From: Betaproteobacteria bacterium
GTDB taxonomy: Bacteria; Pseudomonadota; Gammaproteobacteria; Burkholderiales; Thiobacillaceae
Assembly: GCA_016219425.1 (NCBI GenBank)
Contig: JACRNB010000002.1
Span: forward strand, 62,001-126,000
Length of the DNA stretch: 64,000 bases
Reading direction: 5' to 3'
Made by a program: the position numbers and the translations under genes. A model generated the notes under the pieces. That model made no database searches. It was not told the DNA's origin and worked only from the letters and a program-made list of their open reading frames with translations. This document shows, piece after piece, positions 1 to 64,000 of this stretch. The stretch's first letter is position 1. Each line of letters starts with the position of its first letter.

Positions 1-4329
<4,329 letters not shown>

Positions 4330-5044
4330 GGCGGTTGCGCGGACGCGGCAGGTCCACCTCCAGGATCTCGCCGATGGTGGCCGCCGGGCCGTTGGTCATC
4401 ATCACGATGCGGTCGGACAGCAGCACCGCCTCGTCCACGTCGTGCGTGACCATGAGGGTGGTGGCGTGGGTCTCCTGCACGATGCGCATCAGCTCATCCT
4501 GCAAGCCGGCGCGGGTGAGGGCGTCCAGGGCGCCGAAGGGCTCGTCCATCAGCAGCACCTTGGGTTCCATGGCCAGGGCGCGGGCGATGCCCACGCGCTG
4601 CTTCATGCCGCCGGAGATCTCGCCCGGCAGCTTGTGCACGGCATGGTTGAGGCCCACCAGGTCCAGGGCCGCCAGGGTGCGTTCCTTGAGGCGGGCCTTG
4701 TTTTCCTTGGCCCCGAACACCTTTTCCACCGCCAGATGCACGTTGCCGTAGCAGGTGAGCCAGGGCAGCAGGGAGTGGTTCTGGAACACCACGGCGCGAT
4801 CCGACCCCGGCCCCTTGATCTCGCGGTTGCCCAGCAGCAGCACGCCGGAGGTGGGGTCGGTGAGGCCCGCCACCAGGTTGAGCAGGGTGGACTTGCCGCA
4901 GCCGGAGTGGCCGATCAAGGCGATGAATTCGCCCTGATTCACGTTCAGGTTGACGTCGGTGAGGGCGATGAATTTGCCCTTCTTGGTGTCGAACACCATC
5001 TTGGCGTTCTCGATTTGCAGGTAGCTGTTCATGTCTGATCTCCT

Positions 5045-5126
5045 GTAGGTTGGGTTAGGCGCTTTGCGCCGTAACCCAACGCTGTTGGGCATGTTGGGTT
5101 ACGCCCTGCGGGCTAACCCAACCTAC
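5045..5126. repeat. Palindromic REP-like repeat between nrtB and nrtD
   Basis: The outer arms GTAGGTTGGGTTAG and CTAACCCAACCTAC are perfect inverted repeats of 14 bases. Between them lie further copies of GTTGGGTTA/TAACCCAAC, so the RNA can form a long compound hairpin. A related element (GTCGGGTTAGCGC family) lies at 7851-7880. Confidence 0.8.
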
Positions 5127-5129
5127 GGG

Positions 5130-6038
5130 TCACTCGTAATTGAACCGCTTCGCCACCAGCATCAGCCCCTGCTCCAGCAGCAGGCCGACGACGCCGACGA
5201 TGAAGATGGCGATGAGGATGTGTTCGACGTTGAGGTTGTTCCACTCGTCCCACACCCAGAAGCCCAGGCCGGTGCCGCCGGTAAGCATTTCCGCCGCCAC
5301 GATCACCAGCCAGGCCACGCCCATGGACAGGCGGATGCCGGTCATCAGGTGGGGCAGCACCGAGGGGAACAGGATGCGGGTGAAGATCTTCCACTCCGAC
5401 AGGCACAGCACCCGCGCCACGTTGAGGTAGTCCTGCGGCACCCGCGCCACGCCGGCGGCGGTGTTGAGGATGATGGGCCAGATGCTGGAGATGAAGATCA
5501 CCCAGAGCGAGGCCGGTTCGGTCTCCTTGAATACATACAGGCCGATGGGCAGCCAGGCCAGGGGCGAGACCGGGCGCAGCAGGCTGATGATGGGCGAGGT
5601 CATGCCGGCCAGGAACTTGAAGCGACCGATCATGAAGCCCAGGGGAATGCCCACCAGGGCCGCCAGACCGAAGCCGGCGCCCACGCGGTAGAGCGAGGCC
5701 AGGATGTTCCAGCCGATGCCCTTGTCGTTGGGGCCCTTGTCATAGAAGGGGTCGGCGAACAGGGCCTGGGCGGATTCCCAGGTCTTCAGAGGCCCCGGCA
5801 GGTTGCCGCTCTTGAGGGAGACGATCTGCCAGAGCAGGACAAACAGGGCCAGACCCAGCACCGGGGCCAGGGCGTTCTTGAGGAAGGCGCCGGTGGATTC
5901 CAGCAGGGCCTGGCCCCGCTCGGTCTGGAAGAAGGGGGTGGGGCGGGGCTTGGATGGCGCTTCCGGCGCCACCGCCAGGGTATCGGGGTGATTCATGATT
6001 TCTCGCAAACTGCCTTCGTTGATGGTCACGGCGCTCAT
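5130..6038 (-). CDS. nrtB: Nitrate ABC transporter, permease (NrtB type)
   Basis: The 302-residue inner-membrane protein has a short cytoplasmic N-terminus, a first membrane segment at about residues 50-70, then the block of five to six helices typical of BPD_transp_1 permeases of the NrtB/SsuC/TauC family. It should form the transmembrane channel with nrtD as ATPase and nrtA as the binding protein. The ATG at 6038 has AGGAG 7 bases upstream. It lies between nrtA and nrtD on the same strand with hairpin repeats in both gaps, so the three genes are probably one transcript. Confidence 0.9.
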   Translation of the reverse strand: MSAVTINEGSLREIMNHPDTLAVAPEAPSKPRPTPFFQTERGQALLESTGAFLKNALAPVLGLALFVLLWQIVSLKSGNLPGPLKTWESAQALFADPFYDKGPNDKGIGWNILASLYRVGAGFGLAALVGIPLGFMIGRFKFLAGMTSPIISLLRPVSPLAWLPIGLYVFKETEPASLWVIFISSIWPIILNTAAGVARVPQDYLNVARVLCLSEWKIFTRILFPSVLPHLMTGIRLSMGVAWLVIVAAEMLTGGTGLGFWVWDEWNNLNVEHILIAIFIVGVVGLLLEQGLMLVAKRFNYE

Positions 6039-6055
6039 GGCGGACTCCTGGTTTG

Positions 6056-6173
6056 CTCCCTCCCCCTCCGGGGGAGGGCTGGGGTGAGGGAGCGGCGGTG
6101 ATTGGGGCGCTGGTGTTTATGCAGCGGTTGCTCCCTCACCCCCGGCCCCTCCCCCGAGGGGGGAGGGGAGAGG
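6056..6173. repeat. Inverted pair of GC-rich REP-like repeats between nrtA and nrtB
   Basis: Two facing copies of a unit built on CTCCCCC..GGGGGAGGG followed by GGGGTGAGGGAGC are separated by about 40 bases. The same paired element occurs at 23732-23845, 26609-26710 and 38019-38122, and a single copy is read in frame in csx17 at about 58027-58071. Confidence 0.85.
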
Positions 6174-6174
6174 G

Positions 6175-7470
6175 TTACGCCTTCACCTTGAACCCGTCGG
6201 CGTAGGCCTTCGGGTTCTTGCCGTCCCACACCACGCCGTCGATGAGCTTGGAGGTACGCATCTCCGACTTCGGCAGGGGGGTCTTGGTCATGGCGGCGGC
6301 TTCCTTGTAGAGGGCGATCTGGTTCACCTTTTTGGCCACGCCCAGGTAGTCCGGGTGGTCCTTCAACAGCCCCCAGCGCTTGTGCTGGGTCAGGAACCAC
6401 ATGCCGTCGGACAGGTAGGGGAAGTTCACCGCGCCGTCGTTGAAGAACTTCATGTAGTTGGCATCTTTCCACTTCTTGCCGATGCCGTTGTCATAGTTGC
6501 CTTGCATGCGGTCCTCGATCACGTCGTACTCGGTGTTCACATAGGACTTGCCGGCGATGATCTTGCCCACCTCGGGCCGGTTGGTCATGACGTCGATGTA
6601 CTTGGAGGCGTCCAGGATGGCGGCCACCATAGCCCGTGCGGTGTTGGGATACTTCTGCACGAATTCCAGGGTGGTTCCCAGCACCTTTTCCGGGTGGTCG
6701 GTCCAGATGTCCTGGCTGGTGGCGGCGGTGAAGCCGATCTTGTCGTAGATGGCGCGGGCGTTCCAGGGCTCGCCGACGCAGTAGCCGTCCATCTTGTCCA
6801 CGCGCATGTTGGCTACCATCTGGGGCGGCGGCACGGTGATCACCTTCACGTCCTGGAACGGGTTGATGCCATACGTCCCCATCCAGTAATACAGCCACAT
6901 GGCGTGGGTGCCGGTGGGGAAGGTCTGGGCGAAGGTCCATTCCTTGGGCTCCGCCTTCACCAGCTTCGCCAGGCCGGGACCATCGGTGACGCCCTTGGCC
7001 TTCAACTGGTTGTTCAGGGTGATGGCCTGGCCGTTATTGTTCAGATTCATCAGCACCGCCATGTCCTTCTTGGGACCGCCCACGCCCAGTTGCAGGCCGT
7101 AGATCAGGCCGTACAGCACATGGGCCGCGTCCAGTTCGCCGTTGGAAAGCTTGTCGCGCACGCCGGCCCAGGAGGCCTCCTTGCTGGGGATGATCTTGAT
7201 GCCGTACTTCTTGTCGAAGCCCTTCTCGGCGGCGATGGCCACACTGGCGCAGTCCGTCAGGGGGATGAAGCCGATCTTCACTTCGAGCTTCTCGGGCGCG
7301 TCGGAGCCGGCGGCCCAGGCGCCGCTGCGCACACCAGGGGGCACCAGGGACATGAGGGCGGCGGCGGCGGAGAGGGTGGCGGTCTTTTTCATGAAATCAC
7401 GCTTGCTGGTGTCGATTTCTAGGGGGCTGACAAGGAGGTTGTCGGCGGGCTGATCCACGGGGTTACGCAT
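6175..7470 (-). CDS. nrtA: Nitrate ABC transporter, substrate-binding protein (NrtA family)
   Basis: The 431-residue protein belongs to the NrtA/CmpA/NasF family of periplasmic nitrate or bicarbonate binding proteins (segment KIGFIPLTDCASVAIAAEKG near the start of the mature part). The N-terminus reads SKRDFMKK followed by a hydrophobic alanine-rich stretch ending in AWA, which resembles a Tat signal with KR in place of RR. It is therefore probably exported and is not the cytoplasmic sensor NasS of the same fold. The start codon lies just after a sigma-54 promoter, a small hairpin and an intrinsic terminator, so expression should need antitermination. It is the first gene of nrtABD. Confidence 0.9.
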   Translation of the reverse strand: MRNPVDQPADNLLVSPLEIDTSKRDFMKKTATLSAAAALMSLVPPGVRSGAWAAGSDAPEKLEVKIGFIPLTDCASVAIAAEKGFDKKYGIKIIPSKEASWAGVRDKLSNGELDAAHVLYGLIYGLQLGVGGPKKDMAVLMNLNNNGQAITLNNQLKAKGVTDGPGLAKLVKAEPKEWTFAQTFPTGTHAMWLYYWMGTYGINPFQDVKVITVPPPQMVANMRVDKMDGYCVGEPWNARAIYDKIGFTAATSQDIWTDHPEKVLGTTLEFVQKYPNTARAMVAAILDASKYIDVMTNRPEVGKIIAGKSYVNTEYDVIEDRMQGNYDNGIGKKWKDANYMKFFNDGAVNFPYLSDGMWFLTQHKRWGLLKDHPDYLGVAKKVNQIALYKEAAAMTKTPLPKSEMRTSKLIDGVVWDGKNPKAYADGFKVKA

Positions 7471-7482
7471 TTTGTGAACTCC

Positions 7483-7526
7483 AAAAAAAGACGGCGTCGG
7501 CCCCCAGGGGGGCGGACGCCGTTGTC
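7483..7526 (-). terminator. Leader terminator (attenuator) upstream of nrtA
   Basis: On the minus strand the leader reads ACGGCGTC, a C/G-rich loop, GACGCCGT and then seven T residues, ending 13 bases before the nrtA start. A stem with a U-run inside a 5' leader is an attenuator. The same stem (GGCGTC/GACGCC family, preceded by GGACAAC) precedes nirB, and a close variant precedes narK. Relief by the ANTAR protein NasT encoded at 19772-20362 is inferred. Confidence 0.88.
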
Positions 7527-7555
7527 CAAGATGAATCTACGAAGGAGTGACTCGG

Positions 7556-7575
7556 CTGGCGCGCCTTTGCACCAG
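7556..7575 (-). promoter_or_regulatory. Leader hairpin of nrtA, candidate ANTAR (NasT) target
   Basis: The minus-strand RNA forms CUGGUGC / GCGCCAG (one G-U pair) around the six-base loop AAAGGC. Known ANTAR target hairpins have six-base loops with A at position 1 and G at position 4, and this loop fits. It begins about where transcription from the sigma-54 promoter should start. The second hairpin expected of the two-hairpin ANTAR motif is not convincing to me. Confidence 0.55.
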
Positions 7576-7588
7576 TCGCTAGGCCTAC

Positions 7589-7604
7589 AGCAACAGCCGT
7601 GCCA
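7589..7604 (-). promoter_or_regulatory. Sigma-54 promoter of nrtABD
   Basis: The minus strand reads TGGCACGGCTGTTGCT, a perfect match to TGGCACR-N4-TTGCW, with the expected start about 107 bases before the nrtA ATG. Sigma-54 dependence implies an enhancer-binding activator, most likely NtrC for nitrogen genes; this is inferred. Confidence 0.9.
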
Positions 7605-7913
7605 GATTGATGAATGTCAATCAACTCATTGAATCAAAAGAAATATTGATTTTTGTCAAAGGAGAGGGCCGCCTTGAGCGGGCGAAACCGGTGCGCCACG
7701 GCTGGGCGTGACGCACCGATTCAGGACATTTGTATCCTGGGAAAATGCACCGGACTGGGGAGATTGCGCCCTGGAATCGGGCGTGACGTGCGGGGGAGGT
7801 GGGACGTCTGATCGCCCGGCACAGCCGGGCTCCTACAGGAAAAGCAGGGTGTAGGTCGGGTTAGCGCAGCGTAACCCGACACCAGGGAAACTGCCGGCGC
7901 TGCGCGAGCGTGA
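7605..7913. repeat. Upstream region of nrtA with two small palindromic repeats
   Basis: This gene-free stretch holds a hairpin ATCGCCCGGC..GCCGGGCTCC at 7811-7836 (same family as 53186-53260) and GTCGGGTTAGCGC..TAACCCGAC at 7855-7880 near the end of the CBS gene. A TGCACC half-site near 7746 could be part of an NtrC site, but the second half is poor. No coding potential was recognised. Confidence 0.6.
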
Positions 7914-8360
7914 TCAGCGCTGCGCCAGATTGGCGTGGAACAGGGCCTTGTGCACGTCGCCCATGGAGACCATGCCCACCAACTGATCGTCGATGGCCAC
8001 CGGGATGCGGCGGAAGTTGTGCCGCACCATGATGGCGGCGGCCTGGATCATCTGCATGTCGGGGCGCACGGTGATGACGCGGGTGGCCATGAGGTCGGCG
8101 GTCTTGAGATGGATCACGTCGCGGTATTGGCCTTCCATGGCGGCGTAGTCCACGCTGTGCATGCCATCGCGGAAGTCGCTCAGGGTGGGCAGCAGGCGCC
8201 CCAGCACATCCTTCTCGGCGATGAACCCGAGCAATTTCCCGTCTTTCGCCACGGGCAGGCCCGAGAGGCGGTAAAGGCACATCAGGGAAGAGACCTCCAG
8301 CAGCGGGGTGTCGGGGGTAACGCTACGCACATTGCTGCGCATGATGTCTTGAACCAGCAT
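7914..8360 (-). CDS. CBS-domain pair protein
   Basis: The 148-residue protein consists almost entirely of two CBS domains (about residues 1-60 and 85-145), each ending in the usual G(F/M)(I/V)..(K/G)DV pattern. Such stand-alone pairs bind adenine nucleotides or similar ligands and act as regulatory modules. AAGGAG stands 8 bases before the ATG. It is the third gene after narK and the phosphatase-kinase, 26 bases behind the latter, so it may sense energy or nucleotide state for the nitrate transporter or kinase. The ligand and partner are unknown. Confidence 0.85.
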   Translation of the reverse strand: MLVQDIMRSNVRSVTPDTPLLEVSSLMCLYRLSGLPVAKDGKLLGFIAEKDVLGRLLPTLSDFRDGMHSVDYAAMEGQYRDVIHLKTADLMATRVITVRPDMQMIQAAAIMVRHNFRRIPVAIDDQLVGMVSMGDVHKALFHANLAQR

Positions 8361-8386
8361 GGGGACGACTCCTTGGAAATGGGCGC

Positions 8387-10081
8387 TTACCGTCCCGCCA
8401 GCAGCAGGAACAGCAGCAACAGGTTGAACACGATGGAAATTACCGCCACGCCCTGCCAGAAGCGCAACGGGTCGCGCGCGGCCAGGGGCGTGGCGCGGGG
8501 CCGGGCGAGGCGGCTGGCCTCCCCCCGCTCCAGGGCCAGCAGAAATTCTTCGGCGGTCTCGAAACGCTCTCCCGGCTCCCGCGCGCAGGCCTTGAGCAGC
8601 GCGTTCTCCAGCCAGCCGGGGATGTCCGGGCGCACCCGCGTGGGCGGAACCGGGTCGCCGAAGCGGGGACGCTGGAAGGCCTCGATCTCGCCGTAGGGGT
8701 ACTTGCGGGTGAGCAGGTGGTACAGCGTCACCCCGACGGCGTACAGGTCGGTCTGTTGATCGGCCTGGGCGCTGCCGGAGATCAGTTCCGGGGCCATGTA
8801 GCTGGGGGTGCCCGGAATCTCGTCCGCCTTGCCCTTCGGGCAGCCGGGACAGCTCGCCACCCCCAGGTCAAGGATGCGCAGCTTGCCGTCCGGCGCCAGG
8901 AGCAGGTTGGCGGGCTTGATGTCGCGGTGAGCCACATCCAGCCGGTGCAGGGCCGAAAGCCCCTTGAGCAGGCGGATGCCCAGGGATACCGCCTCCAGCG
9001 CGCCGAAATGCCGCCCGTTCTCCAGCAAGGCCTGCAAGGTCTGGCCGGCATGCCACTCCATGGCGAAATAGAGATGCTCCCGCGCGGGCAGCGGCAGGAT
9101 CTGGGCGAAGTAATGGGACTGCACCCGCTTGGCCGTCCATTCCTCCATGAGCAGACGGTCGGCCAGCTCGGTGTCGCCTTCCAGCCGGGGTTGCAGGGTC
9201 TTGAGTACGCAGGCGCGCCCGCTCTGGGCGTCATGGGCGCGGTAGAGCAGGGTCTCGCGCGAATCGTGCAGCACCTCGTCGATCACGAAGCCTTCCAGAT
9301 GCGCGCCGGGACGGAGCCTGCCGGGCAGCGGCAGATGGCGCTGTTCCAGCCAGTTGCCGGCGTCATCCTCCTGCCCCAGCGCCTCCACCCGCACCACCAG
9401 GGCGCTGGCGTTGTCGCCGCCGCCCTGGCGCAGGGCCTCCGCCACCAGGCCGCGCGCCGCCGCCTCGGGGGCGTCATACAACTGGAGCAAACGATGCATC
9501 TCCACCAGCCCCAGGGGTTCCCAGACGCCGTCGCATACCAGGGCGAACACGTCGCCCGCCGCCAGATCGCCCTCGGCGTGGTCCAGGGTCAGATGGGTAT
9601 CCAGGCCCACGGCGCGTTTGAGCACATGCTCCATGCCGGGTTGCTCCCAGGTGTGATCCTGGGTCAGGCACTCCAGAGACTCGCCGCGCAGGCGGTAGAT
9701 GCGGGTATCGCCGACATGGGCAAAGTGCCAGCGTCGTCCGCGCAGCACCAGGGTGGAGAGGGTGCAGGCCATGCCTCCCGGCGCGCGGCGCGATACCGCC
9801 TGACCGTTGAGCCAGCGGTTCAGGCTTTGCAGGATGTGGCTCAGGGAATGGGCTATCTCCCAGGTCTCGGGCGTGGCGTAGTAATCCGAGAGCAGGTTGC
9901 GCACCGTGCTCTCCGCCGCCTCGCGCCCGTGGGAGCCGCCGGAGACGCCATCGGCCAGCGCGGCGATGTAGCCCTTGACCGCCGCCACGGCGGGCTCCGG
10001 CGTGACGAAGCCGCCGAAGTCCTCGTTGGCGGGGCGCGGCCCCTTGTCGGTGGCGTGGCCGAAGGCGAGTTGCAGGCTCAT
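8387..10081 (-). CDS. Bifunctional PP2C phosphatase / Ser-Thr protein kinase with C-terminal membrane anchor
   Basis: Residues about 1-240 are a PP2C-type phosphatase with metal-site motifs ALADGVSGG and GDTRIYRL and a late GGGDNAS. Residues about 265-530 are a Hanks-type kinase with the ATP-site lysine in CVLKTL, catalytic loop HRDIKPANLL, DLG in place of DFG, and MAPE. A hydrophobic segment ending in LLLLFLLLAGR anchors the C-terminus. The order is narK - this gene (9-base gap) - CBS protein. A related phosphatase-kinase lies beside nirB and the nitrate transporter in Pseudomonas aeruginosa, so an association with nitrate assimilation is known. Its substrate is not known; NarK or a regulator is a reasonable guess. 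Confidence 0.92.
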   Translation of the reverse strand: MSLQLAFGHATDKGPRPANEDFGGFVTPEPAVAAVKGYIAALADGVSGGSHGREAAESTVRNLLSDYYATPETWEIAHSLSHILQSLNRWLNGQAVSRRAPGGMACTLSTLVLRGRRWHFAHVGDTRIYRLRGESLECLTQDHTWEQPGMEHVLKRAVGLDTHLTLDHAEGDLAAGDVFALVCDGVWEPLGLVEMHRLLQLYDAPEAAARGLVAEALRQGGGDNASALVVRVEALGQEDDAGNWLEQRHLPLPGRLRPGAHLEGFVIDEVLHDSRETLLYRAHDAQSGRACVLKTLQPRLEGDTELADRLLMEEWTAKRVQSHYFAQILPLPAREHLYFAMEWHAGQTLQALLENGRHFGALEAVSLGIRLLKGLSALHRLDVAHRDIKPANLLLAPDGKLRILDLGVASCPGCPKGKADEIPGTPSYMAPELISGSAQADQQTDLYAVGVTLYHLLTRKYPYGEIEAFQRPRFGDPVPPTRVRPDIPGWLENALLKACAREPGERFETAEEFLLALERGEASRLARPRATPLAARDPLRFWQGVAVISIVFNLLLLFLLLAGR

Positions 10082-10090
10082 GGGCGGGGC

Positions 10091-11296
10091 TTATACCTTG
10101 GCCAGGGTGGCTGCGCCCCAGGTGGTGCGCCAGCGGGTCTTTACCGAGGTCAGCCCTGCCAGGGCGACCAGACACAGGCCCGCGAAGATCAAGAGGCCGA
10201 TCTGGTAATCGCCGGTCTGCCCCTTGAGATAGCCCAGGCTGGAGGCGAGGTAGAAGCCGCCGATGCCGCCGGCCATGCCAACCAGGCCGGTCATGACGCC
10301 GATCTCCTTGCGGAAGCGTTGCGGCACCAGTTGGAACACCGCGCCGTTGCCCACCCCCAGGCTGCCCATGCCGAGAATGAACAGACCCAGCGCCAGCCAG
10401 GGACTGTCGGCGCCGAAGCTGACGATGGTGATGAACAGGGCGGCCAGGGCATACATGGCGAGCAGGGTGCGGATGCCGCCGATGCGGTCGGCCAGGTAAC
10501 CGCCGATGGGGCGCACCAGGGAGCCGGCAAACACGCAGGCGGCGGTGAAATAGCCCGCCTCCACCGGTTTCATGCCGTATTGGTCATTGAAATAGATGGT
10601 GAGACTGGAGGCCAGGCCGACAAAGCCGCCGAAGGTGCAGAAGTAAAAGAACATGAACCACCAGGCGTCGCGGTCCTTGAGCACGTTCAGATATTGGGAG
10701 AGCGATTTGGGCGGAGGGCAGTCGGGCGCGTCCTTGGCGAAGACCAGATACACCAGGCAGGCCAGTCCCAGGGGGATCAAGGCCATGCCGAACACATTGC
10801 CCCAGCCAAAGGCGACGGCCAGCCCCGGCGCCACCAGGGCGGCGATGACCGTGCCCGAGTTGCCCGCGCCGGCGATACCCAGCGCCGTGCCCTGGTGTTG
10901 CGGCGGATACCAGCGCGAGGCCAGGGGCAGGGCGACGGCAAAGGCCGCTCCGGCAAAACCCAGAAGTACGCCCAGCATCAGCGCCTCGCGGAAGTCATGG
11001 ATGCCGCCCAGCCAGGCCCAGGCCATGCCGCCGATGACGATGATCTGGCCGATCAGCCCCGCCTTCTTGGGTTTCAGATGGTCCACCAGGATGCCCATCA
11101 CCACCCGCAGCAGCCCTCCGGCCAGCACCGGCGTGGCCACCATCAGCCCCTTCTGCGCCGGGCTGAGGTGCAGGTCGGCGGCGATCTGCACCGCCAGCGG
11201 CCCCAGGAGCACCCAGGTCATGAAGGCGATGTCGAAATACAGGAATGCCGAGAGCAGCGTCGGGGTGTGGCCGGATTGCCAGAAACTCTTGTCCAT
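10091..11296 (-). CDS. narK: Nitrate/nitrite MFS transporter (NarK/NasA family)
   Basis: The 401-residue major-facilitator protein has about twelve membrane segments and the glycine-rich nitrate signature regions of the NarK family (GIAGAGNSGTVIA and the later GLVGMAGGIGGF). It should import nitrate, probably by proton symport, next to the ABC importer in this window. The ATG at 11296 (MDKSFW) is chosen because the in-frame extension to 11422 would run through the leader terminator and the promoter-proximal leader. First gene of narK - phosphatase/kinase - CBS, controlled by a sigma-54 promoter and an attenuator. Confidence 0.92.
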   Translation of the reverse strand: MDKSFWQSGHTPTLLSAFLYFDIAFMTWVLLGPLAVQIAADLHLSPAQKGLMVATPVLAGGLLRVVMGILVDHLKPKKAGLIGQIIVIGGMAWAWLGGIHDFREALMLGVLLGFAGAAFAVALPLASRWYPPQHQGTALGIAGAGNSGTVIAALVAPGLAVAFGWGNVFGMALIPLGLACLVYLVFAKDAPDCPPPKSLSQYLNVLKDRDAWWFMFFYFCTFGGFVGLASSLTIYFNDQYGMKPVEAGYFTAACVFAGSLVRPIGGYLADRIGGIRTLLAMYALAALFITIVSFGADSPWLALGLFILGMGSLGVGNGAVFQLVPQRFRKEIGVMTGLVGMAGGIGGFYLASSLGYLKGQTGDYQIGLLIFAGLCLVALAGLTSVKTRWRTTWGAATLAKV

Positions 11297-11339
11297 GATG
11301 AGGGTTCCGATTCGTGGGATGAAGGCAGGGCTTTGAGGC

Positions 11340-11384
11340 AAAAAAAATGGCGTCGGCCCCACAAGGGGGCGGACGCCGGTGTCC
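11340..11384 (-). terminator. Leader terminator (attenuator) upstream of narK
   Basis: On the minus strand GGCGTC, a C-rich part, a GGGG part and GACGCC are followed by ATTTTTTT, 44 bases before the narK ATG. The stem and preceding bases resemble the nrtA and nirB leaders, pointing to shared control by antitermination. Confidence 0.87.
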
Positions 11385-11413
11385 GGGTTGCAGTGCGCGG
11401 TAGTGACGGAAAG

Positions 11414-11427
11414 GGTGCGCATGCACC
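11414..11427 (-). promoter_or_regulatory. Small leader hairpin of narK
   Basis: GGTGC-ATGC-GCACC lies a few bases after the expected sigma-54 start site, the same place as the nrtA and nirB leader hairpins. Its loop is four bases in this fold and does not obey the ANTAR A1/G4 six-base rule, so recognition by NasT is uncertain. Confidence 0.45.
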
Positions 11428-11442
11428 AATCAAGACAAGTGC

Positions 11443-11458
11443 AGCAATGCCCGTGCCA
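11443..11458 (-). promoter_or_regulatory. Sigma-54 promoter of narK operon
   Basis: The minus strand reads TGGCACGGGCATTGCT, a perfect sigma-54 consensus. An NtrC-like half-site TGCACC lies about 130 bases upstream, near 11588. Confidence 0.9.
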
Positions 11459-11710
11459 ACTGCCATGTCTTTTTCTAACTGACTGTTATTAAAGGGATGT
11501 GTTTCTGTGGTTGCGATGCGTCAGGGTCGATTTTGGGGAGTGTGGCGGGGAATGGTGCATCCGGTTCGCACCGATGCAGGGCGTGATGCACCAATTTTGC
11601 GGCGCGGGGTGTAGCGCCGGCATCCCTGCCGGCATCTTCTGGGCGCACGAGCCGGCAAGGATGCCGGCGCTACCCACTGGCGTGTGGGCGGACGCTGAGG
11701 CTCGCGCCCT
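11459..11710. repeat. Region upstream of narK with a palindromic repeat
   Basis: The stretch contains GTAGCGCCGGCATCC and its inverse GGATGCCGGCGCTAC (11611-11673), a common REP-like hairpin. It also holds the inverted repeat GGTGC-N9-GCACC near 11555-11573 and a TGCACC half-site near 11588 that could serve an activator. No gene was recognised. Confidence 0.65.
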
Positions 11711-12148
11711 CTACTGGCGCAGAAAGTCTTCCAGCATGGCCTTCAGTTCCGCCTGCCAGACCTGGATCATCCGGTGCGCCGGACCCTCGGGAAACTCCCG
11801 CAGCCAGAGTTCGAAGTCATCGCTCATCACCATCATGCGGCCCTCGCGCTGGAGCAGGGTCAGGCGCAGGGGCAGCAGATTGAGCAGGCGGGGTTCCACC
11901 GCCTCGGCCCAGCGCACGGCGGTCTCGTTGCCGATGAACAGGATGCGCAGATGCGGGTTCTCGAAACCCCGCTTGGCCAGGGCGGTGTCGATGGGCTGCA
12001 TCTTCACCAGCACCAGTTCATGGTTGGCAGCGGCCAGGGTCAGGTCATCCAGAGCCTGACGCATGTCCACCGCCTTGCTCACGCTCAGAGGCTCGGCCTG
12101 GGCGTTCAGGCTCAGGGCCAGGGCGAGCAGGCAGGTCAGCTGTTTCAA
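11711..12148 (-). CDS. DUF302-family exported protein
   Basis: The 145-residue protein has an N-terminal signal peptide (KQLTCLLALALSLNAQA) and a DUF302 domain. The TTG at 12148 is proposed as start, with GAGG 8 bases upstream inside the flanking repeat. An in-frame ATG at 12388 exists, but it would add about 80 arginine-rich residues read from a non-coding repeat. It is paralogous to the next gene upstream; the two were probably a tandem duplicate now separated by a 240-bp element. Function unknown; DUF302 proteins are found near membrane and metal or redox genes, with no clear assignment. Confidence 0.7.
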   Translation of the reverse strand: MKQLTCLLALALSLNAQAEPLSVSKAVDMRQALDDLTLAAANHELVLVKMQPIDTALAKRGFENPHLRILFIGNETAVRWAEAVEPRLLNLLPLRLTLLQREGRMMVMSDDFELWLREFPEGPAHRMIQVWQAELKAMLEDFLRQ

Positions 12149-12385
12149 CCTAGAAACCTCAGTTGGACGCGCCCGAGTGTGCGGTTTTCGCGCCGTCTGG
12201 CAAGGCGCGACGACGCGGCGGGGCCGGCCCCGCAAGGAGGAGCAACGCGGCCAGGCGGCGCGAAAACCGTGCAATCGGGCGCGTAGCGGCCCCACCCAAC
12301 GGGTGAGTCCCCCCCGGAGGCGCAAACGCCCGACCTCATGCGACCTCACGAGGGCCAAGGAGCGGTTAACTGAGGTTTCTAGGTT
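12147..12385. mobile_element. 240-bp element with 18-bp terminal inverted repeats (MITE-like)
   Basis: AACCTAGAAACCTCAGTT at about 12147-12164 and its exact inverse AACTGAGGTTTCTAGGTT at 12368-12385 bound a very G+C-rich, palindrome-rich interior (GCGGTTTTCGCGCC near 12179 and its inverse GGCGCGAAAACCG near 12256). It has no coding capacity of its own. It lies exactly between the stop of one DUF302 gene and the start of the next. Confidence 0.65.
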
Positions 12386-12837
12386 CATAGCGTGGCCTCT
12401 TCCAGGATGGCCAGGTAGTCCTGCTTCAATTCCCGGCAGGGCTCATGCAGACCCGGCAGGTTCTGGGAGGCCCAGGCCGGGTTCACCGCAATCAGGTCCA
12501 CGCCCGTCGGCGTCTCCACCAGGGTGACGCGGCAGGGCAGCATCTGGCTGGCGCGAGGGTCCAGGCGCAACGCCCGGTCCATCTTGGCGAAGTTGCAGAA
12601 GTACACCAGGCGCACCGAGCGCACCTCTTGCGCGTAGGGCACCAACCGGCTGTCGATGGCCTGCTGGCGCACGAAGGTGTAGTTGTTGTTGACGATGGCC
12701 CGATTCAGGGCCGCCACCGCCTGATCCATGGTCTTGCCCTGGGCGGAGGCGGTGAGGAGCATGGGTTCGGCGGCGGCAGCCAGCGAATTCAGCACCAGGA
12801 GGAGAAATGGCAGCAGCCAGAATGGGGAGCGGGTCAT
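12385..12837 (-). CDS. DUF302-family exported protein
   Basis: The protein of about 150 residues has a signal peptide (FWLLPFLLLVLNSLAAAA) and a DUF302 domain with two cysteines (YFCNFAK and LPCRV). The ATG at 12837 (MTRSPFW) is preferred to the in-frame ATG at 12888 because it places the signal peptide at the start. It is similar in length and layout to the DUF302 gene downstream. Role unknown. Confidence 0.75.
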   Translation of the reverse strand: MTRSPFWLLPFLLLVLNSLAAAAEPMLLTASAQGKTMDQAVAALNRAIVNNNYTFVRQQAIDSRLVPYAQEVRSVRLVYFCNFAKMDRALRLDPRASQMLPCRVTLVETPTGVDLIAVNPAWASQNLPGLHEPCRELKQDYLAILEEATL

Positions 12838-12898
12838 GGCGATCACTTTCAAATCGGTACGGATACCCTTTAATCCTGCCGGCGTCATGTCCTGCTAC

Positions 12899-14605
12899 TC
12901 AGCAGACGGCCTGTTCGACGATGGCGTCGGCGAGGTGGAGCTGGGTGGTTTGGGCATCGGCGAGGCGCGCCTTGAGGGCGTCGCACAGGGCCATGAGTTC
13001 GTCGACTTTGGCGACGATGCGGTGTTGTTCATTAATTGGGCAAAGCGGTATTGGGGCAAGTCGTAATTTATCTTGCGATATATTCATTTGGCTCTCGGCC
13101 ATACCGGATTTTGAGGCCTCCAAATACTCAGCCGTTACCCCTGCATTAAGACACAGCGATATGTACCTTTCATAAATTCCAGCCTCAACAAGGTGGAGCC
13201 GAATGATCTTGTCAGAAATCATCAATTTCGGGCGTGTTGTCTCTACCAAACACGAAATCGCGACTCGATTCTTTGGGCCAGCTCTTGTAATTAATATATC
13301 TCCGGCTTTTACTGCGTATTGTGGTTTTTGTTCTTTGTTGTGTGGCAGGGCTTTGTTTTCTTCTTGTAAATATTGCATTACCTGCACTGCAGTTGTTTTA
13401 AGAACACCCCACACTTCGTCATTTGGCGATGGCTCCGGCTGGCATGCAGGACTCCATCCAGCATCCATCACGCTGACAAGGTCGCCGAGGCATACCAATC
13501 GCCAATTGCTAGGCAACTGGTTTGAAGTTGATTGCTGCTCCTTTATGGAAAGGCCTTTTTGATTCTGTATTTTTCCTTCTTTAGCTAAGCCTGCTTTTAT
13601 TTCCGAGACTCTCTCCAACAATATTGCCACCGGTTCGTCGTTGGGGTCTTGTGGGACGAGTTTGCCCATGACGGCAAGTTGGAGGAGGGTTTGTTTGAGT
13701 TGGCCGATGCTGGCTTCGGTGGTGAACAGGGTGTCGAAGTGGCTGGCGATGCGCGCCCAGGCTGCGCTGAATTCCTGTTGCGACTCGACGCGGGTGAGCG
13801 TGCCGAGCAGGGTAGCGACCAGGGTTTGGTGGGCTGCGATGCTGTCGGTTTGCTGTTGCTCCAGTTGGTCGCACAGCGCCATGAGTTCATCGACTTTGGC
13901 GACGATGCGGTGTTGTTCCGCTTGCCCTGGCAATGAGACAGAAATCTTTGCGAGTGTTCCTTGCGACAATGCAGGTACAGATGTGCCTGCTTGGTATTTG
14001 GCAAAATCAATGCTTGATAAAACCAAATACAACCAATCACTGGTTACACCATCTTTCGGGGTAATACCGAGACAGTTGTTATCTATAGCTGTTGGTCGCG
14101 TCAAAATTCTGCGTTTGTTTGTCGCGATTGCGCCGCCGATCTTTGGGAAGATTACCGTTCCCGGCACATGAATGTTCACGCGCAATTCGGTTGCAGTCGC
14201 TTCTGAGATGGTGTGATTTGTTGTGACGATGAATTTAGTGTTCTCGGGCGAATTCATATCGCTGACTTTTGCGAATAGAATTTCAAGCCCCTCACTACCC
14301 TGCGCATTCTTCGGAAAGCCACTGCCGACTGCCCAATCACCGAGTTCACCTAGACACGTTTGTTCCCACTTGTCTCCCTGTGGTAGCAGCTTCCCCCGCA
14401 CCGCCAATTCCAGAATCAGCTCGCGCAGCCTCTTGATGCCATAGGCTTCCAGCCTCCCGTTGCTGCCGCGCCCGGCGGTGGATTTGGTCAGCAGCGCCGA
14501 GGTCCACACGTCGAGGTTGTCGGTGACTGGATTCCCGCCTGCGCGGGAATGACGGGGTTGGGTTGCCATCTCCCGGTCCAGCGCCTGCGGATGCTCCGCC
14601 GCCAT
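12899..14605 (-). CDS. hsdS: Type I restriction-modification specificity subunit HsdS
   Basis: The 568-residue protein has two target-recognition domains, each followed by a conserved helix region beginning IVAKVDELMALCD. The two conserved regions are nearly identical at DNA level (12981-13030 and 13869-13918, 48 of 50 bases). HsdS sets the sequence recognised by HsdM and HsdR. The recognition domains are visibly richer in A+T than the flanks, as is usual for exchanged HsdS segments. The start overlaps the stop of the RhuM-Fic gene (ATGA). A short N-terminal stretch (RHSRAGGNPVT) is translated from a dispersed palindromic repeat. Confidence 0.93.
   Translation of the reverse strand: MAAEHPQALDREMATQPRHSRAGGNPVTDNLDVWTSALLTKSTAGRGSNGRLEAYGIKRLRELILELAVRGKLLPQGDKWEQTCLGELGDWAVGSGFPKNAQGSEGLEILFAKVSDMNSPENTKFIVTTNHTISEATATELRVNIHVPGTVIFPKIGGAIATNKRRILTRPTAIDNNCLGITPKDGVTSDWLYLVLSSIDFAKYQAGTSVPALSQGTLAKISVSLPGQAEQHRIVAKVDELMALCDQLEQQQTDSIAAHQTLVATLLGTLTRVESQQEFSAAWARIASHFDTLFTTEASIGQLKQTLLQLAVMGKLVPQDPNDEPVAILLERVSEIKAGLAKEGKIQNQKGLSIKEQQSTSNQLPSNWRLVCLGDLVSVMDAGWSPACQPEPSPNDEVWGVLKTTAVQVMQYLQEENKALPHNKEQKPQYAVKAGDILITRAGPKNRVAISCLVETTRPKLMISDKIIRLHLVEAGIYERYISLCLNAGVTAEYLEASKSGMAESQMNISQDKLRLAPIPLCPINEQHRIVAKVDELMALCDALKARLADAQTTQLHLADAIVEQAVC
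14528..14555. repeat. Dispersed palindromic repeat inside hsdS
   Basis: TGGATTCCCGCCTGCGCGGG followed by AATGACGG is a widespread inverted repeat, read here as RHSRAGGNPV in HsdS. A relative lies near 47225-47250 upstream of ispD. Confidence 0.75.
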
Positions 14606-15579
14606 CAGTCGTTGCTCCGGTTGATCAGGTTCACGGTCACCTTGACCAGGGTGTCTTTTTCCTCGGGGCGGCTTTCGGCGATCAGCAGGGTGAGGGCCAC
14701 CAGGGCGTTGTCGGCCAGGCGCTTGCCGCCGTCGGGGCGGTAGAGGATGCCGGCGCGGGCGAGGAAGGCGATGAACACGGCGGCGGCGATGCGTTTGTTG
14801 CCGTCGCTGAAGGCGTGGTTCTTGACGACGAAGTAGAGCAGGTGGGCGGCCTTTTCTTCGGCGCTGGGGTAGAGCTCCCGCCCCTCATAGGTCTGGTAGA
14901 TGGCGCCCAGGGCGCTCTTGAAGCCCTGGTCTTTTTCGATGCCGAACAGGCCGTCGAAGCCGCTTTTCATGGCGGTGACGATGGCGCTGGCCTGGTCGTA
15001 GCCGAACGCCAGGGTGCTCTGTCCGCCGGTGGCCTCGATGGCCAGCGTGCCGTGGTCGTAGCGGTCGAGCACAGCGAGGGCGTAGGCGTAGTCGTCGATG
15101 ACCTTGAGCACGTCCTTGCCGGTGTCGGTGACCAGGTTCTGGTGGCTCAGGGTGCGGGTGAGCAGGTCCACGGCCTGGCGCATTTCGCGCAGTTTGGCGG
15201 CTTCTTCGCGCAGGCGTTGTTCGTTGAGGGTGTAGCCCTGGACGATGTGGGCGCGCAGCACGCCGGTGGCCCATTGGCGGAAGCGCGTGCCCTGTTGCGA
15301 CTTGACCCGGTAGCCGACGGAGATGATGACGTCGAGGTTGTAGTAATCGACCTGATAGGTTTTGCCATCGGCGGCAGTTGTTGCAAATTTTGCAACAACT
15401 GGCTCACGGCTCAATTCGCCTTCGGTGAAGACGTTCTTCAAGTGGCGCGAGATGACGGATTTGTCCCGGCCAAAAAGCTCGACCATTTGCGCCAATGAAA
15501 GCCAGACGGTTTCCCGATCCAGATTCACTTGAAGGCCGGTTTGCCCGTCCTCGGCCTGGTAGATGACGACTTGGCTCAA
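14605..15579 (-). CDS. RhuM-family protein with C-terminal Fic/DOC domain
   Basis: The first ~190 residues match the RhuM virulence family (WLSLAQMVELFGRDKSVISRH region). The C-terminal part carries a Fic-type motif, NHAFSDGNKR, in which the usual HPF is HAF; this motif transfers AMP or another nucleotide moiety to proteins. The start is TTG at 15579, overlapping the hsdM stop (TTGA). This removes an 81-residue in-frame extension read inside hsdM. Gene position between hsdM and hsdS with overlaps at both ends shows it is part of the type I operon. It could be a toxin or an auxiliary defence effector controlled by the restriction system; that is inference. Confidence 0.85.
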   Translation of the reverse strand: MSQVVIYQAEDGQTGLQVNLDRETVWLSLAQMVELFGRDKSVISRHLKNVFTEGELSREPVVAKFATTAADGKTYQVDYYNLDVIISVGYRVKSQQGTRFRQWATGVLRAHIVQGYTLNEQRLREEAAKLREMRQAVDLLTRTLSHQNLVTDTGKDVLKVIDDYAYALAVLDRYDHGTLAIEATGGQSTLAFGYDQASAIVTAMKSGFDGLFGIEKDQGFKSALGAIYQTYEGRELYPSAEEKAAHLLYFVVKNHAFSDGNKRIAAAVFIAFLARAGILYRPDGGKRLADNALVALTLLIAESRPEEKDTLVKVTVNLINRSND

Positions 15580-17054
15580 GGCTGCTGCCCTCCCAGCGCC
15601 GCCATCAGTTGCTGCTTGAGGGCATTGCGGGTTTCGGCAACTTCGTCCATGAGCCGGCGGTATTGGGCGAGCAGTTCGTCGGGATCGTGGCTGACCTGTT
15701 CGCCGACATGGGGGTTCTTGATGTCGAGGTTGTAGTTGCGCGCGACGATGTCGGCGACCGGCACTTTCCAGGCCTGTTCGGTCTGCACACGCGCTGCAAA
15801 GCCGTCCGCCTCGTCGCCCCACCAGGCGATCTCGGTTTCAAATTCCTCGAAGCGCATGGGCTTGGTCTTGTTGTAGCTCTTCACGCCTTCCGGGTAGGGG
15901 TGTTCGTAGTACCAGACGTGCTCGGTGGGCTGGCCCTTGGTGAAGAACAGCAGGTTGGTCTTGATGCCGGTGTAGGGCGCGAACACGCCGTTGGGCAGGC
16001 GCACGAGGGTGTGCAGGTTGCACTCTTCCAGCAGGATTTGCTTGAGGCGGGTCTTCATGCCTTCGCCGAACAGGAAGCCGTCGGGCAGCACCACGGCGGC
16101 GCGGCCTTGATCCTTGAGCAGCTTGATGACCAGGGCCATGAACAGGTCCGCCGTTTCGCGGGTGCGCAGGTGGGCGGGGAAGTTGTTTTCGATGCCGTCT
16201 TCTTCCATGCCGCCGAAGGGCGGGTTGGTGATGATGACGTTGACGCGGTCGGCGTTGCCGTAGTCCTTGTAGGGGCGGCTCAGGGTGTTGTCGTGCCGGA
16301 TGTGGGTGGGGGTGTCGATGCCGTGCAGGATCATGTTGGTGACGGCCAGCATGTGGGGCAGCGCCTTCTTCTCATAGCCCCGGATGGAGTTGACCAGCGC
16401 CTCTTCGTCTTCGCGGGTTTTGACGTACTGCGCGCGCTTGTGGTCGATGGCGCAGGTAAGGAAGCCGCCGGTGCCGCAGGCGGGGTCGAGTACGGTTTCT
16501 TCCAGCTTGGGATCGACTCGGTTGACGATGAAACGGGTGACGGCGCGCGGGGTGTAGAACTCGCCCGCGTTGCCGGCGCTTTGCAGGTCGCGCAGGATTT
16601 GTTCGTAGATGCTGCCGAAGGTGTGGCGGTCGCCGCTGTTGTTGAAGTCGATCTCGCAAATCTTGTTGATGACCTGGCGCATCAGCGTGCCGGACTTCAT
16701 GTAGTTGTAGGCGTCTTCGAACACGCTGCGCACCACCTGGGCGCGCCTGCCCTGGGCGCCCGTGGCGGGCAGCCGTTCCTTCAGGTAGGGGAACAGTTGC
16801 ACGTTGACGAAGTCGGCCAGTTCTTCGCCGGTCATGCCTTCCGGGTTGGCGGCCCATGCGCGCCAACGCAAGTGATTGGGCAGCGGGGATTTGTAGTCGT
16901 CTTCCAGCAGTTCCAGTTCGGCTTCGCGGTCATCGAAGATTTTCAGGAAAAACATCCAGACCAGTTGGCTGATGCGCTGGGCGTCGCCATCGACGCCGAC
17001 ATCCTTGCGCATGATGTCCTGGATGGATTTGATGGCGCCGCTGACGTTACTCAT
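15576..17054 (-). CDS. hsdM: Type I restriction-modification DNA methyltransferase HsdM
   Basis: The 492-residue N6-adenine methyltransferase has an HsdM_N helical domain (about 1-130), the S-adenosylmethionine motif DPACGTGGF and the catalytic NPPF (VIITNPPFGG). It methylates the site chosen by HsdS and protects the host. Its start overlaps the hsdR stop (ATGA), and its stop overlaps the RhuM-Fic TTG start. Confidence 0.96.
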   Translation of the reverse strand: MSNVSGAIKSIQDIMRKDVGVDGDAQRISQLVWMFFLKIFDDREAELELLEDDYKSPLPNHLRWRAWAANPEGMTGEELADFVNVQLFPYLKERLPATGAQGRRAQVVRSVFEDAYNYMKSGTLMRQVINKICEIDFNNSGDRHTFGSIYEQILRDLQSAGNAGEFYTPRAVTRFIVNRVDPKLEETVLDPACGTGGFLTCAIDHKRAQYVKTREDEEALVNSIRGYEKKALPHMLAVTNMILHGIDTPTHIRHDNTLSRPYKDYGNADRVNVIITNPPFGGMEEDGIENNFPAHLRTRETADLFMALVIKLLKDQGRAAVVLPDGFLFGEGMKTRLKQILLEECNLHTLVRLPNGVFAPYTGIKTNLLFFTKGQPTEHVWYYEHPYPEGVKSYNKTKPMRFEEFETEIAWWGDEADGFAARVQTEQAWKVPVADIVARNYNLDIKNPHVGEQVSHDPDELLAQYRRLMDEVAETRNALKQQLMAALGGQQP

Positions 17055-19405
17055 GCGGATTCTTCCCTCTTGTACAGCTCATATTCGAGTTCCTGAATGG
17101 CGGTTTCGAACTGGGTCTTGCCGCCAAAGATGGTGTTGATGATTTCCACGGGCGTGCCCATGGTCTTGAACGGATCGAGGCGCAGCACCTTGGCGCTTTC
17201 CAGGGTGGCGATGCCTTCGTCGGCATATTTATCGAGCAGCGCGGTAAGCACGGCGCGGGCCTTTTCGCCGTACTTGGTGAAGTAGTTGCGCTTCTTCACC
17301 TTGTTGGCGCGTTCTTTTCTCGTCAGCGGCGGTTGGCCCCAGGCGATGTGGCAGATCAGGTCGAAGTCGCCGTAGTCCTTGCCGATTTCCGTGGCGAGGT
17401 TATCCAGCACGATGCCGTGCTCTTCCAGTTCGTCGATGAGGGCCTGCTTCTTGGCTGCGCTGTTCCAGCGGTTGAGGAAGTCGTCCAGGGAGGCGAATTC
17501 GTTCTGGATCTGTTTGCGGCTGAAGTCCTTGTAGGACTCGGTGATCAGGTAGCCGTCCGGCCCGAGGTATTCGACGCGCTCGGAGAGGATATTTACATCC
17601 ACCCCGCTGACGCGGACTTTGTAAATGCTTCGCGGCTCTTCGACGCCGCCGGGTTGTTGGTCGTCTTCCTTCGGGTAGCCCGGATCGGGTGGCACGGGGT
17701 CGTCGTCATTGCCGGGTTCGTAAATCACCACCGCTTCGCCATCGAAGTCCGGGTCACGGAACAGTTCCGTGGCCTTCTTGAAATCCATGATGGTGAAGAA
17801 CCACTTGTTGTTTTCCTCGTCGATGCGGGTGCCGCGCCCGATGATCTGCTTGAAGCTGGTCATGGAGGTGATGGTCTTATCCAGCACGATGAGCTTGCAG
17901 GTCTTGGCATCGACGCCGGTGGTCAGCAGTTCCGACGTGGTGGCGATGACCGGGAACTTGCTCTCCGGGTCGATGAAGTTATCCAGCTCGGCCTTGCCCT
18001 CGGCGCTGTCGCCGGTGATGCGCATGATGTATTTCGGGTTATCCAGCGCGAGCTGGCCTGCCGCATTCACTAGCGCCACGCGCATGCGTTCGGCGTGGTC
18101 GATGTCTTCGCAGAAAACGATGGTCTTGGAAAACGGGTCGGTGGCATTGAGGTATTTCATGACGCGCCTGGCAACCAGCTTGGTGCGCTGGTTGAGCACC
18201 AGGATGCGATCCATGTCTTTTTGGTTGTATTCCCGCTGCTCGATTTCCTTGCCCAGGTCGTCCTTCACGCCGGGCGGCGGCGTCCAGCCTTCGATGTCCT
18301 TGTCGATGTCGATGCGCACGACCTTATAGGGCGCGAGAAAGCCGTCTTCGATCCCCTGCTTGAGGCTGTAGGTGTAAACCGGCTCGCCAAAATAGGTGCT
18401 GCTTGAGACGTACTTGGTTTCCTTGGGGGTGGCGGTAAGGCCGAGCTGAACGGCATTGGCGAAGTATTCGAGGATTTCGCGCCAGGCGGAATCGTCCGCC
18501 GCACTGCCGCGATGGCATTCGTCGATGACGATCATGTCGAAGAAATCGCGCGAGACGCTTTTGAAAATCTTGTCTTCTTCGTCCGGGCCGGTGATGGCTT
18601 GATACAGGCCGAGATGGATTTCGTAGGCCGGGTCGATCTTGCGGTTCTTGATTTTCGTCATGACCGAACCGAAGGGCTTGAAGTCGTTGACGAGGGTCTG
18701 GTCGACGAGGATGTTCCGGTCCGCCAGAAACAGGATGCGCTTGACCTCACCCGCTTTCCACAAGCGCCAGATGATCTGGAACGTCGTGTAGGTCTTGCCG
18801 GTGCCCGTTGCCATGACCAGCAGCACCCGTTTCTTGCCGCCAGCTACCGCTTCGACGGCGCGGTTGATCGCTTCTACCTGGTAGTAGCGCGGCTCCTTGC
18901 CCGAAACGTCCAGGTGGTATGGCTGTACGACCAGTTTTTCTGCTTCGTCCTCGATGCCGCGATAGGTCTTGTAGCGCTTCCATAGCGCCTGTGGGGAGGG
19001 GAAGGATGCGAGCGGAAACTCTGTCTCGATGTTTTCGCCAGCGGCGGGGACTTTGTTATGGGAGGCAAAGGCATCGCCGTTTGAGCTGAAGGCGCTGGGC
19101 ACGTCGAGGATTTCCGCATAGCCAAGCGCCTGCTGTATGCCCTGGCTGACGGTGTGATTGTTGTCTTTGGCCTCAACCACGGCGACGGGGACGCCAGGCT
19201 CCCATGACAGGACGTAATCGGCGAATTTCTTTTTCTTCTTGTTGCGCGAGGACATGTTGCCACGCACGACGACCGGGCCAGGGGTGAGCGTTACCTCGCG
19301 CCGGATTTGTGTCATCTGGTTCCAACCTGCTTTATTGATCGCAGGCGTGATGAACAGATCGCAGATATCGGACTCGCTGAGTTGTTTCTTCTCTTTGCTA
19401 TCCAT
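17051..19405 (-). CDS. hsdR: Type I restriction endonuclease HsdR (EcoEI-like)
   Basis: The 784-residue translocase-nuclease has an N-terminal nuclease domain (FADYVLSW..VAVVEAK), a superfamily-2 motor with Walker A (ATGTGKT), DECH box, TATP and the late QIIGRGTR, and an EcoEI-type C-terminal domain. The ATG at 19405 (MDSKEKKQ) is preferred because the upstream in-frame 61 residues look non-coding; the ribosome site is weak (GGA, 9 bases upstream). It is the first gene of hsdR-hsdM-rhuM/fic-hsdS. A TTGACG box at about 19473 could be a -35 element, without a convincing -10. Confidence 0.93.
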   Translation of the reverse strand: MDSKEKKQLSESDICDLFITPAINKAGWNQMTQIRREVTLTPGPVVVRGNMSSRNKKKKKFADYVLSWEPGVPVAVVEAKDNNHTVSQGIQQALGYAEILDVPSAFSSNGDAFASHNKVPAAGENIETEFPLASFPSPQALWKRYKTYRGIEDEAEKLVVQPYHLDVSGKEPRYYQVEAINRAVEAVAGGKKRVLLVMATGTGKTYTTFQIIWRLWKAGEVKRILFLADRNILVDQTLVNDFKPFGSVMTKIKNRKIDPAYEIHLGLYQAITGPDEEDKIFKSVSRDFFDMIVIDECHRGSAADDSAWREILEYFANAVQLGLTATPKETKYVSSSTYFGEPVYTYSLKQGIEDGFLAPYKVVRIDIDKDIEGWTPPPGVKDDLGKEIEQREYNQKDMDRILVLNQRTKLVARRVMKYLNATDPFSKTIVFCEDIDHAERMRVALVNAAGQLALDNPKYIMRITGDSAEGKAELDNFIDPESKFPVIATTSELLTTGVDAKTCKLIVLDKTITSMTSFKQIIGRGTRIDEENNKWFFTIMDFKKATELFRDPDFDGEAVVIYEPGNDDDPVPPDPGYPKEDDQQPGGVEEPRSIYKVRVSGVDVNILSERVEYLGPDGYLITESYKDFSRKQIQNEFASLDDFLNRWNSAAKKQALIDELEEHGIVLDNLATEIGKDYGDFDLICHIAWGQPPLTRKERANKVKKRNYFTKYGEKARAVLTALLDKYADEGIATLESAKVLRLDPFKTMGTPVEIINTIFGGKTQFETAIQELEYELYKREESA

Positions 19406-19596
19406 CAAGTGAATCCAAAATTGAATGCGCGCTGACTGGCTGTGAATCCTAACTGTTATTGGTGGCGTCAACTTACCGGCATTCTTTGGCCATTCTGCCA
19501 AGTGGGTCTGGCCATCAGCGCTGACCGACCTTCTGCCAGAAGGCTGCTTCGTCAGTTGAGCGATCGCTGTTGCATCCCGTGTGGTCATGAAGGGGA

Positions 19597-19758
19597 TCAG
19601 TAACCCCCGATCACCTTGTCCAGAGCCGGTCTGATCTTGGTCCGGTCAGCCACGCCCAGTTGGCCGATGGGGTGTCGCAATCGGGATTGCTCAATGGCGA
19701 AAATCTCGTCGCTGGAGAGCGCCAGTTCGTCGTGGCCAGAGGTCCACCGGGGCGGCGT
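19597..19758 (-). pseudogene. Fragment of an unrecognised gene (possible toxin C-terminus)
   Basis: An open frame without a plausible start reads back from the stop at 19597 into the end of nasT. It encodes about 55 residues containing TSGHDELALSSDEIFAIEQ and ending KVIGGY. The pattern resembles the C-terminus of a MazF/PemK-like toxin, but the match is weak. The rest of 19406-19771 shows no other gene; it separates hsdR from the nitrate block. Confidence 0.3.
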
Positions 19759-19771
19759 TGGCGTGTAAGCC

Positions 19772-20362
19772 CTACTTCTTCGCCATCTCCATCACCACCC
19801 GCGCCACGTCGGCGATGCGTTTCCGGTGGGTCATGGCCTCGCGGCGCAGGGCCTGGTAGGCGGCTTCCTCGGAGAGTTTTTCCACCTTCATCAGGTAGCG
19901 TTTGGCCTGTTCCACCACCTTGTGGTCCTGCAATTCCTGGCGCGCGCGCAGGGCGTCCTCGCGCAGGAGTTGCCAGGTTTCGAAGCGCACTTGCGCCAGT
20001 TGCAGCAGGGGCTGGATGCGTTCTGATTCCAGGCCGTTCACCACATAGCAGGCCACCCCGGCGGAGACGGCGGAACGCATGGCCTCCTGGGAATCATCCT
20101 GGCTGAACATGACGATGGGGCGCGGGGTCTTTTCGCTCATCACCACGATTTGTTCCAGGGTGTCGCGGCTGGGGGAGTCGGTGTCCATGATCACCGCGTC
20201 CGGGCCGATCTCCTCCACCCAGCCGGGCAGGTCGATGGCCCGATCCAGGCGACCGATCAAACGATGTTGCGGGGCGGCCTGGGCCAGGGCTTCCATGAGG
20301 TCATCCAGGCGTCGGCGCGACTGGCTGATGACCAAAATGTTGAGGGTTGGGCTGTCCCGCAT
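19772..20362 (-). CDS. nasT: ANTAR-domain antiterminator NasT
   Basis: The 196-residue protein has a receiver-like N-terminus (about 1-120) in which the acceptor region reads AVIMDTDSPSRDTLE, as in NasT. A coiled stretch and a C-terminal ANTAR domain (about 135-196, VEQAKRYLMKVEKLSEEAAY) follow. ANTAR proteins bind leader RNA hairpins and prevent intrinsic termination; NasT does this for nitrate-assimilation genes. Three such leaders occur in this window (nrtA, narK, nirB). The gene starts 6 bases after the Cache-PAS sensor. The usual partner NasS is not present in the window. Confidence 0.93.
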   Translation of the reverse strand: MRDSPTLNILVISQSRRRLDDLMEALAQAAPQHRLIGRLDRAIDLPGWVEEIGPDAVIMDTDSPSRDTLEQIVVMSEKTPRPIVMFSQDDSQEAMRSAVSAGVACYVVNGLESERIQPLLQLAQVRFETWQLLREDALRARQELQDHKVVEQAKRYLMKVEKLSEEAAYQALRREAMTHRKRIADVARVVMEMAKK

Positions 20363-20368
20363 CGTTAC

Positions 20369-21832
20369 TCAGTGTTTTCGCGCCGAAAGGTCCGCCACGA
20401 AGGCGTCCACATACTGGCGGCCCTTTTCGGTGAAGGGGCTGAGGCTGACCTCCACCGGGAAGATGCTGCCGTCCTTGCGCCGTCCGTGAAGCTCGCGGCC
20501 TTCGCCCATGGGCTTGGCCACCGGGGCCTGCATGTAGGCCGTGCGCTCGCCCACATGCTGGGAATGGTTGTCGGTGGGGATCAGCACTTCCAGCGGCTGG
20601 TCGATCAACTCGTCCGGCGCGTAGCCAAACATGCGTTCCAGCGCCGGGTTGACGAGCACGATGCGACCGGCGTCATCCACCACCAGCAGGCCGTTGACGT
20701 TGGCCTGCACCACCAGGCGGAAGCGCTCCTTGGCCTCGGCCATGTGCTGGGCCGCTTCGGCTTCGACATGGGCCTGGGCCGCCTCCACCATGGCGCGGGT
20801 GCGCTCCATCAGGCTGCGCGAGAGCCAGGCGGCGAGAACGCCGAACAGGGCCAGCAGGGTGAGGGCGATGGTCCCCACGGTGCTCCAGGTGTGACTGCGA
20901 ATCTCCAGCAGGCGGCTGACGGGCAGGCGCGAGATGGCCAGCCACGCCGGTACGCCCACCACGCCGCGGCTGTCTTCCACCTTGAGAGGGTAGATCGTGC
21001 TCCAGGTCCACATGCCGTCGGCCAGTTCGACCTGTCCGGAGGGCATCGCCGTGATCGCCTTCCAGGCCTCCGGGTGCCGTGTTTGCAGGGTTTCCTTGCG
21101 TCCGAACATGAAGCCCCAGGCCTCCGACGGGGTCGGGCTGGAGATCCAGAAACCGTCCGTGTTGACCAGCATGGCGTGTTCCCTGGCCTCACCGAAGGCC
21201 TCGGTGAAGGCGTCCAGCAGGCGTTGCGCGTTCACATTGAGCATCAGCATGCCTCGCACGCCGCCTTCCGGGGCATGCAGGGGCGCGGCCACGCGCAGCA
21301 TCGGCCTGTGGGGGACGTCCACCTTGTCGTGTTCAATATTGAGGTCCAGCCGGGAGACGTAGATTTCGCCGGGTTTCAGCTTGAGCGCATCGCTCACGTA
21401 GTACCTGCCGGAGAGGTTCTCAAGCGCGGCCTCCGCCACCCGGACGCCGACGCCTTCCACCTGGTTGACCCGCACCTGCTCCATACCGTCGGCGCCGATC
21501 CAGCGCAGCTTGTCGTACATGGGGTAATAGGCGATGAGGGTGCGGAAGGCGTTGGCCAGGGAATCGGCGGCCTCCTTGGCGGGAGAGGAGCGCAGCGGGT
21601 TGGATTCCGCCAGCTTCTTGAGGTGGCGCAGCGGGCGTTCCAGTTCCCCGTCCAGGCGGCGCACGCCCTGCACCACGTTGCCGATCTCGCTGCTGCGCAC
21701 CAGGTCCAGTTCATCCGTGATGCGCTCTTGCCCTACATACCAGGCGCCGCCCAGGATGAGCAGGGCGACGGGGATGAACAGCATGAAGAACATGCGTACC
21801 GGATGTTCGCTTATGGGGTGCTGTGCGCTCAT
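20369..21832 (-). CDS. Membrane Cache-PAS sensor protein without output domain
   Basis: The 487-residue protein has a membrane segment at about 14-34, a periplasmic Cache-type double sensor region (about 40-330), a second membrane segment (about 335-355), a short coiled linker and one cytoplasmic PAS domain (about 375-487, with LVVDDAGRIVLVNPALERMFGY). It stops directly after the PAS domain, so no kinase, cyclase or chemotaxis domain follows. The ATG at 21832 has AGAGGG upstream; an ATG at 21901 lacks one. It lies immediately upstream of nasT with a 6-base gap and probably passes a signal to it. The ligand is unknown; nitrate is possible from context. Confidence 0.85.
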   Translation of the reverse strand: MSAQHPISEHPVRMFFMLFIPVALLILGGAWYVGQERITDELDLVRSSEIGNVVQGVRRLDGELERPLRHLKKLAESNPLRSSPAKEAADSLANAFRTLIAYYPMYDKLRWIGADGMEQVRVNQVEGVGVRVAEAALENLSGRYYVSDALKLKPGEIYVSRLDLNIEHDKVDVPHRPMLRVAAPLHAPEGGVRGMLMLNVNAQRLLDAFTEAFGEAREHAMLVNTDGFWISSPTPSEAWGFMFGRKETLQTRHPEAWKAITAMPSGQVELADGMWTWSTIYPLKVEDSRGVVGVPAWLAISRLPVSRLLEIRSHTWSTVGTIALTLLALFGVLAAWLSRSLMERTRAMVEAAQAHVEAEAAQHMAEAKERFRLVVQANVNGLLVVDDAGRIVLVNPALERMFGYAPDELIDQPLEVLIPTDNHSQHVGERTAYMQAPVAKPMGEGRELHGRRKDGSIFPVEVSLSPFTEKGRQYVDAFVADLSARKH

Positions 21833-21939
21833 GGTTCTGCCCTCTGGTACGAAGTTACTGGAGGCCGATTGTAGGCGCGGCCAGGAAAACAGAAGCGCCA
21901 AACCAAACAGGGTGATTCCGGCGTTCCGGGCCGTTCCGT

Positions 21940-23712
21940 TCAGTGTGTGTCCGGCACGACTCCCAGTTGCGGCATGTCCGCCAGACCCACCTCGCGGGCG
22001 TGTTCCACAAAGCCCTTGTTACGCCAGAAGAACGCCCCCGGCAGGGTGGTGGGGATCACCAGCACATAGAACAGGGCGCGGCCCAGGATGGCGGCGCTGA
22101 GGGCGGTGAGGGTCAGGGGGGCGAACAGGGCCGCCGCGCCGGTCAGCGCCAGCAGCGCGGCCAGGATCAGGGAGAGACCCAGCAGGCCGTTGCGCAGCAG
22201 GTAGGGCTGGCCGTAGCGGGTGGTCTGCTCGTAGTGGGAGGCGGCCCCCTCGTCGCCGCGGGCCTTCAGGTCGCGGGCATGGGCCAGCAGGCCGAGGCCT
22301 TCCAGGGTGAAGCCTGCCGCCATGAGACCGCCCAGGGTGGCGGCCAGCTCCGGCGTCATGCCGCCAGGGGCCATACCCAACAGCCCCAGCAGCCCCAGCA
22401 GCAGGCCGCCCAGACCCAGGCCCGTGCCGACGAACGAGGCCCCCGTCTGCCAGTGGTCCCAGAAGGGCCGCGCCTTGATGCGGTAGAGCTTGTACATATA
22501 GAAACCGCCGAATCCCAGGCCCAGCAGGGCGGCGGCTGCGGCGGCAGGTTGCAGCAGGGCCGCCAGCGGAAAGCCGGGGAACAGGGTGAGGAAGGTGACG
22601 CCCCCCAGGCCGCCGAAGAACAGGGACACCCCGGCGATCTCCCGGCTCACCGGCGACAGCCGCCAGTTGTTGAAGCCGCGATAGAAGCGCAGGGGCTTGC
22701 CCAGGTGCAGGTTGAGTCTGGCCAGACCGAAGCCCATGAGCGCCATCAGGGCCAGCAGCACCGGCAGGGTGTTCAGGGCCGAGGCCAGGGTCAGCAGCAT
22801 CAGAAAGGCCCCCATCACCGCTTGCACCGAGAGGGTGAAGGCGATGTGGGCGTTCTCGTGCGAGGTGAGCAGCTTCTTCAGGTTCCACTGGCGGTTGAAG
22901 CCGTACTTGGGGTCCAGTACCGGGGTGAATTTCCCGCTGCCATCGTCGCGGTGGTACTTCAGCGGCGTGCTGTCCATCCGCACCATGTCGCGCTGGGTGC
23001 TGCGGGTCTGCTGGAAGCGGATGTTGGGGTGGGTGATGTCGGTGCGGGGGAAGCCGGGGATCTCGGTCTTGGCCTGGCTGCGGCCCTCGGGGATGTTCTC
23101 CACCACGCCGAAGTCCAGGGCCTTGCCCAGGCAAGCGGAGACGCAGGCGGGTTTGAGGCCGACTTCCAGGCGATCCACGCACATATTGCATTTGCTCACC
23201 TGGCCCTTGATCGGGTCCAGTTGCGGCGCGTTGTAGGGGCAGACCCAGGTGCAGTAGCCGCAGCCGAAGCAGATGTCCGGGTCTTGCAGCACCGCGCCGT
23301 ATTCCGCGAACTTGGTATAGGCGCGGGTCGGGCAGCCTTTCAGACACACCGGGTCGTCGCAGTGGTTGCAGGCCATGGAGATGTTGAGGCGCTGCATGTT
23401 GGGATAGACGCCGCCTTCCACGAAGCCCACGGAACGGAAGGCGATGTGCGCCGGGTTGTCGTTCTTCTCGGAACAGGCCGCCTCGCAGGCGTGGCAGGCG
23501 ATGCAGTTGTCGGCGTTGAAGAAGAAGCCGTGCTGTTTGTAGCGGTTGGGGTTCTGCGACGGGCAGGCCTCGCCGTTGATGACGAAGGCCTGGGCGCGCA
23601 GGGTGTGGCCCGCCGGCACGGTGTCGATGGGCGTGCCGTAGCGGTTGACGGTCTGGCTCACCGGGTCGTGCAGGCGGGCGTAGTCGGGTTCGTTGGGGCG
23701 TACTTGAAACAT
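21940..23712 (-). CDS. Fused DmsB-like ferredoxin and DmsC-like membrane anchor
   Basis: Residues about 1-250 contain four cysteine clusters typical of a four-[4Fe-4S] ferredoxin subunit (CIACHACEAAC, CNHCDDPVCLKGC, CFGCGYCTWVC, CNMC..CVSAC). Residues about 290-590 hold eight or so hydrophobic helices like DmsC/NrfD quinol-oxidising anchors. DmsB and DmsC are normally separate proteins. The ATG at 23712 (MFQVRP) has AGAGG 7 bases upstream; ATG 23718 is too close to that site. It follows nasA on the same strand, so it could feed electrons from quinol to the nitrate reductase. No signal peptide is seen, so the ferredoxin part should face the cytoplasm. Confidence 0.85.
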   Translation of the reverse strand: MFQVRPNEPDYARLHDPVSQTVNRYGTPIDTVPAGHTLRAQAFVINGEACPSQNPNRYKQHGFFFNADNCIACHACEAACSEKNDNPAHIAFRSVGFVEGGVYPNMQRLNISMACNHCDDPVCLKGCPTRAYTKFAEYGAVLQDPDICFGCGYCTWVCPYNAPQLDPIKGQVSKCNMCVDRLEVGLKPACVSACLGKALDFGVVENIPEGRSQAKTEIPGFPRTDITHPNIRFQQTRSTQRDMVRMDSTPLKYHRDDGSGKFTPVLDPKYGFNRQWNLKKLLTSHENAHIAFTLSVQAVMGAFLMLLTLASALNTLPVLLALMALMGFGLARLNLHLGKPLRFYRGFNNWRLSPVSREIAGVSLFFGGLGGVTFLTLFPGFPLAALLQPAAAAAALLGLGFGGFYMYKLYRIKARPFWDHWQTGASFVGTGLGLGGLLLGLLGLLGMAPGGMTPELAATLGGLMAAGFTLEGLGLLAHARDLKARGDEGAASHYEQTTRYGQPYLLRNGLLGLSLILAALLALTGAAALFAPLTLTALSAAILGRALFYVLVIPTTLPGAFFWRNKGFVEHAREVGLADMPQLGVVPDTH

Positions 23713-23731
23713 ATCCATACCTCTCGATTTG

Positions 23732-23845
23732 CCCCCTCTCCCACCGGGAGAGGGTTGGGGTGAGGGAGCGGCGCTGGATTCGCCGTTGCCGGTGAGGAGA
23801 CGTGGCTCCCTCACCCCCGGCCCCTCCCCCGGAGGGGAGGGGAGA
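23732..23845. repeat. Inverted pair of GC-rich REP-like repeats between nasA and the DmsBC fusion
   Basis: Same paired element as at 6056-6173: a CTCCC..GGGAGAGGG-type palindrome with GGGGTGAGGGAGC arms facing a second copy. Confidence 0.85.
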
Positions 23846-23850
23846 ACAAC

Positions 23851-26055
23851 TCAAAACTTCCGCATTTCCATGCTCAATTTCGCCGCCGCGGCCTGGTCCG
23901 CGATGCGCTCGATGCGCACCGCTGACTGTTTGTAGGCGGGCTGGCGCGAGTGCGGGTCGAGCAGGCCCAAGGTCAGGCGGTTGGCGCAGTCGTGGAAGTG
24001 GAAGGGCAGGAACACCATGTTCTTGGGCACCCGCTGGGTGGGCTGGGCCATGGCCACGGCGTCGCCGCGGCGGGATACCAGACGCACGTACTCGCCGCGC
24101 TGGATGCCCAGGTCCAAAGCCAGGTCCGGGTTGATCTCGATGAAGGGAATCGGGCTGAACTTGTTGTTGTTGCCGATCTTTCCGGTCTTGGTGCGCCCGT
24201 GCCAGTGCTCGATCAGCCGCCCGGTGTTGAGCCAGATGGGGAACAACTCATCCGGCACTTCGTTGTTGTCGATGAAGGGCAGGGGGATGAGCTTGGCGCG
24301 GCCATCCGGGTAGCTGAACGCGCCGTCCACGGTGTAGAGGCGCTTGCCGCCCTTGGGGGGCGCTTCGCCGCGTTCCACCTGGGCGGCGGTGTAGGGCCAT
24401 TGCACGCCCCGGTTCTGTTCCAGCAGGGCGTGGTTCATGCCGGAGATGTCCGCCAGCCGGCCTTTGGACAGTTCGCCCATCTCCAGAAAGATGTCGGCGG
24501 CCTTTTCCGGGAAGTGCACCCGGCCATCCCGGTTGAAGCGTTCCGCCACCCGGTTGAACACCCAGAGGTCGGGCTTGGCCTCGCCGGGGGGCGTGGCGAT
24601 GGGGTTGATGAGGTTGATGCGGCGTTCGGTGTTGGTCATCACGCCTTCCTTCTCCGCCCAGGTGCCGGCGGGCAGGTAGACGTGGGCGTACTGGGCGCTC
24701 TCGGTGTCCTGGTAGCAGTCCTGCACGCAGCAGAACTCCAGTTGTTCCATGGCCTTGCGGATGCGCGCGGTGTTGGGCAGGGACGACATGGGGTTGGTGG
24801 CGATCAGCCACATGCCCTTGATCTGGCCCGCCTCCATGGCCTGGTAGATGTCGGTCTGGTACATGCCGCGCTTCTTCGGGAAGAACTCCGGGTCCACGTT
24901 CCAGAACTTGGCCACCTCGGCGCGGTGCTCCGGGTTTTCCAACACCCGGTAGTTGGGCAGGCCGGAGCAGGACGACCACTCGCGCGTGCCCATGGCGTTG
25001 CACTGGCCGGTGATGGAAAGCGAGGTGCCGCCGGGTTTTCCAATATTCCCGGTGATGAGGGCCAGGTTGTTGATGCCCACCACGCCGTCGGAGCCGTGGG
25101 TGGATTGGTTGATGCCCATGGTCCAGATCTGCATCGCCGCTTTCGCTTTTGCAAACGTGCGGGCGACGACGCGGATGGTGTCTTCATCAATGCCGCAGAT
25201 CTTGGAGGCGGTGACCGGGTCGTACTTTTCCACTTCGGCGCGCAGGGCCTCGACGCCGGTGGTGTTGGCGTCGATGTAGGCCTGGTCGTGCAGGCCTTCC
25301 TTGAAGATGACGTGCATCAGGGCGTTTTGCAGCACCACGTCGGCGCCCGGCGTGATGGCGAGGTGGATGTGGGCGTTCTGGGCCAGCATGGTGACGCGCG
25401 GGTCCACCACGATGAGCGGGAAGCCGGTCCGCTCCTGCGCCTCTTTCATGCGCCAGTAGATGATGGGGTGCTGTTCCGGCAGGTTGGAGCCCCAGGCGAT
25501 GAGGCAGCCGGTGTGTTCGAAGTCTTCGTAGCAGCCGGGCGGGCCGTCGGAGCCGAAGCTGCGCTTGTAGCCGGACACGGCGGACGACATGCACAGCGTG
25601 GTGTTGCCGTCGTAGTTGTTGGTGCCGATGAGGCCCCGGGTGAGCTTGCCCAGGGTATAGAACTCCTCGGTGAGCATCTGGCCGGTGGAGATGATGGCGA
25701 AGGAGTCCGGGCCGTGCTTCGCCTGGATGCGGCGGATCTCGTCGTGGAGCTTGTCGAGGGCGGTGTCCCAGGTCGCATCGCGCCAGGCGTCATGCCAGCG
25801 CTCGCGCATCAGGGGCTTGAGGCCGCGCCCGGCGGAGCTGAACAGTTCGTGCTCGAACAGGCCCTTGAGGCACAGCTTGCCCCGGTTCACGTCAGCATCC
25901 GCCACGCCCCGGGAGGAGACGGCATGGCCTTCCGCGTTGAGACCCACTTCGATGGAGCAGCCGGTGGAGCAGTAGCCGCAGGCGGCGTATTTCCACTCCA
26001 CCACGCCCTTGTCGGCGATCTTGATGGGGTTCTTCTTGCTACGTCCGAACAGCAT
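23851..26055 (-). CDS. nasA: Assimilatory nitrate reductase catalytic subunit (NasA/NarB type)
   Basis: The 734-residue molybdopterin-guanine-dinucleotide enzyme has an N-terminal [4Fe-4S] site C26-x2-C29-x3-C33-x28-C62. The probable molybdenum ligand cysteine lies in NTTLCMSSAV, and a C-terminal molydop-binding domain follows. It reduces nitrate to nitrite in the cytoplasm; no Tat signal is present. It has no C-terminal BFD or flavin module, so it needs an external electron donor, for which the DmsBC-like fusion directly downstream is the obvious candidate. Fourth-from-last in nirB-nirD-nasA-dmsBC-sensor-nasT. Confidence 0.93.
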   Translation of the reverse strand: MLFGRSKKNPIKIADKGVVEWKYAACGYCSTGCSIEVGLNAEGHAVSSRGVADADVNRGKLCLKGLFEHELFSSAGRGLKPLMRERWHDAWRDATWDTALDKLHDEIRRIQAKHGPDSFAIISTGQMLTEEFYTLGKLTRGLIGTNNYDGNTTLCMSSAVSGYKRSFGSDGPPGCYEDFEHTGCLIAWGSNLPEQHPIIYWRMKEAQERTGFPLIVVDPRVTMLAQNAHIHLAITPGADVVLQNALMHVIFKEGLHDQAYIDANTTGVEALRAEVEKYDPVTASKICGIDEDTIRVVARTFAKAKAAMQIWTMGINQSTHGSDGVVGINNLALITGNIGKPGGTSLSITGQCNAMGTREWSSCSGLPNYRVLENPEHRAEVAKFWNVDPEFFPKKRGMYQTDIYQAMEAGQIKGMWLIATNPMSSLPNTARIRKAMEQLEFCCVQDCYQDTESAQYAHVYLPAGTWAEKEGVMTNTERRINLINPIATPPGEAKPDLWVFNRVAERFNRDGRVHFPEKAADIFLEMGELSKGRLADISGMNHALLEQNRGVQWPYTAAQVERGEAPPKGGKRLYTVDGAFSYPDGRAKLIPLPFIDNNEVPDELFPIWLNTGRLIEHWHGRTKTGKIGNNNKFSPIPFIEINPDLALDLGIQRGEYVRLVSRRGDAVAMAQPTQRVPKNMVFLPFHFHDCANRLTLGLLDPHSRQPAYKQSAVRIERIADQAAAAKLSMEMRKF

Positions 26056-26064
26056 GATGGTTAC

Positions 26065-26258
26065 CTCTCATCTGACTTCCCCCTTTGCAAAAGGGGACGG
26101 CGCGGGCTGTGCGCGGTGTGCCTTCCTTGGCGGCGACCTGACTCCCCCCTTTCCCAAAGGGGGGTTGGGGGGGATTTGCGGCGGTGGCGAGAGCTGAGGC
26201 CGTAGAAATCCCCCCTGCCCCCCTTTGGGAAAGGGGGGTGAGGTGGTGCGTAAGGCGG
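26065..26258. repeat. CCCCTTTGGGAAAGGGG-type repeat pair between nirD and nasA
   Basis: Several copies of a palindrome built on CCCCCCTTTCCCAAAGGGGG with GGGGGGATTT tails alternate in orientation here. The same family forms the triplicate at 40745-41122 and recurs near 44499-44545. Confidence 0.8.
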
Positions 26259-26262
26259 AGGC

Positions 26263-26586
26263 TCACGCCAACCTCAAAAATACCTGCCCACCCTCCACCT
26301 TGACGGCGTAGGTGCGGGCGCAGCCCTTGTCCGGCAGCACGGCCTCGCCGGTGACAAGGTCGATCTTGAAGCCGTGCAGCGGGCAGGTGACCAGGCCGCC
26401 GTGGACGATGCCCTCCGACAGCGGGCCGCCGCGATGCGGGCACTTGTCCTTGACGGCGTAGATCCCGTCGGTTGCGGTGCGGAACAGGGCGATGCGATGT
26501 ACGGCGTCGTCGTGGGCCAGTTCCACCACCCGCGCGCCCTGGCGGGGGATGTCTTCGAACTTGGTGATTTCAATCCAGTCGTTCAT
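26263..26586 (-). CDS. nirD: Nitrite reductase small subunit NirD (Rieske type)
   Basis: The 107-residue Rieske-like protein has the cluster motifs CPHRGG and CPLHGF (C-x-H and C-x2-H). It partners NirB in the cytoplasmic reduction of nitrite to ammonium. The ATG at 26586 (MNDWIE) has AAGGA 6 bases upstream; earlier in-frame ATGs sit on or before that site. It lies 124 bases behind nirB with a repeat pair in the gap. Confidence 0.93.
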   Translation of the reverse strand: MNDWIEITKFEDIPRQGARVVELAHDDAVHRIALFRTATDGIYAVKDKCPHRGGPLSEGIVHGGLVTCPLHGFKIDLVTGEAVLPDKGCARTYAVKVEGGQVFLRLA

Positions 26587-26608
26587 TTCCATTCCTTCTC
26601 TATTCAAG

Positions 26609-26710
26609 CCCCCTCCCCCACCGGGGGAGGGTTGGGGTGAGGGAGCAACGGTGGCGAGAACCGAAACCGGGTTCCCTCACCCCCGGCCCCTCCCCCGGCG
26701 GGGGGGGGAG
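26609..26710. repeat. Inverted pair of GC-rich REP-like repeats between nirB and nirD
   Basis: Same element as at 6056-6173 and 23732-23845, ending directly at the nirB stop codon. Confidence 0.85.
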
Positions 26711-29155
26711 TCAGGCCGCGATCCGTATCGGCGTGAACTCATGGGACGCGACGCCTTCCGCCCGTTCCTTCCAGGGGTCGATCTGGGCGTAGCGCTGGCC
26801 GACCTTGAAGCGCTCGAACAACTCGGCGCGGCCTGCGGCGTCGTCCACCACACGGGCCTTGATGTGAGCCAGGCCCACCCGCTCCACCCAGGGCGCGGTG
26901 CGTTCCAGGTAATGCGCCTCTTCGCGGTAGAGCTGGGCGAAGGCGCCGGTGTATTCCATGACCTGCGCCTCGGTTTCCACCTTGGTCAGCAGGTCGGTGA
27001 CGCGCACCTTGATGCCGCCGTTGCCGCCCACATGCAGCTCGTACCCCGAATCCACACACACCACGCCGAAGTCCTTGATCGTCGCCTCGGCGCAGTTGCG
27101 CGGGCAGCCGGAGACGGCGAGCTTGTACTTGTGCGGCATCCAGGAACCCCAGGTGAGCTGCTCCAGCTTCACCCCCAGTCCGGTGGAATCCTGCGTGCCG
27201 AAGCGGCACCACTTCGAGCCGACGCAGGTCTTCACCGTGCGCAGGGCCTTGCCGTAGGCGTGGCCGGAGACAAAACCGGCATCCGACAGGTCTTTCCACA
27301 TCGCCGGCAGGTCGGTCTTCTTCACGCCGAACAGGTCGATGCGCTGGCCGCCCGTGACCTTGACCTCGGGCACCTTGTATTTCTCCGCCACGTCGGCGAT
27401 GGCGCGCAATTCCTTGGGATTGGTGAGGCCGCCCCACATGCGCGGCACCACGGAGAAGGAGCCGTCCTTCTGGATGTTGCCGTGGGCGCGTTCGTTGATG
27501 TAGCGCGACTGGGCATCGTCCTGGTATTCCGCCGGCCAGCGCGCCAGCAGGTAGTAGTTGAGCGCCGGGCGGCAGGTGGCGCAGCCGTCCGGGGTGGTCC
27601 ACTCCAGGAAGCGGAACACGGCGTCCATGGATTTCAGGCCCTGATCCTTGATCGCGGCGATCACGTCGTCATGGCTGTGGTCGGTGCACTTGCACAGGGG
27701 CTTCTTGCTGGGCGCGGCGGAGTAGTTGCCGCCCACGGTATGGGCCAGCACCGCCTCCACCAGGCCGGTGCAGGAGCCGCAGGAGGCGGAGGCCTTGGTA
27801 TGGGCGCGCACCTCGTCCAGGGTAAACAGCTTCAAGTCGCGGATGGCGGCGACGATGGTCCCCTTGCATACGCCGTTGCAGCCGCACACCTCTGCCGTGT
27901 CCGGCAGGCTGGCCACCCGCTCGGCGGGGCCGTGGCCCGAGTCGCCCAGGTGTTGCTGGCCGAACAGGATGCTCTTGCGGAACTGGGAGACGTCCGTGCC
28001 TTCCCGCAGCAGGTCGAAATACCAGGCCCCGTCCAACGTGTCGCCATAGATGCAGGCGCCCACCAGCTTGTTGTCCTTGAGCACCAGTTTCTTGTAGGCG
28101 CCGGTGGCGGCGTCGGAATAGACCAGGGATTCGGTGCCCGGCGCACCCATGAAGTCCCCGGCGGAGAACAGGTCGATGCCCGTCACCTTGAGCTTGGTCG
28201 AGGTCATGGAGCCCTGGTAGCGGCCCACGCCATGCTCCGCCAGGTGGTTGGCGCATACCTTGGCCTGCTCGAACAGCGGCGCCACCAGACCGTAGGCGAT
28301 GCCGCGATGGCTGACGCACTCGCCCACGGCGTAGATGCGCGGGTCGTAGGTCTGCATGGTGTCGTTCACCACCAGACCGCGCTGGCAGTACAGCCCGGCG
28401 GATTCCGCCAGGACGGTGTTGGGGCGGATGCCCACGGCCATGACCACCAGGTCGGCGGGGATCTCGTCGCCGTCCTTGAACTTGACCGTGCAGACTCTGC
28501 CCGACTTGCCGCGTTCCAGTTCCGCCGTCTGCTTCCTCAGCAGGAACTTCAACCCCTTGGCTTCCAGGCTCTGTTGCAGCAGGCGCGCAGCAGGCTCGTC
28601 GAGCTGGCGCTCCAGCAGCCAGTCGCCCAGGTGCACCACGGTAACGTCCATGCCGCGATGCTTCAGACCGTTGGCGGCTTCGAGGCCTAGCAGGCCACCG
28701 CCGATCACCACCGCATTCTTGTAACGACCCGCCGTGGCGATCATGGTATCCACGTCGGCCACGTCGCGGAAACCCACCACACCAGGCAAGTCGTGCCCCG
28801 GAACCGGCAGCACGAACGATTTCGAACCCGTGGCGATCAGCAGGCGGTCGTACTCGGCGCGACTGCCGTCGTCGGCCTCGACGAAGCGATTCTTGCGGTC
28901 AATCTTCACCACCCGCTTGCCGGTGTGCAGGGTGATACCGTTGTCTGCGTACCACTCCCAGGTGTTGAGGATGATCTGTTCCACCGTCTGCTCGCCCGCC
29001 AGCACCGGGGACAGCATGATGCGGTTGTAGTTGGGGTGCGGCTCGTCGCCGAACACGGTGATGTCATACATCTCGGGAGCCGCCTTCAGCAGCTCTTCCA
29101 GGGTGCGCATGCCGGCCATGCCGTTGCCCACCAGTACCAGTTTCATCTTTGCCAT
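26711..29155 (-). CDS. nirB: NAD(P)H nitrite reductase large subunit NirB
   Basis: The 814-residue enzyme has an N-terminal pyridine-nucleotide/FAD module (VGNGMAG), a BFD-type [2Fe-2S] segment (VCGCNGVCKG, about residue 420) and sulfite/nitrite reductase ferredoxin and siroheme domains. The cluster cysteines are CVGSKWC and CPRNC (C-x5-C and C-x3-C). It reduces nitrite to ammonium with electrons from NAD(P)H. It is the first gene of the long nas transcript, behind a sigma-54 promoter and an attenuator. Confidence 0.96.
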   Translation of the reverse strand: MAKMKLVLVGNGMAGMRTLEELLKAAPEMYDITVFGDEPHPNYNRIMLSPVLAGEQTVEQIILNTWEWYADNGITLHTGKRVVKIDRKNRFVEADDGSRAEYDRLLIATGSKSFVLPVPGHDLPGVVGFRDVADVDTMIATAGRYKNAVVIGGGLLGLEAANGLKHRGMDVTVVHLGDWLLERQLDEPAARLLQQSLEAKGLKFLLRKQTAELERGKSGRVCTVKFKDGDEIPADLVVMAVGIRPNTVLAESAGLYCQRGLVVNDTMQTYDPRIYAVGECVSHRGIAYGLVAPLFEQAKVCANHLAEHGVGRYQGSMTSTKLKVTGIDLFSAGDFMGAPGTESLVYSDAATGAYKKLVLKDNKLVGACIYGDTLDGAWYFDLLREGTDVSQFRKSILFGQQHLGDSGHGPAERVASLPDTAEVCGCNGVCKGTIVAAIRDLKLFTLDEVRAHTKASASCGSCTGLVEAVLAHTVGGNYSAAPSKKPLCKCTDHSHDDVIAAIKDQGLKSMDAVFRFLEWTTPDGCATCRPALNYYLLARWPAEYQDDAQSRYINERAHGNIQKDGSFSVVPRMWGGLTNPKELRAIADVAEKYKVPEVKVTGGQRIDLFGVKKTDLPAMWKDLSDAGFVSGHAYGKALRTVKTCVGSKWCRFGTQDSTGLGVKLEQLTWGSWMPHKYKLAVSGCPRNCAEATIKDFGVVCVDSGYELHVGGNGGIKVRVTDLLTKVETEAQVMEYTGAFAQLYREEAHYLERTAPWVERVGLAHIKARVVDDAAGRAELFERFKVGQRYAQIDPWKERAEGVASHEFTPIRIAA

Positions 29156-29174
29156 GGGTTGATTCCTAAGGCCG

Positions 29175-29220
29175 AAAAAAAACGGCGTCCGACCCCCGAA
29201 GGGGTGGGACGCCGTTGTCC
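29175..29220 (-). terminator. Leader terminator (attenuator) upstream of nirB
   Basis: On the minus strand ACGGCGTCC, a loop, GGACGCCGT and a run of eight T end about 20 bases before the nirB ATG. GGACAACGGCGTCC at its 5' side matches the nrtA leader. Confidence 0.88.
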
Positions 29221-29229
29221 AAGATCACT

Positions 29230-29245
29230 CAGGCGATTAAGCCTG
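29230..29245 (-). promoter_or_regulatory. Small leader hairpin of nirB
   Basis: CAGGC-UUAAUC-GCCUG forms a five-pair stem with a six-base loop at the expected transcript start. The loop lacks A1/G4, so it departs from the ANTAR rule although its place and size agree. Confidence 0.45.
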
Positions 29246-29255
29246 GGTCTTGCCC

Positions 29256-29271
29256 AGCAACCTTCGTGCCA
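29256..29271 (-). promoter_or_regulatory. Sigma-54 promoter of nirB operon
   Basis: The minus strand reads TGGCACGAAGGTTGCT, a perfect sigma-54 consensus, matching the spacing to the terminator seen for nrtA. Confidence 0.9.
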
Positions 29272-29458
29272 TGGCGTCGATGCGCTCGGAGCAAGACCCC
29301 GACATTCCCGCCCGGACGGGCATCCGCAACCCTTATCTGATTGTTTTTACTGAACCCGCGCACCCCTCGCCGGATTCCTGCCCAAGCGGAAATGGCGCGC
29401 CCCGATGCCAGGGCGTTTGGGCCGGCCCGCGCGACGCACGCCCCGCGCGCCAGAGTGC

Positions 29459-29477
29459 GCGCACTGTTTCCGTGCGC
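29459..29477. promoter_or_regulatory. Candidate NtrC enhancer site
   Basis: GCGCAC-TGTTTCC-GTGCGC is a perfect inverted repeat with the GCAC-N7-GTGC core of NtrC sites, about 190 bases upstream of the nirB sigma-54 promoter. Apart from this site, the rest of the 300-base divergent region between nirB and the Anbu gene shows nothing I recognise. Confidence 0.45.
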
Positions 29478-29574
29478 TGTGCACTGTCCGGAGTCGCCGC
29501 ACCACGACAAGCGTTTCGGCGGCGTGATGCATCCGGAACCCGGCTAGAATTTCCCGACTTTCCGGAGGATTCCC

Positions 29575-30333
29575 GTGACCTATTGCGTAGCCATCAATGT
29601 CGATCAGGGCCTGGTCTTTTGCTCCGACTCCCGCACCAATGCCGGTATGGACAATGTCGGCACCTATTCCAAGATGCACGCGTTCACCTGGCACGGAAAC
29701 CGGACCTTCGTCCTGCTCTCCGCGGGCAATCTGGCCACCACCCAGGCGGTGGTGAAGCGCATCAACCTGGACGCCAACTCGGGCGCGCCGGTCAGTCTGC
29801 TGACGGTGAACACCTTGCAGGAAGCGGCGGATTATGTGGGCTACGTCAGCACCGATTCGCAACGCACCCAGAGCAGCCGGGACCACTCCAACACCAGTTT
29901 CGAGGCCACCTTCATCCTCGGCGGCCAGATTGCCGGCGGGCGGCATGAGATGTTCCTGATCTACCCCCAGGGCAATTACATCCACGAATCGCCGGATCAC
30001 CCTTTTCTTCAGATCGGCGAGATCAAGTACGGCAAGCCCATCCTGGACCGGGTAGTGAAGCGCACCCTGGACCTGGAACGGGCCGCGCGCCTGGCCCTGG
30101 TGTCGATGAACTCCACGGTGCGTTCCAATGTCACCGTGGGACCGCCGGTGGAGATGCTCATGTACCGGGCCGACCTGCTGGACGGCGGTCGCCGCTGCTA
30201 TTACACCGAGGACGATCCCTTCGCCCGCCTCCTGTCCGAACGCTGGAACCAGGGCCTGATGCTGGCCCTGGAAAGCCTGCCCGCGTTCCCGTGGGAAGAG
30301 GGCGGGCAGGATTCGCTAAGCCTGAACCCCTGA
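29575..30333 (+). CDS. Anbu-type proteasome-like peptidase
   Basis: The 252-residue protein belongs to the Anbu (ancestral beta-subunit) branch of Ntn-hydrolase proteasome-like proteases. Thr2, directly after the initiator Met, is the likely catalytic nucleophile (MTYCVAINVDQGLVF), followed by the SDSRTNAG strand. Anbu assembles into rings or helices, and its substrate is unknown. It is followed after 89 bases by the transglutaminase/DUF2126 gene; these families, with alpha-E and ATP-grasp proteins, co-occur in many bacteria. Confidence 0.92.
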   Translation: MTYCVAINVDQGLVFCSDSRTNAGMDNVGTYSKMHAFTWHGNRTFVLLSAGNLATTQAVVKRINLDANSGAPVSLLTVNTLQEAADYVGYVSTDSQRTQSSRDHSNTSFEATFILGGQIAGGRHEMFLIYPQGNYIHESPDHPFLQIGEIKYGKPILDRVVKRTLDLERAARLALVSMNSTVRSNVTVGPPVEMLMYRADLLDGGRRCYYTEDDPFARLLSERWNQGLMLALESLPAFPWEEGGQDSLSLNP

Positions 30334-30422
30334 ATCCCATTGGCGGCGCCGGCTTGCCGGCTGGACGCCCCCCTGGCACAAACCTTGCCTCACCCGGCCC
30401 GTCCCCCACTGTCGAGGCCTGC

Positions 30423-33400
30423 ATGTCCATCCACGTCGCCCTGCGCCACACCACGCATTACCGCTTCGACAAGCCGGTCAACCTGGGGCCCCATGTCATC
30501 CGCCTGAGGCCCGCCGCCCATTCCCGCACCCCCATCCTGGCCTACAGCCTGCGGGTGATGCCGGAGCAGCACTTCCTCAACGGGCAGCAAGACCCCTACG
30601 GCAACTTTCTGGCTCGCTTCGTGTTTCCGGAGAAGACGCGGGAACTGAGCGTGGAAGTGGAAGTGATCGCCGATATGACGGTGATCAACCCCTTCGATTT
30701 CTTCGTGGAAGAGGCCGCCCAGACCTGGCCTTTCGACTACTCCCCTGCACTGAAACGGCAACTCTCGCCCTATCTTGAGGCGGAAGCCGCCGGGCCGCTG
30801 CTGCAAACCCTGTTGGATGGCGTGGCGCGGGAACCCGTCAATACGGTGGATTTTCTGGTCGCCCTCAACATGGACCTGCAACGCCGCATTGGTTACGCCA
30901 TCCGCATGGAGCCGGGCGTGCAGAGCTGCGAGGAGACCCTGGAGCGCGCCCTGGGCTCCTGCCGCGACAGCGCCTGGCTGCTGGTGCAGGTGCTGCGCCA
31001 CCTGGGACTGGCGGCCCGCTTCGTGTCCGGCTACCTGGTGCAGCTCACGGCGGATGAAAAGGCCCTGGACGGCCCTTCCGGCCCGGAGAAGGATTTCACC
31101 GATCTTCACGCCTGGGCCGAGGTGTATGTGCCCGGTGCAGGGTGGATCGGGCTGGACCCCACTTCCGGCCTGTTCGCCGGCGAGGGCCACATCCCCCTGG
31201 CCTGCACCCCGGACACCGGCAGCGCCGCCCCCATCGACGGCGTTACCGATCCGTGCGAGGTGAGCTTCAGCTTCAGCAACGAGGTCACCCGCATCCGTGA
31301 AGACCCCCGCGTCACCCGACCCTACAGCGATGAGCAGTGGGCGCACATCCAGGCCCTGGGCGGCCTGGTGGACGAGCGTCTGGCGGCCATGGATGTGCGC
31401 CTGACCCAGGGGGGCGAACCCACCTTTGTCTCCATCGACGCCATGGACGCCCCGGAGTGGAATACCGAGGCGCTGGGGGCGCACAAGCGTGAGCGGGCCG
31501 AAGCCCTGGCGCGCCGCCTCAAGGCCCGTTTCGCCTCCAGCGCGCTGCTGCACACGGCCCAGGGCAAGTGGTATCCCGGCGAACCGCTGCCGCGCTGGGC
31601 GCTGGGCGTGTTCTGGCGTCGTGATGGCGCGCCGGTCTGGCGCAATGAGGCCCTGCTGGCGCTCGCCCACCGGGACTACGGCCACCAGGAAGACCACGCC
31701 CGCCGGTTCGGCGAGACCCTGGCCCGCACCCTGGGCGTATCCCCGCGCCATCTCCAGCCGGGGTACGAGGACGCGGTGCATTACCTGATGCAGGAGGCGG
31801 AACTGCCCCTGGACGCGGACCCCGCCCGCGCCAACTTGAAAGACCCTCTGGAGCGCCGTTCCCTGGCGGACAAGCTCGCGCGCGGGCTGGATACCCCGGT
31901 GGGGTATGCGCTGCCGCTGGAGTGGGATGACCGTGCTGCGGCTGAATCCGGCGGCGGACGTTGGCGTTCCGCCCCCTGGCTCTTCCGCCGTCAGCGGCTT
32001 TATCTGCTGCCGGGGGATTCCCCCATGGGCCTGCGCCTGCCTCTGGCCTCTCTCGTGGCCGGGCCGGAGTACGCCCCGGAACCGGACCCGTTTGAGTTCA
32101 AACCGCCCCTGGCCGACTTTCACGGCGAGGTGGCGCGGCGCTACAGCCTGATCGAACCATCCGCCTCGCCGCATCCGGAAGTGCGGCAACAGGGGCCGGC
32201 GGATGCCGCCCATCCCCCCAGGGAATCGCCCCGCACGGCGGTATGCGTGGAGGCGCGGGGCGGCTGCCTGCATGTCTTCTTGCCGCCCATGCAGCAGTTG
32301 GAACATGCCCTGGACCTGATCGCAGCGGTGGAGCACAGCGCCGCAGCCCTCGCCATGCCGGTGGTGGTGGAGGGCTACGCCCCGCCCGGCGACGCCCGGC
32401 TGGAAAAACTCCTGGTTACGCCAGACCCCGGCGTGATCGAGGTCAACATCCACCCCGCCCGCACCTGGGAACAGCTTTGCGCCAGCACCCTCGCCCTGTA
32501 CGAAGAGGCGCGCCTGACCCGTCTGGGTACGGAAAAATTCATGCTGGATGGCCGCCACAGCGGCACCGGCGGGGGCAACCACATCACTCTGGGCGGCGCC
32601 GTCCCGGCGGATAGCCCCTTCCTGCGTCGGCCCGACCTGCTGGTCAGCTTCCTCACCTACTGGCAACACCATCCCGGCCTGTCCTACCTGTTTTCCGGCC
32701 TTTTTGTCGGCCCCACCAGCCAAGCGCCCCGCGCCGACGAAGGTCGGCCCGAGGCCCTGTACGAACTGGAGATTGCGTGCAGCCAGGTTCCGGCGGGAGA
32801 AACGCCCCAGCCCTGGCTGGTGGACCGCCTGTTTCGCCACTTGCTCACGGACCTCACCGGCAACACCCACCGGGCCGAGTTCTGCATCGACAAGCTGTAT
32901 TCCCCGGACAGCCCCGCCGGACGCCTCGGGCTGGTGGAGTTTCGCGGCTTCGAGATGCCGCCCCATGCGCGCATGAGTCTGGTGCAGCACCTGCTGTTGC
33001 GCGCCCTCACGGCCCGCTTCTGGGCTCGACCCTACCGCCATGATCTGGTGCGCTGGGGCACGGAGTTGCATGACCGCTGGATGCTGCCCCACTTCCTTTG
33101 GGAGGACTTGCAGGAGGTGGTGCGGGATCTGAACCAGACGGGCTGCCCGATCCAGGCGGACTGGTTCGCCCCGTTTCTGGAATTCCGTTTTCCGCGCCAT
33201 GGCACGCTGCAACTGGGTGCGATGGAGATGGAACTGCGCGCCGCCATCGAACCCTGGCCCGTGCTGGGGGAAGAGGCCGGCAGCCAGGGCACGGCGCGCT
33301 ATGTGGATTCCTCTCTGGAGCGGCTCCAGGTCAAGGTGACGGGGCTTACGTCTGGCCGTTATGCCGTCGCCTGCAACGGACGCCGCCTGCCCCTGCACAG

Positions 33401-33797
33401 CACCGGGGTGAATGGCGAGTTCGTCGCCGGGGTGCGTTACCGGGCCTGGCAGCCGCCCTCGGCCCTGCATCCCGCCATCGGCGTACACACGCCCCTGACC
33501 TTTGATTTGATCGACCTCTGGAACCAGCGCGCCGTGGCGGGCTGCACCTACCACGTCATGCATCCGGGCGGACGCAACTTCGAGCGCTTCCCGGTCAACG
33601 CCAACGAGGCGGAGGCTCGCCGCAACACCCGCTTCAGCCAGGACGGCCACAGCCCCGGCAGTTACACCCCGCCCCCCTGGGTGGAGAGCCTGAGCCGCTT
33701 CGTCCGCGATGACGCCCGCATCGGTCCCATGGCCCCGCCGGCGGAGGAAATTCCGGGGGAATACCCCTATACCCTGGACCTGCGGCGAGGCGTTTAG
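30423..33797 (+). CDS. Large transglutaminase-like protein with DUF2126 domain
   Basis: The 1124-residue protein has a bacterial transglutaminase N-terminal domain (about 1-85). A transglutaminase core follows with Cys180 (GSCRDSAW) and His in DLHAWAEVYVPG, then a long DUF2126 region (about 330-1110). The ATG at 30423 fits the family start (MSIHVALRHTTHYRF); an upstream in-frame ATG reads through the end of the Anbu gene. No signal peptide is seen, so a cytoplasmic protease or amide-forming role is expected. It lies between the Anbu gene and a hydrolase, opposite alpha-E and ATP-grasp genes. Confidence 0.92.
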   Translation: MSIHVALRHTTHYRFDKPVNLGPHVIRLRPAAHSRTPILAYSLRVMPEQHFLNGQQDPYGNFLARFVFPEKTRELSVEVEVIADMTVINPFDFFVEEAAQTWPFDYSPALKRQLSPYLEAEAAGPLLQTLLDGVAREPVNTVDFLVALNMDLQRRIGYAIRMEPGVQSCEETLERALGSCRDSAWLLVQVLRHLGLAARFVSGYLVQLTADEKALDGPSGPEKDFTDLHAWAEVYVPGAGWIGLDPTSGLFAGEGHIPLACTPDTGSAAPIDGVTDPCEVSFSFSNEVTRIREDPRVTRPYSDEQWAHIQALGGLVDERLAAMDVRLTQGGEPTFVSIDAMDAPEWNTEALGAHKRERAEALARRLKARFASSALLHTAQGKWYPGEPLPRWALGVFWRRDGAPVWRNEALLALAHRDYGHQEDHARRFGETLARTLGVSPRHLQPGYEDAVHYLMQEAELPLDADPARANLKDPLERRSLADKLARGLDTPVGYALPLEWDDRAAAESGGGRWRSAPWLFRRQRLYLLPGDSPMGLRLPLASLVAGPEYAPEPDPFEFKPPLADFHGEVARRYSLIEPSASPHPEVRQQGPADAAHPPRESPRTAVCVEARGGCLHVFLPPMQQLEHALDLIAAVEHSAAALAMPVVVEGYAPPGDARLEKLLVTPDPGVIEVNIHPARTWEQLCASTLALYEEARLTRLGTEKFMLDGRHSGTGGGNHITLGGAVPADSPFLRRPDLLVSFLTYWQHHPGLSYLFSGLFVGPTSQAPRADEGRPEALYELEIACSQVPAGETPQPWLVDRLFRHLLTDLTGNTHRAEFCIDKLYSPDSPAGRLGLVEFRGFEMPPHARMSLVQHLLLRALTARFWARPYRHDLVRWGTELHDRWMLPHFLWEDLQEVVRDLNQTGCPIQADWFAPFLEFRFPRHGTLQLGAMEMELRAAIEPWPVLGEEAGSQGTARYVDSSLERLQVKVTGLTSGRYAVACNGRRLPLHSTGVNGEFVAGVRYRAWQPPSALHPAIGVHTPLTFDLIDLWNQRAVAGCTYHVMHPGGRNFERFPVNANEAEARRNTRFSQDGHSPGSYTPPPWVESLSRFVRDDARIGPMAPPAEEIPGEYPYTLDLRRGV

Positions 33798-33867
33798 GCG
33801 CCTGCAACGAATCAAGGTGAACGCCGCCGCGGATGACACAATCCGGCCCCTGTTCGAGGAGACCATC

Positions 33868-34593
33868 ATGCGTACATTCATCGTTTTTCTGACCTTGCTG
33901 GCGGCCTGCCAGTTCGCCCTGGCGGCGGACTACGGGCGCGAAAAGCGCTGGGCTGACGAGATCCTGCCCGCCATCCTCGATGGCGACACGGTCTGGCTGG
34001 ATCAGGCCAATGGCCACAAGTTTCTCGGGCTCTATCTCGGTTCCGCCCAGGCCAGGGGGGCGGTGATCCTGGTGCACGGCATGGGCGTCCATCCGGACTG
34101 GGGCATCAACGGCGTGATGCGCGCCCGGCTGGCGGAGCAGGGCTACGCCACCTTCTCCATCCAGATGCCGGTGCAGGCCGCCAACGCCAAGCCTGGCGAC
34201 TATGTAAAAACCTTTCCCGAGGGGAACGAGCGCATCGCCAAGGCCGCCGCCTGGCTCCAGGGCAAGGGCCACGCCAGGATCGCCATCGTCTCCCACAGCC
34301 TGGGCGGGCGCATGACGCGCGCGTACTTCCTTGCCCAGAAGACCTCGCCGGTGCAGGCCTGGGCGGCGCTGTCCATGGGGTTTGACGATTTCAAGGGCAT
34401 TACCGTGCCGGTGCTGGATCTCTATGCGGAACGGGATCACGAGCCGGTGCTGAAGATGCTGCCCGCCCACGAAAAGACCTTGAAACACCCTGCCTCGGTG
34501 CAACGCATGGTGGCCGGAACCTCCCATTTCTATGAGGACAAGGAGGCCGAGGCGGTCAAGCTGGTGCGGGAGTGGCTGGATAAGGCGCTGTAG
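33868..34593 (+). CDS. Exported alpha/beta-hydrolase (DUF3530-like)
   Basis: The 241-residue protein has a signal peptide (FIVFLTLLAACQFALA) and an alpha/beta-hydrolase fold with oxyanion motif LVHGMG, nucleophile elbow SHSLGG, an acidic residue in LDLYAERD and a terminal His in GTSHFYED. GAGGAG lies 7 bases before the ATG. It should act in the periplasm; the substrate is unknown. Its closeness to the transglutaminase gene (70 bases) may be coincidental. Confidence 0.85.
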   Translation: MRTFIVFLTLLAACQFALAADYGREKRWADEILPAILDGDTVWLDQANGHKFLGLYLGSAQARGAVILVHGMGVHPDWGINGVMRARLAEQGYATFSIQMPVQAANAKPGDYVKTFPEGNERIAKAAAWLQGKGHARIAIVSHSLGGRMTRAYFLAQKTSPVQAWAALSMGFDDFKGITVPVLDLYAERDHEPVLKMLPAHEKTLKHPASVQRMVAGTSHFYEDKEAEAVKLVREWLDKAL

Positions 34594-34635
34594 GAAGGGC
34601 GGCGGCGTTTGCCGGCCTGGGCGGGCTTCACCGCG

Positions 34636-35646
34636 TCAGCCTTCTCCGCCGGTTTGATGCGGTTCGCTTTGCCCGCCGCATCCTGCGGAGCCCGCCTGGA
34701 TGGACGGCGGCGTCTGGTAGAGGTGGAAATACTGCCGGGCGATGGCGCCGTGGATGGCGCCCAGGTCGGTCTGCACCTGGTCCAGGTATTCGTGCAGCAC
34801 CACCGGAGCCAGGTCGTCCAGCTTCATGGACTCCAGCCGCCGCCAGGCCTGGCGGGTGACGCGCATGGCCTCCATCTGATTGGGCAGCACCGAGAGACAG
34901 CCTTCGATCTCGTTGAGGCAGTGGATGACCGTGCGGGGGTAGTGGGGGTCTTTGATGAGGAAGTTCACCACGTCCTTGCTGCGTACATGCACCCCGACAT
35001 GGCAGCGATACATCTGGTAGGCGGAGAGGGCGTTGAGGGTGCCCATCCATAGGCGCTCCATCAGCGGCTGGGCGATCACCGGGTCGCCTGGCAGCAGCAC
35101 GGCGGAGTTCACGTCCACGATGCGGGTGGTCATGTCGGCGCGCTCGATGTTGCGGCCCAGTTTGAGGAACTGGTAGGCGATGTCGTGGCTCATGGAGCCC
35201 ATGAGCAGGCCGATGATGGACTGGCGCAGTTCGATGACCTGATTCAGCACCTCGTAGCGGGCGCTGCGGCCTTCGGTGGCGTGTTCGGCGTTGGCGCGGA
35301 TGTAGAGGTAGAGGCGGTTGATGCGCTCCCAGATCTCCATGGGCAGCACTTCGCGGAAGGTGCGGGTGTTCTCCCGCGCGCTGTGGATGCTGGCCAGGAT
35401 GGAACTGGGGTTGGCTTCGTCCAGGATGAGAAAGCGCATGAGGCTGGTCTCGTCCAGGCCGATGCCGCGCTCTTGCGCCTCGCCGTCCAGGCCGGCCACC
35501 TTGAGCAGCACGTCCCAGCCGAAGGCGGCGCCGCGGGGCAGGTCCAGCAGCACCTGGGTGGTGCTGTTGATGAGGCGGGCGGTGTTTTCGGCCCGCTCCA
35601 GGTAGCGGGTCATCCAGTAGAGGTTTTCGGCGACGCGGGAAAGCAT
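34636..35646 (-). CDS. Alpha-E domain protein (COG2307)
   Basis: The 336-residue, mostly helical protein begins MLSRVAENLYWMTRYLERAE, the conserved start of the alpha-E family. It overlaps the ATP-grasp stop by one base (TAATG), so the two are translationally coupled and probably act together. The biochemical function is not established; a role in peptide or amide formation has been proposed from co-occurrence. Confidence 0.93.
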   Translation of the reverse strand: MLSRVAENLYWMTRYLERAENTARLINSTTQVLLDLPRGAAFGWDVLLKVAGLDGEAQERGIGLDETSLMRFLILDEANPSSILASIHSARENTRTFREVLPMEIWERINRLYLYIRANAEHATEGRSARYEVLNQVIELRQSIIGLLMGSMSHDIAYQFLKLGRNIERADMTTRIVDVNSAVLLPGDPVIAQPLMERLWMGTLNALSAYQMYRCHVGVHVRSKDVVNFLIKDPHYPRTVIHCLNEIEGCLSVLPNQMEAMRVTRQAWRRLESMKLDDLAPVVLHEYLDQVQTDLGAIHGAIARQYFHLYQTPPSIQAGSAGCGGQSEPHQTGGEG

Positions 35647-37103
35647 TACGCGCCCTCCGTTTCGGTATCCACGATCCAGGTGTCCTTGCTGCCGCCGCCC
35701 TGGGAGGAGTTGACCACCAGGGAGCCTTCGCGCAGGGCGACGCGGGTGAGGCCGCCGGTGGTGGCGTAGAGGCGGTCGGATTGCAGCACGAAGGGACGCA
35801 GGTCCAGGTGCCTCGGGGCCAGCTTGCCGTCCACCATGGTGGGGGCGGTGGAGATGGAAAGGGTGGGCTGGGCCATGTAGTTGCGCGGGTTTTCCCGGAT
35901 CAGGGTGGCGAAGCTTGCGCGTTCTTCCGGCGTGGCGCGGGGGCCGATCAACATGCCGTAGCCGCCGGATTCGTTGGCGGGTTTCACCACCAGTTCATCC
36001 AGGTGCGCCAGCACATAGTCCCGATCCTCGTCATCCATGCACAGGTAGCTGGGCACGTTGGGGAGGATGGGTTCCTCATTCAGGTAGTAACGAATGATCC
36101 TGGGCACGAAGGTGTACACGACCTTGTCGTCCGCCACCCCGGCGCCGGGGGCGTTGGCGATGCCTACCTTGCCCGCGCGCCAGGCGCGCAGCAGGCCGGG
36201 CACGCCCAGGCAGGAATCGGGCCGGAATGCCTCCGGGTCGAGGAAGTCGTCGTCGATGCGGCGATAGATCACGTCCACCCGGCGCAGGCCGGTGATGGTC
36301 TTCATGTAGACGCAGTCGTCGTCGCGCACCACCAGGTCGGGGCCTTCCACCAGAAACGCGCCCATCTGCTGGGCCAGGTAGCTGTGCTCGAAGTAGGCGG
36401 AGTTGTAGATGCCGGGGGTGAGCACCGCCACCACGGGGCGGTCGCTGGTGCGGGGGGAGAGGGCGGCCAGGGTTTCGTACAGGCGGGTGGGGTAGTCGTC
36501 CACTGGCAGGATGTGACTGCTCTGGAACATCTCCGGGAACATGCGCTTCATCATCTGGCGGTTTTCCAGCATGTAGGAGACGCCGCTGGGTACGCGCAGG
36601 TTGTCTTCCAGCACATAGATCACGCCGTCCTTGTCGCGCACCAGGTCGGTGCCGCAGACATGGGCCCAGACCCCGAAGGCGGGCTGGACGCCGCGGCATT
36701 GCTCGCGGAAGTTCTTCGAGCCTTCCAGCACCGCGATGGGGAAGACGCCGTCCTTGACGATGCGTTGCGCGTTGTAGAGATCGTCGATGAAGCGGTTGAG
36801 GGCGGTGAGGCGCTGTTTCAGGCCCGCCTCGATGCGTTCCCATTCCTTGCGCGGCATGACCCGGGGGATGAGGTCGAAGGGCCAGGCGCGGTCGATGTTG
36901 GCGCCGTCGCTGTAGACGGTGAAGGTGATGCCCATGGCCATGATGGCCGCGTCCACCGCCTGGCGGCGGCCTTCCAGGGAGTGGCTGGGCAGGCTGTTCA
37001 GGGTGTCGAACAGGCGCTTGGCCGCCGGTCGGGGCCGGCCTTGCCCGTCGATCAACTCGTCGTAGGCGTCGTTGGCGGCATACGCCTGGGTGTTCAGTTC
37101 CAC
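35646..37103 (-). CDS. Circularly permuted ATP-grasp protein (COG2308)
   Basis: The 485-residue protein matches the circularly permuted ATP-grasp type 2 family (segments LEDNLRVPSGVSYMLENR and VVKPANESGGYGMLIG). Such enzymes form amide or peptide bonds with ATP, and the substrate is unknown. The start is GTG at 37103. It pairs with the alpha-E gene downstream and converges on the hydrolase and transglutaminase genes. Confidence 0.93.
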   Translation of the reverse strand: MELNTQAYAANDAYDELIDGQGRPRPAAKRLFDTLNSLPSHSLEGRRQAVDAAIMAMGITFTVYSDGANIDRAWPFDLIPRVMPRKEWERIEAGLKQRLTALNRFIDDLYNAQRIVKDGVFPIAVLEGSKNFREQCRGVQPAFGVWAHVCGTDLVRDKDGVIYVLEDNLRVPSGVSYMLENRQMMKRMFPEMFQSSHILPVDDYPTRLYETLAALSPRTSDRPVVAVLTPGIYNSAYFEHSYLAQQMGAFLVEGPDLVVRDDDCVYMKTITGLRRVDVIYRRIDDDFLDPEAFRPDSCLGVPGLLRAWRAGKVGIANAPGAGVADDKVVYTFVPRIIRYYLNEEPILPNVPSYLCMDDEDRDYVLAHLDELVVKPANESGGYGMLIGPRATPEERASFATLIRENPRNYMAQPTLSISTAPTMVDGKLAPRHLDLRPFVLQSDRLYATTGGLTRVALREGSLVVNSSQGGGSKDTWIVDTETEGA

Positions 37104-37258
37104 GATGCGCTTTCGTTATGAGGTGTAACCCTGCCTAGCAGGCCTCATGCCAGCTTGAAACCTCTGTGAAATGGCGGGTTCTGGCGCATTTTTCGGAGAC
37201 CCCGCACTGCCCTGGTGCGGCAGCGCAGGGGAAAGGCGCGATGTTGGGGCGAAGACCC

Positions 37259-37410
37259 GCAGGTGCGAATTCATCCGCATGAGACGCAGATGCGAATTCA
37301 TTCACATGAGACGTAGGTGCGAATTCATTCGCACAAGACGAAGGAGCGCAGGTGCGAATGAATTCGCACAAGGCATTGGCGCTGTGCGAATGAATTCGCA
37401 CCTACTTGAA
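37259..37410. repeat. Five copies of a GTGCGAATTCATTCGCAC palindrome
   Basis: Three copies run in one orientation and two in the other (the last ends GTGCGAATGAATTCGCAC). Some copies are degenerate. The array fills most of the 369-base gap between the ATP-grasp gene and grpE and ends at the grpE promoter. Confidence 0.85.
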
Positions 37411-37432
37411 TTTCCCTCTGCCGTCCCCACAA
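37405..37432 (+). promoter_or_regulatory. Sigma-32 (heat-shock) type promoter of grpE
   Basis: CTTGAA at 37405-37410, a 14-base spacer and CCCCACAA at 37425-37432 match the heat-shock consensus CTTGAA-N13-15-CCCCATNT, about 40 bases before the grpE start. Confidence 0.8.
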
Positions 37433-37472
37433 CCCGTCAGGTTTTTACAGGGAACCCCCCGGAGGAAAGCAG

Positions 37473-38018
37473 ATGTCTGAGGAACCGATGCTCGAAGCGA
37501 TGCCGGCGCAAGAAGCCGCTCCGACCGCCGACGCAAATGGCGGCAACACCGATACCACCCCCAGCCTGGAGGCCATGCTGCGCCAGGCCGAACTCAACGC
37601 CCAGGAACACCACGACGCCTGGCTGCGCGCCAAGGCCGAGACCGAGAACGTGCGCCGCCGCGCCATCGACGATGCCGACAAGGCGCGCAAGTTCGCGGTG
37701 GAGAAATTCGCCGGCGACCTGCTCGCGGTGAAAGACAGCCTGGAGGCGGCCCTGGCGGTGAACGATGCCGCCACCCTGGAGAGCGTGAAGAGCGGGGTGG
37801 AACTCACCCTGAAACAGCTTTCCAGCGTTTTTGACAAGAACGCACTGAATGAAATCAATCCGTTGGGAAGCAAATTTGATCCAAATTGTCACCAAGCGAT
37901 TGGCATGGTGGACGGCAAGGGTGAACCCAATACCGTGGCCACGGTGCTGCAAAAGGGCTACCTGCTGAACGAGCGGGTGATCCGTCCGGCCCTGGTGATG
38001 GTGGTGAAACCCAAATAG
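37473..38018 (+). CDS. grpE: Nucleotide exchange factor GrpE
   Basis: The 181-residue protein has an acidic, alanine-rich N-terminus, a long coiled helix (about 40-95, with [13 protein letters not shown]) and the C-terminal beta domain ending [16 protein letters not shown]. GrpE speeds ADP release from DnaK. A strong GGAGG precedes the ATG. It is followed by dnaK with a repeat pair between. Confidence 0.96.
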
Positions 38019-38122
38019 CCCCCTCTCCCCTCGGGAGAGGGCTGGGGTGAGGGAGCGACGCTTCCACTCAGGAGACGTTGCTCCCTCACCCCCGGCCCCT
38101 CCCCCGGTGGGGGAGGGGAGAA
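38019..38122. repeat. Inverted pair of GC-rich REP-like repeats between grpE and dnaK
   Basis: Same paired element as in the nitrate operons (CTCCCCTCGGGAGAGGG and CTCCCCCGGTGGGGGAGGGG arms), directly after the grpE stop. Confidence 0.85.
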
Positions 38123-38193
38123 AGTCCCCCCTTGAAACCCCACTCCCCAATCCCATAAAGCAAGCAAGCCATTTACTTCAGAGGAACAGCATC

Positions 38194-40107
<1,914 letters not shown>

Positions 40108-40110
40108 TCC

Positions 40111-40145
40111 CGCGTGGCGTCGGCCATCAAGGCCGACGCCACGCG
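40111..40145 (+). terminator. Strong hairpin after dnaK
   Basis: CGCGTGGCGTCGGCC and GGCCGACGCCACGCG form a perfect 15-pair stem with a five-base loop directly after the dnaK stop. No U-run follows, so it may be a weak terminator or an mRNA-stabilising hairpin. Confidence 0.6.
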
Positions 40146-40165
40146 CTTGGCCCGATCCTTGCTGA

Positions 40166-40735
<570 letters not shown>

Positions 40736-40744
40736 GCGGATGCT

Positions 40745-41122
40745 TCCTTCCTCTCCTTGGAAAAGGGGGAAGCCGCGCGTGGAGACGTCCGCGCAACCCC
40801 ACCGGTTTTCCCCCCTTTCCCAAAGGGGGGCAGGGGGGATTTCTGAGCCGGCTCGCCTGGCCACCGCCGCCAAATCCCCCTCACTCCCCCTTTGGAAAAG
40901 GGGGAAGGCGCTCGTGGAGACGTCCGCGCAAACCCACCGGTTTCCCCCCCTTTCCCAAAGGGGGGCAGGGGGGATTTCTGAGCCGGGTCGCCCAGCCACC
41001 GCCGCTAAATCCCCCTCACTCCCCCTTTGGGAAAGGGGGAAGGCGCTCGTGCAGACGTCTGCGCAAACCCAACGGGGTTCCCCCCTTTCCCAGAGGGGGG
41101 CAGGGGGGATTTCTGAGCCTGC
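40745..41122. repeat. Three tandem copies of a 135-bp repeat
   Basis: Copies begin near 40757, 40892 and 41027, counted at TTGGAAAAGGGGGAA. Each holds a CCCCTTT..AAAGGGG palindrome pair and a near-identical spacer (GGAGACGTCCGCGC...). The array fills most of the 568-base gap, in which no gene was recognised. Confidence 0.85.
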
Positions 41123-41303
41123 CTGGCGGCTGTCGCTTGATGGCTGAAACCCCTCATGCCCCTGCCCCAGTGTCGCCTTTGTGACAGGGGCCAAGCCCTG
41201 CACCCCCGCCAAAATCCCGCATCCCGCCAAGCCTTTGGCTTCATCCGCCGGACTGGCCCGTCCTTTGCTCAACACGGCTATTCATCCACCCAGAGGACTC
41301 TCC

Positions 41304-41864
41304 ATGCTGCTCGATACCTTCGAAACCCAAGGCCTGCTCTACAACAGCAACTTCAAGGAGGGCGCCGGGGCGGGCCTCCAGGCCTATCGCGGCGATCTGG
41401 TCCTGATCGAGGGCGAGATCGCCGACAACCTGGGACGGCGCAAACCTCCCGTCGCCACCCTGGTGGGGGCGGTGTTGCTGGCGGATGAGACCCATCTGAA
41501 ATTCCTGGCCGGCTCCCTGGATGACATCGCCCACCTCACCCCCCTGGTGGAGAAGTACGGCGCTGCCTGCACCCCCGGCATGAGCGCACTGCTCTATGTG
41601 GTCAACATCGACAAGCCCATGCAGGTAGAGGCCGGCGGCATCCTGTTCGTGCTGTTGCCTTTGTCCGACGGCCTGATATGGAACGAGCTGGTGGATGAAC
41701 TGCGCCTTGAGAAGGGCGATTTCAAGGGCCAGTCCAGCGGCGGCAAGGTGGTCACGGTCTATCAGGCCTATCGGGATTACCGCCCCAAGTACGAAACCGT
41801 GACCCAGGAAGTTGCCGGCAGCCGCGCCAACGGCGCCAGGCGCGCCATCCACGGGGCGGTGTGA
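41304..41864 (+). CDS. Uncharacterised protein, 186 residues
   Basis: I do not recognise this protein. It begins MLLDTFETQGLLYNSNFKEG, has no signal peptide or membrane segment, and is likely a compact alpha/beta protein. The ATG at 41304 has AGAGGA upstream. It is 31 bases before a SagB-type nitroreductase and probably shares its transcript, so it may assist or supply that enzyme; that is inference. Confidence 0.65.
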   Translation: MLLDTFETQGLLYNSNFKEGAGAGLQAYRGDLVLIEGEIADNLGRRKPPVATLVGAVLLADETHLKFLAGSLDDIAHLTPLVEKYGAACTPGMSALLYVVNIDKPMQVEAGGILFVLLPLSDGLIWNELVDELRLEKGDFKGQSSGGKVVTVYQAYRDYRPKYETVTQEVAGSRANGARRAIHGAV

Positions 41865-41895
41865 ACATGCAGAAGGCGCGTGGTAAGAAGCGGGC

Positions 41896-43449
41896 ATGAC
41901 TCTCGACTCCGCCGCCGTCCTCCGCGCCTACCATCTGCGCACCAAGCACCGCCACGAGCGCTACGCAGACGGCCCCGGCAGCCTGGATTGGGACGCCCAG
42001 CCGGACCCCTTCCGCACCTGGAAGGGCACGCGTTGGTACAGCCTGCCGCGGCGCACCCCGGAGCGGGATATTCCCTGGTCCGCCCTGGCCGCCCCGCGCG
42101 CGCCGGAGCCGTTCAACACGGACAACCTGAGCGCCTTTCTGCGTCTGTCCGTGGCCATCACCGCCTGGAAGGAATACGGCGGCAACCGCTGGGCGCTGCG
42201 GGCGCATCCATCCTCCGGCAACCTGCATCCCACGGAGACCTGGATCGTCGCCTACTGGGTGGAAGGTCTGGCGGACGGGCTGTATCACTACCAGTGCCGT
42301 GACCACACCGTGGAATGGCGCGCCAGCGCACTGGAGGCTTCGGATCAGCCGGGGCTATGGCTGGGGTTCACCTCCATCCCCTGGCGCGAGGCCTGGAAGT
42401 ACGGCGAGCGGGCCTTTCGCTACTGTCAGTTGGACATGGGCCATGTCCTCGCCGCCGTGGCTCACGCCGCCGCCCTGTTCGGCTGGCGCGCGCGTCTGGT
42501 GGACCTTTCCCACGAGGCCCTGGCCCATTGTCTGGGCGCGGATCGGGCCGAGGATTACGCAGGGGTGGAGGCGGAAGAGGCCGAAGTCATGGTCGCCCTG
42601 AAGGCGGGGGAGGGGATGGAGATGCCGCCCCTGGAGTGGGACGAATGGAGCGGCCTTCCCAGCCTGCTGGACCCGAAGCCCATGTACGAGTGGCCGGTGA
42701 TCGAGGCGGTGGCGGCGGCCACGCGCGGCCCTCTGCCGGAGGAAGCGGCTGACTTCCCTTCCCTGGAGGGAGGGGAGAGAGAGGGCGATTCCACTCTCCC
42801 CGCCAGCCAGGTTCTCCTCCGGCGTCGCAGCGCCCAGGCCTTTGATGGGCGCACCACCCTGCCCCTGGACGTGTTTCGCCGCGTGCTTGCCAGCCTGCTG
42901 CCCCGCGCAGATTCCCCGGTCTGGCGCATGTGGAAGGCCGCGCCCAGTGTGCATCCGGCCTTGCTGGTGCATCGGGTGGAGGGTCTGGAGCCCGGCCTCT
43001 ACCTGCTGCCCCGCTCCGAGGCGGGACTGACCGGCCTGGGGCCGGCCCTGCGAGCGGAATTCGAGTGGACCCCCGCCGATCCGGAACTGCCTCTCTACCG
43101 CCTGGTTTCCGCCCGCGCTGAACGCACCGCTCGCAGCGTGTCCTGCCACCAGGACATCGCCGCCCAGAGCGCCTTCACCCTGATGTTCATCGCCGAATTT
43201 GACGGCCCTCTGGCCGAAAACCCCGCCGCCTACCGTCACCTGCACTGGGAAGCGGGGATGCTGGGCCACTGCGCCACCCTGGAGGCGGAGGCCGCAGGGT
43301 GGCGCGGCACCGGCATCGGCTGCTTTTTTGACGATGCGGTGCATGAACTGCTGGGCCTGACCGACACGCGCTGGCAGGTGCTCTACCACTACGCCATCGG
43401 CATGGCGGTGGACGATGCCCGCCTGCTGACCCTTCCCGCTTACGAGTGA
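41896..43449 (+). CDS. SagB-type double nitroreductase-domain oxidoreductase
   Basis: The 517-residue protein has two nitroreductase-like halves: about 60-230 (RLSVAITAWKEYGGNRWALR, HPSSGNLHP) and about 290-510 (LRRRSAQAFDG and a C-terminal GIGCFFDD). It thus resembles SagB/ThcOx-like FMN dehydrogenases that oxidise azolines to azoles in peptide natural products. No YcaO cyclodehydratase or obvious precursor peptide is adjacent, so stand-alone use is likely. The substrate is unknown. Followed by an ankyrin gene after 6 bases. Confidence 0.8.
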   Translation: MTLDSAAVLRAYHLRTKHRHERYADGPGSLDWDAQPDPFRTWKGTRWYSLPRRTPERDIPWSALAAPRAPEPFNTDNLSAFLRLSVAITAWKEYGGNRWALRAHPSSGNLHPTETWIVAYWVEGLADGLYHYQCRDHTVEWRASALEASDQPGLWLGFTSIPWREAWKYGERAFRYCQLDMGHVLAAVAHAAALFGWRARLVDLSHEALAHCLGADRAEDYAGVEAEEAEVMVALKAGEGMEMPPLEWDEWSGLPSLLDPKPMYEWPVIEAVAAATRGPLPEEAADFPSLEGGEREGDSTLPASQVLLRRRSAQAFDGRTTLPLDVFRRVLASLLPRADSPVWRMWKAAPSVHPALLVHRVEGLEPGLYLLPRSEAGLTGLGPALRAEFEWTPADPELPLYRLVSARAERTARSVSCHQDIAAQSAFTLMFIAEFDGPLAENPAAYRHLHWEAGMLGHCATLEAEAAGWRGTGIGCFFDDAVHELLGLTDTRWQVLYHYAIGMAVDDARLLTLPAYE

Positions 43450-43455
43450 TTGCCC

Positions 43456-43899
43456 ATGACGGACATTGAATTGAAGACCTGGCTGGTCCAGATGGGGTTT
43501 TCCGCCCCCTCCGCGACCATCGCCAACGCCATGACGCCCCTGATGCACGCCGCGCGCCTGGGGGATAGGGATGTGGTGCGCGCTCTGTTGCATCGCGGCG
43601 CCGAGGTGGCGGCGCGCAATGCGGACGGCAACGGCGCTCTCTGGTTCGCCTGTTTTGCGGACTGCGAGGCGTGCGTGGCGGACCTTATCGCCGCCGGTGC
43701 GCCGCTGGACAACCAGAACGTCAACGGCGCCAGCGCCCTGATCTACTGCGCCTCCGCCGGCAAGGCGGCGATGGTGCGGCGGCTGCTGGAGGCCGGGGCC
43801 GATCCGGACCTCAAGACCCTGGACGACTACACCGCACTGGATTCCGCCTCCACCCGCGCTTGCCTGGATTTGCTGCGGCGCAGGGTGCGACCGTCATAG
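43456..43899 (+). CDS. Ankyrin-repeat protein
   Basis: The 147-residue protein contains three to four ankyrin repeats (MTPLMHAARLGDRDVVRALL, GASALIYCASAGKAAMVRRLL). Such proteins mediate protein contacts. The ATG at 43456 lies 6 bases after the SagB-type stop, so it is probably co-transcribed and may be a cofactor-protein or partner scaffold. No catalytic residues seen. Confidence 0.85.
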   Translation: MTDIELKTWLVQMGFSAPSATIANAMTPLMHAARLGDRDVVRALLHRGAEVAARNADGNGALWFACFADCEACVADLIAAGAPLDNQNVNGASALIYCASAGKAAMVRRLLEAGADPDLKTLDDYTALDSASTRACLDLLRRRVRPS

Positions 43900-43945
43900 C
43901 GGCCAAGGCCGACAGCCAGAAAGGTTGCCCGGGCCGCAACCCCAT

Positions 43946-44392
43946 TCAGGCCCGAATCTTCATCACCACCTTGCGGATCATGTCCCCGCTGACCAGCGGC
44001 GCATGGGCATCCTGCGGGAAGAAGACGCAGAACGATCCGGCGGGGGTGCGCAGCCAATTGGAAGGCGCATCGTCGAAAAAGCGCAGGTCTCGCGTCTCGT
44101 CGTACTCCGTGGCGGGTTGCGAACACTCCGCCACCGGCCTCCAGCCCATCTCCTCCAGCCCTTCCAGCACCAGTTGGATGTCGATGTAACGCCGATGGCA
44201 TTCCAGCTTCGCCTCGGCGCGGGAGCGCCCCGTGCGATGGTCCACGATGATGAAGATTTCATCACCCAGGACGGGATGCTTGCCCATCTGGAGCGCGTTC
44301 AAGTCCGTCGTGCGCAAGAACTCGAAGGCGCGCGCAAACAAGGGGTGGAGTGCGGTGTAGCGGTCAGCGTCGGATAGGGGGGAGAGGATCAT
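43946..44392 (-). CDS. YhcH/YjgK/YiaL-family protein (DUF386)
   Basis: The 148-residue cupin-like protein has metal-binding and family segments (GDEIFIIVDH, LECHRRYIDIQLVLEG, FPQDAHAPLV). The family includes EbgC and sialic-acid-related anomerases. The substrate here is unknown; no sugar genes are adjacent. It converges on the ankyrin gene. Confidence 0.88.
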   Translation of the reverse strand: MILSPLSDADRYTALHPLFARAFEFLRTTDLNALQMGKHPVLGDEIFIIVDHRTGRSRAEAKLECHRRYIDIQLVLEGLEEMGWRPVAECSQPATEYDETRDLRFFDDAPSNWLRTPAGSFCVFFPQDAHAPLVSGDMIRKVVMKIRA

Positions 44393-44395
44393 TGG

Positions 44396-44905
44396 TTAGA
44401 GTCCTTGGATGAATTCACGATTATCCCTGTCAACGGCTCCTGTTTTTACTGCGTCTGGTAATGAGGGGTGTATCCCATGGATACGGTTACGCGTGTGTTC
44501 CCCCCTTTGCAAAAGGGGGGCAGGGGGGATTGGCGAGCGATAGCGAGCCTTTGTGGGCACTTGAATCCCTTTCTCAAGGGGGAGGTGCTGTATTGCCAAG
44601 CGTTGCAGGCTTCGCATTCCGGCACGGTGGATTGTCGCCCCCCCATTGCCGCTCAGCGCGGCGCGTTCATCGGCGGTCAGGCCGTACAAAGAAAATGCCG
44701 CCCGGTTGCAGGCATCAAGATCACGCCGGATGGCGGCATCGCGCAACGTCTCACGCATGGCATCCGGCACATCACACCACTGGGGCAAGCGGATACGGCG
44801 CAGATACTGGGCCTGGAAACGCAGGAAACCGCCACGCATTTTTGTGGAATAGGTCGCCACAAACAAACGGCTGATACCGGAAAGTGTCAAGTCCCGCCTG
44901 TTTAA
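44396..44905 (-). pseudogene. C-terminal remnant of an Eco57I/TaqI-like DNA methylase
   Basis: A frame without a proper start reads [34 protein letters not shown], the C-terminal specificity region of Eco57I-type methylase-restriction proteins. The upstream catalytic domain is missing and the frame runs into the end of the DUF2442 gene. A CCCCTTTG..AAAGGGG repeat (44499-44545) sits in the 3' part. It is a decayed remnant of a restriction-modification gene. Confidence 0.6.
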
Positions 44906-44906
44906 A

Positions 44907-45227
44907 TTAAACGGGGACAGACCACGTTTTATTCTCACCAACTTCATCGTGAACCCATTCCGGGTCTAAATCAGCGCCATTTGGCCAAGTGAGCACCCCT
45001 AGTTCAAGGCATACCCGACTGAATAATTGCTCGTCTTTGAGTTCGGAATACATGCCTGCCCGTTCACTGTTGACTAACAGTGACATATCCACAATGCCAC
45101 TCGTGCCGTCGTTGCAGGTAACTGACAGCCGATAGCCGGGCAGCACATTGACGGCATTGATCCGCCAGGGAGCAGCCGGTGTCACTCCAGTGGTTCGATG
45201 GTCTTGGGTGGTTGTCTTGATTGACAT
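44907..45227 (-). CDS. DUF2442-family protein
   Basis: The 106-residue protein matches DUF2442 ([30 protein letters not shown]). The ATG at 45227 (MSIKTT) is chosen over an upstream in-frame site. It overlaps the DUF4160 gene by 46 bases. DUF4160 and DUF2442 genes are often paired and behave like a small two-gene unit, possibly toxin-antitoxin; the function is not known. Confidence 0.82.
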
Positions 45228-45442
45228 AGGTTCCAGTCCTCCATCAGTTCGGGTCGGTGTTGGGCCGCCCATTCCAGTACCAACGCCTGTGCGCGTTTTG
45301 GCAGGCGTCCCTTGATGACTTCCAGGGTTCGGATGTCGATCTGGACTTCATGTTCGCCATACATCGCATGAAAGTGGGGTGGCGCATGCTCGCGCCAGAA
45401 CATCTGGATGATGATCCCGAAGAACTGGCTGATAGTTGGCAT
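45182..45442 (-). CDS. DUF4160-family protein
   Basis: The 86-residue protein begins MPTISQFFGIIIQMFWREH and matches DUF4160 (HAPPHFHAMYGEHEVQI). It precedes and overlaps the DUF2442 gene. No function is established. Confidence 0.88.
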   Translation of the reverse strand: MPTISQFFGIIIQMFWREHAPPHFHAMYGEHEVQIDIRTLEVIKGRLPKRAQALVLEWAAQHRPELMEDWNLCQSRQPPKTIEPLE

Positions 45443-45466
45443 GCGTTCCCTCCCGTTTCACCAATC

Positions 45467-47131
45467 TTACCGGCTGATCGGCTTGTACCGAATCCGCTTC
45501 GGCTTCGCCCCTTCCTCGCCCAGTCGGCGCTTCTTGTCCGCTTCGTATTCCTGGTAGTTGCCGGCGAAGAATTCCCAGTGGGAGTTGCCTTCGCAGGCGA
45601 GGATGTGGGTGGCGATGCGGTCCAGGAACCAGCGGTCGTGGCTGATCACCAGGATGCAGCCGGCGAATTCCAGCAGCGCATCTTCCAGGGCGCGCAGGGT
45701 TTCCACGTCCAGGTCGTTGGAGGGTTCGTCCAGCAGCAGCACGTTGCCGCCCTGGATCAGGGTCTTGGCCAGGTGCAGGCGGCCCCGCTCGCCGCCGGAG
45801 AGGTTGCCGACCTGCTTGCCCTGGTCGCCGCCCCTGAAGTTGAAGCGGCCCAGGTAGGCGCGGCTGGGCATCTCGAAGCGGCCCACGGTGAGGATGTCCG
45901 CGCCTTCGGCCACGGCGTCGAACACGGTCTTGTCGTCGGGCAGGCCTTCGCGGCTCTGGTCCACGGAGGAGACCTTTACGGTGGGGCCGATGTCGATGCC
46001 GCCGGCGTCCGGCTGGTCCTTGCCCTGGATCATGCGGAACAGGGTGGATTTGCCCGCGCCGTTGGGGCCGATGATGCCGACGATGGCGCCGGGGGGCACC
46101 GAGAAGCTGAGGTTGTCGATCAGCAGGCGCTCGCCGAAGGCCTTGGACACGCCGTTGAATTCGATCACCTTGTCGCCCAGCCGCTCACCCGGCGGGATGA
46201 AGATCTCCTGGGTCTCGTTGCGCTTCTGGTATTCAAAGCTGTTCATCTCCTCGAAGCGGGCGAGGCGGGCCTTGGTCTTGGCCTGGCGCGCCTTGGGGTT
46301 CTGGCGCACCCATTCCAGTTCCTGCTTCATCGCCTTCATGTGGGCGTCCACCTGCTTGTTTTCGGTCTCCAGGCGCGCCTCCTTCTGTTCCAGCCAGCTG
46401 GAATAGTTGCCCTTCCAGGGGATGCCGTGGCCGCGGTCGAGTTCAAGAATCCACTCGGCGGCGTTGTCGAGGAAGTAGCGGTCGTGGGTGACCGCCACCA
46501 CGGTGCCGGGGAAGCGGGTGAGGAACTGTTCCAGCCATTCCACCGACTCGGCGTCCAGGTGGTTGGTGGGTTCGTCCAGCAGCAGCATGTCCGGCTTGGA
46601 CAGGAGCAGCTTGCACAGGGCGACGCGGCGCTTTTCGCCGCCGGAAAGGTTCTGGATGACCGCATCCCAGGCGGGCAGGCCCAGGGCGTCGGCGGCGATC
46701 TCCAACTGGGTCTCGGCGTCGTTGCCGGAGGCGGCGATGATGGCCTCCAGGCGCGCCTGTTCCTCCGCCAGTTGGTCGAAGTCCGCATCCGGCTCGGCGT
46801 AGGCGGCGTAGACCTCTTCCAGCTTCTGGCGCGCCTGCATCACCTCGCCCAGGCCGGCTTCGACCTCCTCGCGCACGGTCTTGGCCGGGTCGAGCTGGGG
46901 TTCCTGGGGCAGGTAGCCGATGGAGACGCCGGCCAGGTGCTGCACCTCGCCGTCATATTCCTTGTCGGCGTTGGCCATGATGCGCAGCACGGTGGATTTG
47001 CCGGAGCCGTTCAGGCCCAGCAGGCCGATCTTGGCGCCGGGAAAGAAGGACAGGGAGATGTCCTTGATGATCTGGCGTTTGGGGGGAACGATCTTGCTCA
47101 CGCGGAGCATGGACATTACGTATTGGGCCAT
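45467..47131 (-). CDS. ettA: Energy-dependent translational throttle protein EttA (ABC-F)
   Basis: The 554-residue protein has two ABC domains with Walker A motifs GLNGSGKST and GPNGAGKST and signatures LSGGEKRR and LSGGERGR. A linker between the two domains contacts the ribosomal E site. It is an ABC-F factor acting on the ribosome, not a transporter. Divergent from ispD by about 150 bases. Confidence 0.96.
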   Translation of the reverse strand: MAQYVMSMLRVSKIVPPKRQIIKDISLSFFPGAKIGLLGLNGSGKSTVLRIMANADKEYDGEVQHLAGVSIGYLPQEPQLDPAKTVREEVEAGLGEVMQARQKLEEVYAAYAEPDADFDQLAEEQARLEAIIAASGNDAETQLEIAADALGLPAWDAVIQNLSGGEKRRVALCKLLLSKPDMLLLDEPTNHLDAESVEWLEQFLTRFPGTVVAVTHDRYFLDNAAEWILELDRGHGIPWKGNYSSWLEQKEARLETENKQVDAHMKAMKQELEWVRQNPKARQAKTKARLARFEEMNSFEYQKRNETQEIFIPPGERLGDKVIEFNGVSKAFGERLLIDNLSFSVPPGAIVGIIGPNGAGKSTLFRMIQGKDQPDAGGIDIGPTVKVSSVDQSREGLPDDKTVFDAVAEGADILTVGRFEMPSRAYLGRFNFRGGDQGKQVGNLSGGERGRLHLAKTLIQGGNVLLLDEPSNDLDVETLRALEDALLEFAGCILVISHDRWFLDRIATHILACEGNSHWEFFAGNYQEYEADKKRRLGEEGAKPKRIRYKPISR

Positions 47132-47284
47132 GGCTTGCTGCTGAAAAGTGGGGGCGGGCGGGATTCTAGCTGCGCCACTAGAATTGGTTCGCCTTCCGGG
47201 CGTCTCTCAAAACCCCGGATTTGTCGTTCCCGTGAAAGCGGGTATGACGGGTTATTTGAGGCCCAACTTCCCACGGATACGCCC

Positions 47285-47965
47285 ATGTCCCGCTATTTCG
47301 CCCTTCTCCCCGCCGCCGGCGTTGGCGCCCGCATGGGCGCGGACCAGCCCAAGCAGTACCTGGAACTTCAGGGACATCCCATGCTCTGGCATGCCATCCG
47401 GGCGTTCGACGCCCATCCTGCGATCAGCGCCGTGCAGGTCGTGATCTCGCCAGAAGATGGCTGGTGGGATGCCTATGACTGGAGCGGTTTCTGTCGCCTG
47501 CGCGTGGCGCGGGCGGGGGGGGCGAGTCGGGCTGCCAGCGTGCTGAACGGGTTGTCCGTCATGGATGCGGAGGCGGAGGACTGGGTGCTGGTGCACGACG
47601 CGGCGCGCCCCTGTCTTTCCCGCGCACTGCTCGACAAGTTGCTGGACGAACTCAGCGCCGATCCGGTGGGCGGCATCCTTGCCGCGCCGGTGGCGGATAC
47701 CCTGAAGCGGGCAGGGGAGGGCGGGCGTATTCAGGAAACCGTGTCGCGCGAGCGGCTGTGGGGCGCGCAGACGCCGCAGATGTTCCGTTACGGGGTGCTG
47801 CGTTCGGCCCTGGAGCGGGCGGGTTCCGGGGTGACGGACGAGGCCTCGGCGGTGGAGGCTTTGGGGATGTCGCCGCGACTGGTGGAGAGCGACCGCACCA
47901 ATCTCAAGGTCACCTTTCCCGATGACCTGGCCCTGGCCGACTGGCTGTTGTCGCGGGGTTCCTAA
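47285..47965 (+). CDS. ispD: 2-C-methyl-D-erythritol 4-phosphate cytidylyltransferase
   Basis: The 226-residue enzyme has AAGVGARMGADQPKQYLEL and VHDAARP motifs, the nucleotide-binding and catalytic parts of IspD. It makes CDP-methylerythritol in the non-mevalonate isoprenoid pathway. The last 4 bases overlap the convergent cytochrome gene. IspF, often next, is not here. Confidence 0.95.
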   Translation: MSRYFALLPAAGVGARMGADQPKQYLELQGHPMLWHAIRAFDAHPAISAVQVVISPEDGWWDAYDWSGFCRLRVARAGGASRAASVLNGLSVMDAEAEDWVLVHDAARPCLSRALLDKLLDELSADPVGGILAAPVADTLKRAGEGGRIQETVSRERLWGAQTPQMFRYGVLRSALERAGSGVTDEASAVEALGMSPRLVESDRTNLKVTFPDDLALADWLLSRGS

Positions 47966-48420
47966 CGCTTGTTCCGGCTCTTGCCGGACACCACCTTGAA
48001 CTGGAAGCTGTCGTGGCAGCCGGAGCAATAGGCCATGACTTCCGCCAACTGCGCCTGGGTGTGGGGTGCGTTTTGCTTCTGCTCTGCATCCCGCGCGATG
48101 GTTTCCCAGGTTTCCTTGAGGGCATTGCCCATCTCCATGAACTCCGTGGGCAGGCGGTCGCGCACGCTGGGAGGGATGCGGCTGATCAGGGGGCTCATGG
48201 AGCGGGCCGCTACGGCCACGCCCTTCATGTCGTTGCGCGACAGGGCGGTATGGATATTGAACAGCCCGTGCAACAGGGTGCGCATTTCGTACAGGGTGTT
48301 CTCCCTTTCCTTGGCGCTTACCGGGATGGCGACCCGGTTGTCCGTGCTGGGCAGGCCGTCGGCGGCCCAGGCGGATGTCGTCAATGCCAGCGTCATCAGA
48401 AGTGCTGCGGTCTGTTTCAT
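47962..48420 (-). CDS. Exported c-type cytochrome (class II-like)
   Basis: The 152-residue protein has a signal peptide (LLMTLALTTSAWA), a helical middle and one haem motif CSGCH near the C-terminus, the arrangement of cytochrome c' and related class II cytochromes. GGAG lies 7 bases before the ATG at 48420. Periplasmic electron carrier or gas-binding role; exact role unknown. Confidence 0.85.
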   Translation of the reverse strand: MKQTAALLMTLALTTSAWAADGLPSTDNRVAIPVSAKERENTLYEMRTLLHGLFNIHTALSRNDMKGVAVAARSMSPLISRIPPSVRDRLPTEFMEMGNALKETWETIARDAEQKQNAPHTQAQLAEVMAYCSGCHDSFQFKVVSGKSRNKR

Positions 48421-48485
48421 GTCGTGCTCCATCGCTTTATTTAACTATCGGCATGGGCTGATAGTACTTGGCTTCGACAGCCTTG

Positions 48486-50645
48486 TTACTTCCGCCGGGC
48501 GGTTTCCATGCCGCGCACATGGCCGGCGCGAGCGAGAAAACGCATGAGCTGCGAAATATCCCGCACTTCCACGGTGAATTCCATACGCGCGGTGTCGTGC
48601 TGGGTCAGGGTATTGACGCGGATGGCGTTGATCTTTTCCTGGGCCATGATCTCGGTGATGTCCTTGAGCAGGCCGGAGCGGTCGCGTGCGACGAGTTCGA
48701 TATCCACGCTGAAGATCTGATCCGCATCGCGGCCCCAGGAGGCCTGGAGCAGGCGTCCCTGTTTTTCCGGCGGCAACTGCTCAATGACGAGGCAATCGGC
48801 GCGATGGATGGTGACGCCGTGGCCCTGGGTGGTGTAGCCGACGATGGGGTCCGGCGGGGCGGGCTTGCAGCAGCCGGCCATCTGGGTGAGCAGGCCGGCT
48901 TCTCCCTCCACCAGCACGCCGGACGGGTTGCCCTTGCGCTTGGAAGGATTGACCACCGGCTTTTCCGGCGGCGGCACGAATTCCTCCTGAAGCACCCGGT
49001 CCAGTTGCCCGACCCCGATATCCCCGCGCCCCAGCGCGGCGAACAGGTCTTCCTGATGCGCAAATTTCATGCGCCCGGCGAGTTTTTCCAGGTTGACGTT
49101 GGCCAGATTGAGGCGGTGCAGCGCCCGTTCCAGCAGGGCGCGACCTTCCTGGATGTGGGTATCCAGATCCTGCTGCTTGAACCACTGGCGCACCTTGTTG
49201 CGCGCGCGGCTGGTCTTGAGCACGCCCAGGTGCGGGTTGAGCCAGTCACGGCTGGGTCCGCCCTGTTTGACCGTCAGCACCTCCACGCGCTGGCCGGTCT
49301 TGAGCGCGGTATCGAGCGGCGCCAGGACGCCATCCACCTTGGCCCCGCGACAGCGATGGCCCAACTCGGTATGCACGGCATAGGCGAAGTCGAGCGGCGT
49401 TGCACCGCTGTTCAGGGGCACCACCTTGCCCTGCGGGGTGAGCACGAAGACCTCGTCCTGGAACAGTTCGTTGCGGAAGTGCTGGGCCAGTTCGTGGCTG
49501 TCCGCCAGCTCCTGTTTCCAGTCCAGCAGTTGCCGCAGCCAGGCGATCTTGTCCTGCTGCTCGCCGCCGCCGCCGCCCTCCTTGTAACGCCAGTGCGCGG
49601 CCACGCCCAGTTCCGCCTCCTGATGCATGTCGAAGGTGCGGATCTGCACCTCCAGCGCCTTGCTCTCGGGGCCTTCCACCGCGGTATGCAGGCTCTTGTA
49701 GCCGTTGCCCTTGGGGCGCGAGATGTAGTCGTCGAACTGGCCGGGGATGGGCTGCCACAAGCTATGGACCAGGCCCAGGGCGTGATAGCAATCCTTGATG
49801 TCCGTCACCAGCACACGCACTGCGCGCACGTCATAGACCTCGTCGAAGGAGAGCCGCTTCTTGCGCATCTTGGCCAGGATGCTGGCGATGTGTTTGGGGC
49901 GTCCGGTCAGGGCTGCGCCGTGAATGCCGTCCGCCTCCAGGGCCAGGGAGAGTTGCTTCACCACCTGATCGACATACCACTCCCGGTCCAGACGGCGTTC
50001 CGACAGGCTCTTGGCGATATGGCTGTAGTTCTCCGGCTCCAGGTAGCGGCAGGAAAGGTCTTCCAGCTCCCACTTCAACTGCCATGCGCCGAGACGGTTG
50101 GCGAGGGGGGCGTAGAGCTCGCGCACCTCCCCGGCGATCCGGCGTTTCAGGGAATCCTCCGCCTGCGCCGCCTCGCGCAGGGCCTGGGTGCGCTCCGCCA
50201 GCTTGATGAAGACCACGCGGATATCGTTGGCCATGGCCAGAAGCATCTGGCGCAGCGCCTCGCTCTGATCCCCCTCGGGATTGATCTCCGAGAGCAGGCG
50301 ATCCATGCGCGCCAGCTTGGCAGCCCCTTCCACCAGTGCGGTCAGGGTGGGGCCGAAGCGGGGAATCAGGACATCGCGCCGGATCGCCTTGTCCGGCAGC
50401 CCGCACAGCAGCGCGGCGGCCAGGGTCTCGGGGTCGAAGCGCATGCCGGCCAGGATGGCCGCAGCGCCCAAGGCATGGGTGACGAGGGGAGCGTTGCTGT
50501 CCGCACGGCCATCGTCGGCATGGCGGGCCAGCCATTCGACGGCCCCCGCCAGCACCTTCATCTGGCCCTCCGAATAGCGTTCGCTCAGCCCCTCAAGCCA
50601 GGACTGGGCGCTGCCCGGAGCTTGGGTCAGTGCGTGGGAAACCAC
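48486..50645 (-). CDS. relA: GTP pyrophosphokinase (RelA type)
   Basis: The 719-residue protein has a degenerate HD hydrolase region (AALLCGLPDKA where SpoT has HD..ED), a synthetase domain with YDVRAVRVLV and GYKSLH, then TGS, helical, CC and ACT domains. The degenerate HD region points to the RelA (synthetase only) type that makes (p)ppGpp on stalled ribosomes. Neighbour of bamD on the same strand. Confidence 0.93.
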   Translation of the reverse strand: MVSHALTQAPGSAQSWLEGLSERYSEGQMKVLAGAVEWLARHADDGRADSNAPLVTHALGAAAILAGMRFDPETLAAALLCGLPDKAIRRDVLIPRFGPTLTALVEGAAKLARMDRLLSEINPEGDQSEALRQMLLAMANDIRVVFIKLAERTQALREAAQAEDSLKRRIAGEVRELYAPLANRLGAWQLKWELEDLSCRYLEPENYSHIAKSLSERRLDREWYVDQVVKQLSLALEADGIHGAALTGRPKHIASILAKMRKKRLSFDEVYDVRAVRVLVTDIKDCYHALGLVHSLWQPIPGQFDDYISRPKGNGYKSLHTAVEGPESKALEVQIRTFDMHQEAELGVAAHWRYKEGGGGGEQQDKIAWLRQLLDWKQELADSHELAQHFRNELFQDEVFVLTPQGKVVPLNSGATPLDFAYAVHTELGHRCRGAKVDGVLAPLDTALKTGQRVEVLTVKQGGPSRDWLNPHLGVLKTSRARNKVRQWFKQQDLDTHIQEGRALLERALHRLNLANVNLEKLAGRMKFAHQEDLFAALGRGDIGVGQLDRVLQEEFVPPPEKPVVNPSKRKGNPSGVLVEGEAGLLTQMAGCCKPAPPDPIVGYTTQGHGVTIHRADCLVIEQLPPEKQGRLLQASWGRDADQIFSVDIELVARDRSGLLKDITEIMAQEKINAIRVNTLTQHDTARMEFTVEVRDISQLMRFLARAGHVRGMETARRK

Positions 50646-50648
50646 GCC

Positions 50649-51458
50649 TCAGTTGAGGCTGTCGATGGACCAGAACTGCCACCAGGACTTGTTTTTCTTG
50701 GGGCCGTCGCCGGTGAGCCAGGGGCTGTTGGGAAAGTTCTTGTCCAGTACGCGCCGGGCGTCATCGCGCAGGTCGTTCATGCCCATGCGCTCGTAACTCT
50801 TGACCATGATGGCCAGCGCGCCCTCCTGAAACGGAGAAGTCTTGTAGTTCTCCAGCACATGCTTGGAACGGTTCACCGCAGCGACATAGGCGCCGCGCTT
50901 GAAGTAGTAATTCGCCACCTTGACCTCATGACTGGCCAGCGAGTTGACCAGATAGGCCATGCGCGCCACCGCATCCGGCGTGTACTTGCTTTCCGGGAAG
51001 CGGGTGGAAAGCTCCTTGAAGGCGGCAAAGGCGTCCTTGGCCGCCTTGGGGTCGCGCTCGCTCATGTCCTGTTCGCTCAACTGGGAGAGAAAGTCCTGGT
51101 TCTCCACAAAATTGGCCAAGCCCTTGAGGTAATAGACGTAATCCACATGAGGGTGATTGGGGTGCAGCTTGATGAAGCGGTCACAGGCAGCGATGGCGGA
51201 GGCGGGCTCGTTGTCCAGGTAATAGGCGTAGGCCACTTCCAGTTGCGCCTGCTGGGCATAAGCGCCGTAGGGGTAACGCGCCTCCAGCTTCTCGAACAAT
51301 TCAATGGCGCGGGCATAGTCCGCATCGGCCATTTTTTCCTTGGCCTCGGTGAACAGTTTGGAGGCCGACCAGCCCTTGGTCTCGTCGATCTGGTCCGGCA
51401 GCAGGCCGCAACCGGCCAGCAGGCCGAGCAATGACAGTAAAGCTAGAATTCGCCGCAT
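50649..51458 (-). CDS. bamD: Outer-membrane assembly lipoprotein BamD
   Basis: The 269-residue protein has a lipoprotein signal (LSLLGLLAGC, lipobox LLAGC) and tetratricopeptide repeats. It is part of the BAM complex inserting outer-membrane proteins. The ATG at 51458 is chosen as the lipoprotein start. Divergent from rluD; the 43-base gap is expected to hold both promoters. Confidence 0.95.
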   Translation of the reverse strand: MRRILALLSLLGLLAGCGLLPDQIDETKGWSASKLFTEAKEKMADADYARAIELFEKLEARYPYGAYAQQAQLEVAYAYYLDNEPASAIAACDRFIKLHPNHPHVDYVYYLKGLANFVENQDFLSQLSEQDMSERDPKAAKDAFAAFKELSTRFPESKYTPDAVARMAYLVNSLASHEVKVANYYFKRGAYVAAVNRSKHVLENYKTSPFQEGALAIMVKSYERMGMNDLRDDARRVLDKNFPNSPWLTGDGPKKNKSWWQFWSIDSLN

Positions 51459-51501
51459 CTTTGATCCCCAAAAGAAGGCGCGGATTATACCCGCCGCCCC
51501 C

Positions 51502-52437
51502 ATGCCTGATTCCCGTCCCGAAGCCCGCCATTTCATCATTCCGCCCGATCACGCCGGACGCCGCCTGGACCAGAGTCTGGCGGAATTGATGGCCGAATAT
51601 TCCCGCAGCCGCCTGGCCGGCTGGATCGACGCAGGCCTGGTCACCCTGGACGGCGCCGCCGTCAGCCGCCGCCACAAACTCTGGGGCGGCGAGAGCGTCC
51701 GGGTGGAGCCGGAACCCCTGCCCGAAGAGACCGCCTTCCGCCCCGAGGCCATCGCCCTCGACATCGTGTACGAAGACGACGACATCCTCGTGCTTAACAA
51801 ACCCGCCGGCCTGGTCACCCACCCCGGCGCGGGCAACTGGGAAGGCACCCTGCTCAACGCCCTGCTGCACCACGTCCCCGGCGCGGCGGGGCTGGCGCGC
51901 GCCGGCATCGTGCACCGTCTGGACAAGGACACCTCCGGCCTCATGGTGGTCGCCAAGACCCTCCAGGCCCAGACCCAACTGGTGCGCGACCTCCAGGCGC
52001 GCAGCGTGAAACGGGTCTACTGGGCGGTGGCGCGCGGCCTGTTCGACCACGCAGAAGGCACGGTGGACGCCCCCATCGGACGCCACCCCACCCAGCGCAC
52101 CAAGATGGCGGTAGTGGAGCGCGGCAAACCCGCGCTCACCCACTGGCGCGTACTCAAGGCCTACCCCGGCTGCGTCTGGATCGAATGCCGCCTCGCCACC
52201 GGGCGCACACACCAGATTCGCGTACACATGGCGCACCTGGGCCACCCGCTGGTGGGGGATGCGGTCTACGCCGGCAGGAGCCGAGCCGACACGCCCGCAT
52301 TCCATCGCCAGGCGCTGCACGCCGTCCGGCTGGGGCTGGTACACCCGATCACCGGCGTCGCACTGGAATGGGAAGCGCCCCCGCCCGCCGATTTCGCGGC
52401 CTTGCTGGCGAACCTGGAAGAGGGCCGTGCACCCTGA
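51502..52437 (+). CDS. rluD: 23S rRNA pseudouridine synthase RluD
   Basis: The 311-residue enzyme has an N-terminal S4 domain and the catalytic motif HRLDKDTSGL with the active Asp. It makes pseudouridines at 1911, 1915 and 1917 in 23S rRNA. It overlaps the GTG start of pgeF. Confidence 0.95.
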   Translation: MPDSRPEARHFIIPPDHAGRRLDQSLAELMAEYSRSRLAGWIDAGLVTLDGAAVSRRHKLWGGESVRVEPEPLPEETAFRPEAIALDIVYEDDDILVLNKPAGLVTHPGAGNWEGTLLNALLHHVPGAAGLARAGIVHRLDKDTSGLMVVAKTLQAQTQLVRDLQARSVKRVYWAVARGLFDHAEGTVDAPIGRHPTQRTKMAVVERGKPALTHWRVLKAYPGCVWIECRLATGRTHQIRVHMAHLGHPLVGDAVYAGRSRADTPAFHRQALHAVRLGLVHPITGVALEWEAPPPADFAALLANLEEGRAP

Positions 52438-53185
52438 CTGGCTCATCCCGGACTGGCCCGCGCCGACGCGAGTTCGGGCCGTCATGACCACGCGCACCGG
52501 GGGCGTCAGCCCGCCGCCCTACGCCAGCCTCAACCCCGCCTCCCATGTCGGAGACGACCCTGCGGCGGTGGCGGAAAACCGGCGCATCCTGCGCGCCGCG
52601 TTGCCCGCCGAACCGCTCTGGCTGAACCAGGTGCACGGCGCCGGAGTGGCGCAGTTCCCCGCCGCCGGCACGCCGGATGCAGACGCCGCCGTGGCGCATC
52701 GCCCCGGTCAGGTCTGCGCCGTGCTCACCGCCGACTGCCTGCCCGTGCTGTTTTGCGACGTCAGCGGCCAGGCCGTCGCCGCCGCCCACGCCGGCTGGCG
52801 CGGGCTGGCGGCGGGAGTGCTGGAGCGGACGGTGGAGGCGCTGGGCGTCCAGCCGGGCAAAGTGCTGGCCTGGCTGGGCGCAGCCATCGGCCCGGCGGCG
52901 TTCGAAGTGGGGCCGGAAGTGCGGCAGGCCTTCGTGGCGCAACACGCCGAAGCCGCGCGCGCCTTCGCACCGGGCGCGGGAGACCGCCTGCTGGCGGATA
53001 TCTACGAACTCGCCCGCATCCGACTTGCCGCCATCGGCGTCACGCAGGTCTACGGCGGCGGCTTGTGCACCCATGCCGATGCATCACGGTTCTATTCCTA
53101 CCGGCGCGAGGGCGTCACCGGGCGCATGGCAAGCCTGGTGTGGCTCACCCCCCCCAACCCCGACACACCAACAGAAACCCCGTAG
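52427..53185 (+). CDS. pgeF: Polyphenol oxidase / purine nucleoside phosphorylase family (PgeF/YfiH)
   Basis: The 252-residue protein has the metal-site motifs TADCLPVLF and HAGWRGLAAGVLE of the laccase-domain family. Members act on peptidoglycan editing or purine nucleosides. The start is GTG 52427, overlapping the rluD stop by 11 bases, so the two are translationally coupled. Confidence 0.9.
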   Translation: MHPDWLIPDWPAPTRVRAVMTTRTGGVSPPPYASLNPASHVGDDPAAVAENRRILRAALPAEPLWLNQVHGAGVAQFPAAGTPDADAAVAHRPGQVCAVLTADCLPVLFCDVSGQAVAAAHAGWRGLAAGVLERTVEALGVQPGKVLAWLGAAIGPAAFEVGPEVRQAFVAQHAEAARAFAPGAGDRLLADIYELARIRLAAIGVTQVYGGGLCTHADASRFYSYRREGVTGRMASLVWLTPPNPDTPTETP

Positions 53186-53260
53186 GAGCCCGGCTCCGCC
53201 GGGCGATCAACCGTAGCCGGATTGGACGCGGCTATCGCCCGGCGGAGCCGGGCTCCAGGG
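53186..53260. repeat. GGAGCCCGGCTCCGCCGGGC palindrome pair
   Basis: Facing copies of GGAGCCCGGC..GCCGGGCGAT surround a short spacer after pgeF. Same family as 7811-7836. The remaining stretch to cas3 (53261-53523) has no gene apart from the cas3 leader hairpin. Confidence 0.8.
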
Positions 53261-53423
53261 GACTCACGGAACCCCTGCCAACCCCGGAATGACTGAATCG
53301 CAGCAAATCAGCGGATTCCAGACAATGGCTGTCCGGAGGGGCTGCCCCGGCTCAGCGGGGCATGGCCGGCTATGAAAAACTGGGGGTAGCCTTTCGGAAA
53401 AATTTTTTTCATGGATGGGGGGA

Positions 53424-53507
53424 GGCTCAGGTTTTGAGACACCCCGCGCACAAAATCAACAAAACGTCCTCGGTTTTCCAGATGTTGCTGAAGCCTCAAA
53501 CTGAGCC
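53424..53507. promoter_or_regulatory. Inverted repeat in the cas3 leader
   Basis: GGCTCAGGTTTTGAG at 53424-53438 pairs with CCTCAAACTGAGCC at 53494-53507 with two or so mismatches, 17 bases before the cas3 ATG. It could be a leader hairpin or an operator. Confidence 0.4.
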
Positions 53508-53523
53508 CCCAGGAGGGAACCCC

Positions 53524-56131
53524 ATGCAATTTGAGCGATTCTTTCAACAAGCCACCGCCATGCCGGAAAGTTCCGGTGGAATTTCACCGTATCCGTATCA
53601 AAGCAAGCTGGCGGAATCGGATTGGCCCGACCTGCTCAATATCCCCACCGGCATGGGCAAGACGGCTGCCGTCACCCTGGCCTGGCTCTGGAAGCGGCGC
53701 ACCCTGAAAGATGCCGATACCCCGCGTCGTCTCATCTGGTGCCTGCCGATGCGGGTGCTGGTGGAGCAGACCCACCGGGAAATCTGCCGCTGGCTGGCGA
53801 ACCTCAATCAGGCAGGGGAGCCGGGTGACAGCAAGGTTTCCGTGCATGTCCTCATGGGTGGGGCCGATGACCTGAAAACCTGGGCCGAACATCCCGAGGA
53901 AGACATGATCCTCATCGGCACCCAGGACATGCTGCTTTCCCGCGCCCTCATGCGCGGCTACGGCATGAGCCGCTACCAGTGGCCGGTGCATTTCGCCTTC
54001 CTGCACAACGATGCCCTCTGGGTGTTTGACGAAATTCAACTCATGGGCGCGGGCCTGCCCACCTCCGCGCAACTGGAGGCCTTCCGCCGCCTGCTCCCCT
54101 TGAGTCAACCAAGCCGCACTCTCTGGGTTTCCGCCACCCTCAACCCGGATTGGTTGGCCACCGTCGATTTCCGCCCTCACATGGAAGGCTTGAAGGCGGT
54201 GACGCTGGATGAAGCGGAATGTCAGTTGCCGGAAGTCCACCGCCGTATCCAGGCCCCCAAACGCTTGCAAGCCGCACAAACCGCCCTCGCCTCGGCTACC
54301 GACAAGCAATATCTGCCCAATCTGGCGCGGGAAGTTCTGAGTGCGCACCAGCCAGGCAGCACCACCTTGGTGATCGTTAACCGGGTGGATCGCGCCCAAG
54401 GGCTGCATCAAGCCCTTGCCGCGTTGTTGAAAGGGGATGCACTACCGGCCCTGATGCTGCTTCACGCCCGTTTCCGCCCCGCCGAACGGCGCCAGATCGA
54501 AGCCCGCCTGCGCGACAAGCCGCCCATGCAGGGCCGCATCCTCATCGCCACCCAGGCCATCGAAGCCGGGGTGGACCTTACCAGCCGCACCTTGTTTACC
54601 GAGCTGGCGCCCTGGCCTTCCCTGGTGCAGCGCTTTGGCCGATGTAATCGTTACGGCGAAGTGGAGGAGGGCGCCGACATCCGCTGGATTGACCTCACCG
54701 ACGACAAGGCTGCCGCCCCCTATACGCCGGAAGCCCTCGCCGCCGCCCGCGTCAAGCTGCAAGGCCTGGAAAGCGCCACCCCCGCCGCGCTCCCCATTAC
54801 CGACGAGGCGGCCCCGCTGTATTCCGTCCTGCGCCGCCGCGACTTTCTCGATCTGTTCAACACCGACCCCGATCTGTCCGGCTTCGACGTGGATGTGTCC
54901 GACTACATCCGCGACAGCGACACGCCGCCGCTGGCTGTGTTCTGGCGCGACTTCGTCGGCGAGCCGGACAAAGAGGCACCACCAACGCGGGATGAACTCT
55001 GCCCGGTGTCCATCGGTCAGGCGCAGGGGCTGAAAGATCGGGAAAAATGGCGCTGGGACAGTCTGGCCGACCGCTGGGTCAAACTCGAATGCAATCCGCG
55101 ACCCGGCATGACCTTGTTGCTACGCGCCAGGGAGGGCGGCTATGACCCGCAACTCGGCTTTCTCATTAACCCAAAAAAGCCGGTCCAACCGCTCCCCCTC
55201 GTGCAGACCAAAAGGGAAGAGTCGTACAACGCCGACGACCGTTCCAACCGTCTCATCCCGGTGTTGCTGCCGGACCATCTTGCTCACGCCGCCCAGGCCG
55301 CGGAAACCCTGTGTATCAACCTGGGGATGAACGCACCCGCTGTCCTTCGTGCTGCCCGCTGGCATGACGTGGGCAAGTCCCATCCCGCCTTCCAGGCCAT
55401 GTTGTTGGCCAACCCCGTTTCCACCCTGCGGCCCGAGCAACTCTGGGCGAAATCGGATTTCGGCGGTCACGCGGTCTATGCCACCTGCGAAGGTCCGTCA
55501 CCGCGATTTACCGAACGCCGTCATTTCCGCCACGAACTCGCCTCCATGCTGGCCTGGCTGGAAGCCCATGGCGAGGAGCCGGATGCTGACCTCATCGCCT
55601 ATCTCATCGCCGCCCACCACGGCAAGGTGCGCATGAGCCTGCGCGCCCTGACGGGGGAAACCGAAGCGCCGGGCAACCGTCGTTTCGCGCGTGGCGTCTG
55701 GGGGGGCGACCAACTGCCCGGCTTCGCTTTCGATGGCGAACAGATACCTGAAACTTTATTGCGCCTGGCGCTCATGGAACTGGGCGACGGCGAGCAAGGC
55801 ACAAGCTGGACCGCCCGCACCCAAAAACTCCTCGCCGACCACGGCCCCTTCCGCCTGGCCTGGCTGGAGTCTCTGGTGCGCATCGCCGACTGGCGGGCAA
55901 CCCGCGACGAACAATTGGCAAAGCCGGGAGGACAAGGTGGATTGGAAAGAAGCGATTCAACGTTGGCGCAGCCTGCCGAAGCCGGAGAAACACCGGCTCC
56001 GCTGGCAGCGCATTCCCCTGAACGTGGCCCAGAGCATGGCCTTCGATGGGGAGCCGGTGAGTCTGGCGGAACTGAAAGCAGAACACGCCCGACGCCCGCC
56101 ACCCTCGACCTGTTCCCGGAAGGAGACAGCC

Positions 56132-56139
<8 letters not shown>
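53524..56139 (+). CDS. cas3: CRISPR-associated Cas3, helicase with C-terminal HD nuclease (type I-G)
   Basis: The 871-residue protein has a superfamily-2 helicase in its first half: Walker A IPTGMGKT (K46), a DEIQ box at residue 169, SATLN and QRFGRCNRYGE. An HD nuclease lies in the second half (WHDVGKSHPAF, His614-Asp615; AHHGKVRMS). The helicase-then-HD order is that of type I-G/I-U systems rather than the usual HD-first layout. AGGAGG precedes the ATG. It degrades target DNA after Cascade binding. It is the first cas gene and overlaps the start of csx17. Confidence 0.94.
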
Positions 56140-59348
<3,209 letters not shown>

Positions 59349-59360
59349 CCGGGTGAATCC

Positions 59361-60932
59361 ATGCTCACCCTCTCCTTCACCTTCCCCGCCGGGCGTTATC
59401 ACGCCACGCCCTGGGGCCGGCACGTCAACGAGGCGGATGTGGCCTGGCCGCCGGACCTTTGGCGGCTCACTCGCGCCTTCATCGCTACCTGGTATCGCAA
59501 GCTGAACCCCGAGCAGTACCCGCGTGAGCGTCTGGTGGAGCTACTCACCACCCTGGCCGGCGAAGCGCCCCATTACGCCTTGCCCGAAGCGGTGCATTTC
59601 CACACCCGCCACTTCATGCCAGCGCCGGTCAAACGCACCCTCATCTTCGATGCCTTCGCCCAGGTGGGGCGCGAGGCGGAGTTGATCGCCCATTGGCCGA
59701 ATACCACTCTGGAGACTCAACAGACGGCGTTGCTGGATGCCTTGCTCAACGCCATCGGCTATCTGGGCCGCGCTGAATCCTGGGTGGAGGCGCGGCGGTT
59801 GGAGGCGTGGGCAGGGGAATGTGATTGCTACCCCTCGGAACAGGCCATGAATCCGGAAACCGGCGAAGTGGGCGATCTGGCGCCGCTTTGGCTGCCTCAG
59901 ACCCCGGCAGGTTACGCGGAGGTCAACGCTGAACTGCGTGAGGCCGCCTTGGCGCGGGAGCGGGCCGACATTCACCGGAAGCGCGCCCAAGCCCTGGCAG
60001 AGGGAAAAACCGGGAAGTCTCATGACCCCGCCAAAGCCAAACTCCCAGCCGTGTTGGCGGCCACCCTTCCGTTGGATTGGCTGGACGCCCTCTCGCTGGA
60101 TACCGGCGAATTGCAGTCCGCTGGCTGGAGCTCGCCCCCCGCCGCGCGTCAGTTGTATTACCTGCGTCGAAAGAACGCGCTGCGCTTCATGGCGGCAACG
60201 CCTGCCAAAGCCCGTTCGCGCCAGTCGGGTAGCGTTACCACCGCCCGTTACGCCCTCTACGCCAAACCTCTGCCACGCATTACCGATGCCGTGCGTGTCG
60301 GCGAAACCTTGCGTATGGCGCTGATGGGGCGCGCCCGCCGCCTGTTTGGGGACGCCATTCCCCCCAGTCTGTCCGGCCACGGGCTTCCTGAAGGCAATCG
60401 TCACGGCCATGCCTTTTTCCTGTCGGAAGCCAATCCGGATGGGCGTGTGGGCCACCTGATCGTCCATGCCCCCGAGGGCTTCGATGCTCAGGCGCAGTCC
60501 ACCTTGGCGGAACTCAAGTCGATCCACACCCGCGAGGGTGCGGAGTGGCGTTTGTTGCTGGAGGGCATGGGCGAGGTTGGCGATTTTCCTGCCTCCAAGT
60601 TGCTGCAATCCGCCACGGTTTGGCGTTCAGCGACGCCCTACCTGCACCCCTGGCACCGAAAAAAGGGCTTCGGCGTCGAGGAGCAGGTCGCGCGCGAATG
60701 TGGCTTGCGTGGCTTACCTGCGCCGGTGGCGGTGGAGTGGCTGGAGGATGGACGCCTCCGACCGCTGGACTTCCATCGCTTTCGTTCCAGACGAGGCCTG
60801 AGCCAACCAGACAGACAAGGGTGCTTCCTGCAACTGACCTTTGCCAGCCCGGTTGCAGGCCCGTTGGCATTGGGTTTCGGCTGCCACTTCGGCCTGGGGG
60901 TGTTCCAGCCGGAAAAGGCTTGTCAGGAGTAG
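59361..60932 (+). CDS. csb2: CRISPR-associated Csb2 (Cas5-Cas6-like, type I-G)
   Basis: The 523-residue protein matches Csb2 (GSU0054 family), which combines Cas5- and Cas6-like roles in type I-G. The C-terminus has a glycine-rich loop ALGFGCHFGLGVF of RAMP proteins. It likely processes crRNA and caps the complex. No separate cas5 or cas6 is present, as expected. Confidence 0.92.
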   Translation: MLTLSFTFPAGRYHATPWGRHVNEADVAWPPDLWRLTRAFIATWYRKLNPEQYPRERLVELLTTLAGEAPHYALPEAVHFHTRHFMPAPVKRTLIFDAFAQVGREAELIAHWPNTTLETQQTALLDALLNAIGYLGRAESWVEARRLEAWAGECDCYPSEQAMNPETGEVGDLAPLWLPQTPAGYAEVNAELREAALARERADIHRKRAQALAEGKTGKSHDPAKAKLPAVLAATLPLDWLDALSLDTGELQSAGWSSPPAARQLYYLRRKNALRFMAATPAKARSRQSGSVTTARYALYAKPLPRITDAVRVGETLRMALMGRARRLFGDAIPPSLSGHGLPEGNRHGHAFFLSEANPDGRVGHLIVHAPEGFDAQAQSTLAELKSIHTREGAEWRLLLEGMGEVGDFPASKLLQSATVWRSATPYLHPWHRKKGFGVEEQVARECGLRGLPAPVAVEWLEDGRLRPLDFHRFRSRRGLSQPDRQGCFLQLTFASPVAGPLALGFGCHFGLGVFQPEKACQE

Positions 60933-61007
60933 ACCGGTGAAACAGGAGGAGATCGAAGAAGTCGGCTTAGGTTCATGCGAGCCTGTCGCCACGCCACTTT
61001 CAGCCGT

Positions 61008-61040
61008 CCAGAAAAAAGCCGGCTGGAAGCCGGCGCTACA
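61008..61040. repeat. AGCCGGCTGGAAGCCGGCGC palindrome after csb2
   Basis: A short hairpin of the GCCGGC..GCCGGC family lies in the gap before the antisense Uma2 gene. No other gene in 60933-61073. Confidence 0.5.
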
Positions 61041-61073
61041 GGGGACGGTTCTTTCTATCACTGGCCGGATCAC

Positions 61074-61679
61074 TCACCCCCTCGCCGGCCCCTCCACCAC
61101 CGGCTTTTCCGCATCTGGCCCCGGCAGTTCAAACACCTCCCACAGCGGTATTTCCAGGGCATCCAGTGTGGCGAATACCAGCATTTCCTGGGGGCCGAAC
61201 ACCGTGCCCTTGTCGAAGCCATCGGCGCCGTTGAGAAAGCGGATGGCGTAATGCTCCAGCGGGTCCACCAGCACATATTCCATCACCCCGGCACGCTCGT
61301 AGAGGGCCTTCTTTTCCCGTTGATCTCGGGTGGAGGTAGCGGGGGAGAGCACTTCCACCACCACGTCCGGCGCGCCTTCGATGTGGGTGGGGGTGATCTG
61401 GCCGGGCTTGCACACCACCAGGATGTCCGGCTGCACCACGTCCAGGTCAGAGAGTTTTACGTCGGTGGGGGCAATGAAAGGTTTGCAGGGTTTGCCGGCA
61501 AGTTGTTGCAGCAATTTGCCGAAGATGTTTCCGGCCACCGACTGATGCTGGGTCGATGGCGCCGGCGACATGGCATAGGCCTCGCCGTCAATCAGTTCCC
61601 AGCGCTCCGATTCTGGCCAGGTGCGGTAGAGATCCCAAGTGAAGGGAGGCGGGTCTTGGCGGAGGGCTTGAGCGGTCAT
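61074..61679 (-). CDS. Uma2-family (DUF820) endonuclease-fold protein
   Basis: The 201-residue protein matches the Uma2/DUF820 family of PD-(D/E)xK-fold proteins (WELIDGEAYAMSPAPS, VQPDILVVC, PDVVVEVLSPA). It lies on the opposite strand between csb2 and cas4-cas1. Uma2 genes are mobile-associated and of unknown target. It may be an insertion in the cas operon or an accessory component. Confidence 0.9.
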   Translation of the reverse strand: MTAQALRQDPPPFTWDLYRTWPESERWELIDGEAYAMSPAPSTQHQSVAGNIFGKLLQQLAGKPCKPFIAPTDVKLSDLDVVQPDILVVCKPGQITPTHIEGAPDVVVEVLSPATSTRDQREKKALYERAGVMEYVLVDPLEHYAIRFLNGADGFDKGTVFGPQEMLVFATLDALEIPLWEVFELPGPDAEKPVVEGPARG

Positions 61680-61764
61680 GGTGCTACTCCATATTCAGTT
61701 GGGGCCAATCATACCGGCGCTCTGGCGCACCACCTACCGCACGGCTTCCCACCCTGCTAACCCC

Positions 61765-63585
61765 ATGCCCGACCAACGCGAACTCCCCCTAGCCTTCCCC
61801 GAACTCGGCCCGGATGCCCCCTTGCTGCCGGTACGCATGGTCAACGAATTCGTCTACTGCCCGCGACTGGCCTACCTGATGTGGGTGCAGGCGGAATGGG
61901 CGGATTCCCCGGATACCGTGGAAGGCCGCACCGTGCACCGTCGCGTGGACACCAAGGTGAAGGCCCTGCCGGAATCGCCCCAGGAGGACGAACGCATCCA
62001 CGCCCGATCCGTCTCGCTCGCCTCCACCCGCCTGGGCATCACCGCCAAGCTCGATCTGGTGGAAGGCGAAGGCCTCCACGTCACCCCCGTGGAATACAAG
62101 CGCGGCAAACGCCCCCATGTGGAAAAAGGCGCGCACGACCCGGAGCGGGTACAGCTTTGCGCCCAGGGCCTGCTGTTGCAGGAACATGGCTACGAGTGCG
62201 ACTCCGGCATGCTCTACTTCGCCGAATCCCGCGAGCGGGTACGGGTGCTGTTCGACGAAATCCTCATCGACCAGACCCTGGCCGCCATGCACGGCCTGCG
62301 CGGCGTCGCCAACCTGGGCCGGGATGCGGACCCCGCTGGAGAAACCGCCACCGGACGCATCCCCCCTCCCCTGGAAGACAGCCCCAAATGCCCGCGTTGC
62401 TCCCTGGCCGGCATCTGTCTGCCGGACGAGGTGCGCTTTCTCAACCAAGCCCCCATCTCCCCCCGGCCCCTGTTCGCCCGACAAGACTTCGCCACGCCGC
62501 TCTATGTGCAATCCCCCCGCGCCTGGCTGCGCAAAGACGAAGAACGCATCGTCATCGAAGTGGAAAAGGCCAAGGCCGGCGAAGCGCGGCTGAACGAGGT
62601 ATCCCAACTCGTGCTCTACGGCAGCAGCGGCCTCTCCACCCCGCTGCTGCATGAACTGATGAAACGGGAGATTCCCGTCTCCTTCCACACCTACGGCGGC
62701 TGGTTCGTCGGCCATGTGGTGGGTCTTGGTCACCGCAACGCCGAAACCCGTCTGCACCAATACCGCAGCAGTTTCGACCCGCCAACCTGCCTGAACCTGG
62801 CCCGAGGCTGGGTGGCCGCCAAGATCAGCAACTGCCGGACCCTGCTACGGCGCAATTGGCGCGGAAAGTCGGAAGACATGGACGAAGAACTCTTCGAACA
62901 AAGTGTCGCGCCGCACCAATCCGAGGCAGAGGGCGCCCTTGCCACCCCCCAGGAACGCGCACCGGATGAACTCCTGCGCGATCTCAAGGAAGACGCCCGC
63001 CACGCCCACCGCGCCGGCTCCCTGGAAGAGTTGCTCGGCATCGAAGGCATTGCCGCGCGGCGCTACTTTCAGCACTTCACGAAAATGCTGCGGCACGACG
63101 GCGACCCTGATTTCGGCTTCGACCTCCATGGCCGCAATCGACGTCCGCCCAAAGACCCCGTCAACGCTCTGTTGTCCTTCGCCTACGCCATGCTCACCCG
63201 CGAATGGCACATCGCCCTCAGCGCGGTCGGCCTGGACCCCTATCGCGGCTACTACCACCAACCCCGCTTCGGACGCCCCTCCCTGGCGCTCGACATGATG
63301 GAACCCTTCCGCCCCCTGGTAGCGGATTCCGCCGTGCTGACCGCCATCAACAACGGCGAAGTCCAGGCCGCGGATTTCATCCATGCCGCCGGCTCCTGCG
63401 CGCTGACGGACACTGGCCGCAAACGGTTTATTGCCGCGTTTGAACGGCGCATGGGCCAGGAAATAACCCACCCCCTGTTCGGCTACACGCTGAGTTATCG
63501 ACGCCTGTTTGAAGTGCAAGCTCGTCTGCTCACACGCCACTTATCCGGCGAGATACCCGAATACCCAAATTTCATGACGCGCTAA
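61765..63585 (+). CDS. cas4-cas1: Cas4-Cas1 fusion protein
   Basis: The 606-residue protein has a Cas4 nuclease first (about 1-240: FVYCPRLAYLMWVQ, VEYKRGKRP, the cysteine set CPRCSLAGIC for an Fe-S cluster) and then Cas1 (about 260-606). The Cas1 part has GIEGIAARRYF, YYHQPRFGRPSLALD and EPFRPLVAD, which hold the metal ligands Glu, His and Asp. The ATG at 61765 (MPDQREL) is chosen over the in-frame ATG at 61678, which has no domain match. It integrates new spacers; Cas4 selects PAM-bearing ends. Fused Cas4-Cas1 is common in type I-G. Confidence 0.94.
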   Translation: MPDQRELPLAFPELGPDAPLLPVRMVNEFVYCPRLAYLMWVQAEWADSPDTVEGRTVHRRVDTKVKALPESPQEDERIHARSVSLASTRLGITAKLDLVEGEGLHVTPVEYKRGKRPHVEKGAHDPERVQLCAQGLLLQEHGYECDSGMLYFAESRERVRVLFDEILIDQTLAAMHGLRGVANLGRDADPAGETATGRIPPPLEDSPKCPRCSLAGICLPDEVRFLNQAPISPRPLFARQDFATPLYVQSPRAWLRKDEERIVIEVEKAKAGEARLNEVSQLVLYGSSGLSTPLLHELMKREIPVSFHTYGGWFVGHVVGLGHRNAETRLHQYRSSFDPPTCLNLARGWVAAKISNCRTLLRRNWRGKSEDMDEELFEQSVAPHQSEAEGALATPQERAPDELLRDLKEDARHAHRAGSLEELLGIEGIAARRYFQHFTKMLRHDGDPDFGFDLHGRNRRPPKDPVNALLSFAYAMLTREWHIALSAVGLDPYRGYYHQPRFGRPSLALDMMEPFRPLVADSAVLTAINNGEVQAADFIHAAGSCALTDTGRKRFIAAFERRMGQEITHPLFGYTLSYRRLFEVQARLLTRHLSGEIPEYPNFMTR

Positions 63586-63587
63586 CC

Positions 63588-63875
63588 ATGGAACACCTTT
63601 ACGTTATCAGCTACGACATTGCCGACGACAAACGCTGGCGCCGGGTATTCCGCATCATGAAAGGAACCGGAGAGTGGTTGCAGTACTCGGTATTTCAATG
63701 CCGCCTTGAAAGGCAAGGCCTGATGAATCTCCAGGCGGAATTGAACGAAGTAATTCATCACCACGAAGACCATGTTCTGATATTGGACATTGGTCCTGCG
63801 GACAATGTGAGCCCGCATGTCACGAGCCTGGGAAAGAAATTCGAAGCCATCAAACATGAGGCGCTTATTTTTTAG
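63588..63875 (+). CDS. cas2: CRISPR-associated Cas2
   Basis: The 95-residue ferredoxin-fold protein begins MEHLYVISYDIADDKRWRRV, the conserved Cas2 start, with Asp10 in SYDIAD. It forms the adaptation complex with Cas1. It starts 2 bases after the cas4-cas1 stop. Confidence 0.96.
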   Translation: MEHLYVISYDIADDKRWRRVFRIMKGTGEWLQYSVFQCRLERQGLMNLQAELNEVIHHHEDHVLILDIGPADNVSPHVTSLGKKFEAIKHEALIF

Positions 63876-64000
63876 CCGAAGCGTTGCGAGCGGTGAGGTG
63901 ATGCCCCAAAGCCTGGGACTGCTCGCGGATTTTTTGTTCTTTAAAAACATGAAGATAGAGGGTTGTGTGACAAGGTTGTCGTCTTGTGGACGAGTTTGGC
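63876..64000. promoter_or_regulatory. Probable CRISPR leader (array beyond window end)
   Basis: After cas2 a hairpin (GCGAGC...GCTCGC) is followed by GGATTTTTTGTTCTTTAAA, an A+T-rich stretch typical of leaders. No repeat unit occurs before the window ends, so the array is presumed but not seen. Confidence 0.5.

Follow-up and report, generated by a model that had tools for sequence, protein, structure and literature searches.

Among the described systems closest to the locus reported here is NasS-NasT of Paracoccus denitrificans, in which NasS is a relative of the nitrate-transport protein NrtA without an export leader; the nas genes of this bacterium are expressed constitutively when NasS is missing (PMC3795266). 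NasT belongs to the ANTAR proteins, which prefer an RNA hairpin with A in the first and G in the fourth position of a hexaloop and with a C:G closing pair (PMC7496416). In what follows, the genes, leaders and candidate sensors of a betaproteobacterial nas cluster are compared with these and related systems.

The stretch of DNA analyzed (64,000 nucleotides, hereafter the window) comes from contig C9; the genome to which it belongs comprises 3.1 Mb and has a listed completeness of 100%. All nas genes and leader elements given below lie on the minus strand. In the direction of reading, the first gene row comprises nirB (26711..29155), nirD (26263..26607), a nasC-like gene for a molybdopterin protein resembling nitrate reductases (23851..26055), a gene for a 4Fe-4S ferredoxin fused to a DmsC-type membrane anchor (21940..23814), a gene for a Cache-TM-PAS protein of 487 amino acids (20369..21832) and nasT (19772..20362), which encodes a pseudo-receiver and ANTAR protein of 196 amino acids. 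A second row begins with narK (10091..11296, named by eye), for which residue 43 in the listed open reading frame was taken as the start because alignments begin at residues 40-42; it is followed by a gene for a fused PP2C phosphatase and Ser/Thr kinase (8387..10081). The nrtA gene lies at 6175..7470. Immediately behind nasT, the nas cluster is interrupted by a type I restriction-modification cassette (12899-19588; hsdR, hsdM and hsdS, named by eye), which includes a RhuM/Fic-like gene, also recognized by eye, at 14605-15822; the GC3 of hsdS is 0.57, far below that of the nas genes.

The initial annotation of this locus described a membrane protein with a Cache region, a PAS domain and no output domain, encoded six bases upstream of nasT, and this description holds. 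The stop codon of the Cache-PAS gene and the ATG of nasT are six bases apart on the same strand, and the upstream product contains a PF21623 sensor domain (residues 82-280; 73.8 bits, cut-off 27), a dCache_1 match below its cut-off, hydrophobic segments at approximately residues 9-35 and 315-342, and a PAS domain at residues 369-473, C-terminal of which the profile search found no output domain. No clear ribosome site was seen by eye before nasT; the short gap and the missing site fit coupled translation, which evolution could exploit, and they count against the reading preferred below. A consensus scan found no separate sigma70 promoter upstream of the Cache-PAS gene. The possibility of a split or truncated kinase gene was rejected, since nasT follows directly after the stop codon and the relatives of the protein end at a like boundary.

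In NasT, the ANTAR domain is clearly recognized (PF03861, 53.3 bits, cut-off 27.3), and the receiver gives a weak match of 20 bits, below the cut-off. Alignment of the receiver, with positions assigned by eye, shows an Asp at the acceptor-like position together with the absence of the acidic pair and the Lys. NasT thus lacks the set of acidic pair, Asp and Lys that is typical of phosphorylated ANTAR response regulators of the EutV type, so that control by a kinase is not expected. Two more ANTAR genes are present elsewhere in the genome, and both encode receiver-ANTAR proteins, the receiver part being judged by eye. At E 1e-50, NasT of the window's type was found in 7 of the 399 genomes of an order-level sample, all of them in the window's own family.

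Three leaders of the window, those of nirB, narK and nrtA, share one anatomy, in which an ANTAR-type hairpin (P2) with A in the first and G in the fourth position of the hexaloop overlaps a terminator and a sigma54 promoter-like site lies upstream. These sites were called with the sigma54 (-24/-12) consensus. Before nirB, the promoter-like site TGGCACG-N4-TTGCT (29256..29271) is followed by a first hairpin, P1 (CAGGC-UUAAUC-GCCUG, 29230..29245), whose loop is non-canonical for ANTAR proteins, by P2 (GGAC-AACGGC-GUCC, 29207..29220), which has the preferred loop positions and C:G closing pair, and by an intrinsic terminator (29175..29216) that overlaps P2 and ends in eight T. The narK leader (11340..11384) contains P2 as GGAC-ACCGGC-GUCC (11371-11384) with an overlapping terminator, downstream of a promoter-like site at 11443..11458. 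The nrtA leader (7483..7575), downstream of a site at 7589..7604, has P2 with the same sequence as that of nirB (GGAC-AACGGC-GUCC, 7514-7527), an overlapping terminator and a T-run, and of the three leaders it alone has a canonical P1 loop (AAAGGC), P1 of narK being unclear.

A scan of the window for P2 with up to two mismatches gave 4 matches against 1.15 expected, a number reached by 3 of 100 shuffles; the nirB and nrtA hairpins are exact, and the narK hairpin has one mismatch that leaves the AxxG loop intact. The sigma54 scan, with up to one mismatch, gave 5 sites against 0.94 expected, which none of 100 shuffles reached, and the sites at 29256, 11443 and 7589 are exact. A pattern search of the whole genome that allowed at most 60 bases of gap returned only the nirB and narK leaders, with none in the reversed control; the gap in the nrtA leader is 62 bases and therefore exceeds the limit. 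None of the three leaders reached the Rfam gathering score. Below this threshold they resemble the Pseudomonas P11 RNA, and two resemble the narK RNA motif, the nrtA leader resembling both. Compared with shuffled versions, the P1-P2 segment of nirB alone shows a better fold (z -2.2), the values for nrtA and narK being 0.07 and -0.36.

Conservation was followed around relatives of NasT, in 20 regions taken from 19 genomes; NasT is 71-84% identical to that of the window in 19 of these regions and 60% identical in one (G045). The regions, several of them cut by contig ends, were compared with 16 window proteins by best match at E 1e-10, a procedure to which genes without a window counterpart are invisible. 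Of the 16 regions holding nirB, 15 encode a product with 75-90% identity to that of the window, and one encodes a product with 69%. The nirB start is present in 13 of the 20 regions, from 12 genomes, and missing in the other 7; the 13 together with the window form 14 distinct upstream regions with 12 distinct leader segments. In all 14, the site TGGCA[CT]G-N4-TTGC precedes nirB and is accompanied by P2 with A first and G fourth and by a T-run, which is interrupted once in L084 and L086; the loop varies among AACGGC, AAAGGC and AATGGC. One region (L083) has two leaders with sigma54 site and ANTAR hairpin in tandem before nirB, the sites being 672 bases apart. P2 also precedes nrtA in all 11 relative regions holding the nrtA start, 10 of them with a sigma54-like site. 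On the other hand, P2 was found before narK in none of the three relatives with the narK start (L065, L074 and L081), and the hold of NasT on narK is therefore not general. In L081 narK lies right behind the ferredoxin gene, and in L065 and L074 the row narK-kinase-nasT follows a sigma54-like site without an ANTAR hairpin, unlike narK of the window.

The same regions show how other genes of the cluster vary. The order of the nasC-like gene and the ferredoxin/DmsC fusion inside the nas operon (21940-26055) suggests a quinol-linked nitrate reductase; this type is common to 2 of the 20 regions (L077 and L081), a longer nasC with 33-38% identity is present in 14, and nasC was not seen in 4. The PP2C-Ser/Thr kinase fusion that follows narK in the window (8387-10081) is the nearest recognized gene before nasT in 4 of the 20 regions, and is a possible regulator of nitrate assimilation.

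No gene for a leaderless NrtA-like NasS was found in the genome of the window. A search for nasS elsewhere, which the initial annotation had named in advance as a check, returned a single gene of PF13379, the family of NasS and NrtA, and this gene is the leader-bearing nrtA; a hidden NasS was accordingly rejected. The product of nrtA begins with SKRDFMKK followed by a hydrophobic stretch, which looks like a Tat-type leader of the KR variant. The statement that NrtA looks exported is thus confirmed, while the further statement that it cannot serve as NasS is too strong, because Tat substrates fold in the cytoplasm prior to export. A NIT-type nitrate sensor wired to NasT was also rejected, as the one NIT domain of the genome belongs to a protein judged by eye to be a chemoreceptor. 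PilJ domains, which resemble the nitrate-binding part of NarX, gave six matches in four frames of the genome, the three larger frames being 647-715 amino acids long. The small frame is the one whose sequence was read: this product of locus L135 (5484-6317), adjoining a cytochrome c-like gene, consists of an export leader and two PilJ domains and nothing else.

Within the genus, PF13379 genes are present in 22 of 23 genomes. The N-termini were read for 27 of 30 loci, which include all matches above 100 bits; L115, L123 and L124 (70-79 bits), without a match to the NrtA query, were left out, and most matches under approximately 90 bits fall outside this reading. An export leader was seen in 25 of the 27 loci, and the motif KRDF[LM] in the leader of 18, including nrtA of genomes without NasS. 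The only two leaderless loci (L117 in G025 and L122 in G024) both follow nrtB-nrtC, in genomes whose NasT is divergent, with about 40% identity. None of the 16 genus genomes with NasT of the window's type has a leaderless strong PF13379 match, though three of the 16 are less than 90% complete, and incomplete relatives could hide NasS genes. Judging from these genomes, NasT without NasS appears to be the usual state in the genus.

The Cache-PAS protein belongs to a family of its own. In a family-level search at E 2e-94 or better, it was found in 16 of 117 genomes, namely that of the window and 15 others with 49-56% identity, of which G035 has the gene in fragments. Among the 14 full relatives that were aligned, 13 have the arrangement Cache-PAS-PAS in open frames of 618-668 amino acids, the second PAS domain being clearly divergent in L018 and L019, and one (L017, 496 amino acids) has a single PAS domain. 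All 14 stop at the last PAS domain or within about ten residues of it, so that the missing output is a trait of the family. Neither the window protein nor any of the three family members scanned (L006, L017 and L018) matches HisKA or HATPase. More distant homologs carry both domains after the same Cache and PAS domains in five of five cases scanned; one of them (L125) is the only match besides the window at E 1e-75 in a class-level search of 369 sampled genomes. By its domain content, the protein is a sensor-only relative of the N-terminal half of histidine kinases. No NasT homolog was found in the flanks (at most 1.5 kb) of the relatives' loci L006-L034, and common neighbors are confined to three small sets (L006/L011, L013/L016 and L015/L019/L020). 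One genome (G013) has three copies of the Cache-PAS-PAS protein, two on contig C22 and one on C63, and the copy whose flanks are seen (L007) has no nasT there. A search for viral contigs found none.

The first PAS domain aligns with FixL over nearly its whole length (E 7.5e-15), with the heme His of the FixL/DosP type and the Arg of the GxGR motif, to which a functional role is assigned in FixL, in register. Both residues, the former being His426 of the F-alpha helix, are invariant in 15 of 15 sequences. In a survey of PAS domains, this His is given as the main determinant of heme binding for the FixL/DosP cluster (PMC10468136). The PAS domain of the window protein probably binds heme, as a sensor of O2 or redox state. 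If the protein itself has any activity, its targets are probably other PAS proteins, and a homologous protein of contig C11 (795-amino-acid frame, 31% identity over the Cache part) may be its partner; the Cache-PAS protein may also do nothing in this genome.

The position of the Cache-PAS gene beside nasT is not conserved. In none of the 20 nasT regions from 19 genomes, some cut by contig ends, was the Cache-PAS protein a best match; among recognized genes, the one closest upstream of nasT encodes NasC in 14 regions, the Ser/Thr kinase in 4, and the ferredoxin/DmsC fusion and NirD in 1 region each. In one of these regions (L077 of G018), nasC and the ferredoxin/DmsC fusion are 91% and 78% identical to those of the window, and nasT begins approximately 100-140 bases after the ferredoxin gene, its start codon being uncertain. 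As the Cache-PAS gene is absent from the nasT regions of relatives, it looks inserted in the window's lineage. Base composition lends no support to a recent gain, since the GC and GC3 (0.87) of the gene equal those of its neighbors, and the insertion is thus read from gene order alone. Moreover, a close Cache-PAS protein is absent in 7 of the 16 genus genomes with NasT of the window's type (G011, G012, G019, G020, G027, G030 and G032), and regions from five of these (G011, G019, G027, G030 and G032) have the same nirB leader. Against the reading as an inserted gene whose product is not a partner of NasT stands the more than expected co-occurrence of the two proteins: among 117 family genomes, 12 have both, 12 NasT only, 4 Cache-PAS only and 89 neither (Fisher p 4e-7, not corrected for descent), the corresponding numbers within the genus being 9, 7, 1 and 6 (p 0.09, likewise not corrected for descent).

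Based on these results, it is likely that NasT acts as antiterminator for three sigma54 operons without NasS, and that the Cache-PAS gene is an insertion of this lineage whose product is probably not the sensor of NasT. From the leader anatomy we infer the functional steps as follows. The operons under NasT would be nirB-nirD-nasC-ferredoxin/DmsC-Cache-PAS-nasT, narK-kinase and nrtABC. In each leader, the 3' arm of the hairpin with the AxxGxx loop doubles as the 5' arm of the terminator; since this arm is shared, bound NasT would block termination. One of the terminators under NasT control precedes the operon that contains nasT itself, which would further result in positive feedback on NasT production. 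NasT of this clade would be either active whenever it is made, with sigma54 and NtrC as the gate, or restrained by a factor other than NasS. The Cache-PAS gene, an insertion special to the window's lineage as far as seen, would probably be expressed with the operon. Because related betaproteobacteria keep NasT and its RNA targets and seem to be without NasS, what, if anything, signals the presence of nitrate to NasT becomes a testable question.

Three accounts of this signal were weighed. The most plausible of them, if somewhat short of an even chance, is that NasT works without a sensor and is constitutively active, so that NtrC and sigma54 under nitrogen limitation form the only gate, as in the Paracoccus nasS mutant. 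No NasS was found with this NasT type, sigma54-like sites precede all three window leaders, and the constitutive expression of P. denitrificans nas genes without NasS (PMC3795266) offers a precedent. However, the nirB terminator and ANTAR hairpin are strictly kept, which is hard to explain without switching unless they act in feedback; if there is no sensor, their conservation would serve feedback only. It is also conceivable, though rather unlikely, that NrtA itself plays the part of NasS, folding in the cytoplasm and sensing nitrate for NasT before Tat export. Since NasS is a leaderless NrtA relative (PMC3795266), the NrtA precursor is the candidate with the best precedent. With KR in place of RR, the leader could make export slower, so that a pool remains in the cytoplasm, the KRDF[LM] leader recurs as described above, and nrtA is the next recognized gene after nasT in L075, L076, L082 and L084; but no interface is known, and KR leaders may export normally. 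Were this account true, a protein of nitrate transport would have a second role as a sensor in the cytoplasm, prior to its export.

We consider it improbable that the Cache-PAS protein was recruited as the partner of NasT, its cytoplasmic PAS domain holding or releasing the pseudo-receiver according to a periplasmic ligand, heme-bound O2 or both. The six-base gap in one gene row, the lack of a NasS gene in the genome, the receiver without acidic pair and Lys, which lets control by protein contact be expected, the family without output of its own and its co-occurrence with NasT speak for such a role. Against this, linkage to nasT is not conserved, family members elsewhere have no nasT in their flanks of up to 1.5 kb, and NasT is kept in the seven genus genomes that have neither a leaderless strong PF13379 match nor a close Cache-PAS protein, five of them with the same nirB leader. 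The fuller scenario, that a kinase-less Cache receptor with a FixL-type heme PAS took over the antiterminator by contact, replacing a lost nitrate sensor and adding an outside ligand and oxygen, is more improbable still; if true, nitrate assimilation would be wired to both of these signals. The Cache-PAS protein is in fact the least conserved candidate sensor for NasT. The words "paired with" and "instead of", with which the initial annotation had introduced the Cache-PAS protein, are interpretation, and a replacement of NasS is not supported: NasS is missing across the clade, the Cache-PAS gene was found beside nasT only here, and 7 of 16 genus genomes do without it. In this strain, a contact of NasT with the Cache-PAS protein is possible but unlikely. 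In the literature searched, no description of a Cache-PAS partner of NasT was recognized.

The locus shares features with several known systems. Like AmiR of the Pseudomonas AmiC-AmiR system (PMC3795266, PMC7496416), NasT of the window is a pseudo-receiver ANTAR protein, but no gene for a soluble ligand-binding partner adjoins nasT. As in EutW-EutV, a sensor kinase with an ANTAR response regulator (PMC7496416), a sensor gene stands with a gene for an ANTAR protein, whereas the Cache-PAS protein lacks a kinase and NasT lacks the receiver residues for phosphorylation. The window PAS domain aligns with heme PAS domains of FixL and DosP, with the heme His and GxGR Arg in register; in contrast to these, the protein has no kinase, cyclase or phosphodiesterase, and its heme binding is a prediction. 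With the Cache-PAS histidine kinases (PF21623) it shares the Cache and PAS arrangement at 33-41% identity, except that HisKA and HATPase are absent. The NasS-NasT system of P. denitrificans (PMC3795266) has in common with the window a NasT with receiver-like and ANTAR parts, a nas leader RNA and an NrtA-type protein nearby. Different from that system, no leaderless NasS was found here, nasT lies downstream of its own terminator, and there are three sigma54 leaders; what is new in the window is this set of leaders before nirB, narK and nrtA, each combining a sigma54 promoter-like site, an ANTAR hairpin and an overlapping terminator.
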